This document shows positions 1 to 64,000 of a stretch of DNA of 64,000 nucleotides, piece after piece (the stretch's first letter is position 1; each line of letters opens with the position of its first letter). Under the pieces are notes generated by a model. The model ran no database searches. It was not told the origin of the DNA and saw nothing but the letters and a program-made list of their open reading frames with translations. The position numbers were made by a program, and so were the translations under genes. Source of the DNA: Pseudorhodoferax soli (GTDB lineage Bacteria; Pseudomonadota; Gammaproteobacteria; Burkholderiales; Burkholderiaceae_C); NCBI RefSeq assembly GCF_003337555.1, contig NZ_QPJK01000002.1:62001-126000 (forward strand). Direction: 5' to 3'.

Positions 1-2
1 TG

Positions 3-1217
3 GTGCTGCTGGACGGACAGCGCGCGGGCTGGTCGGGCTACGAGGAGGCACTGGCCAGCGTTCCCGCGCAGCGGCTGGCGGCCATCTGGGAGGAACTTTC
101 GCAGCGCCCGCAGGGCCGCGATCTGCTGTACTCCTCGGGCACCACGGGCAGGCCCAAGGGCGTCAAGCGCGCGCTGGCGCCACGCCTGCCGATGGGCCAG
201 GTGCCGCCCGACATCGACAGCTGGCGCCAGCTCTACGGCTTCGGTGCCGACACGGTCTACCTCTCGCCCGCGCCGCTGTACCACGCGGCACCGCTGCGCT
301 ACACGCTGCGCGTGATCGGCCTGGGCGGCACGGCCGTCGTCATGCCCAGGTTCGACGCGGCACAGGCGCTGGCGCTGATCGAACGCCACCGCGTGAGCCA
401 CAGCCAATGGGTGCCGACCATGTTCGGCCGCCTGCTGCGGCTGCCGGAGGAGGTGCGCGCGCGCCATGACCTGTCGTCGCTGCGCGTGGCCATCCACGCG
501 GCCGCGCCCTGCCCCGTGGAGATCAAGCGCGCCATGCTGGACTGGTGGGGCGATGTGATCCACGAGTACTACGCCGGCTCCGAGGGCGTGGGCATCACCG
601 TCGCGGGGCCGCAGGAATGGCGGGCGCGGCCGGGCACGGTCGGCAAGGCGCTCGGCTGCGGCGTGCACATCGTCGGCGATGACGGCGCCGAGCTGCCCGC
701 CGGCGAGATCGGCGCGATCTACTTCTCGGGCATGGCGGGCGCCAGCTACCTCAACGACGCGGACAAGACGCGCGGCCTGTACAACGCGCAGGGCTGGGCC
801 ACCTACGGCGACATCGGCCACCTGGACGCCGACGGCTACCTGTTCCTGAGCGACCGGCGTGCCGACCTCATCCTCTCGGGCGGTGTCAACGTCTATCCCA
901 AGGAGATCGAGGACGCGCTGGCGCCGCATCCGGATGTGGACGATGTGGGCGTGGTCGGCGTGCCCGATCCCGACTTCGGCGAAGTGCCCAAGGCCGTCGT
1001 GCGCCTGCGCCCCGGCCTCAGCGCCGACGCCGCCCGCGCCGAGGCCCTGCTCGACTACCTGCAGGGCCGGCTGGCGCGCACCAAGCTGCCGCGCTCCGTG
1101 GTGTTCGATGCCGCGTTGCCGCGCATGGACAATGGCAAGCTGCTGCGCCGCGTGCTCAAGGAGCGCTACCGCGACCAGCCCGAAGCGGGTTTCATGCTGC
1201 GGCCCCACGCGCACTGA
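3..1217 (+). CDS. Acyl-CoA synthetase (AMP-binding), 5' end outside the window
   Basis: This is the C-terminal 404 residues of an adenylate-forming acyl-CoA synthetase, which activates a carboxylic acid with ATP and joins it to CoA. Visible family motifs are the phosphate-binding loop YSSGTTGRPKG (visible residues 43-53), YYAGSEG near 190, the hinge region YGDIGHLDADGY near 265 followed by SDRRADLILSGG, and the C-terminal catalytic lysine context MDNGKLLRR near 380. Full-length members have about 500-540 residues, so roughly the first 110-130 residues lie upstream of the window; the first GTG in the window is probably not the real start. The substrate cannot be told from the sequence. The next gene on the same strand is 133 bp away and unrelated. 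Confidence 0.9.
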   Translation: MLLDGQRAGWSGYEEALASVPAQRLAAIWEELSQRPQGRDLLYSSGTTGRPKGVKRALAPRLPMGQVPPDIDSWRQLYGFGADTVYLSPAPLYHAAPLRYTLRVIGLGGTAVVMPRFDAAQALALIERHRVSHSQWVPTMFGRLLRLPEEVRARHDLSSLRVAIHAAAPCPVEIKRAMLDWWGDVIHEYYAGSEGVGITVAGPQEWRARPGTVGKALGCGVHIVGDDGAELPAGEIGAIYFSGMAGASYLNDADKTRGLYNAQGWATYGDIGHLDADGYLFLSDRRADLILSGGVNVYPKEIEDALAPHPDVDDVGVVGVPDPDFGEVPKAVVRLRPGLSADAARAEALLDYLQGRLARTKLPRSVVFDAALPRMDNGKLLRRVLKERYRDQPEAGFMLRPHAH

Positions 1218-1350
1218 ACGCGGCGCAAGCCGCCGGCCCCCGGCTCCGCGTGCTGGCCGTGCGCAGCGGACTCGCCGACCGCGGCGAACGCCTGCCGGGC
1301 AGGTGCGGCGCCCTTTCCGGCTATGCTCGCGCCCTTTTTCGAAGGAATCA

Positions 1351-1626
1351 ATGATGACCGAAGCCACCACCCCCAAGAAACAGACCGCCTTCAACAAGCC
1401 CCTGCGCCCCAGCGCTGCACTGGCCCGCGTCGTGGGTGCCGAGCCGCTCGCCCGCACAGAGGCCACCAAGAAGCTGTGGGACTACATCAAGGCCCACAAC
1501 CTGCAAAATCCCGCAAACAAACGCAACATCCTGTGCGATGACGCGCTGAAGGCGGTGATGGGCAAGGACGAGGTGACGATGTTCGAAATGACGGGCCTCG
1601 TCGGCAAGCATCTGGCTACGACCTGA
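1351..1626 (+). CDS. SWIB/MDM2 domain protein
   Basis: This 91-residue protein consists almost entirely of a SWIB domain (about residues 17-88), with the conserved features LARVVG, the helix TKKLWDYIKAHNLQNPANKRNI and a C-terminal helix. SWIB domains occur in eukaryotic chromatin remodellers and as stand-alone small proteins in chlamydiae and many betaproteobacteria, where a role in nucleoid or DNA-topology control is suspected but not established. A purine-rich ribosome site (GAAGGAA) precedes the ATG at 1351, and a -10-like TATGCT lies at 1322-1327. A second ATG codon follows directly, so the first residue is uncertain by one. It converges on metI, from which it is separated by an inverted-repeat terminator. 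Confidence 0.85.
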   Translation: MMTEATTPKKQTAFNKPLRPSAALARVVGAEPLARTEATKKLWDYIKAHNLQNPANKRNILCDDALKAVMGKDEVTMFEMTGLVGKHLATT

Positions 1627-1752
1627 GCCCGTTCCTGCTTCGCGCGCAGATCCGGTCGCGCAGGCACCGCACCCTGCGTGGCGTGCGTGCCGCGAGAGCC
1701 GGACGACAGCGCCCCCTCTTCTCCGGCGGTGCGCCGATCGACGCCGCCAGCC

Positions 1753-1791
1753 AGAAGCCTTGCACGTCATGACTTGCAAGGCTTCTTGCTT
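1753..1791. terminator. Bidirectional terminator between SWIB gene and metI
   Basis: A perfect 12-bp inverted repeat (AGAAGCCTTGCA at 1753-1764 and its complement at 1775-1786) with a 10-nt loop is followed by TTGCTTTT. It sits between convergent genes, so it can serve both; the T-run is better for the plus strand. Confidence 0.6.
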
Positions 1792-1809
1792 TTGGCGCCA
1801 GCAAGCACC

Positions 1810-2457
1810 TCAGCGTCTTTTGTTGAAGCGGCGCGCGAGCCGGTCGCCCGTCCACTGCACCGTGCCCACGAGCGCGATCAGCACCACGATCACCTGCAGC
1901 ATCACGGTGGTGTCGAAACGCTGGTAACCGTAGCGGATCGCCAGGTCGCCCAGCCCGCCCGCGCCCACGGCCCCGGCCATGGCCGACGAACCGATCATCG
2001 TCACCAGCGTGAGCGTGAAGCCCGCGACGATGCCGGGCAGCGCCTCGGGCACCAGCACGTGGCGCACGATGTCCCAGCGGCTGCAGCCCATGGCCTGCGC
2101 AGCCTCCACGAGGCCGCGGTCGACCTCGCGCAGGCTGACCTCGGCCACGCGCGCGAAGAACGGGATCGATGCGATGGTCAAGGGCACCACGGCCGCCCAC
2201 AGGCCGATGGAGGTGCCGACCACGAAGCGCGTGAAGGGGATCAGCGCCACCAGCAAGATGATGAAGGGCGCCGAGCGCAGGACGTTCACCGTGGTGCCCA
2301 GCACGCGGTTGAGCCCCGTCTTCTCGCAGATGCCGCCCGGCGCCGTGGTGGTCAGCACCACGGCCATCGGCACGCCCACGGCGAAGGCGATTCCCGCCGA
2401 CACGCCCACCATCACGATGGTCTGCCAGAAGGCGTTGATGAACATGTCAAGCAGCAT
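1810..2457 (-). CDS. metI: D-methionine ABC transporter permease MetI
   Basis: This 215-residue inner-membrane protein is the permease of the MetNIQ methionine importer. It has five hydrophobic segments and the ABC-permease EAA signature [19 protein letters not shown] near residue 145, which couples to the ATPase. The ATG at 2457 is preceded by CAGGAGA and gives the usual MetI length; a longer open frame upstream only reads through the end of metN. The start overlaps the metN stop by 11 bp, indicating translational coupling. It is the last gene of metQ-metN-metI on the minus strand. Confidence 0.93.
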
Positions 2458-3574
2458 GGGACTCTCCTGTGCGGCGGCCGAGGATGGCCACGCCGTCGGC
2501 ACTGGCCTGCAGCGCCGCCAACAGCGCATCGGCATCGGCCAGCGCGGTGCGCGCCGAGACCACCAGCCGACCCTGTGGCCGGCCCTGGATGCGGTCGATG
2601 CCGCCGTGCAGCAGTTCCACCTTGCCGCCCAGCACCCGGGCCAGCGTGCCGAGCTCGCACTCGCGCGCCTGCGCGCCGGTCAGCCGCAGCTCCAGCAGCA
2701 GCGTCCAGCCCGGGTCGAGCCGGGCACCGGACGCCAGCGGCAGCAGGCCCTGCGCCAGCTCGGCCGGCAGCTCGTGCACCAGCGGACGCAGCAGCGCGCG
2801 CGTGGCCTCCACCTGTGGCGCGCCGAACACGCTCCACACCGCACCGAGCTCGACCACGCGGCCCTTCTCGAGCACGGCCACGCGGTCGCAGATCTCCCGG
2901 ACCACGGCCATCTCGTGTGTGATCAGCACCACCGTGAGGCCCAGCCGCCGGTTGATGTCCTGCAGCAGTGCGAGGATCGACTGCGTGGTCTCGGGGTCCA
3001 GCGCCGAGGTGGCCTCGTCGCACAGCAGGATGTCGGGCTCGTGCACGAGCGCGCGCGCGATGCCCACGCGTTGCTTCTGCCCGCCCGAAAGCTTGGCCGG
3101 GTACACGTCGCGCTTGGCCGAGAGGCCCACCAGGTCGAGCAGGAAGCCGACGCGCCGTTCGATGGCCGCGGCGGGCACACCGGCCACGCGCAGCGGCAGC
3201 GCCACGTTCTCCCAGACCGTCTTGGCCGACAGCAGGTTGAAGTGCTGGAAGATCATGCCGATGCGCCGACGCAGGTGCCGCAGCGCGGGTTCGTCCAGCG
3301 TGGCGACATCCGTGCCATTGACCAGCACGCGCCCGCTGCTCGGCGCCTCCAGCCGGTTGATCACGCGCAGCAGCGTGGACTTGCCCGCGCCGCTGCGCCC
3401 GATGATGCCGAACACCTCGCCCGGGGCGATGCCGAAGTCCACGTCCTGCAACGCCTGCAAGGTGGCCGCGCCACTCCGGTAAGCCTTGCCCAGCCGCTCG
3501 AAGACCACGCGCTGGGCTGTCGGCGGCGCCACGTCGGCGGCCTGCAGACGCCGCTGTTCGGAAAGATCCGTCAT
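2447..3574 (-). CDS. metN: Methionine ABC transporter ATP-binding protein MetN
   Basis: This 375-residue ATPase powers methionine uptake. Visible motifs are Walker [10 protein letters not shown] (59-67), the signature LSGGQKQRV, Walker [10 protein letters not shown] and the H-loop LITHE. The roughly 100-residue C-terminal extension corresponds to the NIL domain, which in E. coli MetN binds methionine and inhibits transport when the amino acid is plentiful. The ATG at 3574 is chosen because the extended frame upstream is the complement of metQ. Only 4 bp separate it from the metQ stop, so the three genes form one operon. Confidence 0.94.
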
Positions 3575-3578
3575 CGCG

Positions 3579-4460
3579 TCACTTTGCCGAGGCGGTGCGT
3601 GCGTACCCCTGCTCCCAGGGAAACTCCACCAGGCCGTCGAAGGCCTGCCTGACGGCCGCCTTGACCTCCGCGCTGTTCTGGTAGATGGCGATGAACTTCT
3701 GGATGCGGGCATCGTTGGCGCGCTCCGGCTTGGCGGCCCAGACGAAGTCGTAGGCCGAGTTGTCCTTCTCGCGGTAGACCGGTTTGTTGACGTCGAGCTT
3801 GGCGATCTTCACGAAGGTGGCGTAGGTCACGGCGGCGTCCAGGTCGTCGAAGGAGCGGGCGATGGCCGGGCCGTCGATCTGCACGATCTGCAGCTTGCGC
3901 GCGTTCTCCACCACGTCGCCGATGTCCGAGGTCGACGAACCACCGTTGCGCAGCTTGATCAGCCCGGCCTCCTGCAAGGTCAGCAGCGAGCGCGCCGTGT
4001 TGATCGGGTCCTGCGCGATCGCCACCTTGGCGCCGTTGCGCAGGTCGGCCAGCGCCGTGATCTTCTTGGAGTACAGGCCGACCGTGGTGGTGTACCCCTT
4101 GCCAACCGGCACCAGCTTGTAGCCGCCAGCCTTGTTGGATTGTTCGAGGAAGGGCCGGTGCTGGAAGTGGTTGACGTCGACCTCGCCGGTGGCGACCGCC
4201 GAGTTCGGCGTGCGCCAATCGCTGAACTCGATGATCTCCACGTCCAGGCCCTGGGCCTTGGCCAGCTGGGCCGCGATCTCCAGGCCGCGCGTGGCCGGGC
4301 TGGTGGCGGTGGCCACCTTGAGCGGCTTGTCCTGGGCGACCACGGGTGCGGCCGCCAGGCCCATCAGCACGATGGCACCGACGGCGCCCAGCCAACGGCG
4401 CAGGCGGCTGGGCGGATTCGGCTGGGCTGGGGAAATCTGGGGCGCTTGGGCGAGCGGCAT
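3579..4460 (-). CDS. metQ: Methionine-binding protein MetQ
   Basis: This 293-residue periplasmic substrate-binding protein of the NlpA/MetQ family delivers methionine to MetNI. A signal peptide occupies about residues 1-42 (arginine-rich n-region, hydrophobic stretch, cleavage near VVAQD). There is no lipobox cysteine, so unlike the E. coli lipoprotein it is probably soluble in the periplasm. Family motifs such as [13 protein letters not shown] are present. The ATG at 4460 has an AGGA purine run upstream. It is the first gene of metQNI and diverges from the peptide-transport operon. Confidence 0.93.
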
Positions 4461-4850
4461 GGATAGGTCCTGTTCAACACATAGAGATCGGCGAATCTAG
4501 AAGAGCCCGAGCTTTTCGTTGCGAACGGATCGGCGCTTGCTTATGCGCTTTTCGGGCTTGCCATCCCGGGGATGTCGGTCGGCGCGCCGTACAAGCGCTT
4601 CGAGTGGTGCCGCACCTCGGGCGCATGCGCCGGATCGGTGGCCTGGTGCATGGCCGTGGCGGGTACCAGCATCCCTGTTCGACAAGGTCGCCATCGGTGC
4701 CGTGACGGCAGCATCGGCCTGCCGCGCAAGCCGCGGCCGGCTGGACGCGATGCCGCCGCGCATATCGACATGCGCTTTCCTTCCTTCGGATCCGGCGGAT
4801 CGGCTGGCACAGTCGCCGGCCGACCGGACCGCACCCTGCACCTTCCTTCC
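4461..4850. other. Divergent intergenic region, metQ / peptide ABC operon
   Basis: This 390-bp region separates two divergent operons and should hold both promoters. It contains an inverted repeat AGCCCGA (4504-4510) / TCGGGCT (4552-4558) whose arms lie 41 bp apart, placed just upstream of metQ. I could not recognise a known methionine riboswitch or a clear sigma-70 promoter. An open frame continues upstream of the binding-protein start, including an in-frame ATG at 4770, but the residues encoded there do not look like protein. Confidence 0.4.
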
Positions 4851-6464
4851 ATGCGCCTTCCTCCCACCCGCCGCCGCCTGTTGCAAGGCGGCATCGCCCT
4901 CGCCGCCTGGCCGTTCGGCAGCCAGGCTGTGTTCGCCCAGACCGATGCCACACCGCAGCGCGGCGGCACGCTGGTGATCTCGCTGGCGCCCGAGCCCCAG
5001 ACCATCTCGGCCGCCTTCCTCACGACGATGCAGACCACCATGGTCGCGGGCAAGATCAGTGAGGGCTTGGTGTGGTTCGACGACAAGCTGCAGCCCCAGC
5101 CCGAGCTGGCGCAGTCCTGGGCCTTCGCGCCCGATGGCCTGTCGCTCACGCTCAACCTGCGGCGCGGCGTGAAGTGGCACGACGGGCGCGACTTCACGTC
5201 GGCAGACGTGGCGTTCTCGCTGCAGAGCGTCTGGCAGAAGTTCCACCCGGGCGGGCGGCTGGCCTATGCCTCGGTCACTGCCGTGGACACGCTCGACGCG
5301 CATACCGCGGTGCTGCGCTTCTCGCGGCCCACGCCTTACCTGCTGGCCTTCCTGAACGTGTATGGCGCGCAGGTCGTGCCCAAGCACGTGTACGAGGGCA
5401 CGGACCTGCTCAAGAACCCTGCCAACAACGCCCCGATCGGCACCGGCCCGTTCCGCTTCAAGGAATGGGTGCGCGGCAGCCACATCGCGCTGGAGCGCAA
5501 CCCGAACTACTGGCGCCCGAACCAGCCCTACCTGGACGGCGTGGTCTTCAGGTTCATCCCCGAGGCCGCGGCCCGCGCGGTGGCGCTGGCGGGCGACGAG
5601 GTGCAGGTGGCGCTGGCCTCCAACATCCCGGTCTCCAACCTGCCGCAGTTCGCCGACAAGAAGAAGTTCCGCATCAATACCACGGACGGCAACTACCTGG
5701 CGTCGATCCAGCTGGTGCAGGTGAACACGCGCAAGCCGCAGCTGGCCGACAAGCGCGTGCGCCAGGCGCTCATGTACGCGCTGGACCGCGATGCGCTGCT
5801 GCGCGTGGTGTTCCGCGGCTACGGCCGCGTGGCGCAGAGCCCGATTCCGTCCACCGTGCCGGCCTTCTTCAGCGCCAAGGGCCGGCAGTACCAGCACGAC
5901 CCCAAGCAGGCCGAGGCTTTGCTCGACGCTGCCGGCTTCAAGCGCCAGGGCAAGGAGCCGCGCTTCAAGCTCACGCTGGACTACGGCACCGGCTCGCTGG
6001 AGGCCACGCGCACGGCCGAATTCATCAAGCAGAACCTCGCGCGCGTGGGCATCGAGGTGGAGCTGCGCGTGTCCGACGCCGGCGTGTACCTGAAGCGCGT
6101 GTTCGGTGATGCCGACTTCGACCTGTTCCTGACCAGCTTGCACAACCTGCCCGATCCCACGCTGGGCGTGCAGCGCTGGTACTGGAGCAAGAACATCGTG
6201 AAGGGCGTGCCCTGGAGCAATGGCTCGGGCTACGCCAATCCCGAGCTCGACCAGCTCATGGAGGCCGCCGCCGTCGAGGGCGATCCGGCCAGGCGCCGTG
6301 CGCTGATCGACCAATGGCAGGCCTTCGTGCAGGAAGAGGTGCCGATCCTCGACCTGGTCGAGATCGACTGGATCACCGTCTCGAGCACCCGCGTGCACAA
6401 GACCACCGCCCAGGGCGACGGCCTCTACGCCTCCCTCGCCGACGCCTGGCTCTCCCCGAAATGA
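4851..6464 (+). CDS. Peptide/oligopeptide ABC transporter substrate-binding protein, copy 1
   Basis: This 537-residue protein belongs to the SBP_bac_5 (DppA/OppA) family of periplasmic binding proteins for peptides, nickel or other oligomers. The start at 4851 places a twin-arginine-like signal (TRRRLLQGGIALA) at residues 6-18 with cleavage near VFAQ, so it may be exported folded through Tat. Family motifs include GGTLVISL after the signal, the KWHDG region, YEGTDLLKNPANNAPIGTGPF, and NPNYW. Its stop overlaps the next ATG at 6461. The neighbouring gene encodes a close paralogue, and four dpp-type transporter genes follow. The ligand is not deducible. Confidence 0.9.
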   Translation: MRLPPTRRRLLQGGIALAAWPFGSQAVFAQTDATPQRGGTLVISLAPEPQTISAAFLTTMQTTMVAGKISEGLVWFDDKLQPQPELAQSWAFAPDGLSLTLNLRRGVKWHDGRDFTSADVAFSLQSVWQKFHPGGRLAYASVTAVDTLDAHTAVLRFSRPTPYLLAFLNVYGAQVVPKHVYEGTDLLKNPANNAPIGTGPFRFKEWVRGSHIALERNPNYWRPNQPYLDGVVFRFIPEAAARAVALAGDEVQVALASNIPVSNLPQFADKKKFRINTTDGNYLASIQLVQVNTRKPQLADKRVRQALMYALDRDALLRVVFRGYGRVAQSPIPSTVPAFFSAKGRQYQHDPKQAEALLDAAGFKRQGKEPRFKLTLDYGTGSLEATRTAEFIKQNLARVGIEVELRVSDAGVYLKRVFGDADFDLFLTSLHNLPDPTLGVQRWYWSKNIVKGVPWSNGSGYANPELDQLMEAAAVEGDPARRRALIDQWQAFVQEEVPILDLVEIDWITVSSTRVHKTTAQGDGLYASLADAWLSPK

Positions 6465-6478
6465 AGAAAGACTTCCCC

Positions 6479-8116
6479 ATGCAACGCCGTGACCTCTTGA
6501 CCACCACCTCCGCGCTGGGCGCGCTGTTCTCGCTCGGCATTCCGCTGGCGCCCGCCGCCTATGCGCAGACCGTCGGCAAGACGCCGGTGCGCGGCGGGAT
6601 GCTGACCGTGGCCGTGGCGCCCGAGCCCACGCAGCTGACCTCGGCCAACCTCACGACCATGAACGTGGGCATGGTCTCCAGCAAGATCCTAGAAGGCCTG
6701 GTCAGCTACGACCTGGACCTCAAGCCCGTGCCGGCGCTGGCCGAGTCGTGGCAGCAGGCCGCGGACGGCCGCACGCTGACCTTCAAGCTGCGGCCGAAGG
6801 TGCTCTGGCACGACGGCAAGCCCTTCACCTCGGCCGACGTGGCCTGGACGCTGGAGGAAGTGTGGAAGAAGCTGCACCCGTTCGGCCGCGCCGCATTCGC
6901 CAACGTGGAGAAGGTGGAGACGCCCGACGCGCTGACGGTGGTGATCCGCCTGTCGTCGCCCGCCCCGTACATCCTCAACTACATCAACACGTACGGCGCG
7001 CAGATCCTGCCCAGGCACGTGTACGAGGGCACGGACGTGCTCAAAAACCCGGCCAACAACGCGCCCATCGGCACCGGCCCCTTCGTGTTCAAGGAATGGG
7101 TGCGCGGCAGCCATGTGCGGCTGGAGCGCAACGCCAACTACTGGGGCCGCGGCCCGCAGGGCGAGCAGCAGCCCTACCTGGATGGCCTGTTGGTCAAGTT
7201 CATCCCCGACGCGGCCGCGCGCACGGTGGCACTGGAGGCCGGCGAGGTCGACGTGGCGCTCGGCTCCATCATCCCGCTGACCAACCTGAACCGCTTTGCC
7301 GACAAGAAGAAGTTCACCATCAACCTGGACGATGGCCGCTACCTGTCGACCATCTTCCTGCTGCAGTTCAACGTGCGCCGGCCCCACTTCCAGGACAAGC
7401 GCGTGCGCCAGGCCTTCGCCCACGCCATCGACAAGAACGCGCTGCTCAAGATGGTGTTCCTGAACTACGGCAAGGTGGCCACGGGGCCCGTGCCCTCCTC
7501 CGTCGTCAACTACTACAGCAAGGATGTGAAGCACTACGCCTTCGACCCCAAGCGCGCCGAAGCGCTGCTGGACGAGGCCGGTTTCAAGAAGGGCAAGGAC
7601 GGCAAGCGGCTGAAGATCGGGCTGGACTTCGACGGCTTCGGCGGACCCATCGGCGCGCGCTCTGCCGAGTTCCTCAAGCAGTCGCTGGCGCGCATCGGCG
7701 TGGACGTGGAGCTGCGCAGCGCGGACACCGCCAACTACCTCCGCCGCATCTTCACCGACCAGGACTACGACCTCATGACCTCCAGCCTGCACCGGCTGCC
7801 CGACCCCACGCTGGGCGTGCAGCGGCTGTACTGGAGCAAGAACATCGTCAAGGGCGCGCCCTGGACCAATGGCTCGGGCTACTCCAACCCGGCGCTCGAC
7901 AAGGTCATGGAAGCCGCCGCGGCCGAACCGGACGAAGCCAAGCGCAAGGCCCTCATCACCCAGTGGCAGCAGATCGTGCAGGAAGACGTCCCGCTGATCG
8001 AACTCATCGAGCAGACCTGGGTCACGGTGTCGAACGCGCGGCTGAAGAAGCAGAACCTGCAGGGCGACGGCCTGTTCGCCTCCTACGCCGACACCTGGCT
8101 CGAAGCGGGGCATTGA
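6479..8116 (+). CDS. Peptide/oligopeptide ABC transporter substrate-binding protein, copy 2
   Basis: This 545-residue SBP_bac_5 protein is a paralogue of the preceding gene; long blocks are shared, for example VYEGTD, LKNPANNAPIGTGPF, FKEWVRGSH and GVQRLYWSKNIVKGAPW. A twin-arginine-like n-region (MQRRDLLTT) and hydrophobic core end near AAYAQ. Two starts are possible: ATG 6479 with a purine run GAAGAAAG upstream, or ATG 6461, which overlaps the previous stop as ATGA and adds six residues. A tandem duplication with later divergence is the simplest explanation, giving one transporter two ligand ranges. Confidence 0.9.
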   Translation: MQRRDLLTTTSALGALFSLGIPLAPAAYAQTVGKTPVRGGMLTVAVAPEPTQLTSANLTTMNVGMVSSKILEGLVSYDLDLKPVPALAESWQQAADGRTLTFKLRPKVLWHDGKPFTSADVAWTLEEVWKKLHPFGRAAFANVEKVETPDALTVVIRLSSPAPYILNYINTYGAQILPRHVYEGTDVLKNPANNAPIGTGPFVFKEWVRGSHVRLERNANYWGRGPQGEQQPYLDGLLVKFIPDAAARTVALEAGEVDVALGSIIPLTNLNRFADKKKFTINLDDGRYLSTIFLLQFNVRRPHFQDKRVRQAFAHAIDKNALLKMVFLNYGKVATGPVPSSVVNYYSKDVKHYAFDPKRAEALLDEAGFKKGKDGKRLKIGLDFDGFGGPIGARSAEFLKQSLARIGVDVELRSADTANYLRRIFTDQDYDLMTSSLHRLPDPTLGVQRLYWSKNIVKGAPWTNGSGYSNPALDKVMEAAAAEPDEAKRKALITQWQQIVQEDVPLIELIEQTWVTVSNARLKKQNLQGDGLFASYADTWLEAGH

Positions 8117-8123
8117 GCACGGC

Positions 8124-9128
8124 ATGGCATCCGCGGCCCCGCCCCTGCTCGGCTTCTTGCGCCGGCGCCTGCTGCAGGTGCTGCCGGTGGTGTTCGGCAT
8201 TGCGCTGCTCAACTTCCTGATCCTGCAGCTGGCGCCCGGCGACGTGGTCGACGTGCTGGCCGGCGAGGCCGGTGCCGCCACGCCCGAGTACATGGCACAG
8301 CTGCGCGCCAGCTTCGGGCTGGACCAGCCGCTGGGCGTGCAGTTCTGGAACTACATGACCAGCGTGGCCACGCTGGACCTGGGCTGGTCGTTCCGCCAGA
8401 ACATGCCGGTGCTGGACCTGATCCTCGAGCGCATCCCGGCCACGCTGTTGCTGATGAGTTCGGCCATCGCCGTCGCGTTGGCGCTGGGCGTGCTGCTGGG
8501 CGTGCTGTCGGCTATCCGCGTGCATGGCTGGCTGGACGACGTGGTCTCGGTCTTCGTGCTGCTGACCTATGCGCTGCCCACCTTCTGGCTCGGCCTGATG
8601 GCGATGGTGCTGTTCTCCGCAAGGCTGGGCTGGCTGCCTTCGGGCGGCATGGTCGATCTCGGCGCCAACCACACCGGCCTGGCCTGGGCGCTCGACGTGG
8701 CGCGCCACGCGCTGCTGCCGGCGCTGACGCTGTCGACCTTCTACCTGGCCGTCTACACCAAGCTGGTGCGCACCTCCATGCTGGAGCTGTACGGCGCGGA
8801 CTTCATCCGCACCGCGCGCGCCAAGGGTGCGGGCGAGCTGCGCATCACTGTGCGCCATGCGCTGCGCAACGCGCTGCTGCCGCTGCTGACCATGGTGGGC
8901 TACCAGGTGGCCTCGCTGCTGAGCGGCGCGGTGCTCGTGGAGTCGGTGTTCAACTGGCCTGGCATCGGCCGGCTCGCGTTCGAGGCCATCATGTCGCGCG
9001 ACTTCAACCTGCTGCTGGGCATCCTGCTGCTGAGCTCCGTGCTCGTGACGCTGATCAACGTCGTGGTGGACCTGCTGTATGCCTGGCTCGATCCGCGGGT
9101 GCAGCTGGCCGGGGGGGCGTCGGCATGA
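8124..9128 (+). CDS. Peptide ABC transporter permease, DppB type
   Basis: This 334-residue inner-membrane permease of the DppB/OppB family has six predicted transmembrane segments. The N-terminal motif FLRRRLLQVLPVVFG, the following APGD sequence and the EAA loop (RTARAKGAGELRITVRHALRNALLPL, about residues 230-255) are typical. It begins 7 bp after the second binding protein. Its last bases overlap the next start (ATGA), so it should be made together with the DppC-type partner with which it forms the membrane channel. Confidence 0.93.
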   Translation: MASAAPPLLGFLRRRLLQVLPVVFGIALLNFLILQLAPGDVVDVLAGEAGAATPEYMAQLRASFGLDQPLGVQFWNYMTSVATLDLGWSFRQNMPVLDLILERIPATLLLMSSAIAVALALGVLLGVLSAIRVHGWLDDVVSVFVLLTYALPTFWLGLMAMVLFSARLGWLPSGGMVDLGANHTGLAWALDVARHALLPALTLSTFYLAVYTKLVRTSMLELYGADFIRTARAKGAGELRITVRHALRNALLPLLTMVGYQVASLLSGAVLVESVFNWPGIGRLAFEAIMSRDFNLLLGILLLSSVLVTLINVVVDLLYAWLDPRVQLAGGASA

Positions 9129-10005
9129 GCGCCATCTTGCACATGCAAGCGCGCCCGGCGACAGCCTGGCAGCGCACGCTGGACTTCGCGCAAAGAGTGG
9201 CGGCCAGCCGCTCCGCTGTGCTGGGGCTGGTGCTGCTGCTGAGCGTGGTGGCCGTGGCCACGCTGGGCCGGCTGTGGTTCCCGGGCGACCCGTGGGAGAT
9301 GAGCGGTGCGCCCATGCTCTGGCCAGGGGAAGACGCGCAGAACCCGCTGGGCACCGACTTCATGGGCCGCGACCTGGCCACTGGATTGGTATCAGGCGCC
9401 GGCGTCTCGCTGCTGATCGGCCTGGTCAGCACGCTGATCTCGACCGTCGTGGGCATCACCGTGGGGGCGCTGGCGGGCTACTTCCGTGGCGCGGTCGATG
9501 CGGTGCTGATGCGCGTGATCGAGCTGTTCCAGACCGTGCCGAACTTCGTGCTGGCCGTGGTGCTGGTGGCCATCTTCAAGCCCTCGGTGGCGACAGCGGT
9601 GTTCGCCATCGGCATCGTGTCGTGGCCGCCCACGGCGCGGCTGGTGCGCTCGGAATTTCTGCAGCTGCGCGAGCGCGAGTTCGTGCTGGCCAGCCGCACG
9701 CTGGGCACCGGCCATGCGCGGCTGATCCTCACGCAGATCCTGCCGAACGCGCTGCCGCCGGTGGTGGTGGTGTCCACGCTGTCGATCGCGCATGCGATCC
9801 AGACCGAAGCCGCGCTGGCCTTCCTGGGCCTGGGCGATCCGAACGTGATGAGCTGGGGCACCATCATCGGCATCGGCCGCGAACAGGTGGTCGACGCCTG
9901 GTACATCTGCGGCCTCCCGGGCCTGGCCATCGTCGTCACTGTGCTGGGCTTCAGCCTGCTCGGCGAAGGGCTCAACGACGCCCTCAACCCCCACTTGCGC
10001 AAACG

Positions 10006-10009
<4 letters not shown>
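9125..10009 (+). CDS. Peptide ABC transporter permease, DppC type
   Basis: This 294-residue membrane protein is the second permease of the peptide importer. It shows the DppC/OppC pattern: a cytoplasmic N-terminus, one membrane helix near residues 35-52, the conserved [11 protein letters not shown] loop (about 74-84), five further helices and an EAA-type loop ([23 protein letters not shown]). It overlaps the DppB-type gene and the following ATPase gene by 4 bp each, so the operon is tightly coupled. Confidence 0.93.
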
Positions 10010-11009
<1,000 letters not shown>

Positions 11010-11013
<4 letters not shown>

Positions 11014-11984
11014 ACGCCGTCGCCGAACTGCCGCATGCGGCGCCCCCGCTGCTGCGCTTGCAGAACGCCGTCAAGCACTACCCATCGTCCGGTGGCGCCG
11101 TGCAGGCGCTGAACGGCGTGGACCTGCACGTTGCGCGCGGCGAGACACTGGGCCTGGTCGGCGAAAGCGGCTGCGGCAAGTCCACCGTGGCGCGCGTGGC
11201 GATGCGCCTCACGCCGTTGACCGCTGGCCGCCTGTGGTTCGACGGCCAGGACCTGGCCGCACTGGAGGGCGAGGCCCTGCGCAGGCAGCGCGCGCGGCTG
11301 CAGATGGTGTTCCAGGACCCATACGCCTCGCTGAACCCGCGCCAGACCGTGGAACGCGCGCTGCGCGAGCCGCTGGTCGTGCAGCAGCGCGGCAGCGAGG
11401 CAGATCAGCGCGAACGCGTGGCCTGGGCGCTCGCGCGGGTGGGCCTGCGGCCCGAGATGGCGCAGCGCTACCCGCACGAGTTTTCTGGCGGCCAGCGCCA
11501 GCGCATCGGCATCGCCCGCGCGCTGATGCTGCGGCCCGAACTCATCGTCTGCGACGAGGCCGTCTCGGCGCTGGATGTCTCGGTGCGCGCGCAGGTGCTG
11601 AACCTGCTGCTGGAGCTGCGAGCCGAGTTCGGCGTGTCCTACCTGTTCATCTCGCACGACCTGTCGGTGGTGCGGCACATGTCGGACCGCATCGCCGTCA
11701 TGTACCTGGGCCAGGTCGTGGAGCATGGCGCACGCGACGCCGTATGGAAGTCCCCACGTCATCCGTACACCCAGGCCCTGGTTTCTGCGGCCCCCAAGGT
11801 CCGGCCGGGTGCAACGCGTACCCAGCGCATCCTGTTGCAGGGCGACCCACCGAGCCCGTCGAACCCGCCAGCCGGCTGCCGCTTCCACACGCGCTGCCCG
11901 CAGGCGCAGGCACGCTGCCGCAGCGAGGCGCCGGTGGCGCGCGCGGTCGGCGAGCGGCACTGGGCGGCCTGCCACTTCGCCTGA
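11010..11984 (+). CDS. Peptide ABC transporter ATP-binding protein, DppF type
   Basis: This 324-residue ATPase is the second nucleotide-binding subunit of the peptide importer. Motifs are Walker [11 protein letters not shown]-loop [14 protein letters not shown], signature [15 protein letters not shown], Walker [13 protein letters not shown] and H-loop ISHDLS. The C-terminal extension has the cysteine pattern [14 protein letters not shown]. It overlaps the DppD-type gene by 4 bp and ends the operon of two binding proteins, two permeases and two ATPases. No clear terminator follows within 100 bp. Confidence 0.94.
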
Positions 11985-12317
11985 CGCGCAGCGCAGGTGC
12001 CGCGGCGCGGCGTCGGAGTGCAGCGTCACTGCCGCATCCAACGCTTTGCGCGTCGCCTCTTTAAAACCAAATAAAATATTAAACTGGTTTGAAATGCGCG
12101 GCGGTGATATACTCCGGCCGCTGCTAGCGACACGCGTGTGATTCGTCCAGCTGCCACAACGCCTGCAGGCCTTGAACAGCACATGCAGGCTTCTCTCGCG
12201 ACCTTTGTCGCCCTGTTGGTCTGTAGAGCTGCAGCCAACCGCGTTTTCTGATGGCTCACGCAGCTTGGTTCAAGCTTGCGATCCCGAATGAACTAGATTC
12301 CAAAAATCGGCATTTCC
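11985..12317. other. Intergenic region with AT-rich promoter-like segment
   Basis: These 333 bp contain no recognisable gene. The segment 12060-12115 is unusually AT-rich for this genome and carries a good -10 hexamer TATACT (12108-12113), without a strong -35 at the usual distance. It is the likely start of transcription for the small ORF and the RNA-binding protein downstream, which would give the latter a leader of some 500 nt, as in cold-shock genes. Confidence 0.4.
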
Positions 12318-12527
12318 ATGGGCAAGTACGTCGTTTCGCCCGCGACACACCGGACCGACTGTGGCCGCTACCGCGCCTCCTTCTCGGTTCATCGCTCCCA
12401 GGGCAATGGCAGCTACTGCCGCGTCTTCCGGTTCGACAGATGCTTTGCCTCGCGCGAAGGCGCCCGGCTGTTTGCAGTCACCCAGGGCTGGCTGCAAACC
12501 TCCATGTCGCAACCCCCTGCATGCTGA
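12318..12527 (+). CDS. Small conserved-looking protein upstream of a cold-shock-type RRM gene
   Basis: This 69-residue ORF looks like a real protein rather than a shadow: it is rich in aromatic and charged residues and has the pattern GKYVVSP, RTDCGRYRASFSV, RVFRFD and a C-terminal VTQGWLQ. From memory, small proteins of this pattern occur in other Burkholderiales, often near cold-shock or stress genes; their function is unknown. The ATG at 12318 lacks a strong ribosome site. It may be co-transcribed with the RNA-binding protein 118 bp downstream. Confidence 0.55.
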   Translation: MGKYVVSPATHRTDCGRYRASFSVHRSQGNGSYCRVFRFDRCFASREGARLFAVTQGWLQTSMSQPPAC

Positions 12528-12645
12528 TGGTCTGCTCCCGCAGCTTCCATCCTCCCCTGTCAGTTGTTGTGGACACCCAACCCACAGCCCTGTCTCCCAG
12601 TGGCGCGGCATCCGTTGCGCACCTTCCTCCAGAAAGGCTCTCCTC

Positions 12646-12996
12646 ATGAGCGTGAAAATCTATGTGGGCAACCTGCCCTATTCCGTGACCGATTCCAGTC
12701 TCGAAAGCAACTTTGCCGAGTTCGGCAGCGTTTCTTCGGCCAAGGTCATGATGGACCGTGAAACCGGCCGCTCCAAGGGCTTCGGCTTTGTGGAAATGGC
12801 CTCTGCCGAGCTGGCCCAGGCCGCCATCACCGGCCTGAACGGCGTGTCCGTCGATGGACGTGCGATCGTCGTGAACCTGGCCCGCCCCCGCGAAGCGGGC
12901 GGTGGCGCGGGCGGCTATGGTGCGGGCGGCTACACCGCCAGCAAGCGCTCGGACGTCGGCTACGGCACCGGTGGCTACGGCGGCGGCCGCTACTGA
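12646..12996 (+). CDS. RNA-binding protein with RRM domain, glycine-rich tail
   Basis: This 116-residue protein has one RNA-recognition motif (residues 3-80) with both aromatic submotifs, RNP2 (IYVGNL) and RNP1 (KGFGFVEM), followed by a flexible tail rich in glycine and tyrosine. It resembles the glycine-rich RNA-binding proteins of cyanobacteria and betaproteobacteria, several of which are cold-induced and act as RNA chaperones. AGAAAGG precedes the ATG. The long region upstream and the strong terminator immediately downstream suggest a highly expressed, leader-controlled gene; cold induction is inference. Confidence 0.92.
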   Translation: MSVKIYVGNLPYSVTDSSLESNFAEFGSVSSAKVMMDRETGRSKGFGFVEMASAELAQAAITGLNGVSVDGRAIVVNLARPREAGGGAGGYGAGGYTASKRSDVGYGTGGYGGGRY

Positions 12997-13018
12997 GTCC
13001 ACGCGCTCTTGCTGAAAG

Positions 13019-13045
13019 ACCGGCTCTCGCGAGCCGGTTTTTTTT
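13019..13045 (+). terminator. Rho-independent terminator of the RRM gene
   Basis: An 8-bp GC-rich stem (ACCGGCTC / GAGCCGGT) with a 4-nt loop is followed by eight T residues, 22 bp after the stop codon. Confidence 0.92.
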
Positions 13046-13136
13046 CGTCTCCAGTGCAGGTTGGACAGTGGCCCAAGCGCGGGGGCCGCGCTGCCGCGGG
13101 CGGCCTGCGGACAGACAAAGCGTCCTGGCCCGTGAA

Positions 13137-13177
13137 AGAAAAAAGCCCCGCAGAACAATGTTCTACGGGGCTTTTTT
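13137..13177 (-). terminator. Terminator downstream of tRNA-Ser
   Basis: The hairpin AGCCCCG...CGGGGCT has a stem of about 12 bp with one mismatch. It is flanked by A-runs on the left and T-runs on the right, so it can work on both strands. It lies 43 bp beyond the 3' end of the tRNA-Ser gene. Confidence 0.85.
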
Positions 13178-13219
13178 GGTCTGCTTCTGGTGCGTTGTAA
13201 AACGGCCTGAAAGCTGTCT

Positions 13220-13307
<88 letters not shown>

Positions 13308-13359
13308 TGAATCCCTGTGGCTGCCCCGGCGGTCGACCCGGGTTGCGAAGCCCGCTATT

Positions 13360-14691
<1,332 letters not shown>

Positions 14692-14698
14692 CTAGTTT

Positions 14699-15652
14699 TC
14701 AGGCCAGGGCGGCCAGGTCCACATTGGCACCACACAGGACGAGGCCCACGCGCTCGTCTGCACGCGGCACATAGGCGCCGCTTTGGAGCGCCGCCAGGCC
14801 CAGTGCGGCCGCGGGTTCGACGGCCAGGCGCAGTTCGCGCCACAGCCATTGCTGGGCCTGCCGGATGGCCCCGTCGTCGAGCAGCAGGGCGGCCTGCACA
14901 TGCTGCTGCGTGACGCGCCAGCTGATCTCGCCGATGCGCTTGGCACCCAGCGAATCGGCGGCCACGCCGCCGACCTCCACATCGACGGGCGCACCCGCTT
15001 CGCGCGCGAGGAACAAGGTGGGCGCCAGCGCCGGCTCCAGTGCGACGACGCGGCAGCGGCCTGCACACCAGGCGGCGATGCCGCCGATCAGGCCACCGCC
15101 GCCCACGCTGACGAGCAGGCTGTCGGGCAGACCACCAGCCTGCTCTTCGAGTTCGCGGGCCAGCGTGCCGGCACCGGCCACGACCTCGGGCTGGTCATAG
15201 GCATGGGTGAGCAGCGCACCGGTCTCCTGCTGGCGCGCCATGCAGGCGGCCAGGGCCTCGGAATAGGCTGCGCCGACGACCTGCACCTGCGCACCCAGCG
15301 CGCGCAGGCGCGCCTGTTTGGCCGGCGAGGAGATGGTCGGCACGAAGACCTCGCAGCGCACGCCCAGGGCCTGGGCGGCCGCTGCCGTGGCGATGCCGGC
15401 GTTGCCGCCCGAGGCCATGATCACGCCTGCCGTGGGAATGGGCTGCGCGAGCAGCCGGTGCAGCATGCCGCGCGCCTTGAAGCTGCCCGAGACCTGCAAC
15501 TGCTCGAGCTTGAGCCAGACCTCGGCGCAGGCCAGGCCCAGCGCCGCACCTGGCAGGCGCCACAGCGGCGTGGTGCGCAGGAAATTCGCCGGGCCTTGGC
15601 GCAGGCGCGCGTGCGCGGCCTCGATGTCCGCCCGGGTGACGGCCGCCGGCAT
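14699..15652 (-). CDS. Threonine/serine dehydratase-like PLP enzyme
   Basis: This 317-residue protein belongs to the fold-type II PLP family of threonine and serine dehydratases and racemases. The PLP lysine is in SGSFKARGM (about residue 56), the phosphate and cofactor loops are SGGNAG and SVGGGGLIGG, and length matches catabolic or YbeA-like dehydratases without the regulatory domain of biosynthetic IlvA. Substrate specificity (threonine, serine or 3-hydroxyaspartate) cannot be fixed. The ATG overlaps the dnaB stop (TGATG), so it is translationally coupled to a replication gene with which it has no obvious functional link. Confidence 0.85.
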   Translation of the reverse strand: MPAAVTRADIEAAHARLRQGPANFLRTTPLWRLPGAALGLACAEVWLKLEQLQVSGSFKARGMLHRLLAQPIPTAGVIMASGGNAGIATAAAAQALGVRCEVFVPTISSPAKQARLRALGAQVQVVGAAYSEALAACMARQQETGALLTHAYDQPEVVAGAGTLARELEEQAGGLPDSLLVSVGGGGLIGGIAAWCAGRCRVVALEPALAPTLFLAREAGAPVDVEVGGVAADSLGAKRIGEISWRVTQQHVQAALLLDDGAIRQAQQWLWRELRLAVEPAAALGLAALQSGAYVPRADERVGLVLCGANVDLAALA

Positions 15653-17055
15653 CAGTAGCCGCTGTCCGAGCCGGCCGCGAGGCTCTCGAACTTGGTGATG
15701 TTGCGCAGGAAGGCGAGCTTGACGGTGCCGGTCGGGCCGTTGCGCTGCTTGGCGATGATCACCTCGGCCACGCCGGGCTCCTTGCAGGCGTCCTTGGTGT
15801 AGTACTCGTCGCGGTAGATGAACATGATGATGTCGGCGTCCTGCTCGATGGCGCCGGATTCGCGCAGGTCCGACATCATCGGGCGCTTGTCGGGGCGCTG
15901 CTCCACGCTGCGGTTGAGCTGCGACAGCGCGATCACCGGGCATTGCAGTTCGCGCGCGAGCATCTTGAGGCCGCGAGAGATCTCGCCGAGCTCGGTGGCG
16001 CGGTTCTCGTCGCTGCCGCCGCCCGAGCCGCTCATCAGCTGCAGGTAGTCGACCACGATCAAGCCCAGCTTGCCGCACTGGCGCGCGAGCCGGCGTGCGT
16101 TGGCGCGCAACTCGCTGGGTGTCAGGCCAGGCGTTTCATCGATGTGCAGGGAGATGTTGCGCAGCTTCTCGATCGCCTCGGTCAGCCGCGGCCATTCGTC
16201 GTCGGTCAATCGGCCGTTGCGCAGGTGGCTCTGGTCCACGCGGCCGATGGAGCCGACGATACGCACGGCCAGCTGGGATGCGCCCATTTCCATCGAGAAG
16301 ATCGCGACGGGCAGGCCTTCGTTGAGCGCCACGTGCTCGGCGATGTTCACGGCGAAGGCGGTCTTGCCCATGGACGGGCGCGCGGCCAGCACCACCATGT
16401 CCCCGGGCTGCAGGCCCGAGGTCATGCGGTCCAGGTCGTAGAAGCCCGTGGGCACGCCCGTGATCTCGTTCTGCTGGTCGGCCATCTCCTGCACACGGTC
16501 CAGCAGGTCGACGACCAGCGATTCCATGGCCTGGAAGCCCTGCTTGTTCCGCGCGCCCTCTTCGCCGATGTTGAAGATCTTTTGCTCGGCTTCGTCCAAG
16601 ATCTTGTCGACTGCGCGGCCCTTGGTGTTGAAGGCGCTGGTGGCGATCTCGTCGCTGGCCGTGACCAGTTTGCGCAGGATGGCGCGCTCGCGCACGATCT
16701 CGCCATAGCGGCGGATGTTGCTCGCGCTCGGCACGAACTGCGCCAGCGAGTTGAGGTAAGACAGCCCGCCCACGTCGTCGGCCTTGCCGACCGATTGCAG
16801 CACCTCGTAGACGGTGATCACGTCGGCCGGCTTGTTGGCGTTCACGAGGTCGCGGATGGCCGCGAAGATCAGCCGGTGCTCATAGCGGTAGAAGTCGCCT
16901 TCCTTGAGCACGTCGCCCACGCGGTCCCAGGCCGCGTTGTCCAGCAGCAGCCCGCCCAGCACGCTGGATTCGGCCTCGATGGAATGCGGCGGCACGCGCA
17001 ACTGCGCGAGCTGGCGATCCTGCGGATCGTCGTCGATGGAGTACATGGCGGACAT
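15652..17055 (-). CDS. dnaB: Replicative DNA helicase DnaB
   Basis: This 467-residue hexameric helicase unwinds DNA ahead of the replication fork. An N-terminal primase-interacting domain (about 20-125) starts with PHSIEAESSVLGGLL. The RecA-like core carries Walker A RPSMGKTAF, the motif EMGASQLAVR, Walker B GLIVVDYLQLMSG and the arginine-finger region ending in KQRNGPTGTVKLAF. The start at 17055 fits known lengths; the longer frame adds 18 unlikely residues and a second ATG lies at 17046. A terminator separates it from rplI, so it probably has its own promoter in 17056-17183. Confidence 0.96.
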   Translation of the reverse strand: MSAMYSIDDDPQDRQLAQLRVPPHSIEAESSVLGGLLLDNAAWDRVGDVLKEGDFYRYEHRLIFAAIRDLVNANKPADVITVYEVLQSVGKADDVGGLSYLNSLAQFVPSASNIRRYGEIVRERAILRKLVTASDEIATSAFNTKGRAVDKILDEAEQKIFNIGEEGARNKQGFQAMESLVVDLLDRVQEMADQQNEITGVPTGFYDLDRMTSGLQPGDMVVLAARPSMGKTAFAVNIAEHVALNEGLPVAIFSMEMGASQLAVRIVGSIGRVDQSHLRNGRLTDDEWPRLTEAIEKLRNISLHIDETPGLTPSELRANARRLARQCGKLGLIVVDYLQLMSGSGGGSDENRATELGEISRGLKMLARELQCPVIALSQLNRSVEQRPDKRPMMSDLRESGAIEQDADIIMFIYRDEYYTKDACKEPGVAEVIIAKQRNGPTGTVKLAFLRNITKFESLAAGSDSGY

Positions 17056-17119
17056 CGGAGACCTTGGAAGCAAGCGCGGGATGCTACGCGCCGCATGCCC
17101 GGGCGTCATGGAACAACCC

Positions 17120-17128
17120 TGTGCATAA
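17120..17128 (-). promoter_or_regulatory. DnaA box upstream of dnaB
   Basis: The minus strand reads TTATGCACA, a perfect match to the general DnaA-box consensus TTATNCACA, 65 bp upstream of the dnaB start. A degenerate second copy (TTGCCCACA on the minus strand) lies at about 17164-17172. One box is not an origin; a regulatory site for dnaB is possible. Confidence 0.4.
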
Positions 17129-17183
17129 ACGGTGGAGCAGCGGTGATTCTGGTGGCACAGCCTGTGGGCAAGCTGTGGTCACC

Positions 17184-17222
17184 AAAAGAAAAAGCCGCCG
17201 GGCTCGCGCCAGGCGGCTTTTC
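17184..17222 (-). terminator. Terminator of the rpsF-priB-rpsR-rplI operon
   Basis: The minus strand has the stem AAAAGCCGCC / GGCGGCTTTT with a GC-rich loop, followed by TTTTTCTTTT, 16 bp after the rplI stop. Confidence 0.9.
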
Positions 17223-17237
17223 AACGGATCGCGGGGA

Positions 17238-17690
17238 TCAGGCGGTTTCGCCGTACACCGAGACGTTGATCTCGACGACCACGTCGGTGTGCAGTGCCAC
17301 GCTGACAGTGCTTTCGCTGACGGTCTTGATCGGACCATTGGGCATGCGCACTTGCGACTTGGCGACCTTGTAGCCCAGCTTCTCGAGCTCTTCGGCGATG
17401 TCGGCATTCGTCACGGAGCCGAACAGGCGACCGTCGACGCCGGCCTTCTGGGTCAGCTTGACGGTGGTGCCAGCCAGCTTCTCGCCCTGTGCTTGCGATT
17501 CGGCCAGCTTGGCAGCGGCAGCCTTCTCGAGTTCGGCACGGCGTGCTTCGAATTCGGCCTTGGCCGAATCGGTGGCGCGGCGGGCGCGGCCGGACGGGAT
17601 CAGGAAGTTGCGGGCGTAGCCGTCCTTGACCTTGACGATCTCGCCCAGGTTGCCAAGGTTCACGACCTTGTCGAGCAGAATGATTTGCAT
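17238..17690 (-). CDS. rplI: 50S ribosomal protein L9
   Basis: This 150-residue protein is ribosomal L9, which binds 23S rRNA at the base of the L1 stalk. The N-terminal rRNA-binding domain has the family signature [22 protein letters not shown], and a long connecting helix leads to the C-terminal domain. AAGGAG lies ahead of the ATG. It follows rpsR by 12 bp and is the last gene before the terminator. Confidence 0.98.
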
Positions 17691-17702
17691 ACTCGTAGCT
17701 CC

Positions 17703-17987
17703 TTAGATGCGGTGCTGGTCGCTGTACGGCAGCATGGCGAGGAAACGCGCACGCTTGATGGCCGTGTTCAGCTGACGCTGGAAGAAAGCGCGGGTGCCGG
17801 TCAGACGCGCCGGGATGATCTTGCCGTTCTCGGCAATGAAATCGCGCAGCGTGTCGATGTCCTTGTAGTCGATGTGCTCGACACCGGTCACGGTGAAGCG
17901 GCAAAAGCGCTTGCGCTTGAACAGCAGCGATTGCGTGTTGCGCTTGGGACGCTTGTCCTTGTTGTTGAAACGCCTAGGTCCGGCCAT
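17703..17987 (-). CDS. rpsR: 30S ribosomal protein S18
   Basis: This 94-residue protein is S18, which pairs with S6 on the platform of the small subunit. The conserved core [12 protein letters not shown] and the signature [26 protein letters not shown], split here into shorter blocks, are present. The ATG at 17987 has GGAG upstream and overlaps the end of priB by 14 bp, so translation is coupled. The longer upstream frame is priB out of frame. Confidence 0.98.
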
Positions 17988-18297
17988 GGTGGGCTCCTGA
18001 TGAATCTGTTGAAACTGGTTGAAACTCTTGCACGTGCAGAACGAGACCCTTGCCAAGGCGGGGGTTGGCGACGAAGCCGGCGAAACGCCAGCTGCTGCCA
18101 ACCACCTGCTTGCGCATCCGCTCGGCCACGGCACCAAAGGCCACAGCCCTGATGCTTGCCTTGATCTGCCGGGTCTGGCCCGCTTCCTCGACCTGCGACT
18201 CGTGTTCCAGCACCATATCCTGGGCGGGCAAGCCGGCCGGGGTGTAGCGCAGAGCCTTGAGTTCGGCGATCGACGCGGTCAGCAGCAGGTGGTTCAT
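17974..18297 (-). CDS. priB: Primosomal replication protein N, PriB
   Basis: This 107-residue single-domain OB-fold protein binds single-stranded DNA and PriA during replication restart. Sequence features are [28 protein letters not shown] and the C-terminal [15 protein letters not shown]. The family is short (about 100 residues) and lies between rpsF and rpsR in gamma- and betaproteobacteria, as here. The ATG at 18297 is preferred to the TTG three codons upstream. Confidence 0.93.
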
Positions 18298-18349
18298 GCC
18301 TGCCAAGCCTGCACGCGGCGGTGCGTTGCGTTCTGCTGCGGTGCAGTCC

Positions 18350-18721
18350 TCAATGCTGGCCGGCGGTCTCGGCCTGCTGGGTCTTGCGGGCTTCTTCGCG
18401 CTCGACCGTCTTCATCATCGAAGACGGGCCGGTCTCGGCCTTCTTCAGCTGAACGGTCAGGTGGCGCAGCACGGCGTCGTTGAACTTGAAGGCGTGCTCG
18501 AGCTCGCTCATCACGGCCTGATCGGCCTCGATGTTGACGCACAGGTAGTGCGCCTTGGCCAGCTTGTTGATCATGTAGGCCAGTTGACGGCGGCCCCAGT
18601 CTTCCACGCGGTGGATCTTGCCGCCACCGTTGGTGATCATGGACTTGTAGCGTTCCAGCATGGCCGGAACCTGTTCGCTCTGATCCGGGTGGATCATGAG
18701 GATGATTTCATAGTGACGCAT
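18350..18721 (-). CDS. rpsF: 30S ribosomal protein S6
   Basis: This 123-residue protein is S6, with the conserved start [21 protein letters not shown], the segment [15 protein letters not shown] and a charged C-terminal tail. It is the first gene of rpsF-priB-rpsR-rplI. TTAAGGAGAG precedes the ATG. In E. coli the S6-S18 complex can bind the leader of this mRNA and repress it; the hairpin in the leader here would be the place to look. Confidence 0.98.
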
Positions 18722-18834
18722 GGACTCTCCTTAAGAGTAAAACCCCTCGCCTTGGGAAACATTTCCCCAAGTCTCAGGGCCAGAGCCACCTGCGGCGTCA
18801 ACTGCAGTGTGGCAAGGCAAAGCCGAGCATTATA
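18722..18834 (-). promoter_or_regulatory. rpsF promoter (-10) and structured leader
   Basis: A perfect -10 TATAAT lies at 18829-18834 (minus strand), overlapping the symporter stop codon; the -35 would lie inside that gene and is weak. The resulting leader of about 100 nt contains the hairpin CTTGGGGAAA-TGT-TTCCCAAG at about 18753-18773, a candidate for ribosomal-protein feedback. Confidence 0.55.
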
Positions 18835-21055
18835 GCCCGGATCTTCGGGAGAGGAAGCTTGCCGAGGTGATCGCGACTGTCGCTGCCGCCAGGCCGAACA
18901 CGCCGGCTGCCGCCGGCTGGATGCCGAACCACCAGCCTGGCCCCACAAAACCCGTCCAGCCGCGCACCACGGGATGGTGGGCCAGCATGTAGCCAAGCGT
19001 CACGCCGGCACCGGCCAGCATGCCGGCCACCACGCCCGCGCGCGAAGTGCGGCGCCAGAGGATGCCAGCCACCAGCGCCGGAAAGAAGGTCGAGGCCGCC
19101 AGCGAAAACGAGGCCGTGACGAGGTAGAGGATGTCAGCCGAGCGCCAGGCCGCCACATAGGCGGCCGCCAGCGCCACCATCAGCAGCGCGAACTTGGAGA
19201 ACACCACGCTGTAGATCGCCCCCACGCGCCGACGGCCGCTCTGCAGGTACAGGTCGTGCGCGAAGGCATTGCCCATGGTCAGCAGCAGGCCGTCGGCCGT
19301 GGACAGCGCCGCCGCCAGGCCGCCGGCCGCCACCAGGCCGGCGATGACATAGGGCAGCCCGCCGATCTCCGGCGTGGCCAGCATGATGATGTCTGCGCCC
19401 AGGCGGATCTCGGCGAACTGCAGGATGCGGTCGCCATTCACGTCCGCGACCGAGACCAGTGCAGGGTCGACGCGCGCCCACTGCGCGATCCAGGCCGGCA
19501 GGTCGTCGAAGCTCTTGCCCACCAGTTCGCTGAGCACCTCGTGCTTGACCAGCACCGCCAGCGCCGGCGCCGCGATGTAGAGCAGCGAGATGAACAGCAG
19601 CGACCAGGCCACCGAACTGCGCGCGCCCGCGACCGAGGGCGTGGTGAAGAAGCGCGTGAGCAGGTGCGGGAGGCCCGCCGTGCCCAGCATCAGGCACAGC
19701 ATCAGCGCGAGGAAGTTGAGCCGCGCCGTCGAGAAGGCGGCGCGCTCGGCCGGCGTGCCGTCGGGGCGGCCACCGAAGGGTGTGGCCATCGGCGCCACGC
19801 CGCCCAGCGCACGCGCGCGCTCGTGCATTTCCGCCATGGCGCGTGTCCAGCGTTCGCGCGCGGCTTGCTCGGTCGGGGGCAGCGCATTCAGCGCGCGGCT
19901 CGCTTCGCGCAACTCGGCATCGGACGCGCTGGCCGCGCGCAGCTGTTGCAGGCGCTGCTGCGCGTGCAGGCGCTCGCGGGTGAGCGCGGCCGGCACGTCG
20001 CGCAACAGGGCCTCGTAGGCGGCAGCGCGGCGCGCGAATTCGGCCAGCACGGCCCGCTCGGCCGGCGCGGCGGCCAGCTCGGCCTCGCGCACGGCGATCT
20101 GGCCCAGCTGTGGCCCATAGACGAAGGGCGCCGCCGGATTGCCCAGCTGCTTGTAGGCCAGCCAGGACACCGGGATCAGGAAGGCCAGGATCAGGATCAC
20201 GTACTGCGCCACCTGGGTCCATGTCACGGCCCGCATGCCGCCCAGGAAGCTGCACACCAGCACACCACCCAGTCCGAGCAGGATGCCGATCTCGAACTGC
20301 ACGCCGGTCAGGCGCGAGGCGATCAGGCCCACGCCGTAGATCTGCGCCACGACATAGGTGAAGGAGCACAGCACCGCCGCCAGCGCCGCCAGCACGCGCG
20401 GCCAGCGACCGCCAAAGCGCTGGGCGAAGTAGTCGGGCACGGTGTAGATCTCGGCGCGGCGCAGGGCCGGCGCGATCAGCAGCGCCACCAGGCAGAAGCC
20501 ACCGGTCCAGCCGAGGATGTAGGCCAGGCCGCCGGCCTGGCCGGGCATCCCAGAGAAGCCCTGTAGGTAAAGCCCGCCGGCCAGGCTGATGAAGGAGGCC
20601 GCACTCATCCAGTCCGCCGCCGTTGCCATGCCGTTGTAGATGGGCGGCACGCTGCGGCCCGCGACGTAGTACTCGCGTGCGTCCGAGGTGCGGCAGAAGA
20701 TGCCGATGCCCGCGTACAGCGCCAGGCTGGAGAACAGGAAGATCGCGCCGATCCAGGGACGCGGCAGCCCGCCGCGTTCGGCCAGCGCCATCGCGGCCAG
20801 AAAGGCCAGCAGGCACAGCACGTAGAGGCCGAAGATGCGGTGCAGCCGGCCATGCGCGCCGGGCGCAGCGTCTTCTCTGCCGCGCCCGGCCCGCGCGTGG
20901 ATCGCCACGATGGCGATGAAGCCGAACACGGCGCCCTGCGCGCAGAGCCAGTAGTTCAGCGGCCAGCCGGCGACGGTGGTGTCGAGGTCGCGGGCGAACC
21001 AGGCCGGCCCGAAAGCCAGCAGCGCCCACAGCAACAACAGCAGACCTCGCAGCAA
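18830..21055 (-). CDS. DUF4212-sodium:solute symporter fusion (VC_2705-type)
   Basis: This 741-residue membrane protein joins a DUF4212-like small subunit (about residues 1-60, with the PLNYWLCAQGAVFGF pattern) to a sodium:solute symporter of the SSS family. It should use the sodium gradient to import a small carboxylate such as acetate; the substrate is inference. Around 12-13 hydrophobic segments are visible. Two features stand out: a charged, helical insert of about 110 residues (roughly 320-430) and a canonical EF-hand loop DVNGDRILQFAE at 538-549. The start is TTG at 21055, chosen because GAGGAGGAGA lies 5-7 bp upstream; no ATG fits. The stop overlaps the rpsF promoter. Confidence 0.85.
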   Translation of the reverse strand: MLRGLLLLLWALLAFGPAWFARDLDTTVAGWPLNYWLCAQGAVFGFIAIVAIHARAGRGREDAAPGAHGRLHRIFGLYVLCLLAFLAAMALAERGGLPRPWIGAIFLFSSLALYAGIGIFCRTSDAREYYVAGRSVPPIYNGMATAADWMSAASFISLAGGLYLQGFSGMPGQAGGLAYILGWTGGFCLVALLIAPALRRAEIYTVPDYFAQRFGGRWPRVLAALAAVLCSFTYVVAQIYGVGLIASRLTGVQFEIGILLGLGGVLVCSFLGGMRAVTWTQVAQYVILILAFLIPVSWLAYKQLGNPAAPFVYGPQLGQIAVREAELAAAPAERAVLAEFARRAAAYEALLRDVPAALTRERLHAQQRLQQLRAASASDAELREASRALNALPPTEQAARERWTRAMAEMHERARALGGVAPMATPFGGRPDGTPAERAAFSTARLNFLALMLCLMLGTAGLPHLLTRFFTTPSVAGARSSVAWSLLFISLLYIAAPALAVLVKHEVLSELVGKSFDDLPAWIAQWARVDPALVSVADVNGDRILQFAEIRLGADIIMLATPEIGGLPYVIAGLVAAGGLAAALSTADGLLLTMGNAFAHDLYLQSGRRRVGAIYSVVFSKFALLMVALAAAYVAAWRSADILYLVTASFSLAASTFFPALVAGILWRRTSRAGVVAGMLAGAGVTLGYMLAHHPVVRGWTGFVGPGWWFGIQPAAAGVFGLAAATVAITSASFLSRRSGL

Positions 21056-21152
21056 TCCGTCTCCTCCTCGTCACCGCGTCGCGCCGCGGCCGTCCTCATC
21101 GAAAAGGGGCGCCCGAAGGCGCCCCGATGGTGCAGCGCGATGGCCTGGCGTC

Positions 21153-23543
<2,391 letters not shown>

Positions 23544-23692
23544 GGGAAAGCTCCAAAGGTTGAAAAACCGTCTGCACGCCGCCCGCAGGACACCCCGCCG
23601 TCAGCAACGTCGTCCATGCCGGCGGCGCAACGTCGTTGTCGTTGCTGTGTGTGCGCGCACCACATGGTGAAAATCTGGGACATTGGGCCGGC

Positions 23693-23698
23693 ATTGTA
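23693..23698 (-). promoter_or_regulatory. Putative -10 of ppsA
   Basis: The minus strand reads CCCCTACAATGCCGGC; TACAAT is a plausible -10, giving a leader of about 145 nt. No good -35 is seen. The same 18-bp sequence stands in front of surE. Confidence 0.4.
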
Positions 23699-23766
23699 GG
23701 GGCGAGGCCACGGCCGGTGTGTAGGCCCAGTTCCTGCAAAATGGCCACGCAGTACCAGGAGCACCT

Positions 23767-24588
23767 ATGACGACCCGCACCGTATTCTTCATTTCCGACG
23801 GCACGGGCATCACCGCCGAAACCTTCGGCAACGCCATCCTGGCGCAGTTCGACATGACCTCGCGCCACGTGCGTTTGCCCTTCATCGACACCATCGACAA
23901 GGCCCACCAGGCAGTGCGCCAGATCAACCACACGGCCGAGGTCGAGAACCGCAAGCCGCTGGTGTTCACGACCATCGTCAACGTGGAGGTGCTGCAGTTC
24001 TTCGAGCAGCACTGCAACGGCATGCTGCTGGACATGTTCGGCACCTTCGTGCGGCCGCTGGAGGTGGAGCTGGGCATCAAGTCGCACCACCGCGTGGGCC
24101 GCTTCAGCGACATCAGCAAGAGCCAGGCCTACAACGACCGCATCGCCGCGATCAACTTCTCGCTGGAGCACGACGACGGCCAGAGCGACCGCGACCTGCA
24201 GCAGTCCGACGTGATCCTGGTCGGCGTGAGCCGCAGCGGCAAGACGCCGACGTCCCTCTACCTGGCCATGCAGTACGGGCTCAAGGCCTCCAACTACCCG
24301 CTGATCCCCGAAGACTTCGACCGCAACCACCTGCCGCCGGCGCTGGTGCCCCACCGCGCCAAGCTGTTCGGCTTGACCATCAACCCCGAGCGGCTTTCGG
24401 AGATCCGCAACGAGCGCCGCCCCAACTCGCGCTATGCGTCCCTGGAGAACTGCCGCATGGAGGTGGCCGCGGCCGAATCCATGATGCGGCGCAGCGGCAT
24501 CCGCTGGCTCAGCACCACGACCAAGTCGATCGAGGAGATCGCCACCACCATCCTGCAGGAGGTGCGGCCGGAGCGGCTCACCTATTGA
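23767..24588 (+). CDS. ppsR: PEP synthase regulatory protein (bifunctional kinase/pyrophosphorylase)
   Basis: This 273-residue DUF299 protein inactivates PpsA by ADP-dependent phosphorylation of its active-site threonine and reactivates it by phosphate-dependent pyrophosphorolysis. The start MTTRTVFFISDGTGITAET and the P-loop GVSRSGKTPTSLYLA (about residues 154-168) are typical. CAGGAG precedes the ATG. Its divergent placement beside ppsA matches the conserved partnership of the two genes. Confidence 0.95.
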   Translation: MTTRTVFFISDGTGITAETFGNAILAQFDMTSRHVRLPFIDTIDKAHQAVRQINHTAEVENRKPLVFTTIVNVEVLQFFEQHCNGMLLDMFGTFVRPLEVELGIKSHHRVGRFSDISKSQAYNDRIAAINFSLEHDDGQSDRDLQQSDVILVGVSRSGKTPTSLYLAMQYGLKASNYPLIPEDFDRNHLPPALVPHRAKLFGLTINPERLSEIRNERRPNSRYASLENCRMEVAAAESMMRRSGIRWLSTTTKSIEEIATTILQEVRPERLTY

Positions 24589-24609
24589 GCCACCCGGCGC
24601 GCTGCCCGC

Positions 24610-26184
24610 TCAGGCCGCGACCGGGGCCGGGCTGCGGATCAGGTGATCGAAGGCGCTGAGTGCCGCCTTGGCCCCCTCGCCCGCGGCGATGACGATCTGC
24701 TTGTAAGGCGTGGTTGTCGCGTCACCGGCCGCGAACACGCCCGGCACCGAGGTCTGGCCGCGCGCGTCGACGATGATCTCGCCGTACTTGGACAGCTCCA
24801 CCGTGCCCTTGAGCCACTCGGTGTTGGGCACCAGGCCGATCTGCACGAACACCCCTTCCAGCGCCACCAGGTGCTCGGCACCGGTCGCACGGTCCTTGTA
24901 GCGCAAGCCGTTGACCTTGCCCTCGGCCCCGGTGATCTCCGTCGTCTGGGCGTTGGTGTGCACGGTCACGTTCGGCAGGCTCAGCAGCTTGCGCACCAGC
25001 ACCGCGTCGGCCTTGAGCTGGTCGGCGAACTCGACCAGCGTCACGTGGCTCACGATGCCGGCCAGGTCGATCGCCGCCTCGACACCCGAGTTGCCACCGC
25101 CGATGACCGACACGCGCTTGCCCTTGAACAGCGGGCCGTCGCAGTGCGGGCAGTAGGCCACGCCCTTGTTGCGGTACTCGGCCTCGCCCGGCACGTTCAC
25201 GTTGCGCCAGCGCGCGCCCGTGGACAGGATCACGGTCCTTGACTTCAACACCCCGCCGTTGGCCAGATGCACCTCGACCAGGCCGCCGGGCTCGGTGGCC
25301 GGCACCAGCTTGTCGGCGCGCTGCAGGTTCATGATGTCCACGTCGTAGGCACGCACGTGGGCCTCCAGGTTGGCCGCGAACTTGGGGCCGTCGGTCTCGA
25401 CGATGGAGATGTAGTTCTCGATGCCCAGCGTGTCGTTGACCTGGCCGCCGAAGCGCTCGGCCGCCACGCCGGTGCGGATGCCCTTGCGGGCCGCGTACAC
25501 GGCAGCGGCGGCGCCGGCCGGGCCACCGCCCACGATCAGCACCTCGTAGGGGTCCTTGGCCGACAGCTTGGCCGCATCGCGCGCGGCCGCGCCGGTGTCG
25601 AGCTTGGCGACGATCTCTTCCAGCGTCGTGTGGCCGGAGTGGAACATCTCACCGTTCAGGAACACCATGGGCACGGCCATGATCTCGCGGTCGTTGACCT
25701 CCTGCTGGAAAGCGCCGCCTTCGATGACGGTCGTCTTCACGCGCGGGTTCAGCACCGCCATCAGCGACAGGGCCTGCACCACGTCCGGGCAGTTGTGGCA
25801 GGTCAGGCTCATGTAGACCTCGAACTGGTAGTCGCCATCAAGCGCCTTGACCTGATCGATCACATCCTGCTCGACCTTGGGCGGGTGGCCGCCGGTCCAC
25901 AGCAGCGCCAGCACCAGCGAGGTGAACTCGTGCCCCAGCGGCAGGCCTGCAAACCGCAGTTGGCTGTCCGTGCCGGTGCGCTGCACGCTGAACGAGGGCT
26001 TGCGCGCATCCGCGCCGTCCAGGCGCAGCGTGATCTTGTCGCTGCGCAGGCTCTGGACCGTTTCCAGCAGGCTGCGCATGTCGCGCGAGGTCTCGCTGTC
26101 GTCCAGGGAAGCCACCAGTTCGAACGGCTGCGTGACGCGCTCCAGGTAGGCGCCGAGCTGGGTCTTGAGTTGGTCGTCGAGCAT
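24610..26184 (-). CDS. ahpF: Alkyl hydroperoxide reductase subunit F
   Basis: This 524-residue flavoprotein passes electrons from NADH to AhpC. The N-terminal double-thioredoxin domain has its active-site pair in CHNC (129 and 132). A thioredoxin-reductase-like part follows, with FAD site [13 protein letters not shown] site [10 protein letters not shown] and the redox pair CPHC. AAAGGAA precedes the ATG. A strong terminator lies between ahpC and ahpF, so this gene depends on readthrough or a weak local promoter. Confidence 0.96.
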
Positions 26185-26228
26185 GGTGGATTCCTTTCAA
26201 TATGGAGTTATTTGGGGATCGAACGGGC

Positions 26229-26278
26229 AAAAAAAAGCCGGACGGCATGGCGGATGGCCGCCATGACGCTGTCCGGCT
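26229..26278 (-). terminator. Terminator between ahpC and ahpF
   Basis: On the minus strand, an imperfect long hairpin closed by AGCCGGAC / GTCCGGCT is followed by eight T residues. It lies 37 bp after the ahpC stop and 45 bp before the ahpF start, so it probably makes ahpF expression lower than ahpC. Confidence 0.85.
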
Positions 26279-26314
26279 GGTGGGCGCAGCATGCGCCCTG
26301 CCGTTGCCGGTTGT

Positions 26315-26890
26315 TTAGATCTTGCCGACCAGGTCGAGCGAAGGCGTCAGCGTCTTGGCGCCTTCCTTCCACTTGGCCGGGCACACCTGGCCAGGGTTCG
26401 CGGCGGTGAACTGGGCGGCCTTCAGCTTGCGCAGGGTTTCCGACACGTCACGGGCGATTTCGTTGGAGTGGATTTCCATCGTCTTGATCACGCCATCGGG
26501 GTTGATCACAAAGGTGCCGCGCAGCGCCAGGCCTTCTTCGGGGATGTGCACGCCGAAGGCGTTGGTCAGCTGGTGCGTCGGGTCGCCGACGAGCGGGAAC
26601 TTGGCCTTGCCGACGGCGTCGGAGGTTTCGTGCCAGACCTTGTGCGAGAAGTGCGTGTCGGTGGTCACGATGTAGACCTCGGCGCCGGCCTTCTGGAATT
26701 CGGCGTAGTTCTCGGCAGCGTCTTCGATCTCGGTCGGGCAGTTGAACGTGAAGGCTGCCGGCATGAAGATCAGGACGGACCACTTGCCCTTCAGCGTCGC
26801 TTCGGTCACTTCGATGAACTCGCCCTTGCCGGCGCGGTTCACGAAGGCGGTGGTCTTGAAGGGTTGGACTTGCGTGTTGATCAAAGACAT
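26315..26890 (-). CDS. ahpC: Alkyl hydroperoxide reductase subunit C (peroxiredoxin)
   Basis: This 191-residue typical 2-Cys peroxiredoxin reduces hydrogen peroxide, organic hydroperoxides and peroxynitrite. The peroxidatic cysteine is C51 in FTFNCPTE (asparagine where valine or isoleucine is commoner) and the resolving cysteine C170 in PGQVCPAKW. The ATG at 26890 gives the standard length; the longer frame is non-coding upstream sequence. The upstream region has a dyad CCAATCG-N5-CGATATGG at 26959-26978 that could be an activator site such as OxyR, though it does not match the OxyR consensus closely. Confidence 0.95.
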   Translation of the reverse strand: MSLINTQVQPFKTTAFVNRAGKGEFIEVTEATLKGKWSVLIFMPAAFTFNCPTEIEDAAENYAEFQKAGAEVYIVTTDTHFSHKVWHETSDAVGKAKFPLVGDPTHQLTNAFGVHIPEEGLALRGTFVINPDGVIKTMEIHSNEIARDVSETLRKLKAAQFTAANPGQVCPAKWKEGAKTLTPSLDLVGKI

Positions 26891-27155
26891 GTTGTTCCTA
26901 TGGAAGGCGGTTGAGAAATCGCGAAGCCCGAACTTTAACCCTCGCCCCCGGGCCAAGACCAATCGTTTGGCGATATGGCCTGCATTGAAAAAGCCAATGC
27001 CCGCGCACTGTTGTGCCACCGCCTGAGCAAGAACGCCTATCAATGTCAGCCGCAGCCACACCGCAAACACGGGGCCATTGCCTGGTGCTGCTTTTGGCGA
27101 AACAGGACAATGCGCGGCTTGATCCCCATCACGGCAGCATAAGAAAGGAACCCCC

Positions 27156-27632
27156 ATGCAAGGCGACCCCCAAGTCATCGCACATTTGCAGGCGCAACTC
27201 AAGAACGAGCTGACCGCCATCAACCAGTATTTCCTGCACTACCGCATGCTCAAGCACTGGGGCCTGACCCGGCTTGCCAAGAAGGAATATGAGGAGTCCA
27301 TCGGCGAGATGAAGCACGCCGACAAGCTCATGGACCGCATCTTCATGCTGGACGGCCTGCCCAACCTGCAGGACCTGGGCAAGCTGATGGTCGGCGAGGA
27401 CGTGCCCGAACTGCTGAATTGCGACCTGAAGATGGAGTACGGCGCCCAGGCCACCATCAAGGACGGCATCGCCCACTGCGAGACCGTTCGCGACTACGTC
27501 TCGCGCGATCTGCTGCAAGGCATCCTGGACGACACCGAGGAACACATCGACTTTCTGGAGACCCAGATCGACCTGGTCACACGGGTCGGCTTGCAGAACT
27601 ACCTGCAAAGCCAGATGGGCGAGCTCGAGTAA
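27156..27632 (+). CDS. bfr: Bacterioferritin
   Basis: This 158-residue protein forms 24-subunit shells that store iron. The di-iron ligands E18, E51, H54 and later E/H residues of the four-helix bundle are present, and M52 is the expected axial ligand of the haem shared between two subunits. AAAGGAA lies ahead of the ATG. Iron storage beside the peroxide-defence genes ahpC/ahpF is a common arrangement, limiting Fenton chemistry. Its partner Bfd is encoded about 9 kb downstream. Confidence 0.95.
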
Positions 27633-27658
27633 CACGCGCCTGGCGCTCTCGGTTGCAA

Positions 27659-27683
27659 CGGCGGGGTTCTCCCCGCCGTTTTT
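27659..27683 (+). terminator. Terminator of bfr
   Basis: The stem ACGGCGGGG / CCCCGCCGT with loop TTCT is followed by TTTTTC, 26 bp after the bfr stop. Confidence 0.92.
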
Positions 27684-27714
27684 CATTGGCGCCAGGGCTT
27701 TACCGCAGCGCCAC

Positions 27715-29349
27715 ATGCCGGCAACACAATCCACATCGGATGCGGGTTCCAAGCCGGCATACTCGCGCGCTACTGTCTGTAACAATTTCAGTCGCACCTT
27801 GCCCTCCACCCGAAAATCTCTCTGGCCGCGCCTGACCGGCCTTGTGGCAGCCGTCGCCCTGCTCGCAGGCGGCAGCTACCTCAGCTGGAAGACCTGGTTC
27901 CAGGCCGCCGACCCGCGCGACCAATACCAGATCGTCAGCGTGCAGCGCGGGGACATCGAGGACCTGGTCACCGCCACGGGCACGCTGCAGCCGCGGGACT
28001 ACGTGGACGTGGGCGCCCAGGTGAGCGGTCAGCTCAAGAAGATCCATGTGGAGGTGGGCTCCATCGTGCAGCAGGGCGACCTGCTGGCCGAGATCGACCC
28101 CACGGTGCTGCTGGCCAACGTGGACGCCAGCCGCGCCGGCCTGCGCAACCTGCAGGCCAACCTGCTGGTGCGCGAGGCCGCCCTGGTGCTGGCACGTGAC
28201 CAGCACCTGCGCCAGAAGAACCTGATGGCGGCCGACGCCACCACCGTCGAGGCGCTGCGCACGGCCGAGAACAACCTGCGCTCGGCCGAAGCCCAGCTGG
28301 CGGCGCAGAAGGCCTCGATCGAGCAGACCCAGTCCACCCTGCGCGCCAGCGAGGCCAATCTCAACTACGCGCGCATCTACGCGCCGATCTCGGGCGCCGT
28401 GGTCTCCGTCACGGCGCGCCAGGGCCAGACGCTCAACGCCAACCAATCCGCGCCCATCCTCCTGCGCGTGGCCGATTTGTCGACCATGACGGTGCAGACC
28501 CAGGTCTCCGAGGCCGACGTGGGCCGGCTGCGCGTGACGATGCCGGTGTACTTCACGACGCTGGGCAGCCAGGGCCAGCGCTGGTATGGCCAGCTGCGCA
28601 AGGTGGAGCCCACGCCCACCGTGACCAACAACGTGGTGCTCTACAACGCGCTGTTCGACGTGCCCAACGCCGACCAGCGGCTCATGACCTCGATGACGGC
28701 CCAGGTGTTCTTCATCGCGGCCCAGGCGCAGGGCACGCTGCTGGTGCCGGCCGGCGCCGTGCAGACCCAGCCGCGCGGCCCGCGCCGCCAGGGCGGGCCG
28801 GCTGGCGCGGCATCGGGCGCCGCAGCTGCGGCCTCGGGCGCGCCGCAGCCGGCCACGAGCGTGCCGGCCGAGCCCTGGCAGGCCGAGCGTGAGCGGCGGC
28901 GCGCCGACATGGCCCACATGAGCGACGAACAGCGCCGGCGCGCACGCGAGAGTGGCGACCCCAGCCCCCGCCCGCCCCCCAAGGCCGATGCACCGCCGGC
29001 CGAGCGCGTGGCCGCCGTGCGTGCGCCGGACCAGGCCGCCGAAGCCGTCAACCGCGGCCTGTTCACGGGCCCGACCGGCATGCCGCAACGCGGACCGCGC
29101 CAGGCCACGGTGCGGGTGATCGACGCCGAAGGCCGCATCGAGGAGCGCCGGGTGGAGATCGGCATCGGCAACCGCGTGCAGGTGCAGGTCCTGTCGGGCC
29201 TGGCCGAGGGCGACGAAGTAATCGCCGGCCAGCGCCAGCCCGCCGGCGCGGCCTCTGGCGCGCGTGGCGGCCAGGGCGCCGGCCAGCAACGCTCCGGCCT
29301 GCAGGGCGGTGGCGGCATGCCCATCATGCCGCCCGGAGGCCCGCGCTGA
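27715..29349 (+). CDS. macA: Periplasmic adaptor of a MacAB-type exporter
   Basis: This 544-residue membrane-fusion protein links an inner-membrane MacB ATPase to an outer-membrane channel. An N-terminal membrane anchor (about residues 39-57) is followed by a barrel-sandwich half ([22 protein letters not shown]-like region, split by the hairpin), an alpha-hairpin (about 135-215) and a beta-barrel. Compared with MacA (about 370 residues) it has an inserted proline/arginine-rich stretch of about 90 residues (350-445) and a glycine-rich tail. The ATG at 27715 has no good ribosome site; a TTG at 27799 would start the protein just before the anchor and may be the real start. Confidence 0.87.
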
Positions 29350-31331
29350 TGAAGCCGGCGGAAGACCCGGCGCTGGCGCCGGCGGCCTTCCCGCCGGGCG
29401 CGCCGCTGATCGAGCTCAGGGGTGTCACCAAGACCTACGCCAGCGGCGATCTCGCGGTGCAGGTGCTGCACGGCATCGACCTGACGATCCGTGAAGGCGA
29501 ATTCGTCGCCATCATGGGGGCCTCCGGTTCGGGCAAGTCCACGCTCATGAACATCCTGGGTTGCCTGGACCGGCCGACCACGGGCAGCTACCACTTCCTG
29601 GGCCGCGATGTCTCGCAGCTCTCGCGCGACGAACTCGCACTGCTGCGCCGCGACGACTTCGGCTTCGTGTTTCAAAGCTATAACCTGATCGCAACGGCCA
29701 GCGCGGCCGAGAATGTCGAGGTGCCGGCCATGTACTCCGGCATGCCGGCAACACAGCGCCATGCGCACGCGCTGGAACTGCTGGACGGCCTGGGGCTGGG
29801 CGCGCGCCACCACCACCGGCCGAACCAGCTGTCGGGCGGGCAGCAGCAGCGCGTGTCGATCGCGCGCGCCCTCATGAACGGCGGGCGCATCATCCTGGCC
29901 GACGAGCCTACGGGGGCGCTGGACAGCAAGAGCGGCGCCGACGTGATGGTCCTGCTGGCCCAGCTGTCGGCCCAGGGCCACACGGTGATCCTGATCACCC
30001 ATGCGCGCGAGGTGGCCGAACACGCGCACCGGCTCATCGAGATCAAGGACGGCCACATCCTGTCGGACAGCGGCACGGCCCACCGACCGCCCGAGACCAC
30101 CGCCTTCACGCCGCAGCCCCACCGCGGCGGCGGCTCCTTCCTGGGCGATGTGGTCGAGGCCGCCAAGATGGCGCTGCGCTCGCTGCGCGCCAACGTCTTC
30201 CGCTCGGTGCTGACGCTGCTGGGCATCGTGATCGGGGTGGGTTCGGTGATCGCCATGCTGGCCATCGGCGACGGCGCCAAGCAGGCCGTCATCGACCGCA
30301 TCAGTGCCATGGGCTCGAACCTGCTGCTGGTGCGGCCGGGCGCGCCCAACCAGCGCGGATTCAACAACACGGCCACGCTGGTGCTGTCCGATGTCTATGC
30401 CATCGACACGCTGCCCAATGTGCTGGCGGCCGTGCCGGAGCAGACCAGCACGGCCACGCTGCGGCGCTCTGGCGCGGACTACAGCACCACCGTGAACGGC
30501 ACCTCGGCCAAGTTCCCACTGGCGCGGCAATGGCCGGTGGCGCAGGGCACCTTTTTCAGCGAGGAGGACGACCGGACCTACGCCAAGGTGGCGGTGCTGG
30601 GGCAGACCGTGGCCAATGCCCTGTTCGCCGACGGCATCGACCCGGTGGGCCAGTACGTGCTGATCAACAACCTGATCCTGCAGGTGGTGGGCGTGATGTC
30701 CGAGCGCGGCGCCTCGCCCACGGGCGCTGACCAGGACGACGTGGTGTTCCTGCCCTATGCCACGAGCAGCCTGCGGCTGTCGGGCCAGCGCTTCCTGCGC
30801 AACGTGACGGTGGCGGTGGACGATGTGGCACGCATCGACGACACCCAGGCCGATGTGGAGAAGCTGCTGCTCGAGCGCCACGGCGTGGTGGACTTCCAGA
30901 TCCGCAACATGGCTTCGATCCTGGAGGCCAGCGCGCAGACGCAGAACACCATGACCATGCTGCTCGGCTCGATCGCCGCCATCTCGCTGCTGGTGGGCGG
31001 CATCGGCGTCATGAACATCATGCTGGTGTCGGTGACCGAGCGCACGCGGGAGATCGGCATCCGCATGGCCACGGGCGCGCGCGAGCGCAACATCCTGCAA
31101 CAGTTCCTGATCGAGGCGGTGGTGGTCTCCGCGCTGGGCGGCGCCATCGGCGTGGCCGGCGGGCTCGTTACCGCGTCCATCATCGCGGCCTTCGACACGC
31201 CGATCCAGTACTCGCTCGCGCCGGTGCTGCTGGCCTTCGGCTGCGCATTCGCCACCGGCCTGGTGTTCGGCTGGCTGCCTGCGCGCAAGGCCGCGCGGCT
31301 GGACCCGGTCGTGGCCCTGTCTTCCGAATGA
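29349..31331 (+). CDS. macB: MacB-type ABC transporter, ATPase and permease
   Basis: This 660-residue protein fuses an ABC ATPase to a four-helix permease. The ATPase has Walker [10 protein letters not shown] (57-65), signature [15 protein letters not shown] and Walker [13 protein letters not shown]. The first membrane helix follows near residue 295, then a large periplasmic domain and three C-terminal helices, with the family motif [20 protein letters not shown]. In E. coli the MacAB-TolC system expels macrolides, haem precursors and enterotoxin. The start overlaps the macA stop by 1 bp. The substrate here is unknown; the nearby iron genes make a siderophore or porphyrin conceivable. Confidence 0.93.
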
Positions 31332-32737
31332 GTTGTCTCTTTATGCTTTCTCCGCCCTTTCGACGCATCGCCTTCGCTGCCCTGCTCGCCCTCATGGCAG
31401 CCGGCTGCGCCGTGCCGCCGGTCGAGCCGCCGCGCGTGGCACCGGCCGCGCCGCCCCAGTTTTCCGAAGCGCCGGCTGGCCTGCAGGCGCTGCAGCCCGA
31501 TTGGTGGAACAGCTTTGCCGCGCCCGAACTCGCGGCGCTGGTCGAGCAGGCGCTGGCCGGCAGCACCGATCTGGCGATCGCGGCCGAACGCGTACGCCAG
31601 GCCGAGCTGGCGGCGCGCAACGCCGGCGCCTCGCTGTTCCCCTCGCTCTCGGGCGGGGCCAGCACGGCCGACCGCTACACCGACCCTTCGGGCGCCAGTG
31701 GCAGCAGTGCACGATCCTCGGGGGTGTCGCTCTCGGCCAGCTACGAGATCGACCTGTGGGGGAGGCTCGCCGCCAACGTGGACAGCGCGCAGGCCGCGCT
31801 GAGCGGCAGCCGCTACGACCTGCAGACAGCGCGCCTGTCGGTCAGCAGCGCCGTGGCCAATGCCTACTTCCAGGTGCTGGCGCTGCGCGTTCGGCAGGCG
31901 ATCGCGCAAGAGAACCTGGCCATCGCCGAGCGTGTGTTCCGCATCGTGCAGGCACGCTACGAGAACGGCGCGGCCTCGGCGCTGGACCTGTCGCGCCAGC
32001 GCACCACGGTGCTGAGCCAGCGCGCCACCATCGAGCCGCTGCAGGTGCAGCAGCGCCAGGCACTCACCGCGCTGGCCGTGCTGGTGGGCCGTGCGCCGCA
32101 GGGCTTCGCGGTGGCCGGCATGCCGCTGGACGCGCTGGCCGTGCCGGCCGTGGCGCCGGGTCTGCCGTCCGACCTGCTGCTGCGCCGCCCTGACCTGGCC
32201 AGCGCCGAGGCCGCCCTGCAATCGGCCGACGCCGATGTGGCCGCGGCCCGCGCGGCGCTGCTGCCCAGCATCCAGCTGTCGGGCTCGACCGGCCTGGCCA
32301 GCAGCGCCCTGCTGTCGCTGGCGAACCCGAGCTTCAGCCTGGGCCTCACAGGCTCGATTGCGCAGACGCTGTTCGACGGCGGCCGCCTGCGCAACCAGGT
32401 GCTGCTGAACGAATCGCAACGCCGCGTGCTGGTGGAGAACTACCGCGCATCCATCCACAGCGCGCTCAAGGAGGTGGAGGACAGCCTCTCCAACATCGCG
32501 CGCAACCGCAGCCAGGAGCAGTCGCAACTGGCGATCCGCGACGAGGCCCAGCGCTCGCTGCGGCTGGCCGAACTGCGCTACCGCGAAGGCGTGGAAGACC
32601 TGCTCAGCACGCTGGATGCACAGCGCACGCTGTTCTCGGCCCAGGACAGCCTGGCCCAGCAGCGGCTGGCGCGGCTGACCTCCGCGGTGGACCTCTACAA
32701 GGCACTGGGCGGCGGCTGGGTTCGGCCAGAACTGTGA
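31328..32737 (+). CDS. Outer-membrane efflux lipoprotein, NodT family
   Basis: This 469-residue protein is the outer-membrane channel of the tripartite exporter formed with MacA and MacB. The signal peptide ends in the lipobox LMAAGC, so it is a lipoprotein. Two OEP repeats are visible, each ending in a long coiled-coil pair; the internal sequences [23 protein letters not shown] (shown in part) and the FDGGRLRNQ motif are characteristic. The ATG at 31328 overlaps the macB stop (ATGA); an in-frame ATG at 31343 is an alternative closer to the signal peptide. Confidence 0.93.
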
Positions 32738-32741
32738 GGCG

Positions 32742-32772
32742 TGACGTTGTGGTCACACAACGTCATGCTTTT
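32742..32772 (+). terminator. Inverted repeat after the efflux operon, probable terminator
   Basis: A perfect 10-bp inverted repeat (TGACGTTGTG at 32742-32751 and its complement at 32756-32765) with a 4-nt loop starts 4 bp after the stop codon and is followed by TGCTTTT. The T-run is short, and its position just upstream of the Fur box leaves a regulatory role open. Confidence 0.5.
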
Positions 32773-32779
32773 CAAACAC

Positions 32780-32798
32780 AATGAGAATAATTATCATC
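32780..32798 (+). promoter_or_regulatory. Fur box of the siderophore receptor gene
   Basis: AATGAGAATAATTATCATC matches the 19-bp Fur consensus GATAATGATAATCATTATC well in its core and right half. It lies 126 bp upstream of the receptor start and implies repression when iron is plentiful. Confidence 0.8.
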
Positions 32799-32923
32799 CG
32801 CGCGCCTTGTGCCGCCGGTGACCGGCGGCCCGTTTCCTAGCCCGCCATCCGCTCCTTTGCGCCCCTCCGGGGCCGATCTGCGCCAGCCAGCCAGGCCATC
32901 CCTGCAGATCCAACGGAGCATCC

Positions 32924-35215
32924 ATGTCCTACATCATCAGCCGCAAGCACCCGCGTGCGGGCAGCGCCGCGGCCGCGACCCTGGTCGCCATTGCCGCACT
33001 GCCGGTCGCCGCCCAGACCACCTCCGGCACCTTGCGCGAAGTCCAGGTCCAGTCCACCGCCGAAAGCGAATACAAGGCCGAGCGCGCCTCTTCGCCGAAG
33101 CTCACACAGCCACTGGTGGACACGCCGCAGACCATCACCGTCATCAAGAAGGAAGTGCTGCGCGACCAGGCCGCCACCACGCTGACCGATGCGCTGCGCA
33201 ACACGCCCGGCATCACCATGCAGATGGGCGAGAACGGCAACACCGCCACCGGCGACGCGGTCTACCTGCGCGGCTTCGATGCACAGGGCAGCATCTTCGT
33301 GGACGGCATCCGCGACGTGGGCACCATCACGCGCGACATGTTCAACATCGAGCAGGTCGAGGTCGTCAAGGGCCCGGCCGGCACCGACATCGGCCGCGGC
33401 TCGCCCAACGGCTACATCAACCTGCAGAGCAAGCTGCCGTTCGCCGAGAACGATGCCAATGCCACCGTGAGCCTGGGCAGCGGCAACCACAAGCGCAGCA
33501 CGCTGGATTTGAACCGCAAGCTCAACGAAGCCGGCACGGCCGCGTTCCGCCTGAACCTGATGGCGCAGGACAGCGGCGTGGTCGACCGCGACGAGGTCAA
33601 GAACAAGGGCTGGGGCTTCGCGCCCTCGCTGGCCCTGGGCCTGGGCACGCCGACGCGGACCTACTTCTCCTACCTGCACATGAACCGGCGCAACCGGCCG
33701 GACGGTGGTTTCGTGACGACGCGGCTGCCCGGCTGGTCGGCATCGGCGCCACGTGGGGCCACCAGCTTCCCCATGGTGGACGAGAGCAACTTCTACGGCT
33801 GGTCCTCCGACCACGACGACGTCGATTCCGACATGTTCACAGCGCGCATCGAGCACGACCTCGCGCCGGGCGTGACGGTGCGCAACATCACGCGTTGGGG
33901 CCGGACCAAACAGGACCTGGTGCTGACTGCGCCCTTCTCCAATGGCTTTGCACCGGGCACGAACGCAGCGGACCCCGCGTCCTGGATGATTCGCGTGCTG
34001 CCGCAGGGCAAGCTGCAGCGCAACGAAATCCTGGCCAACCAGACCAACATCACGGCAGACCTCCAGCTCGGCGGGCTGGACCACAGCTTCAGCGGCGGCG
34101 TGGAACTGGCACGCGAGAAGCAGAACAACGGCACCCTGGCGGCCAACATCAACGCCAGCAACGGTGTGCTGATTCCCGCCAGCACCAACCCGACCACGGG
34201 TGTCGTCACGCCAGCCAGCTACCAGGCCTTCGCCAACCTGTACACGCCGAACATGGGCCGGCCCTTGGTCCCGGTGACACCGAACGGCGCCAGCACCAGC
34301 GGCGAAGTGACGACCACCGCCGCCTACCTGTTCGACACCATCAAGCTCAACCCGGCCTGGCAAGTCAGCGCCGGCGTGCGCTGGGAACACTACCGCACCG
34401 AGTTCCTGAGCCTGCCCGCCACGGGCACGAGCACGGCAGCCACCAACCTGTCGGATTCCGACAGCTTGTTCACCGGCAAGCTCGGCGTGGTCTACAAGCC
34501 GGCCCCCAACGGCAGCATCTACGCGGCCTATGCCACGTCGGCGCGGCCGCCGGGCAGCGACTTCGCGCTGAACAGCACGGCGGGCAACAGCAACAGCCCG
34601 AACATGGACCCGCAGAAGGCCCGCACCGCCGAACTCGGCACCAAGTGGGACGTGCTGGACAAGCGCCTCGCACTGACCGCGGCCCTGTTCCGCACCGACA
34701 ACACCAACGAAGTCGGCACGCCCGACCCCGTGACCGGCGCGGTCGACCAGTACGGCAAGACCCGTGTGCAGGGCGTGGAGCTCAGCGCCATCGGCCAGAT
34801 CACACCGGCCTGGCAATTGATCGCCGGGCTGGCCAACACCAGCGCCAAGGTGATCGAGGGCTCGCGCGCGGCCACGACGACGGGCGCCGCCGTGCGCTAC
34901 TCGCCCAAGCTGACCGCCACGCTGTGGAGCACCTACAAGCTGCCCATCGGCCTGACGGTGGGCGGCGGCGTGCGCTATGTGGACACGCAGGCCCGTTCGA
35001 CCAACACGGCCGCCGTGGCCTTCGTGCCGGAGATCCCAAGCTATACCGTGCTGGACGCCATGCTGGGCTACGAGGTCAACAAGAACTTCTCGCTGCAACT
35101 CAACGTGTTCAACCTGACCGACAAATTCTACATCGCGCGCATCAACAACGCCGGCAACCGCGCCAGCGTCGGCACGCCGCGTTCGGCGGTCATGACGGCC
35201 ACGCTGAAGTTCTGA
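32924..35215 (+). CDS. fiu: TonB-dependent siderophore receptor, Fiu-like
   Basis: This 763-residue outer-membrane receptor takes up a ferric siderophore, probably a catecholate. The signal peptide (cleavage near PVAAQ, about residue 31) is followed by the plug domain with LVDTPQTITVIKKEVL, LRNTPGIT, VYLRGFDAQGSIFVDG and VEVVKGPAG, and a 22-strand barrel ending in phenylalanine (ATLKF). Length and order match E. coli Fiu (about 760 residues). CGGAG precedes the ATG. A Fur box upstream and the tonB-exbBD genes downstream support an iron role; the exact ligand is inferred from family resemblance. Confidence 0.9.
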   Translation: MSYIISRKHPRAGSAAAATLVAIAALPVAAQTTSGTLREVQVQSTAESEYKAERASSPKLTQPLVDTPQTITVIKKEVLRDQAATTLTDALRNTPGITMQMGENGNTATGDAVYLRGFDAQGSIFVDGIRDVGTITRDMFNIEQVEVVKGPAGTDIGRGSPNGYINLQSKLPFAENDANATVSLGSGNHKRSTLDLNRKLNEAGTAAFRLNLMAQDSGVVDRDEVKNKGWGFAPSLALGLGTPTRTYFSYLHMNRRNRPDGGFVTTRLPGWSASAPRGATSFPMVDESNFYGWSSDHDDVDSDMFTARIEHDLAPGVTVRNITRWGRTKQDLVLTAPFSNGFAPGTNAADPASWMIRVLPQGKLQRNEILANQTNITADLQLGGLDHSFSGGVELAREKQNNGTLAANINASNGVLIPASTNPTTGVVTPASYQAFANLYTPNMGRPLVPVTPNGASTSGEVTTTAAYLFDTIKLNPAWQVSAGVRWEHYRTEFLSLPATGTSTAATNLSDSDSLFTGKLGVVYKPAPNGSIYAAYATSARPPGSDFALNSTAGNSNSPNMDPQKARTAELGTKWDVLDKRLALTAALFRTDNTNEVGTPDPVTGAVDQYGKTRVQGVELSAIGQITPAWQLIAGLANTSAKVIEGSRAATTTGAAVRYSPKLTATLWSTYKLPIGLTVGGGVRYVDTQARSTNTAAVAFVPEIPSYTVLDAMLGYEVNKNFSLQLNVFNLTDKFYIARINNAGNRASVGTPRSAVMTATLKF

Positions 35216-35283
35216 AAGGCCGAAGCAGGCGGTGTGGCCGCACGTTGCCGGGGATGCTGTACGACGGTTGCGATACTGGCGGC

Positions 35284-36420
35284 ATGCCAGCAGCTCCACC
35301 GCCCGTCCCCGCCGTCGACCGGCTGCCCGCCGGCCTGGCCACACTGGCCGACCATGAGGCCCATGCCCGCACGCGGCTGGACGACAATGCCTGGGCCTAC
35401 TTCAGTGGCGGCGCGGGCGACGAGATCACGTTGCGCGCCAACCGGGCGGCCTGGGATGCGCTGCAGCTGCACCCCCGCGTGCTGCGTCCGCTGCAAGGCG
35501 GGAACACGCGGGTGGAATTGCTGGGCCGCCAGTTGGCCCACCCCATCCTCGTGGCCCCGGTGGCATTCCAGCGCATGGCGCACGCCGACGGCGAACTGGC
35601 CACGGCCCACGCGGCGTCTGCGCTGGGTGCCGGGCTGGTGCTGAGCACCCAGGCCAGCACGCCGCTCGAAGCCATTGCCGCAGCCATTGCGCACGAGCCA
35701 GGCCGCGGCCCGCTGTGGTTCCAGCTCTACCTGCAGCACGACCGCGGCTTCACGCGCGCGCTGGTGCAACGGGCGGAGCAGGCCGGCTACGAGGCGCTGG
35801 TGCTGACGGTGGACGCGCCCACCAGCGGCGCGCGCGACCGCGAGCGCCGGGCCGGCTTCCAGGTGCCGCCCCATGCCGCGGCCGTGCACTTGGCGGCTTT
35901 ATCGCCCCCGCCGCCGGTCATGCTGGCACCGGGCCAGAGCGCGTTGTTCGACGCGCTGCTGCAACACGCCCCCACCTGGGACGACGTGCATTGGCTGCAG
36001 TCCATCAGCCGGCTGCCCGTGCTGCTCAAGGGCGTCACCCATGCCCAGGATGCGCGCCAGGCCGCTGCGCTGCAGGTGGCCGGGCTCATCGTCTCCAACC
36101 ACGGCGGCCGCACGCTGGACACGGTGCCGCCGACGGCCGTGCTGCTGCCGCCCATCGTGGACGCCGTCGGCAGCACCCTGCCCGTGCTGGTGGACGGCGG
36201 CATCCGCCGCGGCACCGACATCCTGAAGGCCATGGCGCTGGGCGCGCGCGCGGTGCTGGTCGGACGCCCCGTGGTGTGGGGCCTGGCCAACGCCGGCGCC
36301 GTCGGCGTGGCCCATGTGCTGCGCCTGTTGCGCGACGAACTGGAGATCGCCATGGCCTTGTGCGGCTGCGCCAACCTGGCCGATTGCAGCCCGCAAATGC
36401 TCTGGCGTGCGGCCCCCTGA
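35284..36420 (+). CDS. FMN-dependent alpha-hydroxy-acid oxidase/dehydrogenase
   Basis: This 378-residue protein belongs to the FMN-dependent family that includes lactate oxidase, glycolate oxidase and mandelate dehydrogenase, which turn 2-hydroxy acids into 2-oxo acids. Visible catalytic elements are WFQLYLQHDR, DAPTSGARDRE, the lysine in PVLLKGVTHAQD, the histidine and arginine in SNHGGRTLD, and the phosphate site DGGIRRGTDILKA plus LVGRP. A start ten codons upstream (35254) is possible. It lies 68 bp after the siderophore receptor on the same strand, so it may share Fur control; its substrate is unknown. Confidence 0.88.
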   Translation: MPAAPPPVPAVDRLPAGLATLADHEAHARTRLDDNAWAYFSGGAGDEITLRANRAAWDALQLHPRVLRPLQGGNTRVELLGRQLAHPILVAPVAFQRMAHADGELATAHAASALGAGLVLSTQASTPLEAIAAAIAHEPGRGPLWFQLYLQHDRGFTRALVQRAEQAGYEALVLTVDAPTSGARDRERRAGFQVPPHAAAVHLAALSPPPPVMLAPGQSALFDALLQHAPTWDDVHWLQSISRLPVLLKGVTHAQDARQAAALQVAGLIVSNHGGRTLDTVPPTAVLLPPIVDAVGSTLPVLVDGGIRRGTDILKAMALGARAVLVGRPVVWGLANAGAVGVAHVLRLLRDELEIAMALCGCANLADCSPQMLWRAAP

Positions 36421-36463
36421 GCTCCTCAAATCCCCACACCGCACCCGCCTTCGCGCCAATAAG

Positions 36464-36495
36464 TTGCACGAATGCGATGAATTCGTATTTATAAT
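36464..36495 (+). promoter_or_regulatory. Putative bfd promoter with operator-like dyad
   Basis: TTGCAC (36464-36469) and TATAAT (36490-36495) form a promoter with a long 20-bp spacer. The spacer is filled by the 19-bp dyad AATGCGATGAATTCGTATT (7-5-7 symmetry, 36471-36489). Its symmetry and size resemble a Fur-type operator but the sequence matches the Fur consensus poorly. Confidence 0.45.
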
Positions 36496-36538
36496 CGCGG
36501 GCAACTCACCAGCCAGCCACCAACCCGCCTTCACCGCC

Positions 36539-36829
36539 ATGATCGTCTGTGTGTGCAACCGGATCTCCGACCGCGAAATCGTCCGCCATGTGCGGGCCGG
36601 TCTGAGCTTCGACGACATCCAGCTCGAACTTGGCGTGGCCACGCAATGCGGCCGTTGTGAAGGGTGCGCCCGCGAAGTCGTCGACCAGTGCAGCCGCATG
36701 CACCCCGTCGCGGCCTTGCACAGCGCCGTCGGGCCCGATGACCGCGGTCTCGATGCCCCGGTTCCCAAGCTCGCCAGCAGCATCACGGAAGGCGTTGCAT
36801 GGAACTGTTCTCTCTCGGCGGCAGCCTGA
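36539..36829 (+). CDS. bfd: Bacterioferritin-associated ferredoxin (2Fe-2S)
   Basis: This 96-residue protein resembles Bfd, which binds bacterioferritin and reduces its ferric core to release iron. The BFD-type [2Fe-2S] ligands are C4 and C6 (VCVCNRISD) and the pair in QCGRCEGC near residues 37-43. The first 60 residues are the folded domain; the C-terminal 35 residues are extra and low in conserved features. The ATG at 36539 gives the canonical MIVCVCN start. It precedes tonB-exbB-exbD and fits an iron-starvation role. Confidence 0.9.
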
Positions 36830-36870
36830 TCCTGGTCGTTGGTTCGGCCTGGTGGATCTTCCGCAGATAG
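36799..36870 (+). CDS. Putative 23-residue membrane microprotein
   Basis: A 23-codon ORF starts with MELFSLGG, continues with a hydrophobic stretch ending in VVGSAWW, and closes with a basic IFRR, as in a single-pass small membrane protein with a cytoplasmic C-terminus. The ATG has GGAAGG six bases upstream, the best ribosome site in this stretch. It overlaps the last 31 bp of bfd in another frame and ends 82 bp before tonB. No homologue is known to me; comparison with related genomes would decide. Confidence 0.5.
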
Positions 36871-36952
36871 GCCCGGTCCGCCACACTCCGCTTCGCGCGC
36901 TCTTCCACCAGGCACCGCTCCGGCGCCTGCTTCGGCATTTGTCTTTTCCACC

Positions 36953-37654
36953 ATGGCTTCCAGCACCTACCCCGAACGCAGTGGCCTGAGCCGCAACACG
37001 GTCATCGTCGGCAGCGTGATCGCCTTCCACGCTGCAGCCCTGTGGGCTTTGCAAAGCGGCCTGCTGGTCCGCGCAGTCGAGGTGATCGTGCCGGTCGAGA
37101 TCCTGTCGCAGTTCATCGAGCCGCCCAAACCCACGCCGCCGTCCCCGCCACCGCCGGCCCCGCCGACGCCGCCCAAGGTGCAAAAGCCCGTGGTCAAGCC
37201 CAAGGCACCGACGCTGCCGCCCCCGCCGCAGCCCCAGGCGATCCAGGACCCGACGCCCGCACCGGCCGCCCCCACCGGCGTGGTCGCGCCGCCGGCGCCG
37301 CTGCCGCCCATCGAGCAACCCGTCGCCCCGGCGCCCGAACCACCGCCGCCCGCACCGCCGGCACCGCCCAAGATCCAGCTCCCGTCCAGCGACGCCAGTT
37401 ACCTGCAGAACCCGAGCCCGGTCTATCCGGCCATCAGCCGGCGCCTGGGCGAACAGGGCAAGGTGCTGGTGCGCGTGCTGATCGGTACCAACGGCCAGCC
37501 GGAACGCGCCGAGATCAAGCGCTCCAGCGGCTTCGAGCGGCTGGACCGTTCGGCGATGGAGTACGTCCTGAAGTGCCGCTATGTGCCGGGCAAGGTCAAT
37601 GGCGTGGTGCAGGCCATGTGGTACGAAGCGCCAGTCAACTACGTCCTCGAATAA
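36953..37654 (+). CDS. tonB: Energy transducer TonB
   Basis: This 233-residue protein carries the energy of the proton gradient, through ExbB-ExbD, to outer-membrane receptors. It has one N-terminal membrane helix (about 16-36), a long proline-rich spacer (about 56-142), and a C-terminal TonB domain with [20 protein letters not shown] and [14 protein letters not shown]. It is followed by exbB 32 bp later, giving the standard tonB-exbB-exbD order. Confidence 0.94.
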
Positions 37655-37686
37655 CTTTTTCTTCTTCTTTCTTTCTGGAGTAACGC

Positions 37687-38403
37687 ATGGAATCCCATTT
37701 CGGCCTGGCCAACGTCTGGCAGCAAGGCGACATCGTCACCAAGGGTGTGGCCATCATGCTGCTCGTCATGTCGCTGGCCTCGTGGATCGTGATCCTGATC
37801 AAGACGCTGGACATCATCCGCTACAAGAAGATGGCCAATGCATCCGACGGCTTCTGGCACAGCGAAGATTTCGCCACCGGCATGGCCAAGCTGGGCAACG
37901 ACCCGGGCAACCCCTTCCGCAGCCTGGCCGAGGAAGGCCGAGAAGCCACCGCCCACCACCGCAACACCAAGGCCCATCTGCACGACACGCTGGACGTGAG
38001 CGACTGGGTCACGCGCACACTGCGCAACAGCATCGACTCCACCACCGCCCGCATGCAGTCCGGCCTCGCGATCCTGGCCTCGGTCGGCTCCACGGCCCCG
38101 TTCGTGGGCCTGTTCGGCACGGTCTGGGGCATCTACCACGCGCTGCTGGCGATCGGCCTGTCGGGCCAGTCCACCATCGACAAGGTGGCAGGCCCCATCG
38201 GCGAGGCGCTGATCATGACGGCACTGGGCCTGGCGGTCGCCATTCCCGCCGTGCTGGGCTACAACGCCCTGGTGCGCGGCAACAAGTCGGTGCTGACCAA
38301 GCTCAACAGCTTCGCGCACGATTTGCACGCCTACTTCGTCACCGGTGCCCGCGTGGCCAGCGGCGGCACGGCCAACGTGGTGGCCATGAAGAAGGGAGCA
38401 TGA
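37687..38403 (+). CDS. exbB: Biopolymer transport protein ExbB
   Basis: This 238-residue inner-membrane protein is the proton-channel subunit of the TonB motor and belongs to the MotA/TolQ/ExbB family. Three membrane helices are visible (about 18-40, 120-142, 170-192), with the conserved [14 protein letters not shown] and [21 protein letters not shown] regions. TGGAG precedes the ATG. It ends 1 bp before exbD. Confidence 0.95.
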
Positions 38404-38404
38404 G

Positions 38405-38815
38405 ATGGCCTTCGGCACCCAGGACGACGCCGATGAGGTGATGAACGAGATCAACATGACGCCGCTGGTCGACGTCATGCTGGTGCTGCTCATCATCTTC
38501 ATCATCACCATCCCGGTGATGAAGCACGCGGTGAACATCGACCTGCCCCGCGCCAGCAGCGAGCAGGAGGACGCCAAGCCGGAAACCATCCGCTTGTCCG
38601 TGGCCGCCGATGGCGGCTACTACTGGAACGAGAACCGCATCACCGACGAAGACCTGCTGCCCCGCCTGCAGGCCGAAGGCGCCAAGGAGCCGCAACCGGA
38701 ACTGCACATCCGCGGTGACCGCGAGGTGCGCTACGAGCGTGTGGCTCAAGCCATGTCGTTCGCACGCCAGGCCGGCGTGCGCAAGATCGGTTTCATCACC
38801 GAGCCAAAGCCCTGA
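38405..38815 (+). CDS. exbD: Biopolymer transport protein ExbD
   Basis: This 136-residue protein is the third part of the TonB motor. Its single membrane helix holds the essential aspartate in NMTPLVDVMLVLLIIFII (about residue 22), and the periplasmic domain ends in RKIGFITEP. It is co-transcribed with exbB and closes with a terminator 20 bp after the stop. Confidence 0.95.
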   Translation: MAFGTQDDADEVMNEINMTPLVDVMLVLLIIFIITIPVMKHAVNIDLPRASSEQEDAKPETIRLSVAADGGYYWNENRITDEDLLPRLQAEGAKEPQPELHIRGDREVRYERVAQAMSFARQAGVRKIGFITEPKP

Positions 38816-38834
38816 GCTGCAACCCTGAGGGCAC

Positions 38835-38864
38835 AAGGGGCGAAAAAAACTTCGCCCCTTTTCT
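38835..38864 (+). terminator. Terminator of tonB-exbB-exbD
   Basis: The stem AAGGGGCGAA / TTCGCCCCTT with loop AAAAAC is followed by TTCTT. It abuts the hemP promoter. Confidence 0.85.
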
Positions 38865-38894
38865 TGACTCACAACTGCGAATCGTTATCATTAA
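38864..38894 (+). promoter_or_regulatory. hemP promoter with overlapping Fur half-box
   Basis: TTGACT (38864-38869) and TATCAT (38886-38891) are separated by 16 bp. The -10 lies within TGCGAATCGTTATCATTAA (38876-38894), whose right half matches the Fur consensus in 8 of 10 positions while the left half is weaker. Confidence 0.65.
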
Positions 38895-38926
38895 CTACAT
38901 CGCAAGTTGATCAAGGGACCGACACC

Positions 38927-39139
38927 ATGCACGCAGCCACCCAACCCCTGATGTCCGGCAACGCCGCCGCACTCCAACGCTTCGCTGCTGCGGGCATGTC
39001 GCCGCTCAGCGCGGCAGACGCCCTCTCGGTCGACAGTTATGAACTGTTGCGCGGCCAGAAGGCCGTGGAGATCAAGCACAACGGCGCCATCTACCGGCTG
39101 CAGACCACCAAGCTCGGCAAGCTGATCCTGACCAAATGA
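38927..39139 (+). CDS. hemP: Hemin uptake protein HemP
   Basis: This 70-residue protein belongs to the HemP/HmuP family, with the signature SYELLRGQKAVEIKHNGAIYRLQTT followed by a basic KLGKLILTK end. In Burkholderiales, HmuP is needed for expression of haem-uptake genes and may act on their mRNA or promoter. The ATG at 38927 has GGGA upstream. It has its own Fur-type promoter after the exbD terminator. No haem receptor gene is next to it. Confidence 0.92.
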   Translation: MHAATQPLMSGNAAALQRFAAAGMSPLSAADALSVDSYELLRGQKAVEIKHNGAIYRLQTTKLGKLILTK

Positions 39140-39245
39140 GTTTCATCGTGGGGCGACTCCAAGACTGATCCTCAGTCTCCAAGGGTCGTTTTTGCCAGCC
39201 AGCGGGATTGCCCCGTCAGCCACGCATTTTTTCTCCACACCCATG

Positions 39246-39272
39246 AAAAAGCCGGCCCACAGGCCGGCTTTT
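39246..39272. terminator. Bidirectional terminator between hemP and the GlcG-like gene
   Basis: The stem GCCGGCC / GGCCGGC with a short CACA loop is flanked by AAAAA on the left and TTTT on the right, between convergent genes. Confidence 0.85.
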
Positions 39273-39289
39273 GCTTTGGGCCAAGACGA

Positions 39290-39697
39290 TTACAGGCCGA
39301 TGGCGGCAATGCCGGCGCGGGCGATCTGCGCGTCTTCGGTCGACTTGACCCCGCTCACGCCGACGGCGCCAATGCAGTTGCCGTCCTTAAGGATCGGCAC
39401 GCCGCCTTCCAGCAGGCCCTTGAGGTCGGGTGCGCTCAGGAAAGCCGTGCGGCCGCCGTTGACGATGTCCTCGTAGACCTTGCTTTCGCGGCGGCCGAGC
39501 GCGGCCGTGTTCGCCTTGGCCGGGGCGATGTGGGCCGACACGGCGGGCGCGCCGTCCAAGCGCTGCAGCCACAGCAGGTGGCCGCCGTCGTCGACGATGG
39601 CGATGGTCACGGCCCAGTTGTTCTTGAGCGCCTCGGCTTCCGCGGCGGCGGCGATCGCCTTCAGGTCGGACAGTTCGAGAAAGGACTTGGTTTTCAT
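39290..39697 (-). CDS. GlcG/HbpS family (DUF336) haem-binding-like protein
   Basis: This 135-residue protein belongs to the HbpS/GlcG family, whose members bind haem or stabilise cobalamin- and haem-linked enzymes. Family features are IAIVDDGGHLLWLQRLDGAP, APAKANTAA and the C-terminal GAVGVSGVKSTEDAQIARAG. There is no signal peptide, so it should act in the cytoplasm. AAAGGAAAG lies a few bases upstream of the ATG. Its position beside hemP is consistent with a haem or iron link, but the function is not established. Confidence 0.85.
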   Translation of the reverse strand: MKTKSFLELSDLKAIAAAAEAEALKNNWAVTIAIVDDGGHLLWLQRLDGAPAVSAHIAPAKANTAALGRRESKVYEDIVNGGRTAFLSAPDLKGLLEGGVPILKDGNCIGAVGVSGVKSTEDAQIARAGIAAIGL

Positions 39698-39876
39698 GGT
39701 GCTCTTTGCAAAGGAAAGACGGCGAGCATAAACAAAACCCGTCCCGCTTCTGGCCCGGCCGGCGCGTACAAATCCCTTTGCACAATAAGGGTGGACCCTG
39801 GAGTGGTATTGCAGCCTGCCACTTGATTCTCCCTAGAATTCCCGCAACTGCCGATCAAGGCAATGAGGAGCTATCG

Positions 39877-40575
39877 ATGACCAATCAAGTACGCACTTAC
39901 GACGCCGGTTACGGCGGTTTTGAAGTTTCCCAGGAGCAGCGCAACAAGGTGCTGCGCAACACCTACTGGCTGCTGGCACTGAGCCTGCTGCCCACGGTGC
40001 TGGGCGCATGGGTCGGCGTGTCCACCGGCATCACGGCCGCACTGAGCGGTGGCCTGGGGCTGATCGTGTTCCTGGGCGGCGCCTTCGGTTTCATGTTCGC
40101 GATCGAGAAGACCAAGAACTCGGCCGCCGGCGTGCCGGTCCTGCTGGGCTTCACCTTCTTCATGGGCCTGATGCTGTCGCGCATGATTGCCATGGTGCTG
40201 GGCTTCTCGAACGGCGCCGAGCTGGTCATGACGGCCTTCGGCGGCACGGCTGGCGTGTTCCTGGCCATGGCCAGCCTGGCCACGGTCATCAAGCGCGACC
40301 TGTCCTCCATGGGCAAGTGGCTGTTCGTCGGCGCCATCGTGCTGCTGGTCGGTGGCATCGTGAACGTGTTCGTGGGCTCCACGGCCGGCATGATGGCCTT
40401 GTCGGTTGCCGCCATCGGCATCTTCAGCGCGTTCATGCTCTATGACCTGAAGCGCATCATGGACGGCGGCGAGACCAACTACATCAGCGCCACGCTGGCC
40501 CTGTACCTGGACCTGTTCAACGTGTTCCAAAGCCTGCTGGCCCTGCTGGGCATCATGGGCGGCGAGCGCGACTGA
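39877..40575 (+). CDS. BAX inhibitor-1 family membrane protein (YccA-like)
   Basis: This 232-residue inner-membrane protein has seven hydrophobic segments and the Bax inhibitor-1 pattern, including the acidic pair region ETNYISATLALYLDLFNVFQSLLALLG at the C-terminus. E. coli YccA interacts with the FtsH protease and protects the SecY translocon; other members act as pH-sensitive calcium channels. GAGGAG precedes the ATG. A -10-like TAGAAT lies at 39834-39839. The gene stands alone and is closed by a strong terminator. Confidence 0.92.
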   Translation: MTNQVRTYDAGYGGFEVSQEQRNKVLRNTYWLLALSLLPTVLGAWVGVSTGITAALSGGLGLIVFLGGAFGFMFAIEKTKNSAAGVPVLLGFTFFMGLMLSRMIAMVLGFSNGAELVMTAFGGTAGVFLAMASLATVIKRDLSSMGKWLFVGAIVLLVGGIVNVFVGSTAGMMALSVAAIGIFSAFMLYDLKRIMDGGETNYISATLALYLDLFNVFQSLLALLGIMGGERD

Positions 40576-40593
40576 TCCTGGCACCCCTCTTGG

Positions 40594-40616
40594 AAAGGCC
40601 CTTCGGGGCCTTTTCC
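40594..40616 (+). terminator. UUCG-tetraloop terminator of the BAX-inhibitor gene
   Basis: The stem AAAGGCCC / GGGCCTTT closes on a stable TTCG tetraloop and runs into TTCC, 18 bp after the stop. Confidence 0.85.
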
Positions 40617-40691
40617 ATTTGTGCGAAATGAACACTCAACGTCAGACGCACCCGTGCCGATAATGAACGCATCCCCTGTCCGAGGCCGCCC

Positions 40692-41045
40692 ATGTCTGCA
40701 CGTCTTCTCGCCATCCTGAGCGTCGCCTCGCTGCTGGCGGGCTGTGAAATCCCGGGTATCTACCCTGACCCCAAGGTGCTCGCACGCGAGGCCGACGCCA
40801 AGGCCACGGGCGGCGGCTGCCGCCATGCCAAGCGCGCTCTGGAAGACTGCTACACGCTCAATCCCAAGGCGCCGCGCTCGGCCGTCTTCGCCGGCTGGCG
40901 GGAGATGGACCAGTACATGCGCGAGAACAAGGTCGAGGGCGTGCCGGCCGTGATCCCCTCGCCCAAGGCGGAAACCACCGAGGAATCGGTGGCCAGCAGC
41001 CCGCCCGAGGGCAAGGCCGAGCGCCGCAGCGCGCGCGGCTCCTGA
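40692..41045 (+). CDS. Small lipoprotein of unknown function
   Basis: This 117-residue protein has a signal peptide ending in lipobox LLAGC (cysteine 18), so it is anchored in the inner or outer membrane. The mature part has two further cysteines (GGGCRHAKRALEDCYTLNP) that could form a disulfide, the pattern of a helical hairpin, and a disordered C-terminal tail rich in proline, glutamate and serine. I do not recognise the family. It converges on rlmD with 9 bp between the stops. Confidence 0.8.
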   Translation: MSARLLAILSVASLLAGCEIPGIYPDPKVLAREADAKATGGGCRHAKRALEDCYTLNPKAPRSAVFAGWREMDQYMRENKVEGVPAVIPSPKAETTEESVASSPPEGKAERRSARGS

Positions 41046-41054
41046 CGCACCGCC

Positions 41055-42488
41055 CTAGCGCGGCACCAGTTCGAACTGCGCGATGCTCTCCACGTGCGCG
41101 GTGTGCGGGAACATGTTCACCGCGCCAGCTGCCACGCAGCGGTAGCCCGCCTTGTTGACCAGGATGCCCGCATCGCGTGCCAGCGTGGCGGGATTGCAGC
41201 TCACATACACGATGCGCTGGGGCGGCTGCCAGTCGGCGCGTTCAGGGCTCAGGCGCAGCTGTGCCAGGGCCTGGACCAGCGCATGCGCGCCTTCGCGCGG
41301 CGGATCGACCAGCCACTTCTGCGCCGTGCCATCGGCGACCAGTTGCTCTGGCGTCATCTCGAACAGGTTGCGCGCGGCAAAGCGCGTCGGCGCCAAGGGA
41401 CCATGGATGCCGCGCGTGGCCGCGTTGCGCTGGTAGTTGTCGCGCGAGCGGGCCACGAGCGCCTCGCTGCCCTCGATGCCGAGCACCTCGTGGGCCCGTG
41501 TCGCCAAGGGCAGGCTGAAGTTGCCGAGGCCGCAAAACCAGTCGATCACGCGTTCGGTTGCCTGCACATCGAGCAGGCTCAAGGCACGGTGGACGAGCAC
41601 GCGGTTGATGTGCGCGTTGACCTGCGTGAAGTCGGTGGGGCGGTAGGGCATCTCGATGCCGTATTCGGGCAGGCGGTAGCTGAGCTGCGGCCCGCCTTCG
41701 TCCAGCAGGTGCACGGTGTCCGGCCCCTTGGGCTGGAGCCACCATTGCACGCCGTGGGTGCTGGCGAACGCCCGCAGCTGCGCGAGGTCGCCCGCGCTGA
41801 GGGGCTCCATGTGGCGCAGGACCAGTGCGGTCACATCCGCACCCACCGCCAGTTCGATCTGCGGCAGCGTCTCGCGCGCGTCCATGGCGCCGATCAGGGC
41901 CCGCAAGGGCAGCAGCAAGGCGCTGACATGGGGCGGCAGCACGCGGCATTCGCGCATGTCGGCCACGTAGCGGCTCTTGCGCTCGTGGAAGCCGACGAGC
42001 ACCTCGCCCTTCTTGCGCACATAGCGCACCGACAGGCGGCCGCGGTCGCGGTAGCCCCAGGCCGGGCCTTCGATCGGGCGCAGCACACGCTCGGGCCGCA
42101 GCCGGCCCAGATGCCACAGGTTGTCTTCCAGCACGCGCTGCTTGACGGCCACCTGCGCCGCCACATGCAGGTGCTGCATCTTGCAGCCGCCGCAGGCACC
42201 CGCGTGCAGACCGAAATGCGGGCAGGCAGGTTGCACGCGCTGGGCAGACTCGCGCAGCACCGCCGTCAGGCTGGCATGCTCGAAATGGCTCTTCTTGCGG
42301 TGCACGTTGGCCAACACGCGCTCGGTCGGCAAGGCCCCTTCGATGAACACGACCTTGCCGTCCGGACGCCGTGCCACGCCCTGCGCTTCGAGGTCGACCG
42401 CGTGCACTTCCAGCCAGGGCGGCGGCGGGCTCGCATCGCTTGCGGTGTCGTGGGAGGCGGCCAAATCAGGGAGAGAAACATCGGACAT
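41055..42488 (-). CDS. rlmD: 23S rRNA (uracil-1939-C5)-methyltransferase RlmD
   Basis: This 477-residue enzyme methylates U1939 of 23S rRNA (formerly RumA). A TRAM RNA-binding domain (about 26-80) is followed by cysteines of the [4Fe-4S] site (C89, C99, C102 and one near 182), then the methyltransferase domain with the SAM loop [14 protein letters not shown] and the catalytic cysteine in [13 protein letters not shown]. It lies 41 bp downstream of rpoS on the same strand. Confidence 0.95.
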
Positions 42489-42529
42489 GGCCCGATTGTC
42501 TCAGGCCACCCCGCGCGGCCCGCACGCCG

Positions 42530-43507
42530 CTACAGCAGCGCGTCGCGGTCCACGCCGTTGCGCCCCAGGTGCTGCTTGAGCTTGCGCAGCGCCTCGTTCT
42601 GGATCTGGCGCACGCGCTCGCGCGTGAGGCTCAGGCGTTCGCTCAGCGTGTCCAGGGTTTCCGGTTCGCGGTCGTGCAGGCCAAAGCGGCCATCCAACAC
42701 CTCGCGCTCACGCGCCGAGAGGGCGCCGATCCAGGTCTCCAGCAATTCTTCGACCTCATGAGAATGGGTGAGGCTGGAGGGGTCGGGCGCCTGGTCGTCG
42801 GTCAAGGTGTCGGCCAGGGTGCCGCTCTCCTCCGTGCGGTCCAGCGAGGCATCGAGCGAGCGCGGCGTCTCGGCCAGCGCCAGCAGGTCGGCGACCTCCT
42901 GCACGTCGCGGCCCAGCAGCGAGGCCACGTCGTCCACGCGCACGCCGTCGGGGCGCAGCGCCTGGAAGGCCGGATCGTTCTCGAGCGAGCGCCGCGCCCG
43001 CAGCACCTGCTGCAGTTCGCGCACCACGTGCACCGGCAGGCGGATCACGCGGCCCTGGTTCATCACGGCGCGTTCGACCGACTGGCGGATCCACCAGGTG
43101 GCGTACGTCGAGAAGCGAAAGCCGCGCTCGGGCTCGAACTTGTCGATGGCGTGCATGAGCCCGAGATTGCCCTCTTCGATCAGGTCGCTCATGGGCACAC
43201 CGCGGCCCAGGTAGTTCTTGGCGATGCTGACGACCAGGCGCAGGTTGTGCTCGATCATGGCCTGGCGGGCTTCGAAGTCGCCGGCCCGCGCGCGTGTCGC
43301 GGTGTCGAACTCCTCCTGCGGTGTGAACAGCGCCGTGCGCCGCACGTCACGCAGGTACATGGTCAGGATGTCGCTGGATTCGCCGTCGAGCGGCACATCG
43401 TCCAGCAAGGCCGCCCGCTCGCTGGAGGGCGGCGCCTGCGGCTCGGAAGAAGGCGCCTTCAACGCATCCGGCTCGGGGACTGGGCTGGATGCGTTGCGCT
43501 TCTTCAT
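42530..43507 (-). CDS. rpoS: Stationary-phase sigma factor RpoS
   Basis: This 325-residue sigma factor directs transcription of general-stress genes. Regions 1.2 to 4.2 are visible: [21 protein letters not shown], the region 2 core [22 protein letters not shown] and [17 protein letters not shown], and the region 4 helix-turn-helix [20 protein letters not shown]. It follows the nlpD-type gene by 1 bp; in E. coli a main rpoS promoter lies inside nlpD, so the same should be checked here. Confidence 0.96.
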
Positions 43508-43508
43508 G

Positions 43509-44423
43509 TCACGGGGCCGGGCGCGGTGGCAGGTACTTGAGCGGATCGACCGGCCGCCCCTGGCGCCGGATCTCGAAGTGCAGCTTGACGCGGTCGGCGT
43601 CGCTGTTGCCCATCTCGGCCACCTTCTGGCCCTTGCGCACGGTCTGGTCTTCCTTGACGAGCAGCGACTGGTTGTGGGCGTAGGCCGTCAGGTAAGTGTT
43701 GTTGTGCTTGAGGATGATGAGGTTGCCGTAGCCACGCAGGCCCGCACCGGCGTAGACCACCTTGCCGTCGGCCGCGGCCAGCACGGCATCGCCAGCCTTG
43801 CCGGCCAAGTCCACGCCCTTGTTCTTGGCCTCGTCGAAGCCGCCGATCAGACCGCCCGACGCCGGCCAGATGAAGGCCATGTCTTCACTACCGCCCATGG
43901 CGGCCACCGCCGGCGGAGCTGCAGCTGGTGGCGGCGTGGGCTCGGCGGCCGGTGCGGCAGCCGCACTCGCAGCAGGCCGCGGTGCGCTGGCCGACCCGGC
44001 CGGAGCCAGGGGTGTGGCCTGCGCGCTGCTGGACGGTGCCACGGGCCGCGTGACCACGCCGCTCTCCGCCACATGCGCGCCTGGCGGCACCACGCGGAAG
44101 ACCTGGCCCACCTCGATCAGGTTCGGGTTCTCGATGCTGTTCCAGCGCACGATGTCGCGCCAGTTCTGGCCCGTGTCCAGGCCAATGCGGATCAGCGTGT
44201 CGCCAGGCTTGACCGTGTAGTAGCCCGGCTTGCCCGCATTCGGGTCCACCGGCTTGGCCGGCGTCTCTGCCGGCACCGCCGCGATCTGCTCACCCGAGCT
44301 GGTTCCACGGTTTTCCACCGGTGCACCCCGCACGGGCACATTGCGGCTCGCGCACGCACCCAGGGCCAACGCCACCATCAGCGCTACCACCCCGTGCCAT
44401 CGCCGCCCTTCGCCCAACACCAT
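43509..44423 (-). CDS. nlpD: NlpD-type LysM / M23 peptidase lipoprotein
   Basis: This 304-residue lipoprotein has a signal peptide with lipobox ALGAC, a LysM peptidoglycan-binding domain ([20 protein letters not shown], about 75-120) and a C-terminal M23 domain (about 195-300). As in E. coli NlpD, zinc-binding residues look incomplete: the usual HxxxD is replaced by [13 protein letters not shown], while the later LTAYAHNQ keeps a histidine. It may therefore activate the amidase AmiC rather than cut the wall itself. The ATG at 44423 has CGGAG upstream; the TTG at 44444 is less likely. Confidence 0.92.
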
Positions 44424-44436
44424 GTACGCACTCCGT

Positions 44437-45204
44437 TTAAGCAACGCCGGATTTTAAAGGCACGAAATGCACCGCCTCGAGCAGCTGCTGGCGCAGCCCC
44501 TGGGCCGTGCGGTCGATCACCACCAATGCCTGCTGCCCACCCTGCCCCGCCACCGGCGCGACCAGGCGCGCGCCGACGGCCAACTGGTCCAGCCAGGCCT
44601 GGGGCACGGCCTCGCCGCCGGCCGCGGCGATGATGGCTGCGTAAGGTGCGCCCTTGGCGTAACCGGCCATGCCGTCGCCGAACAGCAGGTGCACATTGGG
44701 CAGCCGGAACGGGCGCAGGTTCTCACGCGCCTTCTCGTGCAGCCCGCGCAGGCGCTCGATGCTGTAGACCTCGCGCGCCAGCAGCGAGAGCACGGCCGCC
44801 TGGTAGCCGCAGCCCGTGCCGATCTCCAGCACGCGCGCAAGTTTGCCGTCGCGCGCGAGCTCTGCACCCAGCAGCAGTTCGCACATGCGCGCCACCACGT
44901 TGGGCTTGGAGATGGTCTGGTTCAGGCCGATCGGCAGGCTGGTGTCTTCGTACGCCTGGGCCACGAGCGCGCTGTCGATGAAGCGGTCGCGCTCGACCGT
45001 GCCCATGGCGGCCAACACCGCGGCCGACTGCACGCCGCTCGCCGCGAGCCGCCGCACCATGCGCTGGCGCATGGCGCTGAAATCGGCGCGGGCCGACACG
45101 GAAGCCGCCACTGGCGGCAAGGCTGCCCGTGGCCGTGCGGGCGCAGCCGCGGCAGGTGCCGGGCCGTTGTTCAGACGTGCGGGAAAGCTCGGGCGCGTAC
45201 CCAT
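44437..45204 (-). CDS. pcm: Protein-L-isoaspartate O-methyltransferase
   Basis: This 255-residue enzyme methylates isoaspartyl residues of aged proteins as the first step of their repair. The catalytic domain (from about residue 45) has the motif I VLEIGTGCGYQAAVLS and a DRFIDSALVAQAYEDTSLPIG substrate region. Compared with E. coli Pcm (208 residues) it carries a proline/alanine-rich N-terminal extension of about 40 residues. The ATG at 45204 shares a base with the surE stop (GTGATG); a GTG directly upstream is an alternative. Confidence 0.94.
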   Translation of the reverse strand: MGTRPSFPARLNNGPAPAAAAPARPRAALPPVAASVSARADFSAMRQRMVRRLAASGVQSAAVLAAMGTVERDRFIDSALVAQAYEDTSLPIGLNQTISKPNVVARMCELLLGAELARDGKLARVLEIGTGCGYQAAVLSLLAREVYSIERLRGLHEKARENLRPFRLPNVHLLFGDGMAGYAKGAPYAAIIAAAGGEAVPQAWLDQLAVGARLVAPVAGQGGQQALVVIDRTAQGLRQQLLEAVHFVPLKSGVA

Positions 45205-45980
45205 CACGCCGCAGGACGCGATCCGCCCGACACGCCCGCAAGCAGATCCGTCCAGTGCGCCAGGCGCGGGTGGTCCGTCAGATCCACCTGCAAGGGTGTG
45301 ATCGACACATGGCCCTGGGCCGTGGCGTGGAAATCCGTGCCATCGGCGCCGTCCTTGGCCGCGCCGGCGCCACCGATCCAGTACATGGTTTCGCCGCGCG
45401 GGCTGTCCATGGTGATCACGCGCTCAGCCGCATGACGCCGGCCGAGACGGCAGACCTTCGCCGGCTTGAGCTGTTCCAGCGGCAGGTTGGGAATGTTCAC
45501 GTTGAGCAGCCAGGGCGCATCGCCCACGGCATGCCGCTGCATCAGTTGCAACACCAGCGCGCGGGCCGTGGCGCCGGCGGCGTCCAGGTGCTGCCAACCC
45601 TTCTCTGTCTGCGAGAACGCCACCGCCGGCACGCCGAACAGGTAGGCCTCCATGGCCGCGCCGACCGTGCCGGAATAGATGGTGTCGTCGCCCATGTTGG
45701 CGCCGTTGTTGATGCCCGAGACCACGAGATCAGGCCGGTAGCCGAGCAGTCCGGTCAGCGCGATGTGCATGCAGTCGGCCGGCGTGCCATTGACATAGCG
45801 GAAGCCGTTGGCCCCCTGGTGCACGTAGAGCGGCGCGTTCAGCGTCAAGGCATTGGACTTGGCGCTGTTGTTCTGTTCTGGGGCGATCACCTCGACCTCG
45901 GCGACGTCCTTCAACGCCTCGTACAGCGCGGCGACACCGGGCGCCTGGTAACCATCGTCGTTGCAGATCAGGATCTTCAT
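45204..45980 (-). CDS. surE: 5'/3'-nucleotidase SurE
   Basis: This 258-residue metal-dependent phosphatase removes phosphate from nucleoside monophosphates in stress and stationary phase. Motifs are the N-terminal MKILICNDDGYQAPG with paired aspartates, NNSAKSNALTL and SGINNGANMGDDTIYSGTVGAAMEA. The ATG at 45980 fits the family and a promoter -10 23 bp upstream; a second ATG at 45986 would add two residues. It is the first gene of surE-pcm-nlpD-rpoS. Confidence 0.95.
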   Translation of the reverse strand: MKILICNDDGYQAPGVAALYEALKDVAEVEVIAPEQNNSAKSNALTLNAPLYVHQGANGFRYVNGTPADCMHIALTGLLGYRPDLVVSGINNGANMGDDTIYSGTVGAAMEAYLFGVPAVAFSQTEKGWQHLDAAGATARALVLQLMQRHAVGDAPWLLNVNIPNLPLEQLKPAKVCRLGRRHAAERVITMDSPRGETMYWIGGAGAAKDGADGTDFHATAQGHVSITPLQVDLTDHPRLAHWTDLLAGVSGGSRPAA

Positions 45981-46002
45981 GGGCATGGTTCGAAGTGCCG
46001 GC

Positions 46003-46008
46003 ATTGTA
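46003..46008 (-). promoter_or_regulatory. Putative -10 of the surE-pcm-nlpD-rpoS operon
   Basis: TACAAT on the minus strand (context CCCCTACAATGCCGGC) lies 23 bp upstream of surE, giving a very short leader. No consensus -35 is seen. The surrounding 18 bp are identical to the sequence upstream of ppsA. Confidence 0.45.
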
Positions 46009-46125
46009 GGGGCGCGATGCCCGGCGGCGCGGGCGTCGCCGGCGGGACAAAGCACCGCCCAGCCCGCCCGGGCAGCCACCTATCATGCGCCTCATCCGTC
46101 AAGGCTGTACCCAAGGAGACACGAG

Positions 46126-47121
46126 ATGCAGGCATGGTTGTGTGAGAACCCAGTGGGCGTGGACGCATTGGTCTGGAAGGAATTGCCGACGCCGCAGCCC
46201 GGCCCCGGCCAGGTGCTGGTGCGCATCCACGCGGCCAGCCTGAACTTCCCCGATCTGCTGATCGTGCAGAACAAGTACCAGATGAAGCCCGACCTGCCCT
46301 TTGTGCCGGGCTCCGAGTTCGCCGGCGTGGTCGAGGCCGTGGGCGAAGGCGTGCGCAATGTGGCGGTGGGCCAGAACGTCGCCTGCCTGGCCGGCACCGG
46401 CGGCTTCGGCACCCATGCGCTGGCGCAGGCCGCCACCTGCATGCCGCTACCGGCTGGCTTTCCGCACGTGGACGCGGCGGCCTTCATCATGATCTACGCC
46501 ACCTCGCACCATGCGCTGGTGGACCGCGCGCAACTGAAGGCCGGCGAGACCGTCCTGGTGCTCGGTGCGGCCGGCGGCGTGGGCACCTCGGCGATCCAGA
46601 TCGCCAAGGCCATGGGCGCGCGCGTCATCGCCGCCGCATCCAGCGAAGAGAAGTGCGCGCTGTGCCGCTCCCTCGGCGCGGATGCGACCATCAACTACAG
46701 CGAACACAAGCCTTCGGGCAGCTTGCGTGACGAGATCAAGAAGCTCACCGACGGCAAGGGCCCCGACGTGATCTACGACCCGGTGGGCGGCGAGTTCGCC
46801 GAGCCGGCCTTCCGCTCGATCGCCTGGCGCGGCCGCTACCTGGTGATCGGCTTCGCCGCGGGCCCGATCCCCTCGCTGCCGCTGAACCTGGCACTGCTCA
46901 AGGGCGCGTCCATCGTGGGGGTGTTCTGGGGCGGCTTCTCGCGCCAGGAGCCCAAGGCCAGCGCGGCAGCACTGGCCGAGCTGGCGCAGTGGTACGCCGA
47001 GGGCAAGATCAAGCCCGTCATCGACAGCACCATGCCGATGTCCGAACTGAAGGCCGCCTATGCCCACATGGGCTCGCGCGGCGTCAAGGGCAAGCTGGTG
47101 CTCGTGAACCCGGGAGCCTGA
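46126..47121 (+). CDS. NADPH:quinone oxidoreductase family protein (zinc-independent MDR)
   Basis: This 331-residue protein belongs to the quinone-oxidoreductase branch of the medium-chain dehydrogenase/reductase superfamily. An N-terminal GroES-like domain (AASLNFPDLLIVQNKYQ, PGSEFAGVVEAVG) is followed by a Rossmann fold with AAGGVGTSAIQIAKAMGARVIAA. No zinc-ligand set is present. The family reduces quinones or enoyl-CoA-type double bonds with NADPH; the substrate is open. AAGGAGA lies ahead of the ATG. It diverges from surE. Confidence 0.92.
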   Translation: MQAWLCENPVGVDALVWKELPTPQPGPGQVLVRIHAASLNFPDLLIVQNKYQMKPDLPFVPGSEFAGVVEAVGEGVRNVAVGQNVACLAGTGGFGTHALAQAATCMPLPAGFPHVDAAAFIMIYATSHHALVDRAQLKAGETVLVLGAAGGVGTSAIQIAKAMGARVIAAASSEEKCALCRSLGADATINYSEHKPSGSLRDEIKKLTDGKGPDVIYDPVGGEFAEPAFRSIAWRGRYLVIGFAAGPIPSLPLNLALLKGASIVGVFWGGFSRQEPKASAAALAELAQWYAEGKIKPVIDSTMPMSELKAAYAHMGSRGVKGKLVLVNPGA

Positions 47122-47180
47122 TCACCGTCCGGCTGTGCGAAGCTGCCAGCACCGCAGCTGCGGCGTGATCCGGTGGGCGC

Positions 47181-49712
47181 TCAGGACGGGCCCAGCCGGG
47201 CGCCGAAGGCCTCCGGCCGCAACGGCCGGTCGAACAGATAGCCCTGCGCGAAAGTGCACTGCAGGTGCTTCAGGCGCTGGGCGATCGCCTCGGTCTCCAC
47301 GCCCTCGGCGAGCACCGACAGGCCCAGGCTCTGCGCCAGCGAGATGATGCCGCGCACGATGGCGGCGTTGTCCGGTTCGTCGATCAAGTCGCAGACGAAG
47401 GAGCGGTCGATCTTGATCTTGTCGAACTTGAAGCGGCGCAGGTAGGCCAGGCTGGAATAGCCGGTGCCGAAATCGTCCATCGAGAGCTTGGTGCCGAGTG
47501 CCTTGAGGCGACGCAGCGTGGCCATGACCGCGTCGCCGTCGTGCAGCAGCACCGTTTCGGTCAGCTCCAGTTCGAGCCGGTCGGGCGGGATGCCGGACGC
47601 CACGAGCGCATCCTCCACCTGCTGCAGCACGACACCGCGCTGGAACTGCCGCGCGGAGAGGTTCACGGCCATCATCAGTTCAGTGTGGCCTGCGTCGTGC
47701 CATTGCCGCAGCTGCAGCGCCGCAGTTTTGAGCACCCAGCCGCCCAGCGCCTCGATCAAGCCGCAGTCCTCGGCGATCGGGATGAACAGGCCGGGCGGCA
47801 CGGCGCCGCGCTCGGGATCGTCCCAGCGGCACAGCGCCTCGGCGCCGACGATGCGGCCGCTGGCCAGGTGCACCAGCGGCTGGTACTCCAAGCGCAGCGC
47901 CTGGTTCTCGATCGCGCGGCGCAGCGAGGCCTCGATCTGCAGCCGGTCGATGGCCGCTTCGTTCATGAGCGCACTGGCGAACTGGTAGGCCGCCCGGCCC
48001 TTGCGCTTGGCTGCGAACATGGCGGCGTCGGCCCGGCCGAACAGCGTGTCGAAGTCGGTCCCGTCGCTGGGGAACATGGCGATGCCGGCAGAGACCGAGA
48101 CGCTCACCGGCAGGTCGCTCAACACCACGGGCTGGCCCAGCAGGTCCATCAGCGCGCGCACCGCATGGGCAGCCTCGGTCGTGCTGTGCACGCCGGACAG
48201 CAGCACCATGAACTCGTCGCCGCTCAAGCGGCCGACCATGGTGCGCTCGCGCGCCTGGCCCAGCAGGCGCGCGCCGATCTCGCGCAGCAGTTGGTCGCCC
48301 ACGCTGTGTCCCAACGAGTCGTTGAGCGTCTTGAAGTTGTCGACGTCGATGACGATCAAGGCCACGCGGTCGTTGCTGAGCTCGGCATGCTTGAGCGCCA
48401 GGCTGGCCTGCAACGTGGCCTGGGCGCGGTTGGGCAGCCCGGTGATCACGTCCTTGCTGGCGAGGTAGGCGATCTTCTCCTCGGCCGCCTTGCGCGAACT
48501 GAGGTCGGAGAAGGCCGCCACGTAGTGCGTGATCTCGTCCGTGCTGCGCTGGCGCAGCGCCGACAGGCTCAGCCATTGCGGGTACACCTCGCCATTGCGG
48601 CGCCGGTTCCAGATCTCGCCGCTCCAGCGGCCCTGCTCGGCCAGCACGGCCCACATCTGCGCGTAGAAGGCCTTGTCGTGCTGGCCGGAGGCCAGAACCC
48701 TGGGGTCGCGGCCCAACACCTCCTCGGCCTGGTAGCCCGTGATCTCGGAGAAGGCCGCGTTGACCATGATGATCCGGTTGTCCGCGTCGGTGATGATGAT
48801 GCCGTCGGTGCTCTGCTCCAGCACGCGGCCGGCCAGCTCCAGCTTGGTGGCCGCGATGCGCTGGTCGGTCACGTCGCGCCGCACCACGAGCAGATGCAGG
48901 CGCTGCCCGCGCCGGCCGAAGGTCGGCACGCGGATCACGTCGTAATAGCGCAGGTTGCCGTGGCCGTCGTCGTTGGCTTCCTGCACATGCGAGAGGCGAC
49001 CGGACTGCCAGGTCGCCTCTTCCGTGAGCGCACTGTGGTTCAGGTCGATGGCCGCCGGGCGGCTCGGTTCGACCACCTCCAGGCTGCTCGAACTGCGGCC
49101 CTCCTGCTCGGCCAGGCCCAGCACGGCGCGCGCAGTCGGGTTGGCAAGCAACCAGCGACCGTCGCCATCCTTGAGGTAGACCATGTCCGGCAAGTGGCGG
49201 AACACCGAGGTCAACAGCTTGTCACGGTCTCGCAGCAGCCTGTGCGACTCCGAATGGGCCGTGATGTCCAAGCCCAGGCACCAGCGCTGGCCGCCCTGCG
49301 CGGCCACGCCCTCGACCGAGGACCAGGCGATGCGCCGCTTGCCGTTGGCCTTGCTGGTCAGCGTCCATTCGAGCGCGCGGAAATGCGGGCCCTGCGTCAG
49401 GATGTCGGCCGTCTTGCGGGCCAGGTACAGGGGCTCGGGGTAGAGCAGCTGCAAGGCACCGGGATTGCCCACGATCTCGGCAGCGCTGTAGCCCGAGCAG
49501 CGCTCGCACTCGCGGTTCCAGTACAGAACGGGCAGCTCGGCGCCGAAGTCCACGCAGCACACCATGACGGGCAGGTGGTCGAACACCGCCACGAGCTCGG
49601 CCGGCATGCCTTGCACGCCTGGCGCTTCGGCGCCCTCGTCGAGGTAAAAGTGGTCCGCCGCCAACGCGCCTTCGATGGCATGTTCGTCCGACGGACTCCC
49701 GCTGCTGCTCAA
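47181..49712 (-). CDS. PAS-GGDEF-EAL cyclic-di-GMP protein
   Basis: This 843-residue cytoplasmic protein has no membrane segment. It contains three PAS-type sensor domains (about 40-150, 165-290 and 305-420), a GGDEF domain (about 430-590) and an EAL domain (about 600-840). The GGDEF signature reads SGDEF, so cyclase activity may be lost or altered. The EAL domain keeps AEALCRW, the NLSARQF asparagine, the LELTET glutamate, DDFGTGYSS and EGVET, and should hydrolyse cyclic di-GMP. The TTG at 49712 is taken as start because GGGAGAACAAGC stands before it; a TTG at 49772 also fits the frame. Confidence 0.9.
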   Translation of the reverse strand: MSSSGSPSDEHAIEGALAADHFYLDEGAEAPGVQGMPAELVAVFDHLPVMVCCVDFGAELPVLYWNRECERCSGYSAAEIVGNPGALQLLYPEPLYLARKTADILTQGPHFRALEWTLTSKANGKRRIAWSSVEGVAAQGGQRWCLGLDITAHSESHRLLRDRDKLLTSVFRHLPDMVYLKDGDGRWLLANPTARAVLGLAEQEGRSSSSLEVVEPSRPAAIDLNHSALTEEATWQSGRLSHVQEANDDGHGNLRYYDVIRVPTFGRRGQRLHLLVVRRDVTDQRIAATKLELAGRVLEQSTDGIIITDADNRIIMVNAAFSEITGYQAEEVLGRDPRVLASGQHDKAFYAQMWAVLAEQGRWSGEIWNRRRNGEVYPQWLSLSALRQRSTDEITHYVAAFSDLSSRKAAEEKIAYLASKDVITGLPNRAQATLQASLALKHAELSNDRVALIVIDVDNFKTLNDSLGHSVGDQLLREIGARLLGQARERTMVGRLSGDEFMVLLSGVHSTTEAAHAVRALMDLLGQPVVLSDLPVSVSVSAGIAMFPSDGTDFDTLFGRADAAMFAAKRKGRAAYQFASALMNEAAIDRLQIEASLRRAIENQALRLEYQPLVHLASGRIVGAEALCRWDDPERGAVPPGLFIPIAEDCGLIEALGGWVLKTAALQLRQWHDAGHTELMMAVNLSARQFQRGVVLQQVEDALVASGIPPDRLELELTETVLLHDGDAVMATLRRLKALGTKLSMDDFGTGYSSLAYLRRFKFDKIKIDRSFVCDLIDEPDNAAIVRGIISLAQSLGLSVLAEGVETEAIAQRLKHLQCTFAQGYLFDRPLRPEAFGARLGPS

Positions 49713-49866
49713 GCTTGTTCTCCCATGTGCCGGCTCGGCCGCGGCCGGTTGACCGCAGGACAGGCGACGCAACGGCGCACACTAGCACATCCGCGCGAGC
49801 CGCAGGCCAAGTCGACCCCGTACTGTTGCAAAAAATGCGCAGCTGTGCGACGCCGATTGCGCGCGG

Positions 49867-49900
49867 AAAAAAAAATGCCTGACCTCGGAAGGTCAGGCAT
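49867..49900 (-). terminator. Terminator of the original tRNA-His gene
   Basis: On the minus strand, the stem ATGCCTGACC / GGTCAGGCAT is followed by nine T residues, 44 nt after the 3' end of the tRNA-His fragment. It is host sequence left beside the attachment site. Confidence 0.9.
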
Positions 49901-49943
49901 CTGGCCGGTCAGCCTGCATCACGCAAGCTTCACGGCAATTCGG

Positions 49944-49993
49944 TGGGGTGACTGATGGGGCTCGAACCCACGACAACCAGAATCACAATCTGG
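49944..49993 (-). pseudogene. 3' half of tRNA-His (GTG anticodon), presumed attL
   Basis: The minus strand from 49993 to 49944 gives the anticodon arm CCAGA-TTGTGAT-TCTGG (anticodon GTG), variable loop, T-arm with GGTTCGAGCC, the acceptor strand CAGTCACC and an encoded CCA. The matching 5' half (expected GGTGACTG, D-arm) is missing: upstream sequence cannot pair with the acceptor strand. Because the 5' side points into the prophage, the simplest reading is that phage integration displaced the 5' half to the far end of the element, where a phage-carried 3' copy would restore the tRNA. Confidence 0.8.
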
Positions 49994-50113
49994 AGACACA
50001 ACCCGCATGCCTACTAACTGCGCGCATGGTACATGGGAATAACTGCTCAATTCCTAGGCGCCTGTCCATGCGCCGTCCTGGCCCTTCAATCCCATGGCCA
50101 AGAGGCCCAGAGC

Positions 50114-50350
50114 CTAGTCCGCAGCGGGCCGCAACCAGTGCACCCAGAGGCCCCGCATCCACGCAAAGGCGTACAGCACCGACACCGCGAAGATCCCCCA
50201 CTGCTCGGCCTTCCAACTGGCCCAGAACCAAAACGGCTGCCCGATGAGCCCGAAGATGCATGCCCACCGGCGCACGCGGTCGCGCCGCTCCTGTGAGCAC
50301 CACGCCGCCAGAGCGCCGAGGATGGGGATCGCGATCTGGTCGATGGGCAT
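50114..50350 (-). CDS. Small phage membrane protein
   Basis: This 78-residue protein has two or three hydrophobic stretches around the conserved-looking core LIGQPFWFWASWKAEQWGIF and ends in a short hydrophilic tail. Proteins of this pattern occur in other prophages and are annotated only as hypothetical. The ATG at 50350 is preceded by GAGAA. It is the gene closest to the attachment site and is separated from the PEP-CTERM gene by a terminator, so it needs its own promoter. Confidence 0.75.
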   Translation of the reverse strand: MPIDQIAIPILGALAAWCSQERRDRVRRWACIFGLIGQPFWFWASWKAEQWGIFAVSVLYAFAWMRGLWVHWLRPAAD

Positions 50351-50404
50351 GGATGGATTCTCAGTGTTCCATGCTGTCGCGCGGCAAGTTGACCACCGAG
50401 AAAT

Positions 50405-50428
50405 GAAAAAACCCGGCCTCGCCGGGTC
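50405..50428 (-). terminator. Terminator of the PEP-CTERM gene
   Basis: On the minus strand, the stem ACCCGGC / GCCGGGT with loop GAG is followed by TTTTTTC, 20 bp after the stop codon. Confidence 0.88.
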
Positions 50429-50447
50429 TTGGCTGTGAGCTGGTCGT

Positions 50448-51236
50448 TCAGGCTTGCTTGCGGCGGCGCAGCACGGCAACGCCCACTAGACCCAGGCCCA
50501 ACAGCGCGAGCGAGCCGGGCTCAGGCACTTGAATGGCTTCACTGGTGATGACCAGGTTGAAGTTGACGTTAGTGGTCTGGAACTCTTGCGTGGTAAAGCC
50601 CATGCAACCCGTGCCGGCGCCCGCTGCAGCGCAAACTTCGGGATCAAGCGTCGCCAGATCCGGAGCGGCGAAGAAGCTCACGAAATACTGAAAGCCGTCG
50701 TAGACGAACTCTGCGTTCAGCGAGCCGGAGATCACGAAGATGTCATCACAAGGGACCGCACTCACGGCCGCACAAGTGCCTGCCTCGTTTGGCGTCTCGG
50801 AGAAGTTGATGGTGTAGGGAGCGGTGAAGCCTTGGAACGGCAGGCCGGAACCGGTCGGTCGCAGCTGCAGTTGGGCGTCGATCTGAGTTGACCGCAGAGA
50901 AACGCTGTTTCCCCCAATATTGCCGTTGTTGATGTGCGTGTAGGTGTTGGCCATCATCGACGCACCGTCGGTGGTCAAGACGCCACTGTTTGGAGTGTTC
51001 GAGATCCGCAGCGCGCTACGGTTCACGCCCACCGAGCCACCCGTCACGCCCCAGCTGATTTCCTGAGGGCCGGCCATGCCATCGCTCGTGGCGCGGCCGG
51101 GCGCATAGGTCGTCGCGCCGACATCGAAGGCGCTGTCCACCTGGAAGTCCCACTGCGTAACTTGAGCCGCCGAAGCAGCGGAGACAGCTGCGAACGCCGC
51201 TGCTGCGACGCCGAGCTTTGCAAACGAGAAAGACAT
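50448..51236 (-). CDS. THxN-type PEP-CTERM sorting-domain protein (prophage cargo)
   Basis: This 262-residue exported protein has a signal peptide (residues 1-24, cleavage near ASAAQ), a beta-rich middle part with the THIN motif (about residue 100) of the THxN family, and a C-terminal sorting tail: VPEPGS, a hydrophobic helix and RRRK. In the PEP-CTERM system a membrane exosortase cuts this tail and the protein reaches the surface or matrix, usually with exopolysaccharide or floc formation. AAGGAG precedes the ATG. The gene is less GC-rich than its neighbours and forms a separate unit with its own terminator, the marks of a phage cargo gene (moron). No exosortase is in the window, so the host must supply it. 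Confidence 0.9.
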   Translation of the reverse strand: MSFSFAKLGVAAAAFAAVSAASAAQVTQWDFQVDSAFDVGATTYAPGRATSDGMAGPQEISWGVTGGSVGVNRSALRISNTPNSGVLTTDGASMMANTYTHINNGNIGGNSVSLRSTQIDAQLQLRPTGSGLPFQGFTAPYTINFSETPNEAGTCAAVSAVPCDDIFVISGSLNAEFVYDGFQYFVSFFAAPDLATLDPEVCAAAGAGTGCMGFTTQEFQTTNVNFNLVITSEAIQVPEPGSLALLGLGLVGVAVLRRRKQA

Positions 51237-51537
51237 TGAGTGCTCCTTGTGTGGACGCCCCCGAACTGGCGGCCTTTTAGCGCAAGCACAGTCAATGCCT
51301 ATCGTCAAAAAGCAAATCGGATCAATCGCCTTTGTTTCATTTAAACGAGCAGATCCCTGAATTTGTTAAATGATTCGACATTTAAACAAACCTAATGTCC
51401 TACGACAGCGCACGGTTTCAGCCTACATACTCCGCAAATGAGCGAAAGCCGCTGATCAGATGTTTGGTTTATGTACGTAGGCTAATGATTACATTTGACC
51501 GAAAAATTACGATGTGAGCATGCAGGTACAAGTGCGG
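51237..51537 (-). promoter_or_regulatory. AT-rich upstream region of the PEP-CTERM gene with operator-like repeats
   Basis: This 301-bp region has no gene and is strikingly AT-rich for the genome. CATTTAAAC occurs as a direct repeat at 51338-51346 and 51379-51387 (41 bp apart, about four helical turns). The second copy is the right arm of a dyad, TGTTAAATG-N6-CATTTAAACA (51364-51388). These look like protein-binding sites controlling the cargo gene; no promoter could be placed with certainty. Confidence 0.5.
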
Positions 51538-51648
51538 CTACGCCTGAGAGATGACGCACGAGGCCGCCGGCAGCAGCACCAGCAACACCACGGATACCAC
51601 GCGGCCCAGTGCCACCCGCAGGCGGCGGCGGAAGCGGTCGCTCTTCAT
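51538..51648 (-). CDS. 36-residue membrane peptide at the end of the lysis cluster
   Basis: A 36-codon ORF begins MKSDRFRRRLRVALGR and continues as one hydrophobic helix ending near PAASC. Its ATG overlaps the stop of the preceding phage gene as ATGA, the same coupling used throughout this cluster, which argues that it is translated. The basic n-region and hydrophobic helix suit an inner-membrane peptide. Function unknown. Confidence 0.5.
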   Translation of the reverse strand: MKSDRFRRRLRVALGRVVSVVLLVLLPAASCVISQA

Positions 51649-51938
51649 GACAACGGCGCCGGACCGGTTTCGAAGTCCCGCGCCTCGCCCTTGCGCTCAC
51701 TGCGGATCAGCTCGATGCCACGCGCGCGCAACGCATCGCGCAGCGCCAGCCACTCGCGGCGCGGGATCTCCCCTTTGCCGCTGTCGTTCAGGAAGCCGCT
51801 GATAAATGCCTTGTTCCCGCCGAGCACTTGAACCTGGGCCACGCTGGCGAAGTCGCTGCGGGCTTCAAAGCTGTCTCCGGGCAGGTAGCGCCGGGCCGTC
51901 ATGGACGTGATCTCAAGGTGCCACGTCATCGCGGCCAT
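51645..51938 (-). CDS. Phage protein of unknown function
   Basis: This 97-residue soluble protein starts MAAMTWHLEITS and has an alternating beta pattern, then GEIPRREWLALRDALRARGIELIRSER, which suggests an alpha-beta fold. The start at 51938 overlaps the end of the Rz1-like gene by 13 bp; a second ATG lies at 51929. I do not recognise the family. Its position after the spanins suggests a late-gene accessory role. Confidence 0.7.
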   Translation of the reverse strand: MAAMTWHLEITSMTARRYLPGDSFEARSDFASVAQVQVLGGNKAFISGFLNDSGKGEIPRREWLALRDALRARGIELIRSERKGEARDFETGPAPLS

Positions 51939-52174
51939 GCCTCCACCAGGCCGGCGCGCTTGGCGCGCTCGCATCCGTACGCCTTGATCCACTCGACCGA
52001 CCAGACCGCCAGCTGCTGTGCGGTGGCACCCTCGGCCAGGTCAGCCGGCGTCGGGCACGGCATCGTCAGCACCACAGGCGGCGGGTCGATCTTCGCGGGC
52101 ACAGCGCGCGGCGTCGTTGAGCAGGCGGACAGCATCAGCAGGCACAGGACAGGCAGCCATCGGTTGGGTGACAC
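51926..52174 (-). CDS. Rz1-like outer-membrane spanin lipoprotein
   Basis: This 82-residue protein has a signal peptide with lipobox LMLSAC (cysteine about 18) and a short proline-containing periplasmic part, as in o-spanins. It starts with GTG at 52174 inside the Rz-like gene in another frame, the classic overlapping Rz/Rz1 arrangement. Together with Rz it should fuse inner and outer membranes in the last step of lysis. At 82 residues it is a little longer than lambda Rz1. Confidence 0.8.
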   Translation of the reverse strand: MSPNRWLPVLCLLMLSACSTTPRAVPAKIDPPPVVLTMPCPTPADLAEGATAQQLAVWSVEWIKAYGCERAKRAGLVEAWPR

Positions 52175-52430
52175 GTTCGATCTCCTTGACGGTCTTGGTG
52201 ATGAAGCGGTCCCTGTAGACCGTCTGAACGACGACGCGCTCTTCCACTGTGGCGGCCCTGCCCCGGTTGGACTCGCGCTGCAGCTCGGTCGCCCGCTCGC
52301 CGGCCAGTTGGTACTCGGCCAGGGCTTGGCGGGCCTGCGCGGTCTGCGTGCGCTGGTGCAGCAGCAGGCCGGCCAGCACCAGGGCGGCGATGCCGAGCGC
52401 GGCGATCGCCGGGTTTCGGATGTCGGCCAT
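52041..52430 (-). CDS. Rz-like inner-membrane spanin
   Basis: This 129-residue protein has an N-terminal membrane helix (about 8-24) followed by a coiled-coil periplasmic domain rich in Q, A, E and R (about 26-90), the make-up of an i-spanin. The C-terminal part holds three cysteines. The ATG overlaps the stop of the preceding gene (ATGA). Rz1 starts within it in another frame, which supports the assignment. Confidence 0.82.
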   Translation of the reverse strand: MADIRNPAIAALGIAALVLAGLLLHQRTQTAQARQALAEYQLAGERATELQRESNRGRAATVEERVVVQTVYRDRFITKTVKEIERVTQPMAACPVPADAVRLLNDAARCAREDRPAACGADDAVPDAG

Positions 52431-52729
52431 CAATCCCTCCAGATCTCGCGGAGTGAGCCGTACAGGTAGGTGCCCAGCAGGCCGGTCGGCACGCCGATCG
52501 CCAGCAGTGCGGCCACCAGGAGGGCCAGGGCGAACATAGCGGGAGCCTTGACCAGCAGCACCAGGGTGAGCAGGACACGCCATGCCAGCCGGCGCGCCGG
52601 CGTGGTGGCGCGGCGGTCGGCGAAGTGGCCGACCCGCTGACCGAGCGCGGCCGTGGCCAGGTTCCACCAGATCCACAGTGGCGCGCGCGCGCGGCGGCCG
52701 AGCGCCACGAGCCAGGGCGGCGTCTTCAT
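52430..52729 (-). CDS. Phage membrane protein in the lysis cluster (second holin candidate)
   Basis: This 99-residue protein has a basic N-terminal half and one or two hydrophobic helices (about 51-68 and 70-92), separated by a short turn with lysine. It could be an additional holin, an antiholin or another lysis regulator. Both ends overlap neighbours by 1-4 bp (endolysin upstream, Rz downstream). I do not recognise the family. Confidence 0.7.
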   Translation of the reverse strand: MKTPPWLVALGRRARAPLWIWWNLATAALGQRVGHFADRRATTPARRLAWRVLLTLVLLVKAPAMFALALLVAALLAIGVPTGLLGTYLYGSLREIWRD

Positions 52730-53322
52730 GGCGCCAGCAGGCCGGCCGAGAAATGGCCGTCCCTGCCCCACTCCGCGCACAGCTCGCGTGTGGTGTCGCG
52801 GCGATCGACCAGGCCTGGCAACTTCGCGCGCTGGCCGGCGACCGTGCCGTAGACCCATCGCGGCATCTGCGCGCAGGCACCGGTCAGGTCGCCGGCATTG
52901 GCCAGCCGCTGAATGGTTGTGCCGTCCAGGGCCGACGGCCCCAGGTTGAACACCATGTCGATGAACGACGCACGCACCCACGGGTTGTAGGCGTCCCAGT
53001 GCCGCAGCCTGGCCTTGGCCTGCTTCTCGGCATCGCGGTAGCGCGGAAACTCGAGGCGGTGGCAGTCCTCGCGCGTGTAGACGCGGCCAGCCACCACGTC
53101 GGGGCCGGTGATGCCGTTGCAGACCGTGAGCGGCTGACCTTTCCCGAGTCGGTCCACGTACGGCGTGCCGATGCGCCGGCCGCTGCTCTCGAAGTGCGAG
53201 CCCAGCTCCATGGCCAGCAGCACCTCGGGGCTGGGCTGCTGGCTGGCCACGTAGGCGGTGCCGCTGGCCAACGCCACGCTGGCGGCCAGGGCCAGCAGCC
53301 TGTTGCGCAGGCCGGCGTTCAA
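52726..53322 (-). CDS. SAR-type endolysin (GH24 lysozyme)
   Basis: This 198-residue muramidase cleaves host peptidoglycan. The GH24 triad can be placed at E45 (HFESSGRR), D57 (PYVDRLG) and T66 (PLTVCNG). The N-terminal helix (about 9-27), weakly hydrophobic and rich in A, S and G, is a signal-arrest-release segment, so it would be held inactive in the membrane until the holin depolarises it. The TTG at 53322 is taken as start because GGGAGAAGACGA stands before it and TTGA overlaps the holin stop. Confidence 0.88.
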   Translation of the reverse strand: MNAGLRNRLLALAASVALASGTAYVASQQPSPEVLLAMELGSHFESSGRRIGTPYVDRLGKGQPLTVCNGITGPDVVAGRVYTREDCHRLEFPRYRDAEKQAKARLRHWDAYNPWVRASFIDMVFNLGPSALDGTTIQRLANAGDLTGACAQMPRWVYGTVAGQRAKLPGLVDRRDTTRELCAEWGRDGHFSAGLLAP

Positions 53323-53693
53323 TCGTCTTCTCCCAGCCCGCCGAAGTTCGTGACCGGGTTGCTGCCGTTGCGCAGGTACTCCATGCGCAGCTGGTGCAGC
53401 TGCTCCGCACGCGCATCGGCCTTCGCCCGCGCAATGGCGTCCTCGGCCCTTGCCTGGGCCTCCATCCGGTCTGCCTTGCGCCGGTAGTGCCAGTTGACCA
53501 GGAAGCCACCGACCGCGACGACCAGGCCGGCCCATGCCACCAAGTCGCTGGACATCGCCATGCCACCAAGCGACACGCCGGCGCCGGTGTATGTGGCCTT
53601 CGATGCGACCGTGGCCGCGGCCGCTTCTGCCTCCACGGTGCGCGGCAAAAGAAACGCCAGTGCCGCAGCGATGGCGGCCAACAACTTCTTCAT
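53319..53693 (-). CDS. Holin-like phage membrane protein
   Basis: This 124-residue protein has an N-terminal hydrophobic segment (about 3-18), a second one (about 52-72) and a long charged, helical C-terminus rich in A, E, R and K. The layout fits a class II holin, which forms membrane lesions and triggers lysis. AAAGG lies ahead of the ATG. It is the first gene after a terminator and directly precedes the endolysin, the usual place of a holin. Confidence 0.72.
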   Translation of the reverse strand: MKKLLAAIAAALAFLLPRTVEAEAAAATVASKATYTGAGVSLGGMAMSSDLVAWAGLVVAVGGFLVNWHYRRKADRMEAQARAEDAIARAKADARAEQLHQLRMEYLRNGSNPVTNFGGLGEDD

Positions 53694-53710
53694 GGGAGCC
53701 TTTCGGGCAA

Positions 53711-53735
53711 AAGAAAGCCGCCTCGTTGGGCGGCT
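53711..53735 (-). terminator. Terminator between tail and lysis modules
   Basis: On the minus strand, AGCCGCCC / GGCGGCT forms a short hairpin followed by TTCTTTT, between the DUF4376 gene and the holin-like gene. Confidence 0.75.
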
Positions 53736-53754
53736 GGAAGGGAACCTGCGTGAT

Positions 53755-54345
53755 CTACTCGGAAGGCCAGGCCACGGCGGCCACGCTGGCCTCGGTCGCG
53801 TCTTCGGCGTAGATGGCAGCGCGCAGGGTGCGCGACACCTGGTGCAGATGGTCGGCGTGCTGCGCGAGCGCCACGAGCATGCCCACCATTTGCGAGGCAT
53901 CCAGCGCCAGGACGGTGTTGTCCTGGCAAGTCCAGTCGATGCTGAACGGTGCGCCGATGGCCAGCGCGGCCTGAGCGGCCGACGTGGCACCAGTGATGCG
54001 CAGCGCACTCTCGGCGTCGCTGTCGACCACCTTGCCCATGTACGGGAACCCGGCAGTCTCCAGCCGGTTGCGCTCGGCCTTGATCTCGGCCCACTTCGCG
54101 TCCTGCGCCAGCGCCAGAGCCGACACGCCGGGCACCACCCAAGCGCGCATCTCGGCATCTCGCACGTGCCGGAAGCTGGGTGCAGGCCCCAGATCCAGCA
54201 CCTCGCCGTCCAGGTACAGGCACTGCGCGGGATCGCACAGCGCCTCGACCTCGGCGACCGTGCCGCCCATCTGCGCATGCGGCTCACCGCCGCCCGACAT
54301 GGCCAGCAGCACCAAGCCGCCATCGTGCTCAACCCAGTAGCTCAT
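53755..54345 (-). CDS. DUF4376-domain phage tail-associated protein
   Basis: This 196-residue protein has a C-terminal DUF4376-like region (from about residue 80: EIKAERNRLETAGFPYMGKVVDSDAESALRI and a helical end), a domain often found at the end of phage tail-fibre or fibre-assembly proteins. The N-terminus (MSYWVEHDGGLVLL) resembles short tail-fibre assembly proteins. It overlaps the giant tail protein by 4 bp, so it is probably a fibre or tip accessory. Confidence 0.8.
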   Translation of the reverse strand: MSYWVEHDGGLVLLAMSGGGEPHAQMGGTVAEVEALCDPAQCLYLDGEVLDLGPAPSFRHVRDAEMRAWVVPGVSALALAQDAKWAEIKAERNRLETAGFPYMGKVVDSDAESALRITGATSAAQAALAIGAPFSIDWTCQDNTVLALDASQMVGMLVALAQHADHLHQVSRTLRAAIYAEDATEASVAAVAWPSE

Positions 54346-57300
54346 CGCTGCCCTCCCGACAAAGTGATCGAGGCCTGTACGCCCTGCGTGGTGCCGGTGC
54401 TGGAGATGACGCGCACCGAGTAGCCGTTCGAGCCGGACACGGGCGCGTCGTCGAACGCCGTGATCGGGATGGCCTGGCTGCTGTTGGAACTGCCGCCGTT
54501 GGACTGGCCAGCGGAAGACGAGCCGATCTGCGCACCATCGCGGTCCCGGTAGATGCCCAGGGTCAGGAACGCACCCGCCGCCTCCGAGATGAAGAACGAG
54601 ACGTTCACCGTGGCGGTGATGTTCACGCCCGAGCTGCCTGCCGCCATGGGGATCGCCCGGGTCACGAGCACCGTGCCGGCCTGCGGGTTGTTGAAGGAGC
54701 CGCCACGAGCGTACAAACCGGAGGTGATCGATCCGCCCCGCAGGTTGATCGTGTCGACGGCATTGATGGCGTTGGCCGTCAGCGTGCCGCTGAAGGTGCC
54801 GTCCGACCCGTTCAGCTTGCAGTTCGTCTCCATCACGCCCGTGGCCATGTCGAACACGAAGTAGCGCCCGCTTGGACCGGACATCGCCAGGCCACCAGTG
54901 TGCATGTGCATGCTGTAGCCGTTGTTCGTCATGTAGATCTGGCGCGTGTCCAGATCGATCGTCATCTTGCCGTCGCTGGACACCAGCCGGCCATTGACGA
55001 TCAGGCCCAGGTTCGGGTTGATCGCCGAGAGCGCGGTTGTGCGAATGCCCCGCTCGTCGATGATGGTCCCCTGCCCCGATGCCGAGTAGTCCGTCGGCAC
55101 CGTCTGGTAGGGGCTGGCCACCGCCAGCATCGGGCGGGCCAACCAGGCGTAGCTGTTGGCCGGCGTCGAGCCTGGCAGCGTAGGGAACTTGCGGAAGAAC
55201 AGCCGCATCGAGACCGCGTTGGCCGGCGCGGTGCCGAAGCCGAACACGCGCTGATAGCCTGACAGCGCTGCCCCGCCGCCCATACCAGTCGAGATGTTTG
55301 AAGCCACCTCGGCGATAGTCGCGCCGGCTGCATCGTAGAACCCCAGCAACAGCATGCACGCGCAACGGTGCGACGCGACGGGTGCCGAGAACTGGTAGCG
55401 CTTGCCGGCCTCGCACGGGATAACCTCAGTGACCCACTGCGCCACCAGGTTCTGGCCCTGGAACCAGTCGTTCGGCTGGTAGATGCAGAACGCATCTCCG
55501 CCGGCAGGCTTCCAATCGTTGCTCGGGTAGTTCAGGTGCCCACTGGTGTCGGCTCCGAGGTTGCCCTGGCTGAACAGCCACCCCAAGGTCGTCACGAGCG
55601 TGGAGTTTGGCAACAGGTTGGCGCTGACCGCCACCCGAACCGACAAGGCATCGACGGTCTCGCCCTTGAGGTGGCGGAACTCGATTTCGGTGGAGCGAAT
55701 GTGCTCCGCGCGTAGCTGGTCCACACCGACCATGCGCGCCTGAATCGTGCCGTCGATGTACATATTGCCGGCGAAGCCGAACGACGGCGAGCCGTCGATG
55801 GTGCCAACCACCAACGGATACTTCACACCAGCGCCAGTCGGCAGCGCCCAGGCGAAGCGGTCGGAAAGCACGATGAAATCGGTTTGCTGACCGTCGTTGC
55901 CGAAGATCAGGCCGCCGACCTTCGGGCCGTTCGCACTGACCACCCGCACGCCCCACCGGTCCTCGTAGGCCGGCAGTTCGTCAAGCTGCTCCAGCACGTC
56001 GTCCAGTCCCTCTTGCAGCTGCGCGATGGCCTCGCTGATGTGCGGCAAGGTGGTCAGTTCCACGTAGCCCGGGGCGCCACGGTTGCCGCCGCGGTCAATG
56101 GCCGTGACCCAGAACAGGTAGGTGCCAGCCGTGGCCGGCGTGTGCACGTAGCCGATGGCGTCGGTCAGGGTCAGCACGGGAGCGTCCGCCAAGAGGGGCC
56201 CAACCCGCACTTCATAGCCCTGCAGCGGCTGCGTGGTGCGCGACGGCGTCCAGCGCAGTTCCACCTGGTCGATCCACACGTCGCCGGTGACGATCGGCTG
56301 CGCCGGTGGCAGGATGACCAGCCCGGTGCTCGCAGGCTCCGACGTGTCGCCCGCCGAGTTGACGTGCACGGCGTAGAACATCAGCGTGCCAGCTTGCAGC
56401 CAAGCCAGGTTGCAGGTGTTGGCCTTGCCTTCGAAGACGGGCGACGCAGTCGCCCACGACCCGCCAGCCAGCCCCATGCGGATTTGCGTGGACGCGTAGT
56501 CGATGGAGTCGACATCCTGCGGCGTGTTCCAGCGCAGCACCACCCCATTCGTCTCGACCGACGCGACCAGTCCGACCACGGCCCCCACCACCACGCTCGG
56601 GTCGGTGAAGATCGCCGAGGCGATCGTGCCCATGCGCCCCAACCCATCGAAGGGCCGGACCTCGACCGACCACGTCTGGTCGGATGGAACGCGCCAGTTC
56701 AAGCGCGTGCCGTAGACGTTGCTGTCGATCAGCACCAGGGGTTGGCCAGCCGGAGCCGCCCAGACCTGGGCATGGTCGTAGTTGCCGGTCACGTCCCAGG
56801 TGGCCGACAGCTCGTGCTCCCAGCCCGCACCGACCTTCACCCGGGCCCGCGTGATCCGGAGCGCGCTCGCGACCGGCAGGTTCGCCATGAGCGACGATCC
56901 GTTCGGCGCGGGCACGTAGTTGCCGTTGATGACGTAGTCCCAGAACTCGGGGCCTTCGGGCACGCAGGAGATGCGCGCGCCCTTCAGATCCGCCTCCGGC
57001 TCCATGCTGACCACGCGCACGCGGTAGCCTGGCGTGGGCTTGAAGTCGTAGCACCACAGCGTGTCGTGCGCCGGGTCGCCCTCGGTCGCGCCGGGCAGCG
57101 GCAGCCCAGCCGGCCACGGGTCCGCCAGCGTCACTTGGTCGGAAGCAGTAGCCAGCGTCTCGACCTGGAACACCCGATAGTCGCGGTAGCCGGGCAGGCG
57201 AACGCCGATGAAGGCCTGCGCCATCGGCGGCACCGTCTCGTCGAGCTGCAGCACCACCTTGCCGGCGACGGTCTGTGCCGACACCAGGCGACCGCCGTAG

Positions 57301-59261
57301 CCCCACTGCGTCAGGTCGTGGCTGATGGACAGCAGCGACAGCCGCCGGTAGTCGAGGTGCTCGATGTCGGCCGTGTAGCCGATCGTCTTGAACTGGTACA
57401 GGCTCTGCGCGAGGTGGTAGCGCGCCATGATGGCCGCGTGCGCCTCGCTGGTGACACCCTCGCCCGTGATGCGGGCCGGGTTGAGCATCGTGGTCACGCC
57501 AGGGGCGGCCACGCGCAGCGTCTGCGTTTCCCAGTTGCGGTCGCGATCCAGGTACTGGTATTCGATGCCGTCGGCGGCGTTGCTCAGGCTGTAGGAGACC
57601 TCGAAGGACGCCTTGAGCATGTTGGCCATGTTCGCCACGCCGGACAGCGGCTGCCCGCTGGAGACGAACACCGCCGTGGGCCGGCTGCCGTCCGTCCAGC
57701 TGAACTCGCCCATGCCGGCCAGCGCGACCTCCTGGCAGAACTGCCCCAGCGACATGGCATCGGTCACCCACCGGTCGTAGGTGTAGCCGTTGGCCGTGCA
57801 GTGGAGCATGAAGGCCTTCAAGCCCTCGATGTCGATCTGCGCGTCGGGCAGACCGAAGCCGAACTGCAGCTCGCCGTTGGCGTAGACGCCGCGCATGGTC
57901 TGCAGCAGGATGGCACCGGGGTTCGACAGACCGTTCTCGCGCGTCGTCGCCGTGGCCCAGGCCGAGCCGTTCCAGATGGGCATCGGCCGGGCGCGGTAGG
58001 TCGCGCGCACCGTGTCCAGGCTGCCGGAGATCTGGCCCGTGGCCTTGATCTTGATGCCGATCCGGCCCCAGTCGCTGTAGTCGGTGGTGTCGGTCTGGAT
58101 GGTCCGCAGGACGTTCCAGCCGATCTTGCACTGGTCCTTTCCCTCTCCCTGGTTCCACGTCGGGGCACCCAGCCGCACGCGGACTTCGTACTGGCCCTGC
58201 GCGACCTGCAACGTGATGGTCCGGCGCAGCGCATCCGCTGACGCGTTGGTCAGCGTCTGCGCCGGCGCCGGCGTCCAGTCGGACACGCCGACGGGGCGGG
58301 TCTCGATGAAGAGCGGCACGCTGTTGGTCTGCGTCTGGCCCTTGCCGCCGATGTCGTACAGCTGGCCCTCGAAGTCGAACTGCAGCGCGATCGCGCCCGG
58401 CGAACTTGTACGCACGACCCAGGCACCGTCGTTCTCCAGCTCGGCGCCGGTGATCGTGTCGGCGTTGCTGTACAGCGGGATGTCCTGGTTGGCCATGCCA
58501 GGGAACCCGCTGTAGAACACGTTCACATCGGTGTATCCGCTGATCGGCGTGTCGCCGACGGCGAGTTCCGACGCGCTGTGCACGTTGACCCCGCCCAGCA
58601 GGATCAGGCTCAGGTACTGCTCATCCCCTTCGAACCAGGTGTAGGCATTGCTTGCAACATCAGGGGTGACGCGCATCTCGCCCCAAAGAGTCGGCGGCGG
58701 CTGGTAAGGGCGCGGACTGTTGCGCTGCCCGTTCAAGCTGTAGATGGCGCGGGCTGCGGCCGGGCTCGACGCACTGGGCACCTTGGGTGCCAGCACCTTG
58801 TTGATGAGCATGGAGCCAGCGATCATCACGCCCGCCTGAATGGCAGCGATCGACGTGGCCGCGCCAGCCGCGACGAAAGTGCCACCGGCTGCACCGTAGA
58901 TGCCTGTGGCGATGCCGAGCGAGAAGTACGACAGCACCGCGATGGCGATGATGGCCACGACTTGCTTGCCGGCCGTGGCGCGGCAGGCGATGAGCATGCC
59001 GTGCTTGGGGAAGGTCCTGGCCCACATGGCCTGCGGCACGGTCGCCCCGGCGATGCTCACCGTCCAGGCGCCGGATCGGATGCCGGGCACATGGCGCTCG
59101 AGGAAGACCTCCAGCGTCTCCCCGGGCAGCAGGTTGGCCGGAACGTTGCGCTGCCCGTCCAGGGTGGCAAAGTTCGGCGTGATGACCAGGCGGCCGTTGG
59201 CGTCCAGCAGCTCGGCGGCCACGCCATCGACTGCGGCCAACTCGGCGCGATTCAGTTCCAT
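54342..59261 (-). CDS. Tail-tip host-specificity protein, J-like
   Basis: This 1639-residue protein is the central tip protein of a long tail, the counterpart of lambda J, and should contact the host receptor. An N-terminal hub region includes a hydrophobic stretch (about 100-155) that may cross the membrane on DNA entry. Fibronectin-III-like repeats lie at about 830-1090, then a coiled coil (LQEGLDDVLEQLDELP) and the conserved YIDGTIQARMVGVDQLRAEHI region of J-type proteins near 1240. The last 350 residues are the likely receptor-binding, variable part. It overlaps the NlpC/P60 gene by 10 bp. Confidence 0.92.
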   Translation of the reverse strand: MELNRAELAAVDGVAAELLDANGRLVITPNFATLDGQRNVPANLLPGETLEVFLERHVPGIRSGAWTVSIAGATVPQAMWARTFPKHGMLIACRATAGKQVVAIIAIAVLSYFSLGIATGIYGAAGGTFVAAGAATSIAAIQAGVMIAGSMLINKVLAPKVPSASSPAAARAIYSLNGQRNSPRPYQPPPTLWGEMRVTPDVASNAYTWFEGDEQYLSLILLGGVNVHSASELAVGDTPISGYTDVNVFYSGFPGMANQDIPLYSNADTITGAELENDGAWVVRTSSPGAIALQFDFEGQLYDIGGKGQTQTNSVPLFIETRPVGVSDWTPAPAQTLTNASADALRRTITLQVAQGQYEVRVRLGAPTWNQGEGKDQCKIGWNVLRTIQTDTTDYSDWGRIGIKIKATGQISGSLDTVRATYRARPMPIWNGSAWATATTRENGLSNPGAILLQTMRGVYANGELQFGFGLPDAQIDIEGLKAFMLHCTANGYTYDRWVTDAMSLGQFCQEVALAGMGEFSWTDGSRPTAVFVSSGQPLSGVANMANMLKASFEVSYSLSNAADGIEYQYLDRDRNWETQTLRVAAPGVTTMLNPARITGEGVTSEAHAAIMARYHLAQSLYQFKTIGYTADIEHLDYRRLSLLSISHDLTQWGYGGRLVSAQTVAGKVVLQLDETVPPMAQAFIGVRLPGYRDYRVFQVETLATASDQVTLADPWPAGLPLPGATEGDPAHDTLWCYDFKPTPGYRVRVVSMEPEADLKGARISCVPEGPEFWDYVINGNYVPAPNGSSLMANLPVASALRITRARVKVGAGWEHELSATWDVTGNYDHAQVWAAPAGQPLVLIDSNVYGTRLNWRVPSDQTWSVEVRPFDGLGRMGTIASAIFTDPSVVVGAVVGLVASVETNGVVLRWNTPQDVDSIDYASTQIRMGLAGGSWATASPVFEGKANTCNLAWLQAGTLMFYAVHVNSAGDTSEPASTGLVILPPAQPIVTGDVWIDQVELRWTPSRTTQPLQGYEVRVGPLLADAPVLTLTDAIGYVHTPATAGTYLFWVTAIDRGGNRGAPGYVELTTLPHISEAIAQLQEGLDDVLEQLDELPAYEDRWGVRVVSANGPKVGGLIFGNDGQQTDFIVLSDRFAWALPTGAGVKYPLVVGTIDGSPSFGFAGNMYIDGTIQARMVGVDQLRAEHIRSTEIEFRHLKGETVDALSVRVAVSANLLPNSTLVTTLGWLFSQGNLGADTSGHLNYPSNDWKPAGGDAFCIYQPNDWFQGQNLVAQWVTEVIPCEAGKRYQFSAPVASHRCACMLLLGFYDAAGATIAEVASNISTGMGGGAALSGYQRVFGFGTAPANAVSMRLFFRKFPTLPGSTPANSYAWLARPMLAVASPYQTVPTDYSASGQGTIIDERGIRTTALSAINPNLGLIVNGRLVSSDGKMTIDLDTRQIYMTNNGYSMHMHTGGLAMSGPSGRYFVFDMATGVMETNCKLNGSDGTFSGTLTANAINAVDTINLRGGSITSGLYARGGSFNNPQAGTVLVTRAIPMAAGSSGVNITATVNVSFFISEAAGAFLTLGIYRDRDGAQIGSSSAGQSNGGSSNSSQAIPITAFDDAPVSGSNGYSVRVISSTGTTQGVQASITLSGGQR

Positions 59262-59647
59262 CGAAAGTACCCCATGACCGTCAGGCCAATGCCCGCGAGG
59301 TCTTTGATCTTGTGGAGCGAACTACCGCCCTGCATCCATGCCGCGGTGTGCAGCACGTAGGGCGTGTGGTTCAGAAAGAAGTAGGTGCCGACGTGGCCGG
59401 CCATGGTCTTGCCGCCCTCGCGCATCAGCAGGACATCGCCGTCAAGCGGCGCGTCCACCTGGTGGGCCAGCTCGGCGCAGTACGCGGCAATGGCCGCGTC
59501 CTGCTCGACGTGGGCCAGCGGGCGCGGCCTCTTGCCAGCGAAGACCACCTCGCGACCGAACAGCTCGCGCTGCACGAGCATCACGAGGTCGGCGCAGTCC
59601 ATCCTCCGAGGGCAATACGGGATGCCAACGAACCGGTCGGTGTGCAC
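59252..59647 (-). CDS. NlpC/P60-type tail-tip peptidase
   Basis: This 131-residue protein is a compact NlpC/P60-type cysteine peptidase. The catalytic cysteine is C18 in MDCADLVML, with histidines at about 85 (AGHVGTY) and 99 (YVLHT). Such domains sit at the tail tip (as in lambda K) and open the peptidoglycan during DNA injection. The start is GTG at 59647, one base after the preceding stop. Confidence 0.85.
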   Translation of the reverse strand: MHTDRFVGIPYCPRRMDCADLVMLVQRELFGREVVFAGKRPRPLAHVEQDAAIAAYCAELAHQVDAPLDGDVLLMREGGKTMAGHVGTYFFLNHTPYVLHTAAWMQGGSSLHKIKDLAGIGLTVMGYFRWN

Positions 59648-59648
59648 G

Positions 59649-60110
59649 CTAGAAGATGCCTGGCAGGGTGAAGGGATTGGCGATCTGCTTGCAGGCGGCC
59701 TGGCGCATCAGCTCATCGACGCTGGCGGTGGCGCGCGCACTGCTGCCGTTGATCACGACGCCGGTGAGCGGCATCCAGAACACGTGCTCGTGCACATCAG
59801 GCGTGTCGCGCGCGACGATGATCAGGCGCGCCATCGTGGTGGTGCCGGGCAGCAGCCGCTCCAGCTCGGTGCTGATGTCGCGCCCGACGTTGTCCATCAC
59901 CAGCTGCATGCGCGGGGCTTGGCCGCTCACGTCGTCCGGCAGCGAGAACCCGAACGGCAACGCGATGTAGGTGATGCCCTGGCTGGTGAAGTCCTGCACG
60001 TCGTTGCAGATGTGCATGGGCCCAGTGAAGCTGGGGTTGGTGACCTCCAGCAGCTCGACGTGGCCGACCGTGTTGGTCAGCCGCTGGTTGCGTTCGCGGA
60101 ACTGGGTCAT
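59649..60110 (-). CDS. DUF1833 minor tail protein
   Basis: This 153-residue protein matches the DUF1833 family of phage tail proteins: a beta-rich start with NTVGHVELLEVTNPSF, IALPFGFSLPDD, and a C-terminal ADACKQIANPFTLPGIF-like end that here reads RQAACKQIANPFTLPGIF. It corresponds in position to the lambda M/L tail-tip proteins. It overlaps the preceding gene by 4 bp. Confidence 0.85.
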   Translation of the reverse strand: MTQFRERNQRLTNTVGHVELLEVTNPSFTGPMHICNDVQDFTSQGITYIALPFGFSLPDDVSGQAPRMQLVMDNVGRDISTELERLLPGTTTMARLIIVARDTPDVHEHVFWMPLTGVVINGSSARATASVDELMRQAACKQIANPFTLPGIF

Positions 60111-60463
60111 CGCAGGTACTGCAGGGTGACATCGCGCTTGGCCAGCGCGTAGCCCGACGTGACGGGCACCAGCTTGCCGATGTCGCCGCCCTTAAAGCGC
60201 ACGCTCAGCAGCTGGTTCGTGCGCGGGTTGAGCCAGTCGAAAAAGCCGATGCGCTTGATCGTCTGGAAATACCAGGTCTCAAAGCTGATCGTGTCCTGCT
60301 GGGCATAGAACATCAGCGATGCGGGAATGTCCACGATCACCCTGCTCTGCCCGACCCGCATCTTGGCCAGGCCGCGCTCCATTTCGGAGACGACCACGCC
60401 CGGGTCGAACTCCTCGCCTGCCCCCTCCAGCAGGATGCAGACGTAGTCCGGTAGTGCTGCCAT
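60107..60463 (-). CDS. Tail-tip protein of unknown family
   Basis: This 118-residue protein lies between the tape measure and the DUF1833 gene, the position of lambda M. It has a beta-rich C-terminal half with DTISFETWYFQTIKRIGFFDWLNP and RFKGGDIGKLVPV. The ATG at 60463 shares a base with the tape-measure stop (TGATG); a GTG directly upstream is possible. Assignment as a minor tail protein rests on position. Confidence 0.78.
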   Translation of the reverse strand: MAALPDYVCILLEGAGEEFDPGVVVSEMERGLAKMRVGQSRVIVDIPASLMFYAQQDTISFETWYFQTIKRIGFFDWLNPRTNQLLSVRFKGGDIGKLVPVTSGYALAKRDVTLQYLR

Positions 60464-63171
60464 CACATCCCCATCTTTCCGCGCGCACGCATGGCTTGGC
60501 CGATGCTGCCGCTGTCGGTTGCAAGTTCGCCGGCGATCTCATCCTTGATCGCCTTCTTGATCGTCACGATCAGGTCCATGCCGCCGTTGGCGTTGGGCCG
60601 CTTTTCGGCGGTCACCGCGGCGCCCGCTTGGTTGTAGATGTTCACGTCGCCAAAGCCGCCGCGAACCGCTGGAACAAATGGGGCGCTGCTGGATCCGCCC
60701 ACCCCGCCAGCGGCATGGCTGCGCCCGCTGCGGATCGTTGACACCAGCTGCGCGAAGCCCTGCGGCCCGCCGATGCGCGCCATGTCGCCCTGGTTCAGGA
60801 TGCCCTCGCCCTTGTGGACGATGCCGGCCGGCTGGTACTTGCCACCAGGGCCGGTGTATCCGCCCTCGGCCCAGCCGCCACCGAACCAGCTCATGACCCC
60901 CGACAGCAGGCTGCCGAAGGCTCCGCTGCCGCCCGACCCACCCGACGCCCCCTTGGCCCCGAACAGCGAGTTCACGAGCTGCTGCCCGAGCTGCTTGCTG
61001 ATCAGATTGTTGAACTCGTTGAACACGGACTTGCCGAAGTCCTTGAGCGAGTCCTTGGCGCTCTTGGCGCCGCCCGCCAGGTCGGAGAAGAGGTTGGAGA
61101 ACGAGCCCTCGAAGGTTGAGCGCAGCTTGTCGCCGAGTGGATCCAGGCTGGCGTTCAACTCCTCCATCTGCAGCTTGACGCGGCCAAAGGCCTGCTGCTG
61201 CTCAGGTGTGAGGAGACCGAGAGCCTGCAGCTGCACGAACTTGTCGATCTCCTGCTGCAGCAGCCCGATGCGCTCGCGCCGCGCGGCGCCAGTGCGCTGC
61301 AGGGCCTCCATCTCGCTGATCGTGCCGGCCTCACGGTCGATGGCGATGCGCCTTTCGGCGTCGCTCAGGTCGCCCTGGATCAGCGAGAACTGCTGCGTGA
61401 GCTGATTCAGCTGCGCCTGTGCAACAGTCGATTCCTTGAGCTTGGCGAGCGTGTCGAGGCCCTGCTGGTTACCGTTCGCCGTGAACAGCTTCTTCAGCCC
61501 CTCATTGGCCTTGTCGAAGTTCAGCGCCGCCGCCTCCGCGGTCTGGCCGCGCAGCTCCATCAGCCGGGTGTTCACGTCCTGCAGCGAGTCGGCCAGGTCC
61601 TTGGCGGCCTGCTTCTGCTTCTCGTCCAGCTCGATGGCGGCCAAGCCGGCGTCCTGCTGCACCTTGGCGCGCTTGGCGACCAGGTCGGCGATCTTGCCCT
61701 CGGCGTCGGCCCGGTCGGTCTTCTTGTCCGCGCTGGCCCGGTACTTCTGCAGGGCGGCGATCTGGGCGTCGTAGGCCTTGACCTGGCCGGCCGTGGCCTC
61801 CTCCAGGATGGCGCGCTGCGCATCGTAGAAGCCCTGAACAGACAGCAGCCCTTGGCCGTTGTACAGATCCAGCATGCGGTTGCGGTCGGCCATGAGGCCG
61901 GTCTGCTCTTGCACCAGGCGCTCGAATTCCTTCAGCTCGTTGCTCAGCAGGTTCTTGGTGGCATCGTCGCCCTTGACGGCGATGCGCCCCGGCTTCGGTC
62001 GCGGCTTCGCGGGGTCGGCTGCCGGGGCCGGTGCGTTGTTCGCGTCCCGGATCATGCCGGCCTGGGTCTTGCGCAGCGTTTCCAGCTCTGCGGACAGGCT
62101 GTTGACCTCCTCGGTCGCTTTTTTGAATCCGCCCGTACCGGGGTAAGACCCACCAAGCCGTTCCTGGGCCTTCGCGAGCTTTCCACCGACCTCGTCGATC
62201 TTCTCGCCCAACCGCTCGATCGGGTCGTCCGCACCATGCAGCGCGCGGGCAATGCTGATGCCCAGTCCCGTTCCAACCTTGCCAAGGAAATTGACGATGC
62301 CGGCGCCTGCCTTGGTGGTGTACTCCAGGATGAGTGCCAGGCCGGAAACGAAGGTGTTGAATCCTTGCTTCGCCTCCTGCGAATTGAGCGTCTCCGAGAG
62401 GCTACGCACGCCCTCGGTCGCACCCTGCAAACTTCCGTCGTCGCCCGTCATCAGGCTGTTCAGGCTGTGCTGCAGCTCGGTGACTGCGCCGCCGAAGGTG
62501 TTGCGCGCGGCCTCTGCCGCGCCGCCGTACGACGACTTGAGCGCGTCCAGGATGATCTTCTGCGCCTCGGCTGTGCGGCCGGTGTCCTGCAGGCGCTCGA
62601 CCAGCTTCTTCTGGTCCTCGCTGAAGCGGAAACCCTGCTTGGACAGAGCGGTCAGGCCCTCGGAAGGAACGTCCAGCGCCTTGCCAACGGTCTCGGCCGC
62701 CTGCTCCACCGTCATGCCCAGGCGCGCGGCCATGTCGACCGCGGCCTGCAGCGCTTCGGGAAACTCGTTCCCGACGACGTTGGTGTAGGCCAGCAGGCGC
62801 GTCTGCGCGCGGTTGATGTCGCCGTCGCTGAAGACGCCGGCCATGGCCGAGGCCATCTCGTTGAGCTCGTCGGCGGAGTAGCCGGCCGCCTCCTTCGTGC
62901 TCTTGAGCACCGCGACCAACTGGGCCTGCTCGGCCTGGGCATCTTTGGATTCCTGGATGAACTTACCGAAGGTCGAGCCGATCGTGATTCCGGCGAAGCC
63001 CGCAGCGATCGCGCTGCCCAGCGTGGACCACTCGCGCTCGATCTCCTTCTTGCGCTTGGACAGCTCGCGCGCGGTGCGCGCCGCCTGGCGCTCAGCCTGC
63101 GTGGCGCCCTGCGTGAAGCCGCCGATCTTCATGATCAAGTCGAGCGTCAACGTGCCAAGGCTCCTGCTCAC
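60463..63171 (-). CDS. Tail tape measure protein
   Basis: This 902-residue protein sets tail length and is ejected with the DNA. It is mostly alpha-helical with long coiled coils (about 20-45, 330-560, 570-720), a TMP repeat-like region near residues 95-210 (VDMAARLGMTVEQAAETVGKAL) and a glycine-rich C-terminus (about 775-850). By the usual ratio of about 1.5 angstrom per residue the tail would be around 135 nm. The start is GTG at 63171 with GAAGGTGG upstream. Confidence 0.92.
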   Translation of the reverse strand: MSRSLGTLTLDLIMKIGGFTQGATQAERQAARTARELSKRKKEIEREWSTLGSAIAAGFAGITIGSTFGKFIQESKDAQAEQAQLVAVLKSTKEAAGYSADELNEMASAMAGVFSDGDINRAQTRLLAYTNVVGNEFPEALQAAVDMAARLGMTVEQAAETVGKALDVPSEGLTALSKQGFRFSEDQKKLVERLQDTGRTAEAQKIILDALKSSYGGAAEAARNTFGGAVTELQHSLNSLMTGDDGSLQGATEGVRSLSETLNSQEAKQGFNTFVSGLALILEYTTKAGAGIVNFLGKVGTGLGISIARALHGADDPIERLGEKIDEVGGKLAKAQERLGGSYPGTGGFKKATEEVNSLSAELETLRKTQAGMIRDANNAPAPAADPAKPRPKPGRIAVKGDDATKNLLSNELKEFERLVQEQTGLMADRNRMLDLYNGQGLLSVQGFYDAQRAILEEATAGQVKAYDAQIAALQKYRASADKKTDRADAEGKIADLVAKRAKVQQDAGLAAIELDEKQKQAAKDLADSLQDVNTRLMELRGQTAEAAALNFDKANEGLKKLFTANGNQQGLDTLAKLKESTVAQAQLNQLTQQFSLIQGDLSDAERRIAIDREAGTISEMEALQRTGAARRERIGLLQQEIDKFVQLQALGLLTPEQQQAFGRVKLQMEELNASLDPLGDKLRSTFEGSFSNLFSDLAGGAKSAKDSLKDFGKSVFNEFNNLISKQLGQQLVNSLFGAKGASGGSGGSGAFGSLLSGVMSWFGGGWAEGGYTGPGGKYQPAGIVHKGEGILNQGDMARIGGPQGFAQLVSTIRSGRSHAAGGVGGSSSAPFVPAVRGGFGDVNIYNQAGAAVTAEKRPNANGGMDLIVTIKKAIKDEIAGELATDSGSIGQAMRARGKMGM

Positions 63172-63228
63172 GCTGCCACCTTCATTTCATCATTCATGGT
63201 TTGCCCTCTACCGGCAAGGGATGGGAGA

Positions 63229-63999
63229 TCAGACCTCGACCGAGCCGACGCGGCGAACGCGCAAAGCGGCAGTCTTGCCGGCCGCGACTTCGATGCTGAT
63301 ATAGACCGTCATGTTCGCGGCCTCGGTCGCATCCACTGTCATCGCAGGGATGCGCAGGAACCGGCGACGCGTGCCGGCCGTGTACAGCTTGGTGGCATCG
63401 TTCTCCTGCAGGTGGTTGCGGCCAGGCTGCGTGCCGGCCCAGGACTTCGTGCGCAGATGGAAGGACAGCACCGATGCGTCGTCCGGCACCTCCACCTCGA
63501 TGATGGCGCACACCGCGAATGAACCAGCGCCGCCAGCGATCTGTCGCTGGAACTCGAAATACTGCGTCGCCGACCCGGCGGTGCACACGACTTGCTGCCA
63601 GTCGGTCGGGTCGCTGTCGGTAGATGCGACTTTGGAGCAGACCGCCGTCGAGCCCGTCCCGCCGTTTGACGCAAGCCATCCATCCGCAACCACCCCGGAC
63701 GCGCCGCCCGCGACCGATCCCGCGGTGCCAGCCATGACGCCATTCACGATGCGCGGGCTGGCCGCGCCCACCGGCGCCCATGAAGCCGGCGACACCGGGA
63801 CTAGCGCTGGGCGCATCACGTCATACAGCCGCAGCCCCATCCGCTCGGCGCCGTTGGGTGCTGGGTGCACACCGTCATAGAGGATCGACACCGGGATCGT
63901 GCCGCTCGCCTGCTGCGGCACGTCGTCCCATTCGACCAGCGTCACCAGCCCCTGGTCGCGCGCGTCGCGCAACAGCTTGTTGACCGCCAGGCGCAGTGC
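63229..63999 (-). CDS. C-terminal part of an SGNH-hydrolase-like phage protein
   Basis: The frame is open to the window edge, so the N-terminus is missing. The visible 256 residues start in the last part of an SGNH/GDSL hydrolase domain: a helix (LRLAVNKLLRDARDQG), then the block V motif DGVHPAPNGAERMG with the catalytic aspartate and histidine. A linker leads to a beta-rich domain of about 180 residues rich in G, S, T and A. Such esterases in phages trim surface glycans or deacetylate exopolysaccharide. It lies where tail chaperone genes are usually found, just upstream of the tape measure. Confidence 0.75.
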   Translation of the reverse strand, partial: ALRLAVNKLLRDARDQGLVTLVEWDDVPQQASGTIPVSILYDGVHPAPNGAERMGLRLYDVMRPALVPVSPASWAPVGAASPRIVNGVMAGTAGSVAGGASGVVADGWLASNGGTGSTAVCSKVASTDSDPTDWQQVVCTAGSATQYFEFQRQIAGGAGSFAVCAIIEVEVPDDASVLSFHLRTKSWAGTQPGRNHLQENDATKLYTAGTRRRFLRIPAMTVDATEAANMTVYISIEVAAGKTAALRVRRVGSVEV

Positions 64000-64000
64000 G

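Follow-up and report, generated by a model that had tools for sequence, protein, structure and literature searches.

A prophage of Pseudorhodoferax soli carries, near attL, a gene for a PEP-CTERM protein with an upstream region of the host exosortase-regulon type: a putative case of lysogenic conversion

The window analysed here, a stretch of 64,000 nucleotides, corresponds to C2:62001-126000 of the 8.16-Mb genome of Pseudorhodoferax soli. On its minus strand, at 50448-51236, lies a gene for a 262-aa PEP-CTERM protein of the THxN family. The protein matches the THxN model NF038125 with 252.1 bits (cut-off 85, E 5.6e-75) over profile positions 5-246 of 246. Its sorting tail (50454-50531, minus strand), composed of VPEPGS, a hydrophobic helix and RRRK and reading VPEPGSLALLGLGLVGVAVLRRRKQA, scores above the cut-offs of both PF07589 (34.1 vs. 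20.7 bits) and TIGR02595 (32.5 vs. 16 bits). A signal-peptide region, residues 1-24 (51165-51236, minus strand), was judged by eye from the translation without a predictor. A preceding sequence-only reading had described a secreted THxN protein with this tail behind an AT-rich upstream region, and all of this was found at the place given there; that the gene is oriented on the minus strand had not been stated. The same reading had proposed a terminator. A terminator-like hairpin with a 10-pair stem, a 3-nt loop and a T-rich tail does lie 3' of the gene (50408-50430, minus strand), so its position was rightly given, but such sites are no commoner than chance, as two occur within 49700-52200 compared to a mean of 2.3 in shuffled sequences. 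The scan extended to 52200, and from the gene up to this limit no terminator-like site was detected on the minus strand. The model for the flocculation protein PepA, NF033554, reached only 47 bits, which is under its equivalog cut-off of 80, and covered residues 187-261 only. The predicted structure of the protein is poor (mean pLDDT 49.7) and thus unsuited to a fold search, and we know of no function for THxN proteins. Plasmid records yielded no relatives of the protein, and a query with the 26-aa tail alone gave zero matches, perhaps due to masking as low complexity.

The gene lies about 455 bp from attL of a 48.9-kb prophage that is integrated in tRNA-His and has a 51-bp att core at both ends. 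The attL core, which is the 3' part of tRNA-His, occupies 49943-49993 of the window (C2:111943-111993) and recurs identically at C2:160839-160889 within an intact tRNA-His. In the relative G002, contig C39 aligned with 92% identity to both flanks when the core was included, the left one at positions 15234-8297 and the right one at 8347-3185; since these two alignments overlap by exactly the 51-bp core, G002:C39 represents the empty site. The duplicated core and the empty site bear out the earlier claim that the gene is inside a prophage. An attL to the right of the gene had been named as an observation that would refute this claim, and attL was found to its left. Between the att cores there are an integrase gene adjoining attR at the right end, tail and lysis genes, and additional phage-like genes recognized by gene calling and by matches to other prophages. 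Lysis and tail genes are encoded in the same direction as the PEP-CTERM gene, on the minus strand: an endolysin (52726-53322, phrog_7, 1.3e-26), a holin (53319-53693, limits from the gene call; PF16082, 1.7e-18, at residues 236-295 of a longer ORF 53319-54332), a tail (fibre) protein (53755-54345, phrog_2837, 7.9e-25), the central tail fibre J (54342-59261, phrog_31, 5.6e-127) and the tail tape measure protein (60463-63150, phrog_24, 2.5e-35). Two large prophage ORFs, C2:125229-126896, which begins at window position 63229, and C2:130155-132236, have PGTKKVYADRAAFL in common and perhaps represent a duplicated tail protein. Directly outside attL, at 47181-49772, there is a gene for a PAS-GGDEF-EAL protein.

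Between attL and the PEP-CTERM gene, an ORF for a 78-aa phage membrane protein is located at 50114-50350 (minus strand), matching phrog_22312 (“membrane protein”, moron category) with 2.2e-8. This ORF was matched in 38 of 399 genomes of the family, the own genome counted, and is accompanied by a PEP-CTERM gene at just 2 of 30 loci for which 1.5 kb upstream were scanned. A tRNA-Arg(cct) is close to the ORF at three of 30 loci, and the ORF might be a marker of prophage ends. In the examined stretches of five related prophages (G005:C9, G005:C27, G002:C40, G003:C2, and the second stretch of G004:C99) the PEP-CTERM gene of the window was unmatched.

The closest relative of the gene is a copy in another species, G002:C36, with 88% identity. 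The window gene groups with this copy (support 100/99) and apart from the syntenic host orthologue G000:C8. Comparison of the pair yielded a dN of 0.076, a dS of 0.785 and a dN/dS of 0.10; judged by these substitution rates, the lineage of the gene is under purifying selection. A tRNA-Arg is found in G002:C36 at a distance of 1.7-2.8 kb from the 78-aa phage ORF and the PEP-CTERM gene. Since both genes are together there as well as in the window prophage, the cassette has a different tRNA site in each of the two species. The phage ORF of G002:C36 has two in-frame stops and its PEP-CTERM gene is open, and from the state of the two reading frames the latter seems to have survived the decay of the phage gene next to it. 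In the 3 kb from the G002:C36 gene to the contig end, no gene for a phage structural protein was recognized.

The sequence-only reading had suggested looking for an exosortase in the host, and the lack of any would have spoken against it. A profile search of the genome identified XrtA with 355.5 bits (cut-off 208; EpsI domain 118.5), as well as a second exosortase, XrtQ (358.5 bits), and the regulatory proteins PrsR (737.1 bits) and PrsK (671.6 bits), all above cut-off. The search for other PEP-CTERM proteins in the host, likewise suggested there, gave 31 matches above cut-off, the window gene counted. Six THxN genes are present in the genome, again including that of the window, and the five full-length paralogues are 45-69% identical to the window protein. 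The nearest of them (69%) is situated at a chromosomal locus that is common to four genomes of the genus, whereby the assignment of the compared genomes to the genus is an inference. The idea that THxN genes generally adjoin tRNA genes was dropped, because inspection by eye revealed no phage-like genes in the vicinity of the copies close to tRNA-Ala (G005:C1) and tRNA-Ser (G001:C6) and because four copies (69-71%) occupy one syntenic chromosomal locus. Phage integrases in G002:C17:1938-8412, G004:C99:82694-86610 and G005:C9:53620-55325 lie near one chromosomal locus, dusB-purH as read from the proteins, and in two of these three stretches a chromosomal THxN gene is found within a few kb. Within G004:C132:323947-346344, two THxN copies with a mutual dN/dS of about 0.08 flank an integrase-bearing stretch. 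No att sites could be derived from this pair, 22 kb apart, since all shared repeats of ≥18 nt in the compared stretch are within the genes; the copies are perhaps duplicates parted by an island.

The sequence-only reading had called the locus a complete transcription unit, and to this we can add two upstream elements. A sigma-54-like -24/-12 element, AGGCATTGACTGTGC, with the form GG-N10-GC is located at 51286-51300 (minus strand) and agrees with the consensus at 7 of 11 positions (p 0.15 alone). A PrsR-type box, TGTCGAATCATTTAACA, is located at 51364-51380 (minus strand), 80 nt upstream of the -24 element from start to start, so that 63 nt separate box (51380-51364) and element (51300-51286). 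No sigma-70 promoter was found for the gene (0 vs. 0.7 in shuffled sequences). The GGCAT and TGC of the -24/-12 element are kept in the G002 copy. The upstream regions of 30 of the 31 host matches, that of the window gene among them, were compared with sets resampled from a first-order chain; elements with at least 8 of 11 positions occurred in 12 of the 30 regions, whereas 3.3 were expected and the maximum of 50 resampled sets was 7. A Gibbs sampler was applied to the 130 nt upstream in the nine host genes scoring ≥9, leaving out the phage genes. It returned de novo a 17-nt motif, YGTCGAA-N4-TTGACA-like, whose start precedes the -24 element by 80 to 110 nt. According to the accessible portion of Haft et al. 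(2006; PMC1569441), PEP-CTERM genes have a two-motif promoter with a 17-nt motif ending in TTTACA, a spacer averaging 62.8 nt and a sigma-54 site. The de novo motif agrees with motif 1 of that study as far as its accessible portion allows, whereby the comparison was made only by length, TTTACA end and GG/GC, without the logos.

The box matched with p 0.027 for the window gene and p 0.033 for the G002 copy, in both at 80 nt. Because it stands at the right spacing, the -24/-12 element becomes persuasive, which with its p of 0.15 it would not be alone. Six genomes of the genus together contain the composite pattern of box and -24/-12 element 22 times and its reversed control not once. In 18 of the 22 cases it stands directly before a PEP-CTERM ORF; of the remaining four, three look like a single coding stretch that recurs, and the last stands before a secreted protein lacking the tail. 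The window's own genome has six occurrences, five of them before PEP-CTERM genes, the prophage gene being one. None of 20000 first-order resamplings of the window upstream region contained the pattern. It has to be considered that the pattern was composed after the window site had been seen and is loose enough to include it; the independent part of the result is its specificity, 18 of 22. In stretch L268:1582-2235 (G005:C3) the pattern precedes a gene whose 217-aa product looks secreted and has no PEP-CTERM tail. Altogether, the window gene fits the PrsR/RpoN regulon arrangement of PEP-CTERM genes, from which PrsR- and RpoN-dependent transcription is inferred.

Other prophages had been proposed as a further place to search for such tails, and PEP-CTERM genes were indeed found in a related prophage (G005:C9), in the viral contig L157 and in many IMG/VR contigs. 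The G005:C9 prophage is integrated at tRNA-Arg, comprises 52 kb with a 26-bp core at both ends and contains an unrelated PEP-CTERM gene for a 307-aa protein at G005:C9:34783-35706 (L124:14783-15706), whose neighbours are on the opposite strand. This gene is preceded by a near-consensus sigma-54 element, TGGCACACGAGTTGC (10 of 11 positions, p 0.002), and has no convincing box (p 0.17). The encoded protein also occurs in the IMG/VR contig IMGVR_UViG_2643221867_000001. L157 shows 72-96% protein identity to five early-region genes of the window prophage and has two PEP-CTERM genes, at 4385-5029 and 7171-7866. The first of these has neither box nor -24/-12 element. For the L157 PEP-CTERM gene that has a box, it lies 82 nt upstream of the -24 element, and 0 of 300 resamplings matched as well. 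The PEP-CTERM gene at G000:C13:124914-125483 (L130) borders a prophage-like region, close to a tape-measure-like gene, and could not be placed inside or outside of this region.

A scan of the viral contigs (IMG/VR) with the pattern VPEP[GA]..AL.[GA] yielded at least 120 stretches (L136-L255). Of 121 pattern matches listed, 115 passed a loose tail test, at least two of which (L170, L181) look false by eye, and the 83 proteins of more than 80 aa among the matches listed fell into 33 clusters. One family has at least 25 members in the 120 stretches listed. For a survey of gene neighbours, 75 long ones were chosen from the 135 listed, with PHROGs results from 25 of 196 families. They included terminase matches (at least seven to phrog_2, five to phrog_9 and five to phrog_979) and at least six matches to the portal phrog_156, two to tail sheath and two to major head proteins. 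Immediate neighbours include a portal gene directly after the PEP-CTERM gene in L144, head-closure/connector genes in L150 and a major head protein gene in L214. As packaging and head genes adjoin them, PEP-CTERM genes thus do occur within phage genomes. Queries with five PEP-CTERM proteins found no relative in 50,697 phage records (INPHARED), and THxN relatives were not found in the viral contigs by protein or alignment query.

Upstream regions of the viral PEP-CTERM genes were analysed for 96 of the 115 listed, which had at least 180 nt upstream; the starts of these genes were taken from our own gene calling, and related contigs were counted separately. In 17 of the 96, a -24/-12 element reached ≥9 of 11 positions, compared to a mean of 1.6 and a maximum of 5 in 40 resampled sets, and in seven it reached ≥10, compared to a mean of 0.1 and a maximum of 1. 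The other 79 of the 96 listed have no strong element, and wiring to the host regulon is therefore not general. The full composite promoter precedes PEP-CTERM ORFs in at least five viral contigs (L157, L183, L251, L295, L379). When the viral contigs were scanned for the composite pattern, a regular expression found a PEP-CTERM ORF downstream in 4 of 119 matches listed and in 2 of 120 listed for a scrambled control; checking the listed matches by eye left three (L157, L295, L379) vs. none in the control. L295 contains an anti-repressor and a RusA-like resolvase gene, and its PEP-CTERM gene is on the strand opposite to the neighbours; L379 contains an excisionase-like gene. The PEP-CTERM proteins of L183, L251 and L295, all with the composite box/-24/-12 pattern, are alike by eye (MxKKxL...SAGYxxY).

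Surface-protein morons are known from phage lambda, in which lom and bor, each a single gene close to a late module, change the lysogen surface. The window gene is likewise a single gene near a late module; the lambda products are an outer-membrane protein and a lipoprotein, whereas its product is an exosortase substrate by sequence. In staphylococci, SasX is a prophage-borne LPXTG sortase substrate. As far as the available accounts of it go, SasX resembles the present case in that a phage provides its host with a protein anchored by the host's own sorting transpeptidase, but it depends on a Gram-positive sortase and the cell wall, whereas here it would be a Gram-negative exosortase, EPS and a PrsR/RpoN-type promoter like that of the host. 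The THxN proteins of NF038125 share with the window protein the full-length match, the conserved core and the PEP-CTERM tail, and differ from it in that the latter is prophage-borne. The available portion of work on Aquincola tertiaricarbonis (PMC9850573) reports that transcription of pepA needs RpoN1, that PepA overexpression lowers soluble and raises bound EPS, and that PepA binds EPS to cells and makes flocs. PepA is thus, like the window product, a PEP-CTERM protein with an RpoN-type promoter; in contrast, its gene is chromosomal beside prsT according to the same partial source (PMC9850573), whereas the window gene is prophage-borne and its product below the NF033554 cut-off. The sequence-only reading had supposed that such a phage-borne system was undescribed, and within the open-access literature searched this still holds: no description of phage-borne PEP-CTERM proteins was found among the titles and abstract openings listed there or in the accessible portions of PMC4886054, PMC12642866 and PMC8546572, while subscription journals and bioRxiv were mostly outside the scope.

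Taking these data together, we consider it likely that the gene is a moron of a temperate phage, located near attL and encoding an exosortase substrate, and that it acts in lysogenic conversion via the host regulon, with expression, sorting and effect being inferred. In the lysogen, the gene would be activated by PrsR and RpoN of the host at times when host PEP-CTERM proteins are produced. Its product would be exported by Sec and cut by the host XrtA at the PEP motif, and would end up within or on the EPS layer, where it would alter the surface of the lysogen. Since an intact, tagged gene is combined with a control region of the host PEP-CTERM type, the virus may change the surface of its host. 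The most likely benefit would be a changed EPS coat that holds the cells in flocs or biofilm and/or hinders the adsorption of other phages; which of these, floc retention or exclusion of other phages, is the gain for the phage cannot be distinguished from sequence. In kind, the case is best read as lysogenic conversion by a surface-protein moron, and what would be new is the use of the host exosortase together with, for this gene and several others of phages, a promoter of the host exosortase-regulon type.

It might be that the gene is a mere passenger, i.e. a host THxN gene that was caught with its own promoter by imprecise excision and is useless to the phage. The many THxN genes in the host genus, some of them beside integrases, and the host-type promoter would fit this explanation. 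However, it does not readily account for the dN/dS of 0.10, although this selection could partly date from a chromosomal phase, nor for the G002 gene that is open beside a decayed phage ORF, the cassette identical in kind at two tRNA sites in two species, or the unrelated PEP-CTERM genes of related phages, so that we regard it as unlikely. Still less room is left for a gene or assembly outside the phage context, i.e. a chromosomal gene beyond the prophage or an assembly fault. Nothing was found in its favour; a position outside the prophage is ruled out by the duplicated att core and the empty site, a phage ORF lies on the attL side, and gene and phage ORF stand side by side again in another assembly, which makes this explanation extremely improbable.

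Surface-protein morons often act by superinfection exclusion, and the sorted protein could mask or change a phage receptor or the EPS, with effects on biofilm being secondary. The position of the gene is typical of morons, and the great diversity of the sampled viral PEP-CTERM genes (33 clusters from 83 proteins) would agree with such a role, but there are no adsorption data and no known receptor, and the protein looks like a chromosomal THxN protein and not like a member of a phage-specific family. Exclusion as the main function thus remains a tentative possibility. It could also be that the gene is a late gene with a role in lysis or release that is transcribed by read-through from the lysis operon. 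Read-through at lysis is possible because the gene follows the late genes, endolysin and holin among them, on one and the same strand. No terminator-like site was found there from the gene up to 52200, the limit of the scan, and some viral PEP-CTERM genes are within structural modules (L144, L150, L214). Yet the PrsR/-24/-12 arrangement is host-type, and in both G005:C9 and L295 the neighbours of the PEP-CTERM gene are encoded on the other strand; a late function is therefore rather improbable.

Beyond the single locus, we lean towards the view that exosortase substrates are common in phages of Gram-negative bacteria that make EPS, and that a good share of these phages have placed them under the RpoN regulon of the host, in some cases the PrsR/RpoN regulon, whereby they would add proteins whenever the host builds its matrix. 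If conversion of the lysogen via the host exosortase is true, it would be lysogenic conversion through protein sorting and the Gram-negative counterpart of prophage-borne sortase substrates. PEP-CTERM proteins and exosortase have been tied to floc and matrix formation (PMC9850573), and most PEP-CTERM proteins are not known to have a defined role. If phages carry PEP-CTERM genes, some of them on the regulator of the host, prophages would become a direct means of altering flocculation, the composition of the matrix and the adsorption of phages. This offers a testable reason for the large and patchy PEP-CTERM repertoires, and deletions of single genes in lysogens would provide an assay for PEP-CTERM function.
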